DNA from: Bacillota bacterium | Lineage (GTDB): Bacteria; Bacillota; Clostridia; Clostridiales; Clostridiaceae | Length of the DNA stretch: 40,128 bases | NCBI GenBank assembly: GCA_030705885.1 | Contig: JAUZPN010000009.1 | Coordinates: forward strand, 1-40,128 | Reading direction: 5' to 3' | The notes under the pieces: generated by a model | What the model was told of the DNA's origin: nothing | What the model saw: the letters and a program-made list of their open reading frames with translations, nothing else | The model's database searches: none | Part shown: positions 1 through 40,128 of the stretch, piece by piece | Layout: each line of letters starts with the position of its first letter | How positions within the stretch are numbered: position 1 is the first letter of the stretch | Program-made: the position numbers and the translations under genes

Positions 1-843
1 AACAAATGCACGAAGTTCAGATATCTGCATTTTATTCCTGCTGCTCCTTCCAGTAGTATCAACAAGAATTACATCACAGTCCTTCATACTATCAATTGCA
101 CTATCCATTTCTTTAATAGTTAATACTACCTTGAACGGAATATTCATTATATCTGCATATGTCCTAAGCTGTTCTACTGCACCAATTCTATAGGTATCAA
201 TTGTTATTAATCCAACCTTTTTCTTTTCAATTAACGAAAGCCTTCCTGCTAATTTAGCAATTGTAGTTGTTTTACCTACTCCTGTAGGGCCAATTAAAAC
301 CACTGAACCTTTCATTTCTTCATTTGAAGTTTTTATCATATCATTAATTACAAATTTTGCTTTTTCAGTTTCATTCAAATTATCTTCTAAATTATTAACC
401 CTTTTAATTATCTTTTTTGCTAATTTATCATTAATGTCATTATTGATAAGTTTTTCTTCAAGTTCACTTCTTTTTTCAATATTATTATTTCCTTCAGCCA
501 TGTTGCTTATAATTTTTTTTATTTCAGTAATTTCATTCATTATGTCACTAGAATTATTAGCAGTTTCATTTTTTTCTTTTTTAGTTTCTTCAACCTTAAA
601 ATCCTTTTGCATAACTTTTTTTAGTGCATCAATGCTTTTCTTCATTGATGCATCATTATTGCTTTTTTTCTCATAATTTTCAACTGCAGCAGTTACTTCA
701 AATATTTTCTTGCTGAAAAGTCCAATAAATCCAGGTTTTTTTATTTTTCTTTGATTTATAATTACTGCATCCTTCCCAAGCTCATATCTTATTCGTGTCA
801 TAGCTTCATTCATGTTATTTACTATATATTTTTTAATAACCAT
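1..843 (-). CDS. flhF: FlhF, SRP-type flagellar GTPase (C-terminus cut by window edge)
   Basis: FlhF is an SRP-like GTPase that helps place and assemble flagella at the membrane. The 281 visible codons run open to the left edge, so the C-terminal part is missing. Visible are an N-terminal region, a charged Lys/Glu/Asn-rich linker (about residues 55-175), and the start of the NG GTPase domain. The P-loop GPTGVGKTTT is at residues 185-194, followed by DTYRIGAVEQL (216-226) and DVILVDTTGR (257-266), which fit the G2/G3 elements of SRP GTPases. The ATG overlaps the flhA stop codon (TAATG), so the two genes are translationally coupled. FtsY and Ffh are excluded by the flagellar context and the FlhF-type N-terminus. 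Confidence 0.95.
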   Translation of the reverse strand, partial: MVIKKYIVNNMNEAMTRIRYELGKDAVIINQRKIKKPGFIGLFSKKIFEVTAAVENYEKKSNNDASMKKSIDALKKVMQKDFKVEETKKEKNETANNSSDIMNEITEIKKIISNMAEGNNNIEKRSELEEKLINNDINDKLAKKIIKRVNNLEDNLNETEKAKFVINDMIKTSNEEMKGSVVLIGPTGVGKTTTIAKLAGRLSLIEKKKVGLITIDTYRIGAVEQLRTYADIMNIPFKVVLTIKEMDSAIDSMKDCDVILVDTTGRSSRNKMQISELRAFV

Positions 844-2912
844 TATATAGTCACAACTCCTTCAGTTTTAATCTGTATATCATTAGGTATTTCATTTAAT
901 GATAAAACACTAATGCTTGGGAACACCATTTCTATAAGTTTTCTAAATGCAGGTCTTATTTTAGGTGAAACTAAAATAATAGGCTGATTATCATAAAAAT
1001 ATACTGTATCTATTATATTTTTAATTGATCTCAATATTAATCCTGTAGTATCAGGATCAACTGCAGGAAATGAACCCTGCATTGATTTTTGAATGTTTTT
1101 TGCTACAATCTCTTCAACTGAATTTGATAATGTTGCAACAGTTATTGTATTACTTTCATCAACTAAAGGATTACATATTGTCCTAGCTAATGAAAACCTC
1201 ACATATTCAGTTAAAAGTTCCATATCCTTTGTTGATCTTGAATTGTCTGCAAGTGATTCTAATATAGTAACCATATCTTTTATTGGAACCTTTTCTTTTA
1301 AGAGATTTTGTAAAACTTTTTGCACTTCACCAATAGTCATTAAATCTGGAATAAGCTCTTCAACAACAGTACTATACTTTTCTTTAACTGCATCTAATAT
1401 AAGCTTAACTTCTTGTCTTCCTAAAAGCTCATAAGAATGAATTTTAATAGTCTCAGTTAAATGTGTTACCATTACAGTAGTTGGATCCACAACTGTAAGC
1501 CCTTTTATTTCTGCATCTTCCCTTTGGTCTTTATTAATCCAAACTGCAGGAAGACCAAAAGCTGGCTCTGTTGTAGCAATTCCTTCTATTTCATAATCAC
1601 TGCTTGAAGGATCCATACAAAGAAGCATATTTGGCATTAATTCGCCTTTTGCTGTTATAGTACCTCTTATTTTAATTACATATTCATTTGTTTTCAGCTG
1701 AAGGTTATCTCTTATTCTGATTGGCTGCACAACTATTCCCATTTCTATTGCACACTGCCTTCTAACAGATGATATTCTTTCAAGCAAATCACCGCCAGAC
1801 CCTTCATCTGCAAGTGGAATAAGCCCATAACCAATTTCAATTTCCATTGGTTCTACAGAAATCAAACTCATTACATTTTCAGGTTCTGATTTTTCTGACT
1901 CTACAACTTGATTTTGTTCAATTTCAATATTTTTAAGAGTTTCTTTCTTTTTATCTTTATATAGAAAAAAGGCTATTGCACCTGCTGCTAATGCTAGAAT
2001 AAAAAAAACAAAGTGTGGAAGACCAGGTATTATAGCAAGAAATAATAGTACAACTGAAGCAATTCCAATTACTTTAGGAATTCCAGTAAGTTGTTTTACA
2101 AGTGTTGTTCCAAAATTATCACTATTTCCTGAACGTGTAACCAAAATACCTGATGCTGTAGAAATAAGTAATGCAGGTATTTGGCTTACGAGACCATCTC
2201 CAACAGTAAGTCTCACATAATCTGAAGCAGCTGTTGCTATATCAAGTTTTCTCATAACAACACCAATAATAATACCACCAATAATATTAATAATTGTAAT
2301 AATAATTGCAGCTATTGCATCACCTTTTACAAACTTAGATGCTCCATCCATGGCCCCATAAAAGTCAGCTTCATCTTGAATCTTTTTTCTTTTTGTTTTA
2401 GCTTGTTCTTCATTAATAAGTCCAGAGTTTAAATCTGCATCAATACTCATTTGTTTTCCAGGCATTGCATCTAATGTAAATCTAGCTGAAACTTCTGATA
2501 CTCTTCCAGCACCATTTGTTATTACCATAAACTGTACAACCATTATAATAAGAAAGATAATAATACCTACAACATAATTACCACCAATTACAAAGCTTCC
2601 AAAAGCATTAATTATTTCTCCTGCATAACCATTTTGAAGAATCTGCCTAGTTGATGAAATATTTAATGCTAATCTAAAAAGTGTAGTAACAAGAAGCATT
2701 GTTGGAAATACAGAAAACTCCAGTACTTCTGTAGTAAACATTGTTAATAACAATATGACTAAAGCTATTGTTATATTAAAAGCTATCAAAATATCTAGTA
2801 AAGCGGTAGGAAGCGGTACAATTATCATAAGAACTATACCAACAACTAAAATAGCAACAAATATATCAAGATTACTTTTTAAACTAAATTTTTTCTTTGT
2901 TTCTCCAGCCAT
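843..2912 (-). CDS. flhA: FlhA, flagellar type III export gate protein
   Basis: FlhA is the large inner-membrane subunit of the flagellar type III export gate. It uses proton motive force and docks chaperone-substrate complexes on its cytoplasmic domain. The protein has 689 residues, normal for the family. About eight hydrophobic segments fill residues 15-325, and a soluble C-terminal half follows. The FHIPEP signature is visible as RFTLDAMPGKQMSIDAD (144-160). It lies 2 bp after the fliR-flhB stop and overlaps flhF by one base, so it sits tightly inside the export-gate block of the operon. Confidence 0.98.
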   Translation of the reverse strand: MAGETKKKFSLKSNLDIFVAILVVGIVLMIIVPLPTALLDILIAFNITIALVILLLTMFTTEVLEFSVFPTMLLVTTLFRLALNISSTRQILQNGYAGEIINAFGSFVIGGNYVVGIIIFLIIMVVQFMVITNGAGRVSEVSARFTLDAMPGKQMSIDADLNSGLINEEQAKTKRKKIQDEADFYGAMDGASKFVKGDAIAAIIITIINIIGGIIIGVVMRKLDIATAASDYVRLTVGDGLVSQIPALLISTASGILVTRSGNSDNFGTTLVKQLTGIPKVIGIASVVLLFLAIIPGLPHFVFFILALAAGAIAFFLYKDKKKETLKNIEIEQNQVVESEKSEPENVMSLISVEPMEIEIGYGLIPLADEGSGGDLLERISSVRRQCAIEMGIVVQPIRIRDNLQLKTNEYVIKIRGTITAKGELMPNMLLCMDPSSSDYEIEGIATTEPAFGLPAVWINKDQREDAEIKGLTVVDPTTVMVTHLTETIKIHSYELLGRQEVKLILDAVKEKYSTVVEELIPDLMTIGEVQKVLQNLLKEKVPIKDMVTILESLADNSRSTKDMELLTEYVRFSLARTICNPLVDESNTITVATLSNSVEEIVAKNIQKSMQGSFPAVDPDTTGLILRSIKNIIDTVYFYDNQPIILVSPKIRPAFRKLIEMVFPSISVLSLNEIPNDIQIKTEGVVTI

Positions 2913-2914
2913 AT

Positions 2915-4765
2915 TTACCTCCCACTTTTATTCTTCATTTTATATACCACAGCTAGTATTTCAGCTACAGCTTGATACATATCAGAAGGAATTTCTGAAT
3001 CTATTCGAACTTCATTATATATTAACCTAGCTAAAGGTTTATTTTCTATAATAGGTACATCATTATCCTTAGCAATTTCCTTAATTTTTAATGCCACTCC
3101 TTCTACCCCTTTTGCAACTAATCTTGGTGCTGCTGATTCGCCTTCAGCATATTTTAATGCTACTGCAATATGAGTAGGATTTGTAACTACTACTGTAGCT
3201 TTTGGTACTTGCTGCATCATTCTTTTTGAAGCAAATTCTCTTTGTTTCTGTTTAATTTTTGACTTTATCTGAGGATCTCCTTCTTCTTGTTTATACTCTT
3301 CTTTAATTTCCTGTTTTGTCATCTTTAATTCTTTATTATATTGATAGCGTTGAAATAAATAATCTATCAAAGCTATTATAACCATAATTATAGTTATTTT
3401 AAAGAAAATATTTATAACTAACTTTCCAAATTGTGCAGGTATAGCTTCAAGATTGGAATAATTCATATTGATAATAGTTGTGTAATTGCTTTTTATAAAA
3501 TCGTAACCTATATATCCAAGTATAAAAACTATTACCAAATCCTTCAAAAGTTCTGCAAAAGTCCTAGAAGAAAATATTCTTTTAAAACCACTTAATGGAT
3601 TTAATTTTGATAATTGTGGTTTAATTGCTTCTGGTGAAATCAAAAAACCCGTTTGTAATAAATTTGCTGCAACACCTAAAACCATTATTGGTAATATCAT
3701 TGGCAATATAATTGAAGCTATTTTATATATTGCATTTACAATAATATTTTGAACATATGCATTGGTCAAATTTGTATTACTAATATTTCTCATATACCAA
3801 TCCATAGCGCTTTTTAGACTATTTCCTGCATATCCTCCTAATGATACTAAAACAAGTGTAGCAGCCATAAGGGTTACTGCCAATCCTACTTCTTTACTTT
3901 TTGCTACCTGCCCTTTTTTTCTAGCTTCACTTTTCTTTTTTGGGGTTGCCTCTTCTGTTTTATCATCTGATGCAAAAATAAAAAGTATTGGTGCTGCTCT
4001 AAGCAATTGTTTCAGTATTTCCCAAAGTGTATCAAAAGAACCTAATATAAGCTTTAATAACAAAGGAAGCAGAAAACAAAATGATGTTAATCCAAGTAAT
4101 ATTTTAACAGGCATACCAAGAATCATTACATTCAGCTGTGGAACTGCTCTTGCAATCAGACCCATAGTAAGATCTGTTAATATCATTATCAGTACAATAG
4201 GTACTGCAATTTTCAATCCTATAGCAAAAAACTGTATAAAAGCTTTAATAATTATCATAATAGAATTTTGATTCAATATACTATTTCCAATTTTTATAAC
4301 ATCAAAACTATCAATCAATGCTTCTATCAATACATGATGACCATCCACATTAAAAAAAACCAATATACAAAACCAATATAAAATGTGTTCTAAAAAAGTT
4401 GTACTGCTATTTGCAGTCGGATCATACATGCTTAACATAGAAAAACCCATTTGAGTATCCATGAACTGTCCAGCTAATCTTACAGCAACAAAGCATAGAT
4501 TCGTTACAAATCCCATAGTTAATCCAGTAATAACTTCATTCATGCATTTAATAATCAATTCGTAATTTGTCATAGTTACTGCAATATATGAATGATTAAT
4601 TATTGGAACCATTATTAACGTTAAAATCATTGCAAAGGCAATTTTCACCTGACTTGGTACTCCTGTTGGAAAGAAAACTTGGAGCACACCAAAGAAACTT
4701 ATCATCCTCAAAAAAACAAGAAAAAATGCTAAAAAATATGCAGCGTTAATCAAAATATCTACCAC
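2915..4765 (-). CDS. fliR/flhB: FliR-FlhB fusion, flagellar export gate / substrate-specificity switch
   Basis: This single 616-residue ORF contains two export-gate proteins. Residues 1-265 are FliR-like, with several membrane segments, a PTGVPSQVKIAFAM segment near 33-46 and QLNVMILGMPVKILLG near 210-225. Residues 266-616 are FlhB-like, beginning at DDKTEEATPKKKSEARKKGQ and containing four further membrane segments. The FlhB autocleavage motif NPTH lies at residues 529-532, which is where FlhB cuts itself between N and P when export switches from rod/hook to filament substrates. Such fusions are known in clostridia. The first codon is GTG (4763-4765) with a weak ribosome binding site, and a TTG four codons inside is an alternative start. 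Confidence 0.96.
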   Translation of the reverse strand: MVDILINAAYFLAFFLVFLRMISFFGVLQVFFPTGVPSQVKIAFAMILTLIMVPIINHSYIAVTMTNYELIIKCMNEVITGLTMGFVTNLCFVAVRLAGQFMDTQMGFSMLSMYDPTANSSTTFLEHILYWFCILVFFNVDGHHVLIEALIDSFDVIKIGNSILNQNSIMIIIKAFIQFFAIGLKIAVPIVLIMILTDLTMGLIARAVPQLNVMILGMPVKILLGLTSFCFLLPLLLKLILGSFDTLWEILKQLLRAAPILFIFASDDKTEEATPKKKSEARKKGQVAKSKEVGLAVTLMAATLVLVSLGGYAGNSLKSAMDWYMRNISNTNLTNAYVQNIIVNAIYKIASIILPMILPIMVLGVAANLLQTGFLISPEAIKPQLSKLNPLSGFKRIFSSRTFAELLKDLVIVFILGYIGYDFIKSNYTTIINMNYSNLEAIPAQFGKLVINIFFKITIIMVIIALIDYLFQRYQYNKELKMTKQEIKEEYKQEEGDPQIKSKIKQKQREFASKRMMQQVPKATVVVTNPTHIAVALKYAEGESAAPRLVAKGVEGVALKIKEIAKDNDVPIIENKPLARLIYNEVRIDSEIPSDMYQAVAEILAVVYKMKNKSGR

Positions 4766-4811
4766 CTATACGGGTATAATTAAATCATTATGATACCATT
4801 TTTATTATGTA

Positions 4812-5081
4812 TTAATGTGTAACATTAGCAATCAAATCAAAAATTCTAGTGATAAAGCTGATTAACTTTTGCAGCATCCAAGGTCCAGTCAATACCCCCA
4901 CTATTGCTACAGCAATAAGCTTAGGAACAAAAGTTAAAGTCTGCTCCTGAATTTGTGTTGTTGCTTGTAAAATACTAATTAATAGGCCAAGCACCAAAGA
5001 AACTAATAAAATTGGTGCAGCTATTGTTAAACCAGTTTGTATTGCATCTTTAATAATTGACATTACCATTTCTTGACTCAT
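4812..5081 (-). CDS. fliQ: FliQ, flagellar export gate subunit
   Basis: FliQ is a small gate subunit that packs around FliP and FliR in the export channel. The 89-residue protein has two hydrophobic hairpin segments (about residues 15-38 and 50-73) with the family pattern ISILQATTQIQEQTLTFVPK between them. Length and order (fliP-fliQ-fliR) are typical. A GAGGTG ribosome binding site precedes the ATG, and the gene begins 10 bases after the fliP stop. Confidence 0.96.
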   Translation of the reverse strand: MSQEMVMSIIKDAIQTGLTIAAPILLVSLVLGLLISILQATTQIQEQTLTFVPKLIAVAIVGVLTGPWMLQKLISFITRIFDLIANVTH

Positions 5082-5091
5082 TTAAATCACC

Positions 5092-5871
5092 TCAATGAAA
5101 ACTTACAATTAATGACCGTACCAACAGATACCATCCATCTACCATTACAAAAAGCAAAAGTTTAAATGGAAGCGAAATCATTGCAGGCGGTAACATGAAC
5201 ATACCCATTGACATCAGTATACTTGATACAACTAAATCAATTATTATAAAAGGTATAAATAGTAAAAATCCTATTGTAAAAGCAGTTTTAAGTTCACTAA
5301 TTACAAAAGCTGGAATTACAACATAAAGAGGTACATTATCCTTAGTATAGTTATTTCCAAGTTTTGCAGCTTCAACAAAAAGCTTTAAATCCTTCTGCCT
5401 GGTTTGTTTTAGCATAAACTCTCTAAGTGGTTTAGAACCTGCTTCAATAGCTGCATCTTGAGTAATTTTTCCATTCATATATGGCTGTAGTGCATTTTGG
5501 TTTATAGCATTAAATGTTGGAGACATAACAAAGATCGTTAAAAAAATTGCCAGACCTATCATTACTTGATTTGGTGGAGCCTGCTGTGTACCAATAGCAC
5601 TTCTCAAAAATGAAAAAACTACAATAATACGAGTAAAACATGTCATTGTTACAATAATTGAAGGCAAAAAAGTAAGTAAAGTAAGCATAATAATAAGCTT
5701 AATATTATCTACATATTCTGTAGGTGTCTTCGCATTATCTACTGAAAGGTTTATTTTGGGAACTGGTATTGTATTTTGAGGGTCAGCATATGCCTTAACT
5801 GAACACAATAACATACCTATTGTAAAAACTAAACATATCATTATTAAATTTCTACTATGTTTCTTTATCAT
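5092..5871 (-). CDS. fliP: FliP, flagellar export gate channel protein
   Basis: FliP forms the core of the type III export pore with FliQ and FliR. I chose the ATG at 5871 (259 residues) rather than an upstream one at 5913. AGGAAG sits just before 5871, and from there the protein starts with a classical signal peptide (basic MIKKHSRN, hydrophobic core, then AYADPQ), as expected for FliP. Four membrane segments follow. Family landmarks are FLPSIIVTMTCFTRIIVVFSFLR, split across about residues 71-93, and the C-terminal PPAMISLPFKLLLFVMVDGW. It overlaps fliO by 17 bases. Confidence 0.96.
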   Translation of the reverse strand: MIKKHSRNLIMICLVFTIGMLLCSVKAYADPQNTIPVPKINLSVDNAKTPTEYVDNIKLIIMLTLLTFLPSIIVTMTCFTRIIVVFSFLRSAIGTQQAPPNQVMIGLAIFLTIFVMSPTFNAINQNALQPYMNGKITQDAAIEAGSKPLREFMLKQTRQKDLKLFVEAAKLGNNYTKDNVPLYVVIPAFVISELKTAFTIGFLLFIPFIIIDLVVSSILMSMGMFMLPPAMISLPFKLLLFVMVDGWYLLVRSLIVSFH

Positions 5872-6217
5872 TTTTTTCTTCCTTTTTGTTTCTAATATTA
5901 TTAAAAAATACATTGAAATTTTTAAATTCTGGCATTTTTATACTAGAAGTAATCTTTTGAAACTCTTCTTCTGTTAACTCTGAAATTGTTTCAATTTTAT
6001 TATTAGTTGATGACATTACATATGCTTTTTCACCTAATCTTACTACTAATAAATAATTTTCCTTTGATACTTGGATTCTTTCTAATATTTTGATGTATTT
6101 ACCATTTTGAATATTTTGAAGTTTATTTCCACCTACTTTAAGTGAAAGATAAATTAGTAATATTACAAATGGTATACAAATTAATAATTTTAAAATAGTT
6201 AATGCTAAATCTCCCAT
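5855..6217 (-). CDS. fliO: FliO/FliZ-family flagellar biosynthesis protein
   Basis: FliO is a poorly conserved single-pass membrane protein that helps FliP assemble into the export gate. The 120-residue ORF has one N-terminal membrane helix (about residues 5-26) followed by a small cytoplasmic domain with KILERIQVSKENYLLVVRLGEKAYVMS, the beta-strand pattern seen in FliO/FliZ proteins. The call rests on this pattern plus its place directly upstream of fliP. An AGAGGC ribosome binding site precedes the ATG. Confidence 0.88.
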   Translation of the reverse strand: MGDLALTILKLLICIPFVILLIYLSLKVGGNKLQNIQNGKYIKILERIQVSKENYLLVVRLGEKAYVMSSTNNKIETISELTEEEFQKITSSIKMPEFKNFNVFFNNIRNKKEEKNDKET

Positions 6218-6241
6218 ATAACAGCCTCTTTATTTATTTAT

Positions 6242-6778
6242 TTATTGAATTACTATATCATAAAAATATACATTATTAACTTGACCATCAGTATATACTG
6301 TTTTCAATTTATCAATAATTTCTTTTTTTGCTGCATCTCTTCCTGTAGTTGAATTTAAATCTGAAGCTTTTTTGGTAAGAAGTATACTATATATTATATC
6401 TCTTGCCTCTGAAGTTTTATCTGTAAGTTCCTTTGTCATTTTTGCAGCATCTTTTGTATTATATCCAAAAGATATTTTAGCTTGAATATATGATTTCTTG
6501 CCATTTTCTTCTGTTAAATTACCTAAAAACTGATCTTTCATATCATAAGTATAAGCTGAAATACTGCTGTCTGTAGTAGTTACATTTTGAGTAGTATTTG
6601 ATGAATTTGAAGTTTTACTAGTTTTGTTGAAAAACAAACTGTAAACCACAAATCCTGCAATTAGTGCTAAAATTAATATCAGTAATATAATTATAATTAT
6701 ATTAGAAGAATTACCTTTTGGCTTATCTGGTTTTTCTTTTACTTTATCTTTATCTTTTTCTTTATTTTCGTTAGCCAT
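6242..6778 (-). CDS. fliL: FliL, basal-body-associated protein
   Basis: FliL is a single-pass membrane protein that surrounds or supports the stator units of the motor. The 178-residue protein has a Lys/Asp-rich cytoplasmic N-terminus (residues 1-25), one membrane helix (about 26-50), a Ser/Thr/Asn-rich linker (52-75), and an extracytoplasmic domain. That domain carries a stomatin-like pattern (SYIQAKISFGYN; REAKDIIYSILL-type helix; INNVYF-type final strand). A good AAGGAG site precedes the ATG. In many Firmicutes motA-motB lie between flbD and fliL; here they do not. Confidence 0.92.
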   Translation of the reverse strand: MANENKEKDKDKVKEKPDKPKGNSSNIIIIILLILILALIAGFVVYSLFFNKTSKTSNSSNTTQNVTTTDSSISAYTYDMKDQFLGNLTEENGKKSYIQAKISFGYNTKDAAKMTKELTDKTSEARDIIYSILLTKKASDLNSTTGRDAAKKEIIDKLKTVYTDGQVNNVYFYDIVIQ

Positions 6779-6790
6779 AACAAATCTCCT

Positions 6791-6988
6791 TTACATAAAA
6801 TCAGATTTTAAAAATAACCTTCTTTTATATTCAATTATTTTATTAACAATCTCATCTAAACTATCATTTACTATATATTTGTTTCCATTCACCATAGTAA
6901 TTACACTTTCTGGTACTTCCTCAAGCTTTTCAATTTGATCAGAATTTAAAATAAATTCTTTGTTATTTATGCCTGTAAGCCTTATCAA
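6791..6988 (-). CDS. flbD: FlbD family protein
   Basis: This 65-residue protein matches the small FlbD family found beside the hook gene in Firmicutes and spirochaetes. The pattern MIRLTGINNKEFILN is followed by a VITMVNGNKYIV beta hairpin and a C-terminal helix. Its biochemical role is not established. The start is a TTG (6986-6988) with a run of six Gs as ribosome binding site. It lies between flgE and fliL, 12 bases before fliL. Confidence 0.9.
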   Translation of the reverse strand: MIRLTGINNKEFILNSDQIEKLEEVPESVITMVNGNKYIVNDSLDEIVNKIIEYKRRLFLKSDFM

Positions 6989-7033
6989 TTAATATCCCCC
7001 CATGGAAAACAATTAATTAAAATAATATGTAAT

Positions 7034-7083
7034 AAAGAACAAAGAATAAATTTTGTATATCTATTCTTTATTCTTTGTTCTTT
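7034..7083 (-). terminator. 17-bp perfect inverted repeat after flgE, possible weak terminator or processing site
   Basis: The arms at 7034-7050 and 7067-7083 are perfectly complementary over 17 bp, with a 16-base loop, directly downstream of the flgE stop. The stem is AT-rich. On the plus strand it is followed by TTTTTT. On the operon (minus) strand no clear U-tract follows the stem. It could cause partial termination between the hook gene and the export genes, or protect the flgE mRNA end. Confidence 0.45.
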
Positions 7084-7110
7084 TTTATTTGTTATTTGTT
7101 ACTTATAGTA

Positions 7111-10035
7111 TTATCTCTTTAATCCTAAAATATCCTGTAATATTTCATCACCAGTAGTAATTACTTTAGTATTAGCTTGGAAAGCTCTGCTTGTAACAAT
7201 CATATCAGTAAATTGCTGTGCTAAATCAACATTTGACATTTCAAGCATACCCTGACGAATATCTCCAAAGCCCTTGCTGTTATCTTCTCCAAGTGTTCCT
7301 GCTCCTGTTCTGAAAGTAGCAACACCAGAGTTTACTGATGTATGATAAAGATTGTTACCTAAATTATTTAATCCTGATGGATTTCTAAAGCTAGCCATTG
7401 CAATCTGTCCTAATGCTGCAACTCTTCCATCTTCTAGAACTGCTGATATTATACCATCTTTGCCAATATTAAATGTTCTGATTGCATAATCTGTATTATT
7501 AGCAGTATCATGAATCTTATCAGGAATTTTTAAAGTTTTTAAGAATGTATCATAAGCATTTACTGTCTTAGTAGCATCAACATAGTCTATTACTCCTGAA
7601 GAGCTGATACTCTGTACTGGTGTACCTCCAGTAATTGTACCTGATGCAGTTCCACTAATACTTTGAGCTGTACCTGATACAGTTATCTGCTGTGGTATTG
7701 CTGCTTTAGTTAATGCATTATTAATTGCAGATTGTAAATCGCTGGAAGCTACTGCATTTGTAGTAGTAAAATCTCCATTAATAATTATCTTCTTATTTGC
7801 AGTATCAAGAGTTGCTGAAGTAGGTGTACCTGCGTTTATTGATCCTGCAGTAATAGTATAACCATTTAAAGAAGAACCTGCAGTAAATTTAAAATCAAAA
7901 CCTAAAGCACTAATATTTGTTGGTGCTACTTGATCTCCTCCACCAGTTACTGAATTTGATGATACACCGCTTAATGTAGCTGGTGCACCGCTTACAAATA
8001 TAGTTGGGAGAGATGCAGTAGTTGTTGCAGTATTAAGAGCATTTTGTATATCAGTTAATGAAATTCCATTTGGAGATGTAAAATCTCCATTTATAGTAAT
8101 AAGTTTATTAGCTGTATCTATTGCAGCATTAGTATTTGTGCCTTTTGCTATTGTTCCAAGGGTTATAGAATAACCATTATATTTAGTTCCATTTGCAAAA
8201 GTAAAAGTAACTCCTCCAGCAGTAACATTTGATGGTGGTGTTGAATCAACGCCGCCGCTGATTTTATTAGAAACTGGTACTGCTGTTGCAGCTCCACTTA
8301 TTGAAGAAACTGTTTGTGTCATTCCTGAATTTTGTAATGCTGTATTAATAGCATTAGTAAGGTCTAAATTTTTAAGTGCACCAGAAGTAGCAAAATCTCC
8401 ATTTATAGTGATTACACTGTTAGTTGTATCTATTGAAGCAGTAGTTGCTGTACCTGGAGTTATATTTCCTAACTGAATTTTATAAGCAGCTAATGAAGTT
8501 CCAGCTGTAAAATTAAAAGTCAATCCTTGGAAACCAGCTACTTGACCAGGGGTAGTTGCATTTCCTCCAATTGCAGATGACTGCGGATAAGCTGTTGGTG
8601 TTACACCGCCTTGTGCTGCTACTGTAACAGGATCTGATGCTCCAAGTAATGTATCAAATGCTGATTGAATTGCAGCCGGTGTAGGTGCAGTAGAAAGATC
8701 ACCATTAATTATAAATCTTTTATTAGCTTTATCTTGTGTTACTGAAATAGGAGTTCCTTTAGAAATATTACCAAAATCTACATTATAATCATTATACTGT
8801 GAACCTACGCTTGTATTAAATTTGAAATTATAACCATTTAAATTTACTCCTGCAGGACTTGGAGCAGCATTATCCAAACCACCTGTTATTCCTGTAGATG
8901 TAAGTCCAACAATACTTGATGGTGTTCCATTTACAGAAATAGTTTGAGAAATAGATTTAGATGAAAGTGCACTGTTTAAAGCTGCCTGAAGTTTTGCAGA
9001 ATTTAATGCATTCGGTGTAACAAAGTCACCATTAATAGTAATTGTCTTACTTGTAGTATCAACATTTGCAGCTGCAACTGAACCTGCTGAAACAGTACCT
9101 AAAGCTATAGTATAACCATTCAGCTGGCTTCCTGGTCCAAAATTGAAGGTAAAACCTCCTGCATTTACACTTGCTGGATTTGTTAAACTAACTCCTCCTG
9201 AAACAGGATTTGATACTATACCAATAATATTTGCAGGTGAACCTGTTACATTTACAGACTGAGCTATTCCTGCATTTGAAAGAGCATTATTAATTGAAGT
9301 CTGAACTTGAGTTAATGTCAAAGCACCTGCTTTAGTAAAATCACCATTCAAAATAATTTTTTTGTTAGCAGTATCAATACTTGAAGATGGGTTTGTTCCT
9401 GCACCAACATTTCCAAGTGAAACAGTATATCCATTTAATTCAGCACCAGGGCCAAACTGAAAATTAAATCCTCCTGATGTAACTACATTAGGTGCCTCAG
9501 TACTTGCTTTCTCAGTAGTTGAGTCATTTGTTAATGAATAACCCATTATTCTAAATCCATCAGAAGTTAATAGATTTCCTTCACTATCAACTGCAAAAGC
9601 TCCATCTCTAGTATACATTAAATCTTCCTGTGAAGCATTAATTGAATTAGTATCAATATTATGAGTACCTGCAGCTTGGTTTAAGTTAATTGTTCCATCT
9701 TCAAAAGAAGTAGGTCCTTTGGCAACTACAAAATATCCTTCTCCATCTATACCAGCATCAAGATTTCTGTTAGTAGGACTCATACTTCCCTGAGTAGTTA
9801 CAACATCAACTCCTCCAACTTTAACACCAAGTCCTATCTGGCTTGCATTTACTCCACCTTCAGAATAGTTTGGTGCAGTTGCATCTGTTATATTTTGACT
9901 TAACATATCTTGAAATCTTGCTCTTGATGTTTTAAAAGCAGTAGTTCCTACATTTGCTATATTATTACCTATTACATCCATTTTAGTTTGGTTTGCCTGC
10001 ATTCCTGAAACTCCAGCGTCTAATGATCTTAACAT
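7111..10035 (-). CDS. flgE: FlgE, flagellar hook protein with a six-repeat insertion
   Basis: FlgE subunits polymerise into the flexible hook outside the cell. I chose the ATG at 10035 (974 residues) because GGAGGG lies just before it and the protein then begins MLRSLDAGVSGMQANQ, the rod/hook/HAP N-terminal helix, with IGNNIANVGTTAFKTSR after it. The C-terminus (QGMLEMSNVDLAQQF, then SRAFQANTKVITTGDEIL) is the matching hook C-terminal helix. Between them lie six degenerate copies of a ~104-residue module (DNA 7609-9471) with the core NGYxIxLG ... IDTxNKxITINGDF. Without these about 353 residues remain, close to a plain FlgE. The gene sits just after flgD and the TIGR02530-type gene, as usual. 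Confidence 0.96.
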   Translation of the reverse strand: MLRSLDAGVSGMQANQTKMDVIGNNIANVGTTAFKTSRARFQDMLSQNITDATAPNYSEGGVNASQIGLGVKVGGVDVVTTQGSMSPTNRNLDAGIDGEGYFVVAKGPTSFEDGTINLNQAAGTHNIDTNSINASQEDLMYTRDGAFAVDSEGNLLTSDGFRIMGYSLTNDSTTEKASTEAPNVVTSGGFNFQFGPGAELNGYTVSLGNVGAGTNPSSSIDTANKKIILNGDFTKAGALTLTQVQTSINNALSNAGIAQSVNVTGSPANIIGIVSNPVSGGVSLTNPASVNAGGFTFNFGPGSQLNGYTIALGTVSAGSVAAANVDTTSKTITINGDFVTPNALNSAKLQAALNSALSSKSISQTISVNGTPSSIVGLTSTGITGGLDNAAPSPAGVNLNGYNFKFNTSVGSQYNDYNVDFGNISKGTPISVTQDKANKRFIINGDLSTAPTPAAIQSAFDTLLGASDPVTVAAQGGVTPTAYPQSSAIGGNATTPGQVAGFQGLTFNFTAGTSLAAYKIQLGNITPGTATTASIDTTNSVITINGDFATSGALKNLDLTNAINTALQNSGMTQTVSSISGAATAVPVSNKISGGVDSTPPSNVTAGGVTFTFANGTKYNGYSITLGTIAKGTNTNAAIDTANKLITINGDFTSPNGISLTDIQNALNTATTTASLPTIFVSGAPATLSGVSSNSVTGGGDQVAPTNISALGFDFKFTAGSSLNGYTITAGSINAGTPTSATLDTANKKIIINGDFTTTNAVASSDLQSAINNALTKAAIPQQITVSGTAQSISGTASGTITGGTPVQSISSSGVIDYVDATKTVNAYDTFLKTLKIPDKIHDTANNTDYAIRTFNIGKDGIISAVLEDGRVAALGQIAMASFRNPSGLNNLGNNLYHTSVNSGVATFRTGAGTLGEDNSKGFGDIRQGMLEMSNVDLAQQFTDMIVTSRAFQANTKVITTGDEILQDILGLKR
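7609..9471 (-). repeat. Six ~104-residue protein repeats inside FlgE
   Basis: Six successive units of about 105, 107, 103, 104, 104 and 98 residues each begin G-aromatic/hydrophobic-x-F-x-F. Most share NGY-x-I-x-LG near residue 13, a GT segment near 25, ID-T-x-N-K near 32, and ITINGDF near 39. They end in a Ser/Gly/Thr-rich strand with GG. Unit 3 (about 8841-9150 to 8530) is the most diverged and lacks the NGY core. The units differ enough from each other that they are an old duplication, unlike the near-identical repeats in fliK. Confidence 0.9.
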
Positions 10036-10152
10036 AAATATTCCCTCCATATATTAAATAATTTTTTTATTTTTTTAACTTTACCTCTATCACTCAGTAA
10101 AGTAATGGCTTCCTGCACTAGGTCCAGCCATGATTTTAATACTTGTACTTTT

Positions 10153-10560
10153 TTATATTAGTACTACACTATCAATATTTGTAAATACATTTCCTTTACT
10201 GCTGTCTTTATCAACTGCAGTAATAATAGTTCTATTTTTTATACTCGCTACAAGAACAACATCCTTGTATAATAATAAAGATTGATTGCAGCCTTTTGTT
10301 TGAGCCTTATTAATTGCTTCATTAATAAGAAGCATGTCACTTTCATTTAATGAAATATTTCTTTCTTTCAATCTCTCAGCTGCATGATTTGATATTACAA
10401 AATTATCTTTTTTTTGTACTTCCTTTTTTAATATTGATTCAAAAGAATTTTCAGCATTTGTTTTAGTATTATTAGATATCGTTCTATTTTTACTGTTTAC
10501 TGATTGACTTTCAAAATCGCCAAATGAATATATTTTTCCATTTATAACTCTGTAACTCAT
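10153..10560 (-). CDS. TIGR02530-type flagellar operon protein
   Basis: This 135-residue soluble protein matches in size, position and motif the small family annotated as flagellar operon protein TIGR02530, found between flgD and flgE in Firmicutes. Its conserved core is SNHAAERLKERNI (about residues 57-69), followed by a helix and a KDVVLVASIKNRTIITAVD strand pair. The N-terminal half is Ser/Asn-rich and likely disordered. No enzymatic function is known. The gene ends about 117 bases before flgE, an unusually wide gap in this operon. Confidence 0.85.
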   Translation of the reverse strand: MSYRVINGKIYSFGDFESQSVNSKNRTISNNTKTNAENSFESILKKEVQKKDNFVISNHAAERLKERNISLNESDMLLINEAINKAQTKGCNQSLLLYKDVVLVASIKNRTIITAVDKDSSKGNVFTNIDSVVLI

Positions 10561-10571
10561 GATATTACTTC

Positions 10572-11033
10572 CTAACTATTTGAACTAATTTGATAAATAT
10601 CACTATATGCAAAATCTTTACTTTCTGTCTTTCCATTTTCAGTAACATCAATGTTTAAGTTAACATTGTCTCCATTTTTTGTTACACTTTTTACTGTACC
10701 TGAAATAAAGTTTCCATTTTCATCAACAGATTTTAATACTACTGTCTTACCAATTAAAGATGCAGCTCCAGATAAAGTCATAGTGTTATTTAAATTAGTC
10801 ATTTGCTCTAAACTTGAAAACTGTGCAAGCTGAGCAACGTATTGTGTTGAGTCTGCAGGATTATCTGGATTTTGATTGGACATTTCTGTTGTCAATATTC
10901 TTAAAAAAGCATTTTTGTCCATATCATTTCCCTGCTTAACAATTTTTGTACCTCTGCTTGTAGCGGTACTTGAGGCATCTGTTACTGCAGTTGTTGCATA
11001 ATTATTAAATGCATTTGTTGTATCGACAGCCAT
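10572..11033 (-). CDS. flgD: FlgD, hook-cap scaffold protein
   Basis: FlgD forms the temporary cap under which hook subunits assemble. The ATG at 11033 is preferred over a TTG at 11051 because the AAGGGGGTGA ribosome binding site lies between them. That gives 153 residues, short for the family but containing the diagnostic N-terminal segment MDKNAFLRILTTEMSNQNP followed by FSSLEQMTNL. A small beta domain follows (GKTVVLKSVDENGNFISGTVKSV-type). The start lies within 20 bases of the fliK stop, so the genes are probably coupled. Confidence 0.95.
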   Translation of the reverse strand: MAVDTTNAFNNYATTAVTDASSTATSRGTKIVKQGNDMDKNAFLRILTTEMSNQNPDNPADSTQYVAQLAQFSSLEQMTNLNNTMTLSGAASLIGKTVVLKSVDENGNFISGTVKSVTKNGDNVNLNIDVTENGKTESKDFAYSDIYQISSNS

Positions 11034-11047
11034 TTCTTCACCCCCTT

Positions 11048-14000
11048 TCAAGCTAAAATATTAATATTGTTTTGTTCATGAACTTCTTCATTATGAACTT
11101 CAATATTAGTATTTATATCATTGTCTCTTCTATTGCTGCTATTTCTTCCATCCTGCTGTCTGCTGAAATTATGGTTATCAGAGTTTTGGTTTAAAAATGC
11201 TGCATCTCCATTATATAAATTAATGTTGAAGCTTTGAATTTTCATATTTTCATTGGTTAGTTTATTAACTATTTCATGTAAATTTGAATTAAGCAAATTA
11301 TAAGTATCTTTATTAGCAGCAGTAACACTTGCTTTTATGATATTGCCTTCCATTGTAAGTTTAATTACCACTTCTCCTAACTCTTTAGGTACAATTTTAA
11401 CTGTCATTTCCTTAATTCCATTTTTATCCATGTACTTAAAATTTTTAATCATATCATCTACAAACTGAGCTTTATTTATATTATATTTTTCTGGTGCTTG
11501 TACAATTTTATTTTCAGGAGCAATCCTTTCAAATTGACTTAAAAAGTTAAAAACTTTAGTCATTTTGTTATCACTTTTACTAGTTTCAGATTCTGATTTC
11601 TCTTTTTTAGGATCTGCTAAACTTATAAGAAGTTTTTCTTCTTTAGATACCTTTTTCGTAGTATCATTAGCAGTACTTACTTGCATTTTATATTCTATAT
11701 GATTTTCTATACCTTGTCTATCTACTTTTGTCTGCACATTTTGGATTAAGTTATCTGCCTTTGAAACATTTAATTTACTATCCTTTATAGAACCTGAATT
11801 ACTATCATTATTTTTAGTTTTTATTTCATTTTTATTTAATGTTTCTACTTCAGATATATTGTCAACTAATATTTCTGCTTTTTTATTATTATCTTTATTT
11901 TCTGGCTTTGATTCAGTAACAATATTTTCTCTTGTTGAAATAGCAGCTTTTAAAGCATCCATTATCCTAGCTGTTAAATTATCATTAAAAGGTTCCCCCT
12001 TTATTGATGAAGTATTAATATTTTTTAAAGTGTCATTTGCTGCATTTGCACTTTCTGATTTAAAATTGCTTTCATGATATTCAGCAGCTTTTGGGTTCTC
12101 CAACTTATCATCATTTTTATGATATTTAAGGACTTCTGCTTTCTCAAACTTATTATCATTTTGATAATATTCAGCAACTTTTGGTTCCTCAGATTTAATA
12201 TTACTTTCATGATATTGATTAGTTTTTAATTTTTCTAATTTAATATCATTTTTGTGATCTTTCGCAGCTTTTGGTTTCTCTAACTTTGAAATACTTTCAA
12301 TAACTTTAGGATCATTAATTACTCCAATATTATTATTAGTTACTAAAATATCATTGGGTACAACCGTTTTAGTTACTTTATCAGTACCATCTATTATCTT
12401 ATTTTTATTAATTGAATCATCTTTATTAGGTATCTCTTTATCTGAAACAAAAGCAACATCATTTGATACTACATTTTTAGTTATTGATGGAATAACACTT
12501 ACAATATCAATTATTTTTTGAGTAATATTATTAGCTAATTTCTCCTTATTATTAGAATCATGAATACCTTTAATATTACCAGTGTCAGGTGTTACTTTAA
12601 TATTATCTTTAATAACATCTTTGATACTGTCAGTTATCATTTGTTTTACAATTTCAATCTGCACAAATGGAATTAACTTTGTAACTTCTTCTTTTAGTTT
12701 AGAATTATTTTTATAGATATCTGGTAATTTTAAATTTTCAAACTCTAATAATTTAGATTCAGACATTCTGCTTACAACTTCATCTGCTAAATCATCAATT
12801 TTCTCATCTATAAATTTAGGTTCATAAGTAATATCATTATAATTTGATAATAATTTTTCTGCAGTTATAGGAACATCCTTTACAATATTAATTATTTTTT
12901 TTGCAATATTAATACTTATTTTTTCTTCTTTATTAGCAGCATCTTTATTAACTAAATTATTAGATGATATTTTCACAGAACTTCTAATTATATTTTTGAT
13001 ATTTTGAATTATTGCTTGTTCTGCTGCTTCTAATTTTATTTGGGGTTTTAACTCAGCAGCTCCTTGTACACTTTGTTTACTTTCATGTGTCAACTTAAAA
13101 TCACTTTGAACAGTATCAGCTTTTACATTACTTACATTCAGTAAGCCAACTTCAGAAATATTTTTAATAATCTGTTTTGATAAATCATTTATTTTTTCAT
13201 CAGTTAAATTTGTTTGATTTACAATATTTTTAGTAACTAGTTCCTTAATCTGATTTTTTATAACAGGTATCCAATCTTTTAAATTAACGCTAATTTCCAA
13301 ACTGCTTTGAATTTCATAATGTTCAGTAGCCTTTGGAGCTTCATTTACCTTAATATCATCAGTAGTTTTTGGAGCTTCTTCTACTTTAATATTTTCAGTA
13401 ACTTTTGGAACCTCATCTGCTTTAATATTATCAACAGTCTTTAAAACTTCTTCTGCTTTAATATTATCAACAGTCTTTGGAACTTCTCCTGCTTTAATAT
13501 TATCAGTAGTCTTTGGAACTTCTTCTGCTTTGATATTATCAGTAATCTTTGGAACTTCTTCTGCTTTGATCTTATCAGTAATCTTTGGAACTTCTTCTGC
13601 TTTGATCTTATCAGTAATCTTTGGAACTTCTTCTGCTTTGATATTATCAGCAGCTTTTGGTGTTTCGTTTACTTTGATATTATCAGCAACTTTTAGAGTT
13701 CCTTCTGTTTTGATATTATTATCAGTTTTCGGTAGTTCCTCCACTTTAATATTTTCAGCAGCCTTTGGAGATTCATTTACCTTAATTTTATCAGTAGTTT
13801 TTGGAGCTTCTCCTGCTTTAACACTATCAGCAACCTTTGGTACTTCTCCTGCTTTAACACTATCAGCAGCTTTTGGTGCTTCGTTTACTTTGATATTATT
13901 ATCAGTTTTCGGAGCTTCCTCTATTTTAATATTATCAGTAACTTTTGGAGCTTCTTCTACCTTAATATTATTAGCAGTCTTTGGAACTTCTTCTCCTTTA

Positions 14001-16714
14001 ATATTATCAGCAGCTTTTGAAACTTCTTCTGCTTTGATATTATCAGCAGTTTTCGGTGCTTCCTCTACTTTGATATTATTAATTGCTTTTGGAGCTTCTT
14101 CTGCTTTAACATTATCAACAGCTTTTGGAACTTCTCCTGCTTTAACATTATCAACAGCTTTCGGAACTTCTCCTGCTTTAACATTATCAACAGCTTTCGG
14201 AACTTCTTCTGCTTTAATATTATTAATTGCTTTCGGAACTTCTTCTGCTTTAATATTATTAATTGCTTTTGGAACTTCTTCTGCTTTAATATTATTAATT
14301 GCTTTCGGAACTTCTTCTACTTTGATATTATCAGCAGTCTCTGGAATTTCATTTACTTTAATATTATCAGTAACTTTTAGAGTTTCTTCTGCTTTAATAT
14401 TATCAACAGCTTTTGGAACTTCTTCTGCTTTAATATTATCAACAGCCTTTGAAATCTCATTCACTTTAATATTATCAACAGTCTTTGTAAATTCTTTTGC
14501 TTTAATATTATCAGTAACTTTTGGAGCTTCTCCAACTTTGAAATTATCAGCAGACTTTGGCATCTCATTTGCTTTGATATTACCAACAGATTTTGGAGCT
14601 TCTTTTACTTTAATATTATCAACAGCTTTAGATTTACCATCTTCTATAATATTATCTAAAACTAAATGTTTAATTATTGAAGAAACAATTTTATTTGAAA
14701 TATTATTAGTTAATATTTCTGCTTTATTATTTGTATTTACTTTGTTATCTGTATTCTGTACTTTATTAACATTACTTTTAATTGCATTACTAATGCATTC
14801 AGCTATTTCTTGTTTTAGTATTTTTACCTTTTCAAACGGAAGTGTATCGTATTTTCCTTGTATATTTTGTTTATTTCCACTACCTTGTATAAAACTACTT
14901 TTATTATTTAAGGTTAATAATCCTGATTGAGATATACTGATAAGAATTTTATCAGCTATTTCATTTATTTTTTCATCAGTTAAATTTGGTTCATTATTAA
15001 TTATCTTGTTAACTAGATTTTGAACTTTATTTTTAACATTAGTGATTTTATTTTGAAAAACATTTATATTTTTAGATTTAGGACTAATCTTTTCTTCTTT
15101 AATATTAATATGATTAGTATCAATTATATCTAGTAATGTTTTATTATCAACTTCTGACTTTGAATTTAATTTTTGCAACTCATTAGTAGTATTTGCTTTA
15201 TTTTTTATAACATCTTTATTATCTGATATTTTCTGTTCTTTAAAATCTGATTGAATATTTGATATCAATTTATGAAATCCTGAAATGTTTGATTTTTTAT
15301 TAGAAATCTGCACTTTATTTTCATAAGCTTCAGATTTTATATCATTAATGTTCAAATCTCCGAATTCATAAATTGTACTAATTATTTTTTTTACAATATT
15401 ATCAGCTGTTGTTTCTATCTTATTATCAATATCAGCATCTTTTAAATTATTAATATTATTTTTTTCTTTAACATTACTTTTTATTGTATTATTGATACTT
15501 GGTTCTATTTCTTTTTTATTATCAGTTTTAGCTTCTGTATTTACATCAGATTTTACTGGAGCTTTAATATCTGGCTTAGTTTCTGCATTTACAACAGATT
15601 CAACCAAAAATTTATTATCAAGCTTAGTTCCTGCCTCAATATCATATTTTACATTCTTAATATCAGCATCTTTTGTTTCCTTAATATCAGTCTTAACTAT
15701 ATCTTTAATTTTCTCAAACACTAATTGTTTCTGTAGATTCTCTACATTAAACTTTGGTAATTCTTCATTTTTCATTTTGATTTCAGCAGTATCATCTTTA
15801 ATATTTGATGATGAATCTAATCCCTCTATAGTTTTATTAGAAGGCTTTATATCATTATTATTCAAATCTTTAGATTCATAAATTGTATCAATAATTTTTT
15901 GTGCTATTTTATTAGCTGCTAAATCCTTATTATCATTTTTAGTTTCTGTATATGATTTTGCTGTAACTTTAATATTTGGCTTAGTTTCTACATCTGCATC
16001 GGATTTTACTGAAACTTTAATGTCTGGTTTAGTTTCTTCATTTATGTTAGCTTTTATCAAAACCTTATTATCTATCTTAGTTTCTGCATTTATATCAGCT
16101 TTTACTGAAACTTTATTATCAGGTTTATTTTCTGATTTAATATCAGAATTTACATTTTTAATACCAGTATCCATTATTTTCTTAATATCATCCTTAATTA
16201 TATCCTTAATTTTCTCAAATACTGCTTGTTTCTGTAGATTCTCTACACTAAGCTTTGGTGATTCTGCACTTTTTATTGTAATTTCAGTAGTATTATCTTT
16301 AGTATTTGATGGATCTAATACGTTTGCAGTTTTGTTGATATCTTTAGTTACTAAACTCAAATTTTCAGGTATTACATTTAAGTCTTCTTCTGAAATACTT
16401 GTATCATTAAAAGAAGATGCTCTTGTAATATCAAGTATAGATTTTGTTATGTCATTTACAGTATTTTTAGTATTTACATTAGATGTATTAATTTCTGCAG
16501 TTTGTTTGTTAATCTTTGACTGAACATTCGATATAAATTTCTCAAATTTTGATAGATTTGTTTTGCTATCTGTCATATCTGATTCAATTACATCATTATT
16601 TTGAGTTTCGTTTAGTATCTTACCAAAAGCATCTTTGGTTTTTGTACTAACATTTGTAATTTTATTGCTTGACATATCTAATATTTTTATATTCTTTGTA
16701 TTAAATACATTCAT
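11048..16714 (-). CDS. fliK: Giant FliK, hook-length control protein (1888 residues)
   Basis: FliK is exported during hook growth, measures hook length and triggers the FlhB specificity switch. The C-terminal ~170 residues carry the FliK switch domain (VDDMIKNFKYMDKNGIKEMTVKIVPKELGEVVIKL, split over about 1728-1762, then a Gln/Asn/Arg-rich tail). The rest is low-complexity Lys/Asn/Asp/Glu/Ile sequence. From the N-terminus it shows two copies of a ~167-residue module (DNA 15345-16300), a DEKINEIADKILISIS-type module, 36 copies of a 12-residue repeat (13328-14623), two more DEKI modules, and five copies of a 15-residue repeat (12035-12259). A very strong AAAGGAGGTGA site precedes the ATG. Typical FliK proteins are about 400-600 residues, so this one is extreme. 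The frame is open throughout, so it is not a pseudogene. Confidence 0.93.
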   Translation of the reverse strand: MNVFNTKNIKILDMSSNKITNVSTKTKDAFGKILNETQNNDVIESDMTDSKTNLSKFEKFISNVQSKINKQTAEINTSNVNTKNTVNDITKSILDITRASSFNDTSISEEDLNVIPENLSLVTKDINKTANVLDPSNTKDNTTEITIKSAESPKLSVENLQKQAVFEKIKDIIKDDIKKIMDTGIKNVNSDIKSENKPDNKVSVKADINAETKIDNKVLIKANINEETKPDIKVSVKSDADVETKPNIKVTAKSYTETKNDNKDLAANKIAQKIIDTIYESKDLNNNDIKPSNKTIEGLDSSSNIKDDTAEIKMKNEELPKFNVENLQKQLVFEKIKDIVKTDIKETKDADIKNVKYDIEAGTKLDNKFLVESVVNAETKPDIKAPVKSDVNTEAKTDNKKEIEPSINNTIKSNVKEKNNINNLKDADIDNKIETTADNIVKKIISTIYEFGDLNINDIKSEAYENKVQISNKKSNISGFHKLISNIQSDFKEQKISDNKDVIKNKANTTNELQKLNSKSEVDNKTLLDIIDTNHINIKEEKISPKSKNINVFQNKITNVKNKVQNLVNKIINNEPNLTDEKINEIADKILISISQSGLLTLNNKSSFIQGSGNKQNIQGKYDTLPFEKVKILKQEIAECISNAIKSNVNKVQNTDNKVNTNNKAEILTNNISNKIVSSIIKHLVLDNIIEDGKSKAVDNIKVKEAPKSVGNIKANEMPKSADNFKVGEAPKVTDNIKAKEFTKTVDNIKVNEISKAVDNIKAEEVPKAVDNIKAEETLKVTDNIKVNEIPETADNIKVEEVPKAINNIKAEEVPKAINNIKAEEVPKAINNIKAEEVPKAVDNVKAGEVPKAVDNVKAGEVPKAVDNVKAEEAPKAINNIKVEEAPKTADNIKAEEVSKAADNIKGEEVPKTANNIKVEEAPKVTDNIKIEEAPKTDNNIKVNEAPKAADSVKAGEVPKVADSVKAGEAPKTTDKIKVNESPKAAENIKVEELPKTDNNIKTEGTLKVADNIKVNETPKAADNIKAEEVPKITDKIKAEEVPKITDKIKAEEVPKITDNIKAEEVPKTTDNIKAGEVPKTVDNIKAEEVLKTVDNIKADEVPKVTENIKVEEAPKTTDDIKVNEAPKATEHYEIQSSLEISVNLKDWIPVIKNQIKELVTKNIVNQTNLTDEKINDLSKQIIKNISEVGLLNVSNVKADTVQSDFKLTHESKQSVQGAAELKPQIKLEAAEQAIIQNIKNIIRSSVKISSNNLVNKDAANKEEKISINIAKKIINIVKDVPITAEKLLSNYNDITYEPKFIDEKIDDLADEVVSRMSESKLLEFENLKLPDIYKNNSKLKEEVTKLIPFVQIEIVKQMITDSIKDVIKDNIKVTPDTGNIKGIHDSNNKEKLANNITQKIIDIVSVIPSITKNVVSNDVAFVSDKEIPNKDDSINKNKIIDGTDKVTKTVVPNDILVTNNNIGVINDPKVIESISKLEKPKAAKDHKNDIKLEKLKTNQYHESNIKSEEPKVAEYYQNDNKFEKAEVLKYHKNDDKLENPKAAEYHESNFKSESANAANDTLKNINTSSIKGEPFNDNLTARIMDALKAAISTRENIVTESKPENKDNNKKAEILVDNISEVETLNKNEIKTKNNDSNSGSIKDSKLNVSKADNLIQNVQTKVDRQGIENHIEYKMQVSTANDTTKKVSKEEKLLISLADPKKEKSESETSKSDNKMTKVFNFLSQFERIAPENKIVQAPEKYNINKAQFVDDMIKNFKYMDKNGIKEMTVKIVPKELGEVVIKLTMEGNIIKASVTAANKDTYNLLNSNLHEIVNKLTNENMKIQSFNINLYNGDAAFLNQNSDNHNFSRQQDGRNSSNRRDNDINTNIEVHNEEVHEQNNINILA
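12035..12259 (-). repeat. Five 45-bp tandem repeats in fliK
   Basis: Five in-frame units of exactly 15 residues run in fliK, each with the pattern [D/Y][H/Y]xN[D/N]xKxEKxKxxx. Examples are YHESNIKSEEPKVAE and YHKNDDKLENPKAAE. They are diverged copies, and the exact 45-bp period keeps the reading frame. Confidence 0.85.
13328..14623 (-). repeat. 36 tandem copies of a 36-bp repeat in fliK (PEVK-like)
   Basis: Counting the translated units gives exactly 36 copies of a 12-residue unit, consensus VDNIKAEEVPKA, with no gaps, filling 1296 bp. Neighbouring units are often identical in protein: INNIKAEEVPKA occurs three times in a row, VDNVKAGEVPKA twice, and TDKIKAEEVPKI twice. Around 13548-13640 adjacent units are also identical in DNA. 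This points to recent slippage or unequal exchange. The Pro, Glu, Val and Lys content resembles titin PEVK segments, which are extended and elastic; that comparison is an inference. Confidence 0.95.
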
Positions 16715-16727
16715 TTTGTCACCTCCT

Positions 16728-17162
16728 TTATGCTTCTTTTCTTCTTATAAATCCATAAAGTGCAAATTCGTCATTATCTTTTTGTTCAATTAAATTTTGT
16801 TCTTTTATAAATAATTTTTCATTTTTTTCTTTCAGCGTTTCTACTGTTTTTCTATCAACCTGCTTCTGTAATAATTCAATTCTTTTTTCTTCAAGTAATT
16901 TATCTTTTTGTTTAACTTCTTCAATTTGCTTTTCTATAGATTCTTTAAGAGTATTTAAATATATTTGTCTAATTTTAATTTCAATAATGGTTTCTTTTTG
17001 AGCAGGCATACTGTATTTTGTATAATCTTCTTTGAGTCTGCTTAACTTTTCTTCTGAAGCATTTTTCTCGTTTTGAGCATCCTTAAATTCTCTTTTACAT
17101 TGCTCTTCAATATCAATCCTAATGTCTAAAAGTTTTTGCAGTCTAAATACATAGCCTTTCAT
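16728..17162 (-). CDS. fliJ: FliJ, export-apparatus stalk protein
   Basis: FliJ is the coiled-coil stalk that links the FliI ATPase ring to FlhA. The ATG at 17162 (144 residues) is chosen because GGAGG lies eight bases before it and the protein then begins MKGYVFRLQKLLDIR, the family's typical N-terminus. Nearly the whole protein is Glu/Lys/Gln-rich helix suited to an antiparallel coiled coil. It lies between fliI and fliK, the usual order. Confidence 0.92.
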   Translation of the reverse strand: MKGYVFRLQKLLDIRIDIEEQCKREFKDAQNEKNASEEKLSRLKEDYTKYSMPAQKETIIEIKIRQIYLNTLKESIEKQIEEVKQKDKLLEEKRIELLQKQVDRKTVETLKEKNEKLFIKEQNLIEQKDNDEFALYGFIRRKEA

Positions 17163-17178
17163 TTCTGTCGCCTCCAAC

Positions 17179-17272
17179 CTAGTTAAACATCTGTATTAGT
17201 TGTATAAATTCTTGTTTCAAGCCTTACACTCTTAGCATCTTCATCTAGTTAAACATTTGAGTTAATTGTATA
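17179..17272 (-). repeat. Duplicated 3' end of fliI in the fliI-fliJ gap
   Basis: The last 28 bases of fliI (17245-17272) recur at 17179-17206 with 24 of 28 bases identical, offset by 66 bp. Read in the fliI frame, the second copy would again end FIQLIQMFN-stop, against IIQLTQMFN-stop in fliI. The intergenic stretch is therefore best explained as a leftover second fliI tail, from a short tandem duplication or from a shifted stop codon. Confidence 0.75.
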
Positions 17273-18552
17273 ATACTATCTTTAAAATTACTATTTTCTC
17301 TAATTCCCTGTTTTAGAAAATTGTTAATCACATCATTATAAGTAATAGCAGTATCAATTTTTTGATTGCTTCCTTTTACATATGCACCTAAGTTTATTAA
17401 ATCCTCGGAATCCTTATATGTTGCTAATAAATCTCTTGCAAATGAAGCTGCTTTTTTATGGTCATCTGAAGCTATCTCCGACATAAGTCTGCTTATACTT
17501 GCAAGAATATCTATAGCTGGAAAATGGTTCTTAGCTGCCAATGCTCTTGACAACACTATATGACCATCAAGGATACCTCTTACAGCATCTGCAATTGGTT
17601 CATTAAAATCATCACCATCAACTAAAACTGTATAAAAAGCAGTTATTGATCCTTTGTCAGACATTCCTGACCTTTCCATGAGCTTTGGAAGCATTGCAAA
17701 TACTGAAGGTGTATATCCTTTTGTTGCAGGAGGTTCTCCAATAGCAAGTCCAATTTCACGTTGAGCCATAGCAAATCTTGTAACAGAGTCCATCATTAAA
17801 ATTACTTTTTTACCTTTATCTCTAAAATATTCAGCTATAGCTGTTGCAGTAAAGGCTCCTTTTAATCTTACTAAAGCCGGCTTATCGGAAGTAGCACAAA
17901 CAACAATTGATTTTTTCATGCCTTCTGGTCCTAAATCTCTTTCAATAAAATCCCTGACTTCTCTGCCTCTTTCTCCTATTAGTGCAATTACGTTTACATC
18001 AGCTTCAGCATACTTTGCAATCATTCCAAGTGTTGTACTTTTTCCAACACCGCTTCCAGCAAATATACCTACTCTTTGTCCTTCACCACAAGTTAAAAAT
18101 CCATCAATAGCTCTAACTCCTGTTGGCAATATATTTTTAATTCTCTCTCTTTTTAATGGATCTGGTGGTTCATTTTCAAGAGAATATTCAATATTAGATT
18201 TAAGTTCTGAGCCATCAATTGGGTTTCCTAACCCATCTAATACCTTACCAAATAGTTCTTCAGAGCATTTTACATTAAGAGGTTTGCCTGCAGATATTAC
18301 TTTGCAGCCAGGAGATATTCCAGTTAATTCTCCTAAAGGCATTAATATGACATTATCATCTTTAAATCCAACAACTTCGCATGAAATTGGTCTATTTTTT
18401 TCATTAAAAATAGTGCATACTTCGCCAACAAAAGCTCTCATTCCTTCAACTTCAACAGTAAGACCAATGACTTTTTTTACTCTGCCTTCAATAAAACTAA
18501 AATCTGTTTCACTTACTTTTTTCATTATTTTTTTGAAGTCTAAAGATATCAT
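17245..18552 (-). CDS. fliI: FliI, flagellar export ATPase
   Basis: FliI is the F1-beta-like ATPase that energises and orders substrate entry into the export gate. The 435-residue length is normal. The Walker A motif GIFAGSGVGKST is at residues 162-173. Walker B is in KVILMMDSVTRFAMAQ, with GEPPATKGYTPSVFAMLPKL after it, a signature of flagellar/type III ATPases rather than F1-ATPase. AGGGAG precedes the ATG. It follows fliH by about two dozen bases. A copy of its final codons lies downstream (17179-17206). Confidence 0.98.
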   Translation of the reverse strand: MISLDFKKIMKKVSETDFSFIEGRVKKVIGLTVEVEGMRAFVGEVCTIFNEKNRPISCEVVGFKDDNVILMPLGELTGISPGCKVISAGKPLNVKCSEELFGKVLDGLGNPIDGSELKSNIEYSLENEPPDPLKRERIKNILPTGVRAIDGFLTCGEGQRVGIFAGSGVGKSTTLGMIAKYAEADVNVIALIGERGREVRDFIERDLGPEGMKKSIVVCATSDKPALVRLKGAFTATAIAEYFRDKGKKVILMMDSVTRFAMAQREIGLAIGEPPATKGYTPSVFAMLPKLMERSGMSDKGSITAFYTVLVDGDDFNEPIADAVRGILDGHIVLSRALAAKNHFPAIDILASISRLMSEIASDDHKKAASFARDLLATYKDSEDLINLGAYVKGSNQKIDTAITYNDVINNFLKQGIRENSNFKDSIIQLTQMFN

Positions 18553-18575
18553 AAAATCTCCCTTTCAGCACTATA

Positions 18576-19349
18576 CTAAAACTCATTTTCTTCAAAGATA
18601 GTTCTAAGCTTTTCCATTCCTTCATCAATACCAACAGTAATTTTGCCATTATCTTTTTCAACTACGGCATTACCAAACTGAACAGAATCATCACTTATGA
18701 CAAATATATCTGCATTTGTTGCCATTTGATCTTTCCATAATTTAATTTGCTCTTTAATGTTATTACTGTATAAACTATTACATCTTACAACATATCGTTT
18801 TGCATTTTTTGCTTTTTCAATTGCATTAAAAACCATTTGAGAAATGGAATCTTCATTCTTCACTTCTCTTTGTAAAATCTCTTCTGTAATATTAATTATA
18901 AGTTTTATAATGTCTTCTTTCTTATTTTCAATATAACTTTTACATTCCTGATCAACTAATGCTATCATGTCATCTGTCTTTTTTTTTGCTTTTTCAGCTT
19001 CTAATGATGCATTTACTAAAGCAACATCATATCCTTTTTGATGGCCTTCATTATATCCTTTTTCATAAGCTTTGCTTACTATTTCATTTACTTTAGAATT
19101 TGCTTCATTTTCAATTTTTTCTGCTTCAGTATAAGCATTTGTTAAAATTGACTGACTTTGCATTTTAGCATTTTCTAATATATTTTTTGTGAAATTTTCA
19201 TAGTTTTCAACATGTTCTTTAGTAATAATTTCTTTAGTGAAATTTTCGTTAACTTCCTTAGTTACTGGATTATCAAATTTAGTAACGATACTTTTATCTC
19301 CACCATGAATAACATTATTATTTTTAATAACATTAAACGACGATAGCAT
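18576..19349 (-). CDS. fliH: FliH, negative regulator and partner of FliI
   Basis: FliH binds FliI and brings it to the export gate and C-ring. I chose the ATG at 19349 (257 residues), which overlaps the fliG 3' end by 17 bases and has AGGGGTGGTGA before it. The protein has a charged N-terminus, then a long helical region (ILTNAYTEAEKIENEANSK onward) with a GYNEGHQKGYD Gly-containing helix typical of FliH/YscL. A C-terminal domain with ITEEILQREV and a VGIDEGMEKLR-type end follows. Confidence 0.92.
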   Translation of the reverse strand: MLSSFNVIKNNNVIHGGDKSIVTKFDNPVTKEVNENFTKEIITKEHVENYENFTKNILENAKMQSQSILTNAYTEAEKIENEANSKVNEIVSKAYEKGYNEGHQKGYDVALVNASLEAEKAKKKTDDMIALVDQECKSYIENKKEDIIKLIINITEEILQREVKNEDSISQMVFNAIEKAKNAKRYVVRCNSLYSNNIKEQIKLWKDQMATNADIFVISDDSVQFGNAVVEKDNGKITVGIDEGMEKLRTIFEENEF

Positions 19350-20352
19350 CTTCACCACCCCTTGATACAACAATTTCACCAGCTTCATCTAATCTTCTTA
19401 TTATACTAACAATTTTCTGCTGAGCCTTTTCTACATCAATAAGTCTTACAGGTCCAAGGAATTCCATATCTTCTTTTAAAGAAGCACTTGCTCTTTTAGA
19501 TTGATTTCTAAATATTGAATTTGCAACTTCTTCTGAACATCCTTTAAGCGCTAGTGCAAGTTCTTTAGTATCAACTTCACGTAAAATTCTTTGTATAGAA
19601 ACATCATCAAGTGTAATAATATCTTCAAATACAAACATAGATTCCTTAACTTTTTCTGCTAATTCAGCATTTTCCTTTTCTAAGCTTTCAGTAATATTTT
19701 TCTCAGTACCTCTATCAACCATATTTAATATATCTACTAAAGTCTGCAATCCGCCAAGTGTAGTCATATCAGAACGTACAACTGAAGAAAGCTTGCTATC
19801 AAGAATTTTTTCAATTTCCTTAACTACCACTGGAGAAGTGTTGCTCATTGTTGCTATTCTATAAGCAACCTCAGCTTGTATTTCTTCAGGAAGTGCAGAT
19901 ATAATTTGACCTGCCTTATCTGACTGTAAATAGCATAATACTAAAGCTATAGTTTGAGGATGCTCATTAGAAATAATATTTAAAAGCTGATGAGCATCTG
20001 CCTTTCTAGCTATAGCAAAAGGTCTATACTGCTGAGTAGCTTCTGTAACCTTCTCTAGAATATCTTTTGCTCTTTGAACACCTAACGCTTTTCCTAAAAG
20101 GTTCTTGGCATATTCAAGACCACCTTCTAATATAAAATCCTTAGCTTTATTCATTTCAATAAATTCACCTAATATTTCTTCTTTTTGATCTGACTTTACT
20201 TGCGAAATATTAGCGATTTCATAAGTGATTTTTTGAATCTCTTGTTCAGGTAACTTTTTAATTATTGCTGCTGATGCATCTGGTCCCAAAGTAATGAATA
20301 ATATCGCTGCTTTTTGAACTCCACTCAATTTTGTGTTTTTATTTGTGGCCAA
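19333..20352 (-). CDS. fliG: FliG, motor switch protein
   Basis: FliG couples the MS ring (FliF) to the C-ring and contacts the stator, so it sets torque and rotation direction. The 339-residue length is normal. Visible landmarks are KAAILFITLGPDASAAIIKKL in the N-terminal FliF-binding domain, the EHPQTIALVL motif (about residues 125-134) in the middle domain, and the C-terminal torque helix region with MEFLGPVRLIDVEKAQQKIV. The charged residues expected in that helix are present. It follows fliF directly. Confidence 0.98.
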   Translation of the reverse strand: MATNKNTKLSGVQKAAILFITLGPDASAAIIKKLPEQEIQKITYEIANISQVKSDQKEEILGEFIEMNKAKDFILEGGLEYAKNLLGKALGVQRAKDILEKVTEATQQYRPFAIARKADAHQLLNIISNEHPQTIALVLCYLQSDKAGQIISALPEEIQAEVAYRIATMSNTSPVVVKEIEKILDSKLSSVVRSDMTTLGGLQTLVDILNMVDRGTEKNITESLEKENAELAEKVKESMFVFEDIITLDDVSIQRILREVDTKELALALKGCSEEVANSIFRNQSKRASASLKEDMEFLGPVRLIDVEKAQQKIVSIIRRLDEAGEIVVSRGGEDAIVV

Positions 20353-20357
20353 TTATA

Positions 20358-22061
20358 TCACCTCTCATCTTCGGCTAACCATGATTTAATAATATCAGCA
20401 ACTTGTTCAGGTTTTTCAGTTGCATATCTCTTTATTTCACTTTCAATATGAGTTTTTTCATTAACTTCTTCATTTTCAAAGTCTATTGGCTTGTATTTAA
20501 CTTGGTCACCAATACCATCACTATTATCATCTATAAGAACATCGATCCCTTCATTTTGAGGACCCATATCAAATTCTGGTGATTCCTTTTCCTTCTTTGC
20601 ATTGTTTCTTAATGATGCAATTAAAATTACTAAAAGGAATAGTGCTCCTAATCCAACTAAAATATACTTAATAAGATTCATCTGCTGCTGTTTTTGTTCA
20701 AGCTTATTCATATCGCTTATAGTTTTTTGAGCTGCTTTTTGAGCTGATGTATCAAAAGCTAATCCTTCAACACTAACTACATCACCTCTTTGTGAATTAA
20801 AACCAATTGCTGCAGATACAATGTTACTTATTGTAGCCTTTGTTGATGAATCTAAATTACCATCATCTATAATTACAGATGCTGTAAGCCTGTTAATCTC
20901 ACCTGGAGCTTTTATAATCTTATCATTTGTTTTTGAATAATCGTAGTTAATTGTAGCATCTTTAGAAGATGTTACAACATTAGGTGTTGTTGCTGTTGTT
21001 TCACTATTCACACTGTTACTATCTACAGGACTACCATTAGTAGTTGTTGCAGCTGTTGTAGTATTTCCTTGAGATGCATTGCCTGTCGTTGTTGTATTTA
21101 AATCATCTGATGTTCCATTAGTAGTTGTTGTATGTGATGATGTAGTATTTGTATTTATAGGAGAAGAAGTACTTGTATTTATATGACTGCTTACTTCAGT
21201 TCCAGTAGGTGCTACTGTAGTTTTATCTTCTGTAACAGCATCAAAATTCATATCTGCATTAATTTTTACTGATACTTTATCTTTGTATGGTAATCCTAAC
21301 TGATCCATAACCTTATCTTCAAGTGATTTTTCAAAATTCTTTTTAGCTGTCTGCTGTTTATCAGAAGAATTTGATATATCATTTGATGAGTCATCATCAA
21401 TTAAACTAGGATTGCTCAATAATGTCATCTTATCATCAACAACTTGTACATTTTTCTTAGGCAAATTCTTTACACTTGCTGAAACTAATGAAATTATAGC
21501 TTTTATATTTTCATCACTAAGTTTTTGTCCATCTTTCATTTTTAAAGCAACTGATGCAGTTGCTTCAGTTGAATCCTTAACAAATACACTGTCTTCTGGA
21601 AGTACTAAATTAACTTTAGCATCTCCTACTTGTGGAAAACTTTTAAGTGTTTTTTCTAATTCTCCGCTTTGAGCTTGTAAAAACTTCACTTTTTCATCTG
21701 TGTCTGTAGAAGAAAATGAATTTGTTGAATCAAAAAGCTCCCATCCTTTACTTCCACCTGTAATTGTTGATGCTAACTGAAATCTAAGCTCATCAACTTT
21801 ATCTGAAGGAACCAGCACTGTATTTCCAGCGTATTTTGCTGTAACTTTTGCAGAAGTAAGCGCCTGCTGAATCTGCTTTTGATCATCAGCTGACAGGTTC
21901 GAAAAAAGTACTGAATACTTTACGGTATTAGCCTGCATTAAAATATAAACAATTATAATAATTACAGCAGCTAAACTGATAGCAGCAATTATTTTAGCTG
22001 TCCTACTAAGAGCTTTTACCTTATTTAAAAGACCACTCATGGTGTCTGATAATTTGCTCAT
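20358..22061 (-). CDS. fliF: FliF, MS-ring protein
   Basis: FliF builds the MS ring, the base of the flagellum. The 567-residue protein has an N-terminal membrane helix (about residues 24-42), RBM-type ring domains (VLFSNLSADDQKQI onward), a second membrane helix (about 463-485), and a cytoplasmic tail whose final helix (KPEQVADIIKSWLAEDE) is the FliG-binding segment. An unusual Thr/Ser/Asn-rich stretch fills residues 281-362 (DNA 20976-21221), where other FliF proteins have a shorter variable loop. It lies between fliE and fliG. Confidence 0.97.
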   Translation of the reverse strand: MSKLSDTMSGLLNKVKALSRTAKIIAAISLAAVIIIIVYILMQANTVKYSVLFSNLSADDQKQIQQALTSAKVTAKYAGNTVLVPSDKVDELRFQLASTITGGSKGWELFDSTNSFSSTDTDEKVKFLQAQSGELEKTLKSFPQVGDAKVNLVLPEDSVFVKDSTEATASVALKMKDGQKLSDENIKAIISLVSASVKNLPKKNVQVVDDKMTLLSNPSLIDDDSSNDISNSSDKQQTAKKNFEKSLEDKVMDQLGLPYKDKVSVKINADMNFDAVTEDKTTVAPTGTEVSSHINTSTSSPINTNTTSSHTTTTNGTSDDLNTTTTGNASQGNTTTAATTTNGSPVDSNSVNSETTATTPNVVTSSKDATINYDYSKTNDKIIKAPGEINRLTASVIIDDGNLDSSTKATISNIVSAAIGFNSQRGDVVSVEGLAFDTSAQKAAQKTISDMNKLEQKQQQMNLIKYILVGLGALFLLVILIASLRNNAKKEKESPEFDMGPQNEGIDVLIDDNSDGIGDQVKYKPIDFENEEVNEKTHIESEIKRYATEKPEQVADIIKSWLAEDER

Positions 22062-22075
22062 AATATCCCCCCAAA

Positions 22076-22378
22076 CTAAACTTGCATTCTATTCAATTCT
22101 TGATATGCATCAATAAATTTATTTCTAATTTGTATAGCGAGCTGCAGTGACATAGTTGCTTCAGAAGTTGCAAGCATTACATTATGTATATCAGTATCAT
22201 CACCTTTTACAAAACTTTCTGTAACATTTTCTGCATTTATCTGTTGATCATTAACAGCACCTATTTTATCTTTTAAAATGTCTCCAAAAGTACCTAATGT
22301 ACTATCATCTTGTTTTGTTTCAGGAACATTCATCTGTTCAAATATTTTAGTATCTGGTACATAAGCATTAACCTTCAT
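22076..22378 (-). CDS. fliE: FliE, MS-ring/rod junction protein
   Basis: FliE joins the MS ring to the rod and is among the first proteins exported. I chose the ATG at 22378 (100 residues) over a TTG at 22387, because GAGGTTGAG is then well spaced before it. The C-terminal half carries the family pattern FVKGDDTDIHNVMLATSEATMS (split over about 61-82) and LAIQIRNKFIDAYQELNRMQV. Size and position are standard. Confidence 0.95.
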   Translation of the reverse strand: MKVNAYVPDTKIFEQMNVPETKQDDSTLGTFGDILKDKIGAVNDQQINAENVTESFVKGDDTDIHNVMLATSEATMSLQLAIQIRNKFIDAYQELNRMQV

Positions 22379-22396
22379 ATTTCTCAACCTCTTTCA

Positions 22397-22831
22397 TTAT
22401 TTTCCTATTTCTAAAGCTTTTGAAAACATACTCTTCTCAGCTGTGATTGCACTTACATTAGCCTCATAGGATCTAGTAGCTGTAATCATATCAGCCATTT
22501 CATTTAAAATATTTACATTAGGCATTGAAACATATCCGTCCTTATCAGCATCGGGATTTGTAGGATCATAAACTTGTCTTAATGGCGACTTATCATTTTC
22601 TATGCCAACTGCCTTAACCCCTAAAAATTTATCATTAATCTGACCAGTATTTGAATTCAATTCTTTTTGAAGATTCTCTTGAAATACTGCAACTTTTCTT
22701 ATATAAGGTTTTCCATTCTCGCCATGAGTAGTATTCACATTTGCAATATTCGATGCAATTGTATCCATTCGAAGCCTTTCAGCAGATAATCCGCTTGAAC
22801 TGATCCTTAAAGTATTAAATGCTTGTATCAT
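22397..22831 (-). CDS. flgC: FlgC, proximal rod protein
   Basis: FlgC is a rod subunit. The 144-residue protein begins with the rod/hook N-terminal helix ([19 protein letters not shown], then IANVNTT). It ends with the matching C-terminal helix ([20 protein letters not shown] ... KALEIGK). A central YVSMPNVN segment is typical of FlgC. It starts three bases after flgB ends. Confidence 0.96.
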
Positions 22832-22834
22832 AAA

Positions 22835-23242
22835 TTATCTTCTCCCTTCATTAATTACATATTTTTCAAGAGATATTCTACTATTAATCTGAGTAACCAA
22901 AGCATCATACATTAATGAATTTGCTGATTGATTAACCATTTCATTATCTAAATCAACATTATTTCCATCTTGTCTTGTACTAGTTGTATTATCTTGTTCA
23001 ATGCTGATAGGATTGCTAGAATCAACAGCTTTCATATGTTTAACTTTAGTAGTTTTCATATCAATATCTTTAGTTGAATCTTTTAAAGCATCCTCAAAAT
23101 TAACATAATATCTTTTATAACCAGATGTATTTATATTAGAAATATTATCAGCAATTACTTTACTTCTTAATGAAGATGCATTTAAACCCTCTTTCAATAA
23201 ATTATAAGCTTCCTGGCTTTTTGAAACATTAACTGTATTCAT
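22835..23242 (-). CDS. flgB: FlgB, proximal rod protein
   Basis: FlgB is a rod subunit and the first gene of this flagellar operon. The 135-residue protein has the N-terminal pattern LNASSLRSKVIADNISNINT followed by GYKRYYVNFEDAL, and the C-terminal NNVDLDNEMVNQSANSLMYD typical of FlgB. A GAGGTG ribosome binding site precedes the ATG. A long non-coding stretch upstream should hold the operon promoter. Confidence 0.96.
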   Translation of the reverse strand: MNTVNVSKSQEAYNLLKEGLNASSLRSKVIADNISNINTSGYKRYYVNFEDALKDSTKDIDMKTTKVKHMKAVDSSNPISIEQDNTTSTRQDGNNVDLDNEMVNQSANSLMYDALVTQINSRISLEKYVINEGRR

Positions 23243-23523
23243 TAACTCACCTCATAAAATATAACCTATTTATATTCGACACAAACTACGAAACATTAAG
23301 ACAATATTACATTAAATTATTTTACTTGTACACAAGATTCTTTATCTATTATTGGTATACAAGCTATTAGTATGTTATCTCATGGACTATAATCCATAAT
23401 AATACACTATTAAATACAAATTATATTTAAATTCATTTTTAAATTTAAACTTATATTTACATTATATATTATTTTAAATTATTTTTCCATTCTTTTTTTA
23501 TTTATTTTTCAATTTATTTCGAC
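23243..23523. other. Gene-free leader and promoter region upstream of flgB
   Basis: This ~280-bp stretch between the flagellin terminator and flgB has no ORF with a plausible ribosome binding site. It is extremely AT-rich, with a small ATGGA/TCCAT hairpin near 23382-23397 and a CTTGT/ACAAG dyad near 23325-23335. It most likely carries the main fla operon promoter, but I see no clear consensus sigma-A pair; only one weak sigma-28-like match stands out. Confidence 0.6.
23272..23298 (-). promoter_or_regulatory. Weak sigma-28-like promoter candidate for flgB
   Basis: On the minus strand TAAT, 15 bases, then TCGAATAT loosely resembles the sigma-28 pattern TAAA-N15-GCCGATAA. The -10 half is imperfect. 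Its distance to the flgB start (about 30 bases from the -10) is plausible. It could equally be chance in AT-rich sequence. Confidence 0.3.
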
Positions 23524-23558
23524 AAAAAAAAGAACCTTACAAATTAAGGTTCTTTTTT
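23524..23558 (-). terminator. Rho-independent terminator of the flagellin gene
   Basis: On the minus strand the stem AAAAAAGAACCTTA, a 5-base loop and TAAGGTTCTTTTTT follow two bases after the flagellin stop. The stem ends in a run of seven Ts. It separates the flagellin transcript from the fla operon. Confidence 0.92.
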
Positions 23559-23560
23559 AA

Positions 23561-24436
23561 TTATCTTCTTACATTTTCTAATATACTAAGCACCTGCTGA
23601 GGAAACTTATTAGTCTGTGCCATTATAGAAGTACCTGCTTCAGAAAGCAAGCTGTCTTTTGAATATTCCAATATTTCTTTTGATATATCTACATCTCTAA
23701 TACTACTCTCAGCACCTTGAATTCTATCCCCTATTTCATTAACACTGGTAATTTCACTTTCAAACCTGTTTTCAATAGCACCATACTGACTGCGTGCTTT
23801 AAGCACTTCATTTATAGCACCATCTACAATACTTAATGCTTTATCAGTTCCTCCAGGTTTAGACACATCAATTGAACTAAAATTCATTACTGTACCATCT
23901 AAACAATTTACATTTACATCACTAAATGCAAAATTATATTTAGGTATTGAAATATTTTCATCTGTATTAGCACCTATACACATTTTCATTACATTAGGTT
24001 TACTATTATCATTAATGCTGGTATCATTTAAAAGCTTCACACCATTAAACTCAGTATTTTTAGCAATATCATCTATTCCTTTAAGCATTTGATCAATTTC
24101 ATTCTGAATGCTGGCTTTATCATCCTTAGTTGCAGAACCATCACCTGACTGTACAGCTAGTTCCCTAACTCTTTGAAGCATAGAAGTTATATTATCCATA
24201 CCTCCTTCAGCAGTCTGAAGCATACTGATTCCATCTTGAATGTTATTATCAGCCATCTGAAGTCCTCTAATCTGCATTCTCATCTTTTCACTTTGAGCTA
24301 AAGCATTAGGATCATCCTTTGCTCCGCTAACCTTGTAACCAGATGAAATTCTGCCTAATGATGTACTCTGTTTATTAAGTACTTTTGAATATTCCTTATA
24401 TACATTCAATGATGCTAAATTATGACTTAACCTCAT
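23561..24436 (-). CDS. Flagellin
   Basis: This is a filament subunit. The ATG at 24436 (291 residues) has GGAG upstream and gives the start MRLSHNLASLNVYKEYSKVL. The conserved D0/D1 regions are clear: SLGRISSGYKVSGAKDDPNA (about 31-50), MADNNIQDGISMLQTAEGGM, RVRELAVQSGDG and EFNGVKLL. The C-terminal helix region is LSEAGTSIMAQTNKFPQQVL. The variable middle is short (about residues 145-195). KDDPNALAQSEKM differs from the common AADDAAGLAISEKM, so it may be a minor or divergent flagellin. It has its own sigma-28 promoter and terminator. Confidence 0.95.
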   Translation of the reverse strand: MRLSHNLASLNVYKEYSKVLNKQSTSLGRISSGYKVSGAKDDPNALAQSEKMRMQIRGLQMADNNIQDGISMLQTAEGGMDNITSMLQRVRELAVQSGDGSATKDDKASIQNEIDQMLKGIDDIAKNTEFNGVKLLNDTSINDNSKPNVMKMCIGANTDENISIPKYNFAFSDVNVNCLDGTVMNFSSIDVSKPGGTDKALSIVDGAINEVLKARSQYGAIENRFESEITSVNEIGDRIQGAESSIRDVDISKEILEYSKDSLLSEAGTSIMAQTNKFPQQVLSILENVRR

Positions 24437-24514
24437 AAATATCAACTCCAAATTAAAAATATAATATAAATATTTCTAATAATAATTTATATTTTTACGA
24501 ATCTTACAAATTAA

Positions 24515-24541
24515 TTATCGTCATTTTTATATTATACTTTA
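24515..24541 (-). promoter_or_regulatory. Sigma-28 (SigD/FliA-type) promoter of the flagellin gene
   Basis: On the minus strand TAAAGTAT begins the -35 region (TAAA at 24538-24541). Exactly 15 bases follow, then GACGATAA (24515-24522). This matches the sigma-28 consensus TAAA-N15-GCCGATAA at all but one -10 position. The leader to the flagellin ATG is about 70 bases. Confidence 0.88.
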
Positions 24542-24589
24542 GTGTAAAAGCAAAGAATTTTCAAAAGTATTTATTTTTATAATCATTTT

Positions 24590-25357
24590 TTATTCATTAT
24601 ATTCTGGTTTTCTAGATTTAAAATAGATAGTTTTTAATTTGCACAAATCTGCTATTTCCTGTCCTTTTTTAAAATTACTGCCTATATTTGAAGAATAATG
24701 TGCATCAGAACCAAGGCATACATTTCTTCCACCAAGTTCATAATACCTTTTATATATTTTAATCATCTCTTCAACTGATGTTTGATTTTTAAGCCTCTTT
24801 GTATTTAATTCTAATACAATGTTTTTTTCAATTATTATTTTAAATATTTCACTTAGTATATCCGAAAATTCATTGAAATAAAGCTCCTTATCATCATACC
24901 TCCCATATCTTGCAATATAGTCAACATGACCAAGACTGTCAACAAAATCATAATTTTTTATTTGGTTATATGCAGTATTCAAATAATTTTTATATACTGT
25001 TTTCTTACTTCTGCCTTCATAAAATTCTTCATCATAAATATCAATATTATCAATTACATGAACTGAACCAATTATATAATCAAAATCATAGCTTAATGCT
25101 ATTTTTTTATTTTCCAAAATGCAGTCATCTCTCATTCCAAGCTCTACACCAAGCAAAAAATTTGAGTTTCTATACTTTGAATATTCATTAAAGTATTTAT
25201 CTACATCAAAAATAAATTCACCGCTTCTTGGAAAATTAATATCCATATGTTCAGTAATAATTATTCCTAAATTTATTTTTTTTGATGCATCTATTGCTTC
25301 TTCAATCTTCATATTTGAATCTGTCGAAAAAACAGTATGCATGTGGGTATCGAACAT
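24590..25357 (-). CDS. PHP-domain phosphatase, histidinol-phosphatase (HisK/HisJ) family
   Basis: PHP phosphoesterases use a trinuclear metal site to hydrolyse phosphate esters. The ATG at 25357 (255 residues) has GAGGTG six bases before it, and the protein then starts MFDTHMHTVFS, giving the first metal ligands H-x-H. Further ligand motifs are TEHMD, GVELG, GSVHV, SLGHVDYIARYG and SDAHY. The YCRYYELGGRNVCLGSDAH-type end is typical of histidinol-phosphatase of the PHP type. No other his genes are nearby, so the substrate is uncertain. It starts 15 bases after the amidohydrolase gene and is probably co-transcribed with it. Confidence 0.85.
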   Translation of the reverse strand: MFDTHMHTVFSTDSNMKIEEAIDASKKINLGIIITEHMDINFPRSGEFIFDVDKYFNEYSKYRNSNFLLGVELGMRDDCILENKKIALSYDFDYIIGSVHVIDNIDIYDEEFYEGRSKKTVYKNYLNTAYNQIKNYDFVDSLGHVDYIARYGRYDDKELYFNEFSDILSEIFKIIIEKNIVLELNTKRLKNQTSVEEMIKIYKRYYELGGRNVCLGSDAHYSSNIGSNFKKGQEIADLCKLKTIYFKSRKPEYNE

Positions 25358-25372
25358 AAAATTCACCTCTTT

Positions 25373-26494
25373 TTAGTACTCATTATACATAGATATTATG
25401 AAATTACATATTGCATATACCCCATATAATATAGCTTCCTCTGAAGCATCAAATTCAGGAGAATGCAAAGGGTGAAGTCCCAGCTTACAATCACTTATAC
25501 CTAATCTGAAATGTACTGATGGAACTTTTTCTGCGAAAAACGAAAAATCTTCAGCAGCAAAGGTTTTTTCAAGTGGTAAAACATTTTCTTTTCCCATAAC
25601 AGATTTCGTTGTTTCTATAAATAATTCTGTAAGATTTGCATTACTTATTAAAGGCGGATACTGCCATCTATAATCAATTTCAACTTCACAATTATACTTT
25701 TCTGCTGATAAACGTGCAACTTTTTCTATATCATCACGTAATTTTTTTCTTAATTCATTATCAAATGTTCTTACTGTTCCCATAACTTCAACTTCTTCAG
25801 CAATGGCATTAGGAACAGATCCTCCATTAATAGCAGAAACTGTTACAATATGAGAATTTAATGGATTTTGTTCTATTCTTGATTTAATATTAATTGTTTC
25901 GATAAAATCTATTACTGGATATATTGGATTTTTACATATATGAGGCATTGCAGCATGACCTCCAACACCTTTAAATTTAATTCTAAAATCATCTGCAGAT
26001 GCCATAGAAGCTCCCTTTGTAACTTCAATCTTACCAACACTTACGCCTGGCCACACATGAAAACCAACCATTGCCTTAACCTCAGGATTTTTAAGTACAC
26101 CTTCATTTATCATTGGAAGTGCACCACCCTCGCCTTCTTCAGCTGGCTGGAAAATAAATTTAATACATTTATTATAGCCGATTTCCTTTAATATCATAGC
26201 TGCGCCCAACACTACAGCCATATGAAAATCATGTCCACAAACATGTGAAACTCCATTTATAGGAAGAGCATCCATATCAGCTCTAATTCCTATACAAGCT
26301 TCACCTTTATTAATCGTAGCAACCACACCAGTTTTGGCACAAATTTGTGTATCAATACCTAGTTTATTTAAAAAATCTAGAATTATTTTTTGCGTCTTAT
26401 GTTCATTGAAAGCTAATTCTGCATTTTCATGAAGTTCTCTTCTAACATTTTTAATTATATCAATATTTTGTTTAATTAATTTTTGAAGATTCAT
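25373..26494 (-). CDS. M20D-family metal-dependent amidohydrolase
   Basis: This family hydrolyses N-acyl or N-carbamoyl amino acids, hippurate or related amides (amidohydrolase/aminoacylase). The 373-residue protein shows RADMDALP (71-78), HVCGHDFH with Cys86 and His88 as predicted metal ligands, QPAEEGEGG (116-124), FHVWPG (145-150), the dimerisation-domain GVGGHAAMPH, AEDFSFF and the C-terminal LHSPEFD. Substrate cannot be read from sequence. A GGGGA ribosome binding site precedes the ATG. It is divergent from asnB and heads a two-gene unit with the PHP phosphatase. Confidence 0.92.
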   Translation of the reverse strand: MNLQKLIKQNIDIIKNVRRELHENAELAFNEHKTQKIILDFLNKLGIDTQICAKTGVVATINKGEACIGIRADMDALPINGVSHVCGHDFHMAVVLGAAMILKEIGYNKCIKFIFQPAEEGEGGALPMINEGVLKNPEVKAMVGFHVWPGVSVGKIEVTKGASMASADDFRIKFKGVGGHAAMPHICKNPIYPVIDFIETINIKSRIEQNPLNSHIVTVSAINGGSVPNAIAEEVEVMGTVRTFDNELRKKLRDDIEKVARLSAEKYNCEVEIDYRWQYPPLISNANLTELFIETTKSVMGKENVLPLEKTFAAEDFSFFAEKVPSVHFRLGISDCKLGLHPLHSPEFDASEEAILYGVYAICNFIISMYNEY

Positions 26495-26531
26495 AATTTT
26501 TTCCCCTACACTTATATATTTATTAATATAT

Positions 26532-26549
26532 TGTCAAATAACATTGACA
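26532..26549. promoter_or_regulatory. Inverted repeat TGTCAA-N6-TTGACA, possible operator
   Basis: A perfect 6-bp dyad lies in the divergent region and its right half is the -35 hexamer of the asnB promoter. A repressor bound here could control both directions. The protein that would bind is unknown, and a 6-bp dyad can be chance in AT-rich DNA. Confidence 0.35.
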
Positions 26550-26572
26550 TATGTATTTTATCACTATATAAA
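26544..26572 (+). promoter_or_regulatory. Sigma-A promoter toward asnB-mntH
   Basis: TTGACA (26544-26549), exactly 17 bases, then TATAAA (26567-26572). The -35 is a perfect match and the -10 has one mismatch. Transcription would start near 26580 and run through asnB and the Nramp gene. Confidence 0.7.
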
Positions 26573-26796
26573 TGTTAATTCAATAAACAGAAAAATATTT
26601 CAAATTTGATGTGTCGTTATTTATTTAATTACATAAACTAAATTAGAGATGTTTTAAATATGTATACTATATTTTCCTCGTCACATTTAGTTCTATTTAA
26701 ATTATTATTAATAGTGGATAGAAAATTTATTAAAATGTTGTGACTAATGATAGTATATATAATCAATAATTAGAAATATAAATGGAGATGTTTTAA

Positions 26797-28635
26797 ATGT
26801 GTGGAATAGCTGGTTTTATAAATTTAAATTCAGATATAAGAAGCCAAGCTGAAATTATTAAAGCAATGACTGAAACATTAAAAAAAAGAGGACCAGATGA
26901 TGGCGGCTTTTATTTTTCAAAACATGCACTGCTTGGGCATAGAAGATTAGTTGTAGTAGACCCTTCAGGAGGTGCTCAGCCAATGACAAAAACAATAGGA
27001 AATTCTGCATTTACTATTGTATACAACGGTGAGCTTTACAATACTGAAGATGTCAGAAAAATTTTATTAGGAAAAGGTTATACTTTTAAATCTTATTCTG
27101 ATACTGAGGTTTTACTAACTGCATATATAGAATGGGGTAAAGACTGCGTAAATTATATTAATGGAATTTATGCTTTTGGCGTATGGAATGATAAAGACAA
27201 TAATTTGTTTCTTGCAAGAGATCCTTTAGGTGTAAAGCCTTTATTTTATAGCTTTAAAAATGATACACTCATTTTTGGTTCTGAAATTAAAACATTACTT
27301 GCTCATCCAATGATTGAACCTGTTGTAACAAAAGAAGGACTTTCAGATATTTTTGGACTTGGACCAGCCCGTTCACTTGGAAATGGAATTTTTAAAGATA
27401 TAAGTGAAGTACCTCCTGCACACTATTTGTTTTTTGATTCAAATAAAATTACATTAAAAGAATACTGGACTGTTAAGAGTGAACCTCACACTGAAAGCTT
27501 TGAAGAAACCTCAGAGCATGTACGTACTCTTCTTATAGATGCTATAACAAGACAGCTTGGTGCTGACGTTCCAGTGTGCACATTTTTATCAGGGGGTTTA
27601 GATTCTAGTATTATATCAGCAGTAGCATCTACTGAATTTAAGAAAAAAGGAAAGATACTTGATACTTATTCAATTGATTATGTTGGAAATGATATATATT
27701 TTAAACCTACAGAATTCCAGCCAAATTCAGACGAGGTATGGGCTGAAAAAATGTCAGATTTTATTCAAAGTAATCATCATAAAATAGTAATAAGCACTGA
27801 AAACCTGCTTTCTGCTCTTAAAGATGCTGTTTTAGCTAATGATTTACCTGGAATGGCAGATATAGATTCTTCATTATTTTTATTCTGCAAAGAAGTAAGG
27901 AAAAATGCTGTTGTTTCTTTGTCAGGCGAGTGTGCAGACGAACTCTTTGGAGGATATCCATGGTTTAGAAATCCAGAGTATATAAACAGTAATACTTTCC
28001 CATGGTCAAGAGCTGTAAAGGAAAGATGTGAAATATTATCAAAAGATTTAGGAGATCTGCATCTTGAAGAATATGTAGCTTCTAAATATGATGAAACATT
28101 AAAGAAAGTACCAAGACTTGATGGAGAATCACCTTCAGAGCATAGAATGAGAGAACTGTTCTACCTTAATATTAAATGGTTTATGATGACTCTGCTTAAC
28201 AGAAAAGACAGAATGAGTATGTCCAATAGTTTAGAAGTAAGAGTGCCATTTGCTGATTATAGAATTGTAGAATATGCCTTTAATATACCAATGGACATGA
28301 AGTATTACAAGGATAGAGAAAAAGGATTATTAAGATATGCACTTAAAGGACTGCTTCCAAAAGAGATTGTTGAAAGAAAAAAGAGTCCTTATCCTAAAAC
28401 TCACAACCCAAAATATACAGAAATAGTACAAAATACTATGAGAGATATTTTAAATGATAAAAATTCACCAATTCTTCAGCTTGTTGATTTTAATAAAATA
28501 AAAGAAATCACAGAAACTGAAGGCAGAGCCTTTAAAAAGCCTTGGTATGGACAGCTTATGACAGGCCCTCAGCTTCTTGCATATATGATACAGATTAACA
28601 CTTGGCTTAAGGAATATAAGATTAGAATAGTATAA
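26797..28635 (+). CDS. asnB: Glutamine-hydrolysing asparagine synthase, AsnB family
   Basis: The enzyme makes asparagine from aspartate, ATP and glutamine. The 612-residue protein starts MCGIAGF, placing the amidotransferase nucleophile Cys at residue 2. The glutaminase domain continues with KRGPDDGG (30-37), GHRRL (47-51) and YNGELYN (76-82). The synthetase domain has the PP-loop SGGLDSS (265-271) and a LSGECADELFGGYPW segment that binds pyrophosphate. GGAGATG precedes the ATG. Some AsnB relatives amidate cell-wall or natural-product substrates. It is convergent with the biosynthetic cluster and not in its transcript, so free asparagine synthesis is the default reading. Confidence 0.95.
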   Translation: MCGIAGFINLNSDIRSQAEIIKAMTETLKKRGPDDGGFYFSKHALLGHRRLVVVDPSGGAQPMTKTIGNSAFTIVYNGELYNTEDVRKILLGKGYTFKSYSDTEVLLTAYIEWGKDCVNYINGIYAFGVWNDKDNNLFLARDPLGVKPLFYSFKNDTLIFGSEIKTLLAHPMIEPVVTKEGLSDIFGLGPARSLGNGIFKDISEVPPAHYLFFDSNKITLKEYWTVKSEPHTESFEETSEHVRTLLIDAITRQLGADVPVCTFLSGGLDSSIISAVASTEFKKKGKILDTYSIDYVGNDIYFKPTEFQPNSDEVWAEKMSDFIQSNHHKIVISTENLLSALKDAVLANDLPGMADIDSSLFLFCKEVRKNAVVSLSGECADELFGGYPWFRNPEYINSNTFPWSRAVKERCEILSKDLGDLHLEEYVASKYDETLKKVPRLDGESPSEHRMRELFYLNIKWFMMTLLNRKDRMSMSNSLEVRVPFADYRIVEYAFNIPMDMKYYKDREKGLLRYALKGLLPKEIVERKKSPYPKTHNPKYTEIVQNTMRDILNDKNSPILQLVDFNKIKEITETEGRAFKKPWYGQLMTGPQLLAYMIQINTWLKEYKIRIV

Positions 28636-28657
28636 ATTTTTTGAAGGGTGTATTCTA

Positions 28658-29944
28658 TTGGAAAAAGGAGACAACTTAATTAGTTCATCAAGATATAAGT
28701 CTGAACGTGCAAAAGTAAAGAATATTTTTGCTTCAATAAAAAGCTCTAAATCACTATTAAGTTTTTTAGGCCCTGCTTTTATTGTCAGCGTTGCCTATAT
28801 AGATCCTGGAAATTTTGCAGCTAATATCAGCGGCGGTTCCATATTTAATTATAACCTTTTATGGGTTATATTATGGAGTAATATAATGGCAATATTTCTT
28901 CAAATAATATCTGCTAAATTAGGTATTGCAACAGGTAAAAACTTAACACAAATGTGCAGACAGGTATTTTCAAAGAGAATAAACTGGTTCTTATATATTG
29001 CATCAACACTAAGTGCAATAGCAACAACAATGGCTGAATTTTTAGGAGGAGTATTGGGATTTTACTTATTATTCGGCATACCCCTGTCCTATTCAGTCAT
29101 TTTGACTGCAGCAGTAACATTTCTTATAATATACTTACAGAAATATGGTCAAAGAATTATAGAAATTGTAATAACTATGTTTGTTGCAGTCATATGTGTT
29201 TCATATACAATTGAATTATTTCTTGCAAAACCTGAATGGCATCAAGCATTGCTTCACACTATAATTCCATCACTACCAAACAGCAATGCAGTTTTAATTG
29301 CAGTAGGCATGTTAGGTGCTACAGTTATGCCTCATGTTATATACCTTCACTCAGAACTGGTGCAATGCCGTAACAAAAAATTATCATTAAAAGATAAAAA
29401 AAATCATTTACGCATGGAAAAAATTGATATTCTTGTTGCAATGAATATTGCTTATGTTGTAAATGCTGCTATGGTAATAGTCTCAGCTGCAGTATTTTTT
29501 AGAAGAGGATTAACTGTTGACTCAATTGAACAAGCACATAAATCGCTTGAACCGCTTTTAGGCAGGCTCTCAAGTGGAGCATTTGGAGCAGCTTTGCTTG
29601 CATCAGGATTTTCATCATCTTCCGTAGGTGCAATGGCAGGCGAAACAATTATGGATGGCTTTGTAGATGTAAAAATTCCTTTAATAGCGAAAAGATTAAT
29701 AACCATGCTTCCAGGTGTATTAGTTATTGCACTAGGAGTAAATCCCATGAAAGCACTGTTAGTAAGCCAGGTATGCTTAAGTTTTATACTGCCTATTACA
29801 ATAATTTGCATGTTAAAAATCACTAGCAGAAAAGACTTAATGGGAGACTTTGTTAATAAGCCTTTTGTTAAATTTATAGGATGGGTATTTACAATAATGA
29901 TTATTAGTATGAATTTAGTTTTGATATATTTTACTTTTATATGA
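28658..29944 (+). CDS. mntH: Nramp-family Mn2+/Fe2+ transporter (MntH-like)
   Basis: Nramp transporters import Mn2+ or Fe2+ with protons. The 428-residue protein has about eleven hydrophobic segments. The two metal-binding motifs are intact: DPGN in helix 1 (residues 49-52) and ATVMPH in helix 6 (Met224, His226), which is the transition-metal form rather than the Mg2+-type variants. The start is a TTG at 28658 with GAAGGGTG seven bases upstream; I see no better ATG. It begins 22 bases after asnB and is probably in the same transcript. No MntR-type operator was recognised. Confidence 0.93.
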   Translation: MEKGDNLISSSRYKSERAKVKNIFASIKSSKSLLSFLGPAFIVSVAYIDPGNFAANISGGSIFNYNLLWVILWSNIMAIFLQIISAKLGIATGKNLTQMCRQVFSKRINWFLYIASTLSAIATTMAEFLGGVLGFYLLFGIPLSYSVILTAAVTFLIIYLQKYGQRIIEIVITMFVAVICVSYTIELFLAKPEWHQALLHTIIPSLPNSNAVLIAVGMLGATVMPHVIYLHSELVQCRNKKLSLKDKKNHLRMEKIDILVAMNIAYVVNAAMVIVSAAVFFRRGLTVDSIEQAHKSLEPLLGRLSSGAFGAALLASGFSSSSVGAMAGETIMDGFVDVKIPLIAKRLITMLPGVLVIALGVNPMKALLVSQVCLSFILPITIICMLKITSRKDLMGDFVNKPFVKFIGWVFTIMIISMNLVLIYFTFI

Positions 29945-30030
29945 AAGTGGTAATTCACTTTAGCTATACTATGTTCAGTAACAAAACTAAAAATTTCAAC
30001 AAAAATTAATTTAGGTAGAACTTTGAGTAG

Positions 30031-30057
30031 CTTGGATAGTATTAGATACTATCCAAG
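30031..30057. repeat. 12-bp perfect inverted repeat between convergent mntH and PPTase genes
   Basis: CTTGGATAGTAT, a 3-base loop TAG, then ATACTATCCAAG. The hairpin is strong, but no T-run follows it on either strand, so it is not a standard intrinsic terminator. Its place between two converging genes suggests a transcript end or mRNA stabiliser. Confidence 0.6.
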
Positions 30058-30117
30058 TAAAATTAGGATTCTATTGGAAATTTATCAGGACTTTGTGAGC
30101 AAGGATAACATGCATTA

Positions 30118-30804
30118 TTATCCCATAAATGCATTATTATAAATCTGTTGTAAAGTAATATAATTTACTGGTTCAATTAAATAATATGGAGAGCAGACAG
30201 CTGCACTATATGTATTATCTATATGATAATTTCTTATGTTAAGCAATTCATTATTGTTTTTAACTAAGTATAAAAAAGGTGTTTTCCTTTCACATCGAAA
30301 AGAATCAAGCGGAATTGCTAAACCTAACCCCTTATATTTTATATAACTTTCCTTCATACACCAAATATCAAAAAACAATTTATCACATTCTTCATCTAAA
30401 GCCATTTTAAGAAATTCATATTCTTCTTTTGCAAAAAAACGTTCTGCTAAATCAAAATCACATACTTTAATGTGTTCAATATCTACCCCTATTTTGTAAT
30501 CACTAATTCCACAAAAAACCCAATCCTTTGAATGAGATATATTATAATGAAAATTTTTGTCATTAATTAAATATGGTTTTCCATAATCAGTTACTCCAAA
30601 ACTTATTTTATCATTCATAACTCCAAGTTTTTTAGTTATAAGCTGTCTTATAAGAAGATCTCCATATAATGATCTTTTTCTATCATCAATAAAATGAAAT
30701 TTATTTATTCTATCTTTTTTTTCAGAAGAGATAAGTGAATAAAATTCTTCATACTTTTGTTTTTCTATTGGTTCATTAATATTCAAAGCATATAATTCCA
30801 ACAT
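30118..30804 (-). CDS. Sfp-type 4'-phosphopantetheinyl transferase
   Basis: The enzyme converts apo carrier proteins of PKS/NRPS systems to their active form using coenzyme A. The 228-residue protein has the Sfp signatures GVDIE (106-110, Mg2+-binding Asp108 and Glu110) and WCMKESYIKYKG (148-159, with Lys151, Glu152 and Lys156), plus an N-terminal YGKPYL (74-79) and NISHSKDWV (88-96). Its length fits the Sfp class rather than AcpS. It is the last gene of the cluster and would activate the three carrier domains seen here. A ~107-bp gap with an inverted repeat separates it from the acyltransferase gene. Confidence 0.95.
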   Translation of the reverse strand: MLELYALNINEPIEKQKYEEFYSLISSEKKDRINKFHFIDDRKRSLYGDLLIRQLITKKLGVMNDKISFGVTDYGKPYLINDKNFHYNISHSKDWVFCGISDYKIGVDIEHIKVCDFDLAERFFAKEEYEFLKMALDEECDKLFFDIWCMKESYIKYKGLGLAIPLDSFRCERKTPFLYLVKNNNELLNIRNYHIDNTYSAAVCSPYYLIEPVNYITLQQIYNNAFMG

Positions 30805-30832
30805 ATTTAATTACCTTTATTATTTATTTTAG

Positions 30833-30862
30833 TACATGCAAATCCACATAGATTTGCATGTA
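30833..30862. repeat. 12-bp perfect inverted repeat between acyltransferase and PPTase genes
   Basis: TACATGCAAATC, a 6-base loop, then GATTTGCATGTA. It lies in the 107-bp gap inside the cluster. No U-run follows, so it may be an operator or an RNA processing site rather than a terminator. Confidence 0.55.
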
Positions 30863-30911
30863 TACAAATTACTCTATTTTTCTCCTATCAAAAAGGATAT
30901 TAATATATTAT

Positions 30912-32165
30912 TTATTGTAAAAAATCTTTAAATGTATATATTTCTCCTGATTCCTCAAGGATTTGACTAAACCACTCTTGTTGTTCTGACTTTGGAAGCA
31001 TTTTTGTTTCAAAAATCTTCTTTAGGCATGTTAATGCCTCCCTTTCCAAATCCTCGTTTAAAATACTTTCATTACTTTCTATTTTTTCTTGAATATTTTT
31101 TATGTTATTATAAGGATTTACAACACCTTCTTGATAAGCAGCATTATCCCAGTTTTTATTTGGTGTAGCAACTCCAGCTACAAGACACTTTGTAATTAAT
31201 GTGGGAATATGTTTACTATACATTTCATTTGTTTTATATAACTGAAATATCTCATTTCTCTCACTTTTGTTACTTAAACATATAGATTTTATATTTTCGT
31301 TACAATTTCTTATAATATTAGTAATTAAATTTTTAGGTCCCATCTCAATTATAAGAGTGATTCCCCTATCATCAAAAAAGTCTACTGTCTTTACCCATTG
31401 AACTGGATTAGTAAGATGCATTGATAAATTATTTGCAGTATCGTTTATACATTTATATGGACGGCCTGTAACATTTGAAATAACTGGATATCTAAGTTCT
31501 CCAATTTCTATACTTTCAATCCTATGTTTAAGCTCTTCCGCATACTTACTCATTAAAGGTGAATGGTATGGAGCACTTCCAATTAAAGGAGTTATCTGCC
31601 CACCATTCTTTAATATAATCTCCTCTATCTCCATTAAATCATCAACATTACCTGATATAGATGTTTGATTTGGTGTTGTATAGCTAGAAATATATACCTT
31701 CTTGCCATTTTCCTGAGCTTTTTTACACTCGTTTTCAAGATCTAATGCTTTATAATTTTCAACAATAGTCATACCTCCATTAGTTTCTTTTGTTACTTGC
31801 TCAGCTAACTCAGCTCTAAATTCAACTAATTTTATGGCATCAGAAAATTTAAATACACCTGCACTTGTTAAAGCCAAATATTCACCTAAACTATGTCCTG
31901 CACAAAACTGTGGTACATACCCAATTTCCTGCATAAATACTCTGAATGCTGCAATTCCACTTGTTAATATTGATACATGAGATTCTTTTGTATGTGAAAG
32001 AGTTGATAAAGGTCCTTCAAAACATAACTTCTTCACATCAAACCCTGCTACATCAGATGCTTCTTCAAAAGTTTCTCTTACTATTTTATATTCATCATAG
32101 ATTCCTTGGCACATTCCCACATAATGAGAGCCTTGTCCAGGAAACACAAAGGATAATTTATACAT
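30912..32165 (-). CDS. Free-standing (trans-acting) malonyl-CoA acyltransferase with C-terminal extension
   Basis: The enzyme would load acyl units from CoA onto ACP domains of the megasynthase. The 417-residue protein begins FVFPGQGSHYVGM and has the catalytic GHSLGEY (Ser92) and the active-site His201 in APYHSPL. The AT fold ends near residue 300. About 110 further residues follow (IPTLITKCLVAGVATPNKNW, then Glu/Lys-rich helices), longer than plain FabD; similar tails occur on trans-ATs of Bacillus hybrid clusters. The start overlaps the FkbH-like gene by 8 bases. No AT domain is visible in the partial synthase, which fits trans loading. A housekeeping FabD is less likely given the neighbours. 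Confidence 0.9.
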   Translation of the reverse strand: MYKLSFVFPGQGSHYVGMCQGIYDEYKIVRETFEEASDVAGFDVKKLCFEGPLSTLSHTKESHVSILTSGIAAFRVFMQEIGYVPQFCAGHSLGEYLALTSAGVFKFSDAIKLVEFRAELAEQVTKETNGGMTIVENYKALDLENECKKAQENGKKVYISSYTTPNQTSISGNVDDLMEIEEIILKNGGQITPLIGSAPYHSPLMSKYAEELKHRIESIEIGELRYPVISNVTGRPYKCINDTANNLSMHLTNPVQWVKTVDFFDDRGITLIIEMGPKNLITNIIRNCNENIKSICLSNKSERNEIFQLYKTNEMYSKHIPTLITKCLVAGVATPNKNWDNAAYQEGVVNPYNNIKNIQEKIESNESILNEDLEREALTCLKKIFETKMLPKSEQQEWFSQILEESGEIYTFKDFLQ

Positions 32166-33198
32166 TCAAATCTTCCCCTTCCATTAATTGAATATAATCA
32201 GGTAATTCACCTAACTTATTAAAATCTGCTTTAAGTATTTCTACATTTTCCCTCTGATCAACTTTATAGAATCCTGCAAATTTATATGTAATGTACATTA
32301 CTCTATTTCTATTTGTTGGAACAAATTCTGCTAATAATTCAACATTTGAATCTTTAGCTTTTTTAGCAATAAAGTTTAACATAACAGCTCCAACACCTCG
32401 TGACATAACCCGACAAGACATCAGAAGTAATTTTAGTATCCACTGTGTCTCCTTTTTTTCTATTAAGGCTAATCCTATTTTTCCGTAGTCCCCATACTTA
32501 TCTTTCAATTGCGAAATCAACACACTATAATTATTATCTTTACTACATTTGTCTAATTCTTCATAAGAATAGGTGCACCCTGTTGCATTTAATTGATGAG
32601 TTCTTACAGTAAGCTCTTCTGCACGTGCTAAATCATCTTCATGAACTCTATCAATAATAAATTTCATATCAAGTAATCTTAAAAACTCTTCTTCAGTACC
32701 TTCAAAAACTTCTTTTATATTATTCCTCTTAATATCATTTTGATAGAGAAGTCTTCTATTTTTAGAATCACTTGTTATATAAGAAGGATTAAAAATCTCT
32801 TGCTTTAGAAAAGTTTTTACATCAGTTACATCAAAACATACAATCTCAGGTATCTTATACTTAACCTCGTCCCTTTCAAAAACTTGATCATCTACAAAAG
32901 CAAAAGTGTCAATCCCAATATTTAATAATTCTTGTATTCTTTTTATACCTTCTGATTTTGGATTCCATGAAATCTGAGGATATAAAAAATATTCATCTAA
33001 ACTAAATTCTTTTAACTTCTCCATTACAGTTTCATAATCATTCCTGCTACTTATTGATTGAAGAATTCCTCTAGAATCAAGTGTTTTTATTACTTCAACT
33101 ACTTCAGATTTTATTTTGACATTACTATCCTCAATTAATATTCCATCCCATACAGTATTGTCCAAATCCCAAACAACACATTTTATTTTAGCTGCCAT
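32158..33198 (-). CDS. FkbH-like HAD-IIIC phosphatase / glyceryltransferase
   Basis: FkbH proteins take 1,3-bisphosphoglycerate, remove phosphate and load a glyceryl group on a free-standing ACP. That is the first step toward methoxymalonyl- or hydroxymalonyl-ACP, or glyceryl/lactyl starters. The 346-residue protein has the HAD nucleophile motif VVWDLDNTVWDG (Asp11, Asp13), SSRND (50-54), FVDDQVFERDE (101-111), and a GNAT-like C-terminal domain with MSCRVMSRGVG (260-270). Cys262 could be the acyl-holding cysteine. A strong AAGGAGGAG site precedes the ATG. A free ACP and a 3-hydroxyacyl-CoA-dehydrogenase-like gene lie just upstream, matching the FkbH/J/K set. The acyl-CoA dehydrogenase and methyltransferase of the full set are not in the window. 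Confidence 0.9.
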   Translation of the reverse strand: MAAKIKCVVWDLDNTVWDGILIEDSNVKIKSEVVEVIKTLDSRGILQSISSRNDYETVMEKLKEFSLDEYFLYPQISWNPKSEGIKRIQELLNIGIDTFAFVDDQVFERDEVKYKIPEIVCFDVTDVKTFLKQEIFNPSYITSDSKNRRLLYQNDIKRNNIKEVFEGTEEEFLRLLDMKFIIDRVHEDDLARAEELTVRTHQLNATGCTYSYEELDKCSKDNNYSVLISQLKDKYGDYGKIGLALIEKKETQWILKLLLMSCRVMSRGVGAVMLNFIAKKAKDSNVELLAEFVPTNRNRVMYITYKFAGFYKVDQRENVEILKADFNKLGELPDYIQLMEGEDLNV

Positions 33199-33442
33199 TA
33201 TTCTCCTCCTTATTAAAATTTAATAAATGTAGAAATTCTTGTTCCCTAATATACCTAGATTTCAGAAAAACGTTTTTTTATTATACTATCTTAAATATCA
33301 AAGTTCCACTAAATTTCTAAAAGGAACTTCACTTTGCTATCATTTAGAAATTAATTTGCTGACTCAGCCTTTAAAGATAAATTCTTTCAAATCACACCAT
33401 AAAAGCTGCTTCAACAAATTTTTACTATAGTTGCTGTGGAAC
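33199..33442. other. Gap inside the cluster with interleaved inverted repeats
   Basis: This 244-bp stretch between the ACP and FkbH-like genes has no convincing gene on either strand. It holds two interleaved dyads. One pairs AGTTCC arms at 33302-33307 and 33323-33328. The other pairs TTTAGAAATT-type arms at 33311-33320 and 33343-33352. They cannot both form simple hairpins at once, giving a pseudoknot or switch topology. A TATAAT box follows, pointing toward the FkbH-like gene. Confidence 0.6.
33280..33308 (-). promoter_or_regulatory. Possible internal promoter for the FkbH-acyltransferase genes
   Basis: On the minus strand a perfect TATAAT (33280-33285) lies 17 bases from TGGAAC (33303-33308), a poor -35 match that overlaps an arm of the inverted repeat. 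Transcription would begin about 75 bases before the FkbH-like start. The poor -35 might mean activator dependence. Confidence 0.35.
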
Positions 33443-33676
33443 CTAATTTATCTTAGATTCAATCAATTCACAAATAGAATTTATACTTTTGAATTTTTCT
33501 AAATCCAAATCGTCATTACTTATTTCAACACCAAATTCTTTTTCAATAAATAACACTAATTGCATAGCAAATAAAGAGTTTATAAAATTCTTTTCAAAAA
33601 TATTCTCATCATCTGCTATTTCTTGATTTCTAAAAAACCTCTCCATAAATTTTCTTACTTTTGCTTTAATATTCAT
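33443..33676 (-). CDS. Free-standing acyl carrier protein
   Basis: A 77-residue carrier protein that would hold the extender unit built by its neighbours. The ATG at 33676 is preferred over an upstream GTG because GGAG lies eight bases before it. The phosphopantetheine site is in FINSLFAMQLVLFIE, with NSL where most ACPs have DSL. Helix content and the acidic DDLDLEKFKSINSI segment fit an ACP. It lies 60 bases after the dehydrogenase gene and is the likely acceptor for the FkbH-like enzyme. Confidence 0.9.
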   Translation of the reverse strand: MNIKAKVRKFMERFFRNQEIADDENIFEKNFINSLFAMQLVLFIEKEFGVEISNDDLDLEKFKSINSICELIESKIN

Positions 33677-33736
33677 ATTTTTCACTCCTATATATAATTT
33701 TTTTTGTATAGATATATGATATATACTTATAAATAC

Positions 33737-34582
33737 TTAAAAATACTTATAAAATCCTTCACCACTTTTTCTTCCAAAAAGTTTAGCATCTACCATTTTA
33801 CGTAATAATGGTGCAACTCTATATTTTGGATCTTGATAACTTTCATATAATACATCTAGTGAATTAACTACTGTGTCTAAACCAATTAAATCTGCTGTTT
33901 CTAATGGTCCCATTTTATGTTCAAAACACATTTTAAAAATTGCATCTACATCTTCAGCTGCTGCAACACCATCTTGAACAACATATGCTGCTTCATTCAT
34001 GAGCAGATGTGAAATCCTATTTGAGACAAATCCAGGATAGTCTTCAACAATTATTGGGTGAATTTCTACACTATCTAATAATTCTTTTAATTTTTTTATA
34101 GTATCTTCTGATGTATGATATCCTTTAATTACTTCAGCAGCCTTTTTAACAGGTACAGGATTCATAAAATGGGTTCCAATTACCCTATCAGCCCTATTTG
34201 TAAAACTACCTATTTTAGTAATTGAAATACACGAAGTGTTTACAAGGTAAATACATTCTTTTTTGCAAACACTTTCTAGTTGTTCGTAAACTGTCCTTTT
34301 AACATCAATTATTTCAGGTACATTTTCTATTATCACATCAACTTCATTTAATTCAGAATAATCTTTTGTATATGTAATCCTACTCATTAAACCATCAATA
34401 TTATCATTTTTTTTATCTTTATTAAACATATTTGCAAAACGTATATTGTTACGAATCATCTTTTTACAATTACCTAAAACTTCTTCACTAATATCAAGTA
34501 CAATTACATCATGTTCATAAGCTGCAAACCTTTGTGCAACTCCACTTCCCATTATTCCAGCACCTATAACACCAATTTTCAT
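33737..34582 (-). CDS. 3-hydroxyacyl-CoA-dehydrogenase-family oxidoreductase (FkbK/ZmaG-like context)
   Basis: The family oxidises 3-hydroxyacyl thioesters with NAD+. The 281-residue protein has the Rossmann motif VIGAGIMGSG (5-14), the catalytic region NTSCISIT with Ser117, GTHFMNPVPV with His138, Glu150, and PGFVSNRI. It ends LFGRKSGEGFYKYF, as in 3-hydroxybutyryl-CoA dehydrogenase. Between an NRPS/PKS gene and a free ACP, it more likely oxidises the C3 alcohol of glyceryl-ACP than butyryl-pathway substrates. Its ribosome binding site lies in the last codons of the synthase gene (GAGGGGG), so it is translationally coupled to it. Confidence 0.9.
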   Translation of the reverse strand: MKIGVIGAGIMGSGVAQRFAAYEHDVIVLDISEEVLGNCKKMIRNNIRFANMFNKDKKNDNIDGLMSRITYTKDYSELNEVDVIIENVPEIIDVKRTVYEQLESVCKKECIYLVNTSCISITKIGSFTNRADRVIGTHFMNPVPVKKAAEVIKGYHTSEDTIKKLKELLDSVEIHPIIVEDYPGFVSNRISHLLMNEAAYVVQDGVAAAEDVDAIFKMCFEHKMGPLETADLIGLDTVVNSLDVLYESYQDPKYRVAPLLRKMVDAKLFGRKSGEGFYKYF

Positions 34583-34586
34583 TTTT

Positions 34587-37500
34587 TTATACCCCCTCTT
34601 GATTATTTAAAAAACCAACTTCTTCGCAATAACTTAACATCTTTTTGGTTAAAGTTTCATCTAAGCTCATCCACTTAAAATTCAATGCACTTAGAATTTT
34701 TATAGATAAATCTTGGTAGACATGTATATCAGTAACCTCATCAGCACTAGTCATAACTCCTGTATTTAGTATAATATTGCTAATATTCTTACTATATTGA
34801 GGTTTTTTAAAATTGTCTTCAACAAAATCATAGAACTCTTCCACTGGAAGAATTTCTACTGAATAACCATTAGCATGTACAAAATTAGCTAACTCAATCA
34901 TAGTTGTAGGATTACTATTAAATAAATGTAACGTTTTTCCTATAATTAACTTTCTGTTAAATAAAAGCCTAAAAGCTTTTGCAACATAATCTACATAAGA
35001 AAAATCTAGCTTAATACCTTCAACATTAGGAATTTTCCCAAACTCAATAACAGATTTAACTAACCTATAAAAAGCACTCTGATTTATATTCTTTTGAAAG
35101 TTTCCATTTTTACTGTTAAATACTAAATTTCCAACTCGGTAAACAGTGATATCTATTCCGCTATTTCTTGCTTCTAATATCACCTTTTCTGCTTCAATTT
35201 TGCTATTTACATAATTGTTATCACCAATTTGATTAATATCAGTATTGTATTCAGTGAAAACATCATACTTTTTATTCTCTATATATCCAGATCCAACACT
35301 TATAGTAGAAATATGATGGAATTTTTTATGCACTCCTCTTTTAGCAATTTCTATGCAATTATTTACCGTTTTTACATTAACCTGCAAAAATTCATCATAA
35401 TCACCATGGTGCTTTACTAAGGCTGCTGAATTTATAATACAATCTATAATATTTGTTAAATTATTGTATTCTTCTTGTTCTAAATTAAAATATGCTTTAG
35501 TTACATCTCCATTGTAAATACTTATTCTGTCATGATTTAATTCATATAAGTCATCATTAAAATAGAAATTATAATTTTCTTTCGCTCTATGCTCTGCCTG
35601 TTCCCTATCAATGCCTCTAACAATAAGATGTAAATTAGTATTAGTATTTTCTAAGAGTTCATGAAGTATAAACACTCCTAAGTATCCAGTAGCTCCTAAT
35701 AATAACACATTCTCATATTCTTCAGTTATATCAATTTCTTCTAATTTAAACTCTGATACGTTATTTTTATACGACTCAATCGTTTGCTTCATATCTTGAT
35801 CCTTCAAGAACTGTTCAGCCAATTCAATACTTTCTTTATTAGCATTGTTTCTTAGGTATTCAAACTTTTCCTTTATATAACGACCATCACTTAAGCTAAC
35901 TACTTTTGCAAGGCTAGCTATATCTTGATTTTGAAGTATGGTATTAATATCAATTACAAATCCACTTTCTATTATCTTTGAAAGTGCTTCAATAGCCTTA
36001 ATTGAATTACCTCCAATATCAAAGAAATTGTCCTCTATTCCTACCTTTTCTATTCCCAATACGTCTTTATAAATGTCAGTCAAAAGCATTTCTATATGAT
36101 TTCTAGGTGCTACATAAATAGTTTGGCTGCTATTTTCCTTATTTGGCAATGGCAGCTTATTAGCAACTACCTTGCCATTACTGCTATAAGGAATTTGATT
36201 AACCTTAACAAAATAGGTTGGCACCATATATTCAGGTAAATTGTTTTTTAATGATTTTTTAATATTCCTTATATCTAGTTCACCATTCAAAACAATATAA
36301 CAGCATAATTCTTTCTCTTTTCCATTTACTTCAACAGGAACAATGGTAACCTCCTCAACATTTGGATACTGATAAACATATTTCTCTATTTCTGATATTT
36401 CAATTCTAAATCCTCTAATCTTTACCTGCCTATCAGCCCTTCCTAAAAATTCCACATTACCATCTTCAGTCCAACGCCCTAAATCGCCTGTTTTATAGAT
36501 TCTATCTTGAAATATATCATTAATAATAAATTTCTCTTCAGTAAGATCATTTCTATTTAAATATCCCCTGCTTACTCCTCTGCCTCCAATATAAATTTCT
36601 CCTACAGCACCAATTGGTTTTGGCATTCCATACTCATCTAATATATAAATACTATAATTTGCAAGATTTCTTCCGATTGGTATTATTGTACTCTCAAGCC
36701 TGTTTACTTTATAATACGTAGAACAACAAGTTGTCTCTGTTGGACCATAACTATTATAAAGAACTATAGAATCATTATAATTATCTATATATTCTTTTTT
36801 CATTACATCGCCGCCTGAAATAACCAATTTAATATTAGGATTGTGAATATATTTTCCTACCTGATTAAATAACAACGCAGAACAGCTCATCGAGTTAATT
36901 TTTCTATCAGTAATGATTTGGTCAAGTTTACCCATATCTAGTACATCAACCTTATCAACAAGCACTAATTGAGATCCGGAAAATAACGTTGGATAAACTT
37001 CTTCATTAAATCCATCAAAAGTATAAGAATATTGTTGTAACATTATTCTATTTTCAGAATACCCAAATTCATTAAAGAACCCATTTACAAAAGCAATCAA
37101 ATTTTTATGCTCAACCATTACTCCTTTTGGTTGACCTGTTGAACCAGATGTATACATGATATAAGCTAAATCATTTGAAGTATTAATTGACTTAATTTTA
37201 TCACTTAATTTATCATATGGTATTTCATTAACGTCAATAATCTCTAAAGATTTTGGGATGTTATATAGTTGAGAATATTCACTATTTGTTAAAACATATC
37301 TACAGTCACTGTCTTGAAGCATAAAAGCAACACGTTCTCGTGGATAAACCATGTCTATTGGCAAAAATGCTGCTCCTGCTTTAAGTATGGCAAAAATAGA
37401 TATAATTGTATCAATTGTTTTTTCTTGATAAATAGCAATTACTTCTTCCCTTTGTACACCCTTATTTCTAAGTAAATTTGCAAGTTTATTTACTTTTTCA

Positions 37501-40128
37501 CCTAATTCTTTATAAGTAAGTTGCTTATCATAGTAAATTACAGCAATTTTTTCATTATATTTATTAATAGACTTTTCTAAATAATCATTTATATTTTCAT
37601 ATATATCATATTTAAATGAACTGCTAGAAAACTCATTTACTACTAACTTTCTTTCATTTTTAGACAAAATATTAATATTACTTATTTCTTGCTCTGGATT
37701 TAAGATTATCTCATCTACTAATGCTAAAAAATTGTCAGCAAATCTTTGCATAGCTTCTTTTGTAAATAAATTAGTACTATATTCCATGTCATAGCAAATA
37801 CAATTATTATCCTCAACTGCACTAAATGATATATCAAACTTAGATGCTTTATTTGATACTATTGAATCAGCAAATTCTATTGTTCCAAAGTAATCCTCTC
37901 CACTTTTATCAATACCATAGTTTTGAAATACAAACATAATATCAAATACTGGATTTCTACTTAAGTCTCTTCTTCCTTCTAATTTTTCTACAATATAGCT
38001 AAAAGGATATTCTTGATTCTGAAAAGCTTCTAAAGTAGAATACTTCACCTGACTTATAAATTCTCCAAAAGTTTTTTTAGGATCTATATAATTTCGTAAT
38101 ACTACTGTATTTACAAACATACCTACAATATCTTTTACTTTTTTATTATTTCTTCCTACTGTTGGTGAGCCTATAATTATATCATCCTGATTCGAGTATC
38201 TATACAAAGCTACATCTAATAAAGATAACAATAATACAAATAAAGTTGTTTTATATCCGCTGCATAATGTTTTAAGGAGCATCGTTTGTTCCATCTCAAT
38301 CTTAAACTTTAAATGTGATCCTTCAAACTTTTGAATATTACCCCTGCCTTGCTTTGTTGGCAAGTCAATTAATGGCAGTTCACCTTTAAGTTTTTCCATC
38401 CAATAATTTTCCTGATTTTTCAACGTGCCAGATTGTAATCGTTCTTCATACCAACAACAATACTCTTTATATGTGTAATTTAATTTTTCAAGCTCTTCAC
38501 CTTTATATAAAGCTAGGAAATCATGAAATATAATCTCATTAGATATTCCATCAGTAATAATATGATGTATATCGTACATCAATACACTCTTACCCTTATC
38601 AGTATTAATGATTTTCATTCTAAATAATGGTGCTGTTGAAAGGTCAAAAGGTTTTAAAAACTTATCATAAATTTGACTAATATTCTTCTTCACAAATTCT
38701 TCTTCTAAATATTCAAACTCTGCATCAATATAAACATTAGAATGTATTTTTTGATATGGCTTTCCATCCTTATCATAAAATGATGTTCGTAACATTTCAT
38801 GTCTTTCTACTAATTTTGCTAGTGAAGTCTTTACCTTCTCCAATTCAAAATTCTTTGTCATTATTACTAAATTGGATACATTATAATTTGTACTTTTTTC
38901 TTGAACTTTATCAAGTAAGAAAATTCCCCTTTGTGATGGTGATAGTGGATACTCTTTATCTATACCTAAATCTAACTTATTATTAAATTCAACAACATCA
39001 ACTTCCCCTTTTTTTTGATTGTCTATCATTGCAGTAATATACTCACATAGATCTATAATCCTTGAATTTTTTAAAATATCTACAGCCTGCAATTCAATTC
39101 CAATCTTTTTTGAAAGATTATCAGTTATTTTTATTCCAGATATAGAATCCATTCCCATTTCATAAAAATTATCAAAAATATCTATTTCATCGAATCCAAG
39201 TATTTCTGAGAATACCTTAGCAACATCTCTTTCTAGTTTTGAATATTGATTATCTTCTCTACCTGAAAGTACTAGTTCCTTATTTTCTTTTACAGAAGCC
39301 TTTAATTTTCTATCTCTCATAGAATCCACATAAGCATTCAATCTCTTATTTAGCCTTCCATATGTAGCTATATTTGATGTTGCTAAAAAACTAATTCCGC
39401 CGGTTTTGTTTAAATAGCCTACTACAATATTATCTAAATCTGTCATGAATGCTTTATTGAATCCTTCGATAGCTTCATAAGAATTCATAGCTTTAAATAT
39501 TGTATCTACTGTAAAACCAGAGTCATGGGCCATTCCTTTATCCTTCCATGTACACCAATTAACTGTCATCGCTGGCAAACCCAAAGATTTTCGATAAAAC
39601 GCAAATTCATTAATAAAGGAATTTGCAAGAATATAATCCGTCTGTCCCAATGCACTAAATACTGTTGCAACTGAAGAAAACATGATGAAAAACTGTAAAT
39701 TATCACTAAGAGTTGCTTTATGCAGGTTTAACGTACCTGAAATCTTTGGCAGTATTACATCTGTATTTAATAAATCTTCACCCCTATCAAGAATTGTCTT
39801 ATCTTTTGCTACACCAGCACTATGAACTATTCCATTAATTTTTCCATATCTTTGTCTTATATCTTTTATAACTTCATTTAATTCATTGCATTTAGCCACA
39901 TTACACTGAACAACCTCAATACTACCACACATGTTTTTTAATTCTACTAGATCCTTAAGTTTTTCTTTAAGACTGCTCTCAATACTAGTATCATTTATCA
40001 TTTTTTCCCAATAAGTTTGAATTGGCATTTTTCTTCGAGTAAGTAAAACTAATTTAATTTTACCATAACTGCTTAAGTATTTTCCTATTGTCAATCCGAT
40101 TCCGCCAATTCCACCAGTAATGATGTAA
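34587..40128 (-). CDS. Hybrid PKS-NRPS, C-terminal part: KR-ACP-C-A-PCP-R (N-terminus beyond window)
   Basis: The frame is open to the right edge (first visible residues YIITGGIGGIG, the NADPH site of a ketoreductase), so the start lies outside. Domains by position on the minus strand: KR ~40128-39390 (Ser, Tyr in QTDYILAN); ACP ~39248-39023 (GMDSI); condensation ~38948-37652 (HHIITDG at 38567); adenylation ~37586-36143 (YTSGSTGQPKG, NSYGPTETT, YKTGDLGRW); PCP ~36110-35891 (GGNSI); thioester reductase ~35717-34590 (LLLGATGYLG, YVNSK). It reduces a polyketide keto group, joins the chain to one amino acid and releases it by NAD(P)H reduction. The pocket residues read D-G-E-S-I-G-S-C-C-K, near the lysine code. 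The next gene overlaps its ribosome binding site with this 3' end. Confidence 0.95.
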   Translation of the reverse strand, partial: YIITGGIGGIGLTIGKYLSSYGKIKLVLLTRRKMPIQTYWEKMINDTSIESSLKEKLKDLVELKNMCGSIEVVQCNVAKCNELNEVIKDIRQRYGKINGIVHSAGVAKDKTILDRGEDLLNTDVILPKISGTLNLHKATLSDNLQFFIMFSSVATVFSALGQTDYILANSFINEFAFYRKSLGLPAMTVNWCTWKDKGMAHDSGFTVDTIFKAMNSYEAIEGFNKAFMTDLDNIVVGYLNKTGGISFLATSNIATYGRLNKRLNAYVDSMRDRKLKASVKENKELVLSGREDNQYSKLERDVAKVFSEILGFDEIDIFDNFYEMGMDSISGIKITDNLSKKIGIELQAVDILKNSRIIDLCEYITAMIDNQKKGEVDVVEFNNKLDLGIDKEYPLSPSQRGIFLLDKVQEKSTNYNVSNLVIMTKNFELEKVKTSLAKLVERHEMLRTSFYDKDGKPYQKIHSNVYIDAEFEYLEEEFVKKNISQIYDKFLKPFDLSTAPLFRMKIINTDKGKSVLMYDIHHIITDGISNEIIFHDFLALYKGEELEKLNYTYKEYCCWYEERLQSGTLKNQENYWMEKLKGELPLIDLPTKQGRGNIQKFEGSHLKFKIEMEQTMLLKTLCSGYKTTLFVLLLSLLDVALYRYSNQDDIIIGSPTVGRNNKKVKDIVGMFVNTVVLRNYIDPKKTFGEFISQVKYSTLEAFQNQEYPFSYIVEKLEGRRDLSRNPVFDIMFVFQNYGIDKSGEDYFGTIEFADSIVSNKASKFDISFSAVEDNNCICYDMEYSTNLFTKEAMQRFADNFLALVDEIILNPEQEISNINILSKNERKLVVNEFSSSSFKYDIYENINDYLEKSINKYNEKIAVIYYDKQLTYKELGEKVNKLANLLRNKGVQREEVIAIYQEKTIDTIISIFAILKAGAAFLPIDMVYPRERVAFMLQDSDCRYVLTNSEYSQLYNIPKSLEIIDVNEIPYDKLSDKIKSINTSNDLAYIMYTSGSTGQPKGVMVEHKNLIAFVNGFFNEFGYSENRIMLQQYSYTFDGFNEEVYPTLFSGSQLVLVDKVDVLDMGKLDQIITDRKINSMSCSALLFNQVGKYIHNPNIKLVISGGDVMKKEYIDNYNDSIVLYNSYGPTETTCCSTYYKVNRLESTIIPIGRNLANYSIYILDEYGMPKPIGAVGEIYIGGRGVSRGYLNRNDLTEEKFIINDIFQDRIYKTGDLGRWTEDGNVEFLGRADRQVKIRGFRIEISEIEKYVYQYPNVEEVTIVPVEVNGKEKELCCYIVLNGELDIRNIKKSLKNNLPEYMVPTYFVKVNQIPYSSNGKVVANKLPLPNKENSSQTIYVAPRNHIEMLLTDIYKDVLGIEKVGIEDNFFDIGGNSIKAIEALSKIIESGFVIDINTILQNQDIASLAKVVSLSDGRYIKEKFEYLRNNANKESIELAEQFLKDQDMKQTIESYKNNVSEFKLEEIDITEEYENVLLLGATGYLGVFILHELLENTNTNLHLIVRGIDREQAEHRAKENYNFYFNDDLYELNHDRISIYNGDVTKAYFNLEQEEYNNLTNIIDCIINSAALVKHHGDYDEFLQVNVKTVNNCIEIAKRGVHKKFHHISTISVGSGYIENKKYDVFTEYNTDINQIGDNNYVNSKIEAEKVILEARNSGIDITVYRVGNLVFNSKNGNFQKNINQSAFYRLVKSVIEFGKIPNVEGIKLDFSYVDYVAKAFRLLFNRKLIIGKTLHLFNSNPTTMIELANFVHANGYSVEILPVEEFYDFVEDNFKKPQYSKNISNIILNTGVMTSADEVTDIHVYQDLSIKILSALNFKWMSLDETLTKKMLSYCEEVGFLNNQEGV

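Follow-up and report, generated by a model that had tools for sequence, protein, structure and literature searches.

How far can a molecular ruler be lengthened? FliK and YscP are the best-studied proteins that measure an extracellular structure. While the hook grows, FliK passes out through it, and contact of its C-terminal domain with FlhB flips the export gate. We analysed a window of 40,128 nucleotides (contig JAUZPN010000009.1) from an uncultured member of the Clostridiaceae, in which the fliK gene encodes 1888 amino acids. Is this protein really a FliK, what makes it so long, and what would such a length mean for the hook?

The frame is unbroken. A preliminary description of this DNA had placed the gene at exactly the right coordinates (11048-16714) and left its strand unstated; fliK reads on the minus strand as one uninterrupted frame, and the plus strand across the same positions is stop-rich and closed in frame. 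The window contains no Ns. The good ribosome-binding site claimed in that description is there as well, as the near-perfect AGGAGGTG ahead of the gene, with the start context AAAGGAGGTGACAAAATG. The FliK switch domain that it recognised is also real. Residues 1759 to 1837 match the Pfam family Flg_hook (PF02120; E=1.6e-17, 63.6 bits, Pfam cut-off 29.8), an alignment with relatives shows the usual core PKELGE...IK in the C-terminal part, and in almost every clostridial relative aligned this conserved part is 29-38% identical. For residues 689-1888, AlphaFold2 (45 input sequences) gave a single confident compact domain, at residues ∼1748-1838 (pLDDT >90). The best match of this domain among solved structures is the switch domain of PscP, the needle ruler of Pseudomonas (5cuk; Z 7.8, rmsd 2.8 over 75 residues), and Salmonella FliK-C (2rrl; Z 5.0, rmsd 4.2 over 79 residues) stands in row 7; Z values below 8 can arise by chance, but here rows 1 and 7 are exactly the expected family. 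A search of the PDB with the sequence profile of the domain returned 2rrl as its sole match, though at an E value of only 0.03. Foldseek rows of the metallo-beta-lactamase type were set aside as weak matches to a small beta-alpha domain.

The rest of the chain is another matter. Neither the first 60 nor the first 135 residues, where the export signal and the FlgD/FlgE-binding region would be expected, had a detectable match in the FliK of 58 relatives, and the middle and N-terminal parts tested showed no convincing similarity to other FliKs. Altogether, the 1888-residue protein is confirmed as a genuine, intact FliK with an unmistakable FliK/T3S4 switch domain. The same genome encodes a second FliK-domain protein on another contig (C56). 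Its match, at 22.1 bits, falls under the Pfam cut-off of 29.8, and its gene adjoins a metallophosphoesterase-like gene, with no flagellar operon seen on that stretch. Two FliK-domain matches also occur in several relatives.

Table 1. Positions of the fliK gene, its repeats and neighbouring flagellar genes in the window, and of two genes on other contigs
Feature	Position	Strand	Basis or remark
fliK, giant flagellar hook-length control protein, 1888 aa	11048..16714	-	ORF, Pfam
T3S4/FliK-C substrate-specificity switch domain, aa ∼1759-1838	11198..11440	-	Pfam, AlphaFold2, fold match
Array of 36 in-frame 12-residue repeats, consensus NIKAEEVPKAVD, aa 700-1131	13322..14617	-	
Duplicated 114-aa block, aa 136-249 and 303-416	15465..16309	-	
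15-residue (45-bp) repeats, aa ∼1477-1570	12003..12288	-	
fliJ, export chaperone, immediately upstream of fliK	16728..17177	-	Pfam PF02050, E=4e-22
flgD, hook cap	10572..11051	-	Pfam PF03963, E=1.3e-21
flgE, hook protein, 979 aa	7111..10050	-	Pfam, NCBIfam, AlphaFold2, Foldseek
fliR-flhB fusion	2915..4765	-	NF009411, E=4.5e-279
Protein of 427 aa with weak FliK switch domain	380-1663, contig C56		Pfam, 22.1 bits
fliK of Clostridium algoriphilum	L069:2-1435		Contig terminates inside repeats

The excess length of this FliK is built from repeats of several kinds, all in frame, which we located with TRF and a diagonal scan. The 36-bp array (36.3 copies, TRF score 1184, 79% matches) is far above chance, and there is no frame break in its 36 units. 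Lysine is kept at position 3 in every unit, and glutamate at position 6 and lysine at position 9 are each kept in 35 of the 36. Neighbouring units, which are not independent of one another, give a dN/dS of ∼0.65 (bootstrap 0.54-0.83). Because the array is in frame throughout, keeps these three residues and has this dN/dS, it looks translated and mildly constrained, though we take this as an indication only. Elsewhere in the chain, the two copies of the 114-residue block are 51% identical, the block being itself partly made of 16-residue repeats, and stretches of helix resembling TDEKINDLSKQIIKNISEVGLL appear three times, at residues ∼572, 1152 and 1295. On the plus strand, a 466-aa open reading frame (13530-14930) lies antisense to the array; we considered it as a gene and rejected it, as it is most simply a by-product of a 36-bp repeat that keeps frame on both strands.

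Could the middle of the protein be largely compact and folded, as the preliminary description had offered as one reading of its length? The structure prediction speaks against this. AlphaFold2 placed no compact domain in residues 689-1700, where it predicted only isolated helices and an array lacking structure. Over most of the array there is no predicted secondary structure (pLDDT ∼30); most of the units in its 432 residues hold a proline, and predicted helix is almost nil. A compact middle is also opposed by the composition of the chain, which is charged and aromatic-poor; its first 1760 residues contain roughly one Cys and one Trp. Type III export requires an unfolded chain, which counts against a compact middle as well.

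This FliK is far outside the range of its family. The FliK domain was sought in 207 family genomes and is present in 174. Among the matches listed, most FliK frames are ∼420-570 aa, and the longest, stop to stop, are 1898 (this fliK), 1146, 1081, 854 and 739; a longer frame is possible among the lowest-scoring matches, which are unlisted. Gene-by-gene measurement of 59 neighbourhoods gave a median FliK length of 494 aa (quartiles 456-526), with 1888 aa as the maximum, at a robust z of log length of 14. At 3.8 times the family median, the protein is indeed several times the usual length, as first described. The next longest FliKs in the class and phylum samples, among the matches listed, have 827 and 961 aa, and we know of no FliK longer than 1888 aa. 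The genus of the source organism is represented by one genome in the collection compared. No close named relatives emerged when genomes were scanned with the FliK C terminus, and a plasmid search gave no match. In a literature search that covered few subscription papers, none of the papers mentioning FliK, hook length and Clostridium together had a title on FliK length variation; earlier reports may exist. The tight distribution of FliK length across the family suggests that length matters.

Some relatives have long FliKs of their own. Clostridium psychrophilum DSM 14207 has a FliK of 1144 aa with four tandem 164-aa copies (87-95% DNA identity), and its measured congeners have FliKs of 465, 480, 521, 558 and 595 aa; its assembly has a 248-bp exact repeat, and the copy number is therefore provisional. 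In another family member (G148), a FliK of 1072 aa consists in part of ∼223-aa units that are 80% identical. The FliK of C. algoriphilum is probably longer than the visible 477 aa, because the contig terminates within the fliK repeats. Since the repeat units are unlike between these lineages, elongation has most likely occurred independently, several times.

The genomic setting is that of a flagellar operon. The minus-strand order is fliF-fliG-fliH-fliI-fliJ-fliK-flgD-(Flagellar_put)-flgE ... fliP-fliQ-fliR/flhB-flhA, in which Flagellar_put is a small gene and fliF to fliH, fliP and fliQ were named from their translations only, and the relatives compared have the same flagellar gene order around fliK. 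The end of fliK is overlapped by flgD by 4 bases. The FlhB part of the fliR-flhB fusion carries the autocleavage motif NPTH in its translation, and the FliK switch domain is expected to pair with it. The hook protein is large too. Residues 180-808 of FlgE are predicted by AlphaFold2 to form six inserted tandem beta-alpha domains of ∼104 aa each, its best fold match is the Campylobacter hook (5jxl; Foldseek E=9e-20), and at 979 aa it is the largest of 59 compared. FlgE exceeds 500 aa in 14 other family members, mostly alongside a FliK of ordinary length. In the raw data, longer FliKs go with longer FlgEs (rho 0.37, p 0.004; rho 0.48 for genus medians), but we rejected linked growth of the two proteins, as the correlation is gone with independent contrasts on a FliI tree (r 0.20, p 0.53).

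Beyond the flagellar genes, the window holds an apparent biosynthetic cluster on the minus strand (30118-40094), recognised from translations only. It comprises a Sfp-type phosphopantetheinyl transferase, an acyltransferase, an FkbH-like protein, a 3-hydroxyacyl-CoA dehydrogenase and an NRPS-like protein of 1835 aa with a reductase-like domain at its end. Between this cluster and the flagellar genes, an asparagine synthetase-like gene (26797-28635) and then an Nramp-like metal transporter gene (28658-29944), both named from translations, lie on the opposite, plus strand.

What kind of hook would such a FliK make? In the reading we prefer, units of several kinds, duplicated in tandem and in frame, would have enlarged the ruler region, bringing FliK to ∼4 times the family norm. 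The chain would be exported unfolded, N terminus first, via the hook channel while the hook grows, and its long disordered and helical middle would span from hook tip to export gate. Once the hook was long enough, the switch domain would reach FlhB, here fused to FliR, and export would turn from hook to filament subunits. A ruler of 1888 aa would put the set point at a very long hook. In Salmonella, hooks stay controlled with FliK variants of 363-785 aa and measure 42-135 nm, gaining 0.2 nm per inserted residue (PMC6126814). Extrapolated for 1888 aa, this slope, tested only to 785 aa, predicts a hook of ∼350 nm; a fully alpha-helical extra chain would lower this to ∼280 nm, and a more extended array would raise it. 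The same slope would give hooks of ∼200 nm in C. psychrophilum DSM 14207, ∼85 nm in C. tagluense (FliK of 558 aa) and ∼72 nm in Clostridium sp. CF012 (492 aa). Salmonella lacking FliK forms polyhooks of 363 ± 201 nm (PMC6972891), a mean close to the hook predicted here, and therefore only a narrow length distribution would show control.

The intact frame and strong start, the operon position, the switch domain recognised by both sequence and fold, and the NPTH motif of FlhB all support a ruler that sets a very long hook, as do the unbroken, mildly constrained array, the otherwise tight FliK length in the family, the linear slope in Salmonella, and FliK growth by duplication in C. psychrophilum and G148. 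Against it, the slope is known from helical insertions only, whereas the 432-residue array is proline-bearing and nearly helix-free; the N-terminal 135 residues have no detectable match in relatives; and with phylogeny taken into account, FliK and FlgE lengths are not robustly linked. A 350-nm hook would also be expected to be costly, as longer hooks impair motility in Salmonella, where it falls with FliKs of at least 520 aa (PMC6126814). Inferring export, measuring and hook length from the genes, we put at about even the chances that this is a genuine FliK whose repeat-grown ruler sets a very long hook. We hold more tentatively, at somewhat below even, the specific claim that a natural 1888-residue ruler sets a controlled hook of ∼280-400 nm, at least 5 times the Salmonella hook, with the secreted-ruler mechanism working far beyond its tested range and lengthened by added repeats.

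It is also possible that the switch works and the added repeats are not read linearly, leaving the hook near-normal or broadly scattered in length. The disordered chain may coil or thread untaut, or control may simply be loose, and near-neutral growth by slippage would then be tolerated. We take this seriously, though we would not expect it on present evidence. An array without predicted structure fits such a slack chain, as do its only mild constraint (dN/dS 0.65) and repeat growth that is fast and lineage-specific, with sequences unrelated between species. Loose length control is known from linker deletions in Salmonella FliK (PMC6972891), and the impaired motility of Salmonella with long hooks (PMC6126814) points the same way. 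However, FliK length otherwise varies little across the family, and in Salmonella inserted residues are measured linearly to 785 aa (PMC6126814). We give little credence to a third role, in which the repeats act after export, e.g., by interacting with the thick wall of the cell, and the measuring falls to a different stretch of FliK. The array does resemble the Lys/Glu-rich repeats of Bacillus EntB/EntC (NCBIfam NF040676, E=2e-30), but the match scores 105.8 bits against a cut-off of 780 and covers low-complexity repeats only; we rejected homology to wall proteins of this type, the similarity being compositional. Pfam finds no wall-binding domain in FliK, and the other long FliKs of the family use quite different repeats.

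Or is the true FliK shorter, and the array inflated during assembly? The source genome is a fragmented draft (3.0 Mb, 249 contigs, 78% complete), the tandem 36-bp units include exact repeats of up to 71 bp, and the C. algoriphilum contig that terminates within fliK repeats indicates that such genes trouble assemblers. Still, we find inflation hard to credit. The units have diverged (79% matches), and without the whole array fliK would still encode 1456 aa, more than every other FliK seen. Because the longest exact repeat (71 bp, with none of at least 75 bp) is shorter than ordinary short reads, there are no Ns, and so much length lies outside the array, the repeats are unlikely to be an invention of assembly. 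Short-read assembly tends to collapse repeats, not to expand them. The exact unit count is provisional, the assembly being in 249 contigs, and may be off by some; fliK is very long regardless.

A FliK stretched in this way leads to one of two predictions: its hook exceeds the known controlled hooks several times over in length, or the ruler rule breaks down. The rule that the hook follows its ruler has been tested with engineered proteins only to 785 aa (PMC6126814). Here, one bacterial family has natural rulers of 853, 1072, 1144 and 1888 aa, several of them lengthened by repeat duplication. The suggestion that the 1888-aa protein could meaningfully test the ruler model is well founded. The main value of this FliK is that it points to a natural series of lengthened rulers, which goes well past the engineered range. 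The series offers a direct test of the reach of the rule, and of the reasons for the usual uniformity of hook length, and some of its less extreme members occur in bacteria that can be grown.

How does this system compare with known ones? C. psychrophilum DSM 14207 shares its family, operon order and in-frame tandem duplication, but the repeat unit is unrelated, FlgE is ordinary (315 aa) and FliK is 744 aa shorter. The Campylobacter jejuni hook likewise has an oversized FlgE with extra domains; there they are two distinct domains, whereas here they are six tandem copies of one. The YscP/PscP rulers of injectisome needles have the same switch fold and a length varied through the middle, but the FliK described here, compared with them by its switch domain alone, is far longer and lies in a flagellar operon. 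Salmonella FliK (405 aa, with variants to 785 aa) has the same switch fold and operon setting and is a secreted ruler, as we infer for the protein here. In contrast to it, the 1888-aa FliK has several tandem-repeat families in its middle and a largely unstructured array.

Follow-up and report, generated by a model that had tools for sequence, protein, structure and literature searches.

What kind of assembly line lies at the end of this clostridial contig, and which part of it, if any, is new? The window analyzed here comprises 40,128 nucleotides of contig JAUZPN010000009.1 from a MAG in the same GTDB family as Clostridium frigidicarnis. The original prediction read its last 10 kb as the 3' part of a clostridial PKS-NRPS hybrid cluster that looked unusual in its combination of genes, anaerobes having long been thought poor in such products. 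Rarity was overstated: hybrid trans-AT PKS/NRPS clusters are listed for C. cellulovorans, C. beijerinckii, C. kluyveri, C. cellulolyticum and C. papyrosolvens (PMC3250452). The cluster is one more clostridial assembly line of predicted function, added to hybrid systems already known in Clostridium.

The assembly-line protein at the contig end

Domain searches and profile scores place all cluster genes of the window on the minus strand, between 30118 and 40127; every gene named in the original prediction is found where expected, with scores far beyond chance. The gene at the contig end (34587..40127) encodes a hybrid PKS/NRPS protein with the domain order KR-ACP-C-A-PCP-R, assigned from Pfam and NCBIfam domains together with motifs. 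Its frame runs open off the contig end and is truncated at the 5' side, leaving 1846 residues visible. Residues 1-196 (39540..40127) are the catalytic half of the KR (PF08659), with motifs GIGGIG and Y-N; the structural half is cut off by the end of the contig. There follow an ACP with the motif MDSIS (residues 301-364, 39036..39227; PF00550), a condensation domain with HHIITDG (37647..38957; PF00668, 390 bits) that is the sole one in the assembled genome, an adenylation domain (36171..37580; PF00501, AMP-binding, 251 bits, plus PF13193), and a PCP (35898..36122), the second PF00550 stretch, with GNSIK at residue 1373. The protein closes with a terminal thioester reductase domain (R; residues 1473-1840, 34608..35711; PF07993 and TIGR01746). 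This domain scores 216.6 bits, above the TIGR01746 cut-off of 213.35, and has both GATGYLG (nucleotide-binding) and YVNSK (YxxxK), the signature of an NRPS with reductive release. The line end is therefore of the composition originally described.

Alignment to the PheA positions gives the adenylation domain the specificity code DGESIGSCCK. We take this code to be lysine-like, by comparison with one BacB code; a literature search for the lysine code DAESIGSVCK returned no match and lent that reading no support.

Predicted extender genes, acyltransferase and PPTase

The next gene on the same strand encodes a 3-hydroxyacyl-CoA dehydrogenase (HCDH) homologue with a putative FkbK/ZmaG-like role (33737..34582; PF02737 plus PF00725), about 50-62% identical to the FkbH-adjacent HCDHs of other loci. 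It is followed by a discrete ACP (33443..33685; PF00550), with its active-site serine in FINSLFAM, and by FkbH (32158..33198), a predicted glyceryl-ACP synthase scoring 274.6 bits against the TIGR01686 cut-off of 146.65. Translation of the discrete ACP may begin at an internal ATG, a few codons downstream. FkbH has beside it two of the partners of a Zma/Fkb-type cassette, a discrete ACP and an HCDH homologue. The window has no acyl-CoA dehydrogenase (ACAD), and the FkbH-type extender set that had been predicted is therefore incomplete there; a truncated ACAD occurs on a second contig, C182. At the far end of the run is the predicted Sfp enzyme, a 4'-phosphopantetheinyl transferase of Sfp/AASDHPPT type (PPTase; 30118..30804, minus strand; PF22624 plus PF01648).

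Between FkbH and the PPTase lies a discrete acyltransferase (AT; 30912..32165, minus strand; PF00698) whose C terminus is extended by about 110 residues. It has the motif GHSLG and keeps the carboxylate Arg, but the CoA-contact Arg/Lys is replaced by Gln. A charged residue at this position marks CoA-dependent ATs (PMC4207774). The genome's own FabD, which together with the window AT makes up all ATs in the assembled genome, keeps Lys there, and Lys/Arg also stands at this position in the second AT of each of three clusters that have two ATs. The charged residue is also missing from most other FkbH-adjacent ATs, the AT of locus L099, with Lys, being an exception. By this motif, the window AT should take an ACP-bound extender.

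A probable 5' part on contig C182

C182, another contig of this MAG, encodes an AT-less PKS, KS-KR-ACP-KS-KR-ACP-KS, with three KS, two KR, two ACP and no PF00698. No other modular PKS was found in the genome. Its protein ends at the third KS, and directly downstream is the truncated ACAD (positions 3-770, minus strand), inside which the contig ends. C182 probably holds the missing 5' part of the window cluster. We put at roughly two in three the probability that 30118-40128 of the window and about 9.5 kb at the start of C182 are two parts of one cluster, with the hydroxymalonyl route and product proposed below. The two halves are complementary, KS on the one side, C domain and AT on the other, which argues that they belong together. 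The link gains support from the ACAD of C182 and the FkbH of the window, which share their nearest relative, Ruminococcus flavefaciens ATCC 19208. It gains further support from base composition and codon use: GC3 is low in both assembly-line pieces (0.19 and 0.15, versus 0.28-0.33 in neighbours), and their codon use correlates with r 0.97.

The window cluster could instead be self-sufficient, or continue on an unassembled contig, with C182 carrying a separate PKS through mis-binning or as a second cluster. No direct overlap joins the ends of C182 and the window, down to 12 bases, and the MAG is spread over 249 contigs at 78% completeness and 2.7% contamination. A separate PKS would, however, leave the window protein without a KS when the only modular KS found are on C182, and the window set without an ACAD when exactly the matching subfamily stands beside the C182 PKS; it would also leave the agreement in codon use to coincidence. 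We consider it unlikely. For the sequence upstream of position 40128, where a check had been proposed, C182 is thus the probable source, although no read or contig connects it, and this counterpart together with the domains of the window bears out the reading of a 3' part of a clostridial hybrid cluster.

The proposed trans-acyltransferase cannot be judged from the window, which contains no KS, but three KS with no AT domain on C182 support it. If the two contigs are linked as we infer, the AT-less modules (C182) and the discrete AT (30912-32165) of a trans-AT PKS/NRPS hybrid are both present. Neither the window cluster nor the C182 piece was found to have a loading module, transporter or regulator.

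Two kinds of FkbH cassette

FkbH loci fall into two mutually exclusive kinds. In 58 loci the ACAD is FkbI-like and there is no Etf; a Clostridia clade has an AnaB/RedW-like ACAD in which the catalytic Glu has moved. EtfB and EtfA are present in 11 of 11 loci having the AnaB-like ACAD, and we define the kind-II cassette in this analysis as AnaB-like ACAD plus EtfBA. In trees, both FkbH and HCDH of the window belong to a clade in which every classified member has the AnaB-like ACAD, the window FkbH being sister to the R. flavefaciens ATCC 19208 protein (61-62% identity, SH-aLRT 99). The C182 ACAD falls in kind II, though on another contig than FkbH. It is 62-70% identical to the AnaB-like group (70% to the ACAD of R. 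flavefaciens ATCC 19208) and at most 34% identical to the FkbI/ZmaE type, and it has Glu at the isovaleryl-CoA-dehydrogenase position, where 57 of 57 aligned FkbI-type rows have Gly.

These features bear on a conventional methoxymalonyl-ACP pathway of the FK520 or ansamitocin kind, to whose FkbH, ACP and HCDH those of the window are homologous. Its ACAD would be FkbI-like, as that of C182 is not, and no O-methyltransferase is annotated in the assembled parts, beside FkbH or on the C182 PKS end. This pathway is highly improbable and was set aside.

HCDH is kept in seven of nine kind-II FkbH loci, and also in L137 and L138; of the two exceptions, L083 starts at FkbH and none is seen in L068. L138 has an HCDH-ACP-ACAD-Etf set with a stand-alone A domain of serine code (DVWHVSLIDK), and its fetched stretch has no FkbH. 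Since this pairing with a seryl A domain is what aminomalonyl-ACP would call for, the ACAD/Etf pair fits an oxidation of the beta carbon. The same genes might serve a purpose other than extender supply, for example by furnishing the first KS with a glyceryl-derived starter, consistent with a C182 PKS that begins with a KS and no loading module. They might also act like a prolyl-ACP dehydrogenase on another carrier-bound amino acid; the nearest solved structure, with the R. flavefaciens relative of the ACAD as query, is prolyl-ACP dehydrogenase 4irn, and the Glu occupies the isovaleryl-CoA-dehydrogenase position instead of that of FkbI. The persistence of HCDH with the set, the discrete AT of ACP-dependent type adjoining FkbH in the window, and the parallel that L138 offers to aminomalonyl-ACP synthesis make such roles rather doubtful, and argue for an extender.

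The EtfB of a relative is closest to bifurcating Etfs. Searches of the 78%-complete assembly for the cluster's own EtfBA and for the missing C-terminal half of the ACAD found only the butyryl-CoA-dehydrogenase-like operon on contig C45 and, as Etf, the housekeeping pair on that contig; EtfBA is predicted to lie in the gap between C182 and the window. Literature searches for an Etf tied to hydroxymalonyl or FkbH pathways found no relevant paper, and an extender cassette with AnaB-like ACAD and its own Etf is apparently an undescribed, anaerobe version. Judged from sequence, this cassette is the new element of the cluster, and the dehydrogenase subfamily with its Etf link in relatives is the unusual part that the original prediction missed. 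We regard it as an even call that strict anaerobes of the Clostridia own a route to alpha-hydroxy- (and alpha-amino-) malonyl-ACP, in which an AnaB-like acyl-ACP dehydrogenase and a dedicated, possibly electron-bifurcating Etf oxidize the aldehyde, and that the window cluster uses it.

Proposed biosynthesis and product

The cluster would begin on C182 with KS1-KR-ACP-KS2-KR-ACP-KS3 and the ACAD, pass through a gap holding the rest of the ACAD, etfB, etfA and the structural half of the KR, and continue in the window with KR-ACP-C-A-PCP-R, HCDH, ACP, FkbH, AT and PPTase. A single module would be split between the two proteins, with its KS3 closing the C182 protein and its KR-ACP opening that of the window. 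The PPTase would prime the carriers. FkbH would load a three-carbon glycolytic unit to give glyceryl-ACP, HCDH would convert the C3 alcohol to an aldehyde, and a putative ACAD step would yield hydroxymalonyl-ACP, with electrons going to the dedicated Etf. The trans-AT would transfer the ACP-bound unit to the PKS; any malonyl used would enter via the housekeeping FabD. Three KR-reduced extensions could build a polyhydroxylated acyl chain, which the last module would amidate with an amino acid, the code being closest to lysine, and the R domain would release an aldehyde, or an alcohol after a second reduction. The likely product, as predicted from the domains, is a polyhydroxylated acyl-amino aldehyde or alcohol extended with hydroxymalonyl-ACP.

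To our knowledge, the producers from which hydroxymalonyl- and methoxymalonyl-ACP extenders are known are aerobic or facultative. A kind-II cassette working as proposed would show anaerobes performing the last oxidation without oxygen as sink. In gut and rumen genomes, FkbH together with AnaB-like ACAD and EtfBA would then serve as a sequence marker for clusters of this type, and engineering would gain a set of extender genes that works without oxygen. Should the lysine reading be right and release occur as an aldehyde, the product, an acylated amino aldehyde or alcohol, could act as a protease inhibitor.

Comparison with known systems

No close relative of the whole cluster occurs among 58 kin genomes, and the best FkbH match reaches 61% among the best 80 loci of genome_contigs and 58% in plasmids; within this scope, the result is in line with the original prediction, which did not recognize the cluster as any characterized Clostridium pathway. 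The combination is not unusual in itself, since the order HCDH-ACP-(ACAD)-FkbH-AT-PPTase recurs in several Paenibacillus species. In P. algorifonticola, P. pasadenensis and P. roseus (L054, L058, L096) it follows KR-ACP-C..A as in the window, with ATs 45-46% identical to the window AT. These clusters differ in having an FkbI-type ACAD in place, no R domain in the fetched parts and, in L054, a Gly-like A code; we know of no product for any of them. Clostridia bacterium SKW257 (L060 with L139) shares a trans-AT line with a KS..ACP-C-A-PCP-R end followed by HCDH-ACP-ACAD-FkbH, but its ACAD is of FkbI type with no accompanying Etf, its ACP is not preceded by a KR, and its A code is Gly-like. R. 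flavefaciens ATCC 19208 (L053, L136) has the nearest FkbH and ACAD, a trans-AT system, a PPTase after FkbH, and EtfBA; its line differs in being NRPS-rich, with methyltransferase and thioesterase domains, and in KS that share just 36% identity.

The top NCBIfam matches to this stretch include myxochelin MxcG and aureusimine AusA; both have the same C-A-PCP-R reductive end but no PKS part, and the scores are far under the family cut-offs (536 of 2300 and 903 of 2500 bits). The zwittermicin A (ZmaD/E/G/N) and FK520 (FkbG-K) sets share FkbH, the discrete ACP, the HCDH homologue and an AT of the ACP-bound-extender motif type. The window cluster departs from both in an ACAD of another subfamily, with Glu elsewhere and its own Etf in relatives, in having no methyltransferase, and in an AT that is discrete rather than a domain. 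Identity with the zwittermicin A cluster was considered and rejected, as neither a free-standing seryl A domain nor a further cassette ACP is annotated in the assembled parts. The AnaB and RedW prolyl-ACP dehydrogenases belong to the same ACAD subfamily, and AnaB has the same catalytic residue position; in contrast to these, and to Bcd-EtfBA and CarCDE, the ACAD here would act neither on proline nor on a CoA ester but on an ACP-bound aldehyde derived from the glyceryl unit.

Gene content at the contig end

The contig (C239) belongs to a 3.0-Mb MAG of 249 contigs, 78% complete, which GTDB places in the same family as Clostridium frigidicarnis. Six leftward genes at its right end (30118-40127, minus strand) encode an assembly-line protein, a 3-hydroxyacyl-CoA dehydrogenase homolog (HCDH), an ACP, FkbH, a discrete AT and an Sfp-type PPTase. 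The assembly-line protein, with 1846 residues visible before the contig end cuts it, reads KR-ACP-C-A-PCP-R, where R is a thioester reductase. The original prediction had described this line end together with a discrete AT, an FkbH set and an Sfp enzyme, and every element was found; catalytic motifs are kept in all domains inspected. Genes for an asnB-type asparagine synthetase and an Nramp metal transporter (26797-29944), on the strand opposite to the adjoining PPTase gene, probably lie outside the cluster.

The same contig carries a long flagellar operon (843-22061; FlhA, FliP, FliG, FliF, FliH, FliI). It includes a 616-residue fusion of FliR (Bac_export_1) and FlhB (Bac_export_2) at 2915-4765, and two proteins that seem far longer than is usual in their families: a 979-residue hook-type FlgE/F/G protein (7111-10050) and a FliK-like protein of 1888 residues (11048-16714) in which the C-terminal domain alone is recognized.

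A second contig with the probable missing half

Contig C182 of the same MAG encodes the sole modular PKS detected in the genome, a 2859-residue protein without an AT domain that reads KS-KR-ACP-KS-KR-ACP-KS and terminates shortly past its third KS. This PKS stops at a KS that lacks its KR-ACP, and the window protein starts inside a KR-ACP that lacks its KS, so together they would make up a single split module. The genome's sole condensation domain is that of the window, and its only ATs are FabD and the window AT. GC3 is 0.154 and 0.189 in the two assembly-line pieces, versus 0.28-0.33 in neighboring genes, and codon use of the C182 PKS correlates with that of the window protein at r 0.97, versus 0.66-0.80 for neighboring genes. 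Because an overlap search of both contig ends found no joining sequence, the linkage is one that we infer. After the PKS comes an acyl-CoA dehydrogenase (ACAD) gene, cut by the contig end at 256 residues.

Two kinds of FkbH cassette

An FkbH alignment was scanned against 84,980 species genomes, and the gene content of the best 80 loci was compared with that of the window. One type of ACAD, at least 40% identical to that of Clostridium sp. SIG253, occurs near FkbH in 58 loci, counting L047 and L048 from other sources. The first-type ACAD of a Paenibacillus locus (L054) matches FkbI (1r2j) among solved structures, with general acyl-CoA dehydrogenases scoring above it. Nine other FkbH loci have an ACAD of a different subfamily, which includes the C182 ACAD (62-70% identical to the second type over the compared part, at most 34% to the first). 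The best solved relative of this second type, queried with the Ruminococcus flavefaciens member, is the prolyl-ACP dehydrogenase 4irn, and FkbI is absent among the 60 structure matches listed. Across the 57 aligned first-type sequences, the MCAD position is always Glu and the IVD position always Gly; second-type enzymes carry Ser at the former and Glu at the latter, and Glu likewise occupies the IVD position in the C182 fragment. The second type is rare: at E up to 1e-100 it was found in three of 391 Clostridia genomes, one of them the genome studied here.

In the FkbH tree the window falls in a clade with all nine second-kind FkbH proteins and one unclassified row (SH-aLRT 96), as sister to R. 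flavefaciens ATCC 19208 (SH-aLRT 99); the HCDH tree agrees (94). This placement independently predicts the kind of ACAD present on C182.

Some loci show further peculiarities. The ACAD gene is broken over two reading frames in L087 (11092-12173) and L069 (11027-12170), through sequencing error or as a pseudogene. L110 (17462-20272) has, besides its FkbH set, an A domain adjoining a second ACAD whose residue pattern is AnaB-like; the two may be a prolyl-carrier dehydrogenase pair. Two Ruminococcus loci with second-kind cassettes, L066 (13918-17226) and L082 (13844-17227), encode proteins of about 1100 residues with two tandem AT domains.

Electron-transfer flavoprotein partners

Two genes, for proteins of about 250-280 and 320-350 residues, adjoin the second-type ACAD; NCBIfam models for the beta and alpha Etf subunits match them in L053 (R. 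flavefaciens ATCC 19208), L093, L137 and L138. By BLAST, EtfB and EtfA occur in all 11 loci with second-type ACAD (the nine with FkbH, together with L137 and L138, which came from an ACAD search rather than the FkbH scan) and, within the fetched stretches, in none of the 58 first-type loci. L066, L069, L082 and L083 are near-copies of one another, so the 11 represent about eight independent cases. The L053 EtfB scores highest, at 112-86 bits, against CarD and bifurcating-type Etfs (A. fermentans, LctB, C. difficile, T. maritima), versus 37 bits against the canonical Etf 1efp; this hints that the L053 Etf may be electron-bifurcating. The cluster's own EtfBA was not found in the assembly; we predict that both genes lie in the presumed gap between the two contigs.

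Extender unit and product

L138 has the same HCDH-ACP-ACAD-EtfBA set, in the order HCDH-ACP-EtfA-EtfB-ACAD (5534-11189; no FkbH in the fetched stretch), with a stand-alone A domain bearing the canonical serine code DVWHVSLIDK instead of FkbH. It is probably an aminomalonyl-ACP version in an anaerobe. Zwittermicin extenders are made by a division of labor between a seryl route and an FkbH route. That pathway uses the pair hydroxymalonyl-ACP and aminomalonyl-ACP (PMC4207774). By this parallel, the second oxidation at the beta carbon is most likely the task of the ACAD/Etf pair.

The window AT keeps the carboxylate-binding Arg and has Gln at the site of Arg/Lys in CoA-using ATs, a charge linked to CoA use by a rule proposed in PMC4207774. 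The positive charge is missing in most FkbH-adjacent ATs, with the exception of L099 (Lys); Lys or Arg is present in the second ATs of L056, L086 and L047 and in the genome's own FabD. Taken with the zwittermicin parallel, these residues make hydroxymalonyl-ACP the best reading of the extender. A C-terminal stretch of the trans-AT, about 110 residues (30912-31240), aligns in most FkbH-adjacent ATs of 410-459 residues and lies outside the cover of the solved AT matches listed.

The line would perform three KR-bearing extensions, then add an amino acid, then release the product reductively, as an aldehyde or, should reduction go further, an alcohol. The A-domain code, DGESIGSCCK, agrees at 8 of 10 positions with DAESIGSVCK, which we take to be a Lys code, that of bacitracin BacB.

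Comparison with known clusters

Searches of kin genomes, plasmids and the 84,980 species genomes found no close relative of the whole cluster, and the open-access papers searched held no description of an Etf-linked FkbH cassette. The gene order HCDH-ACP-ACAD-FkbH-AT-PPTase is common to this cluster and Paenibacillus. Hybrid trans-AT PKS/NRPS clusters of Clostridium have been cataloged since 2012 (PMC3250452); compared with these, what is new here is apparently the Etf-linked FkbH cassette.
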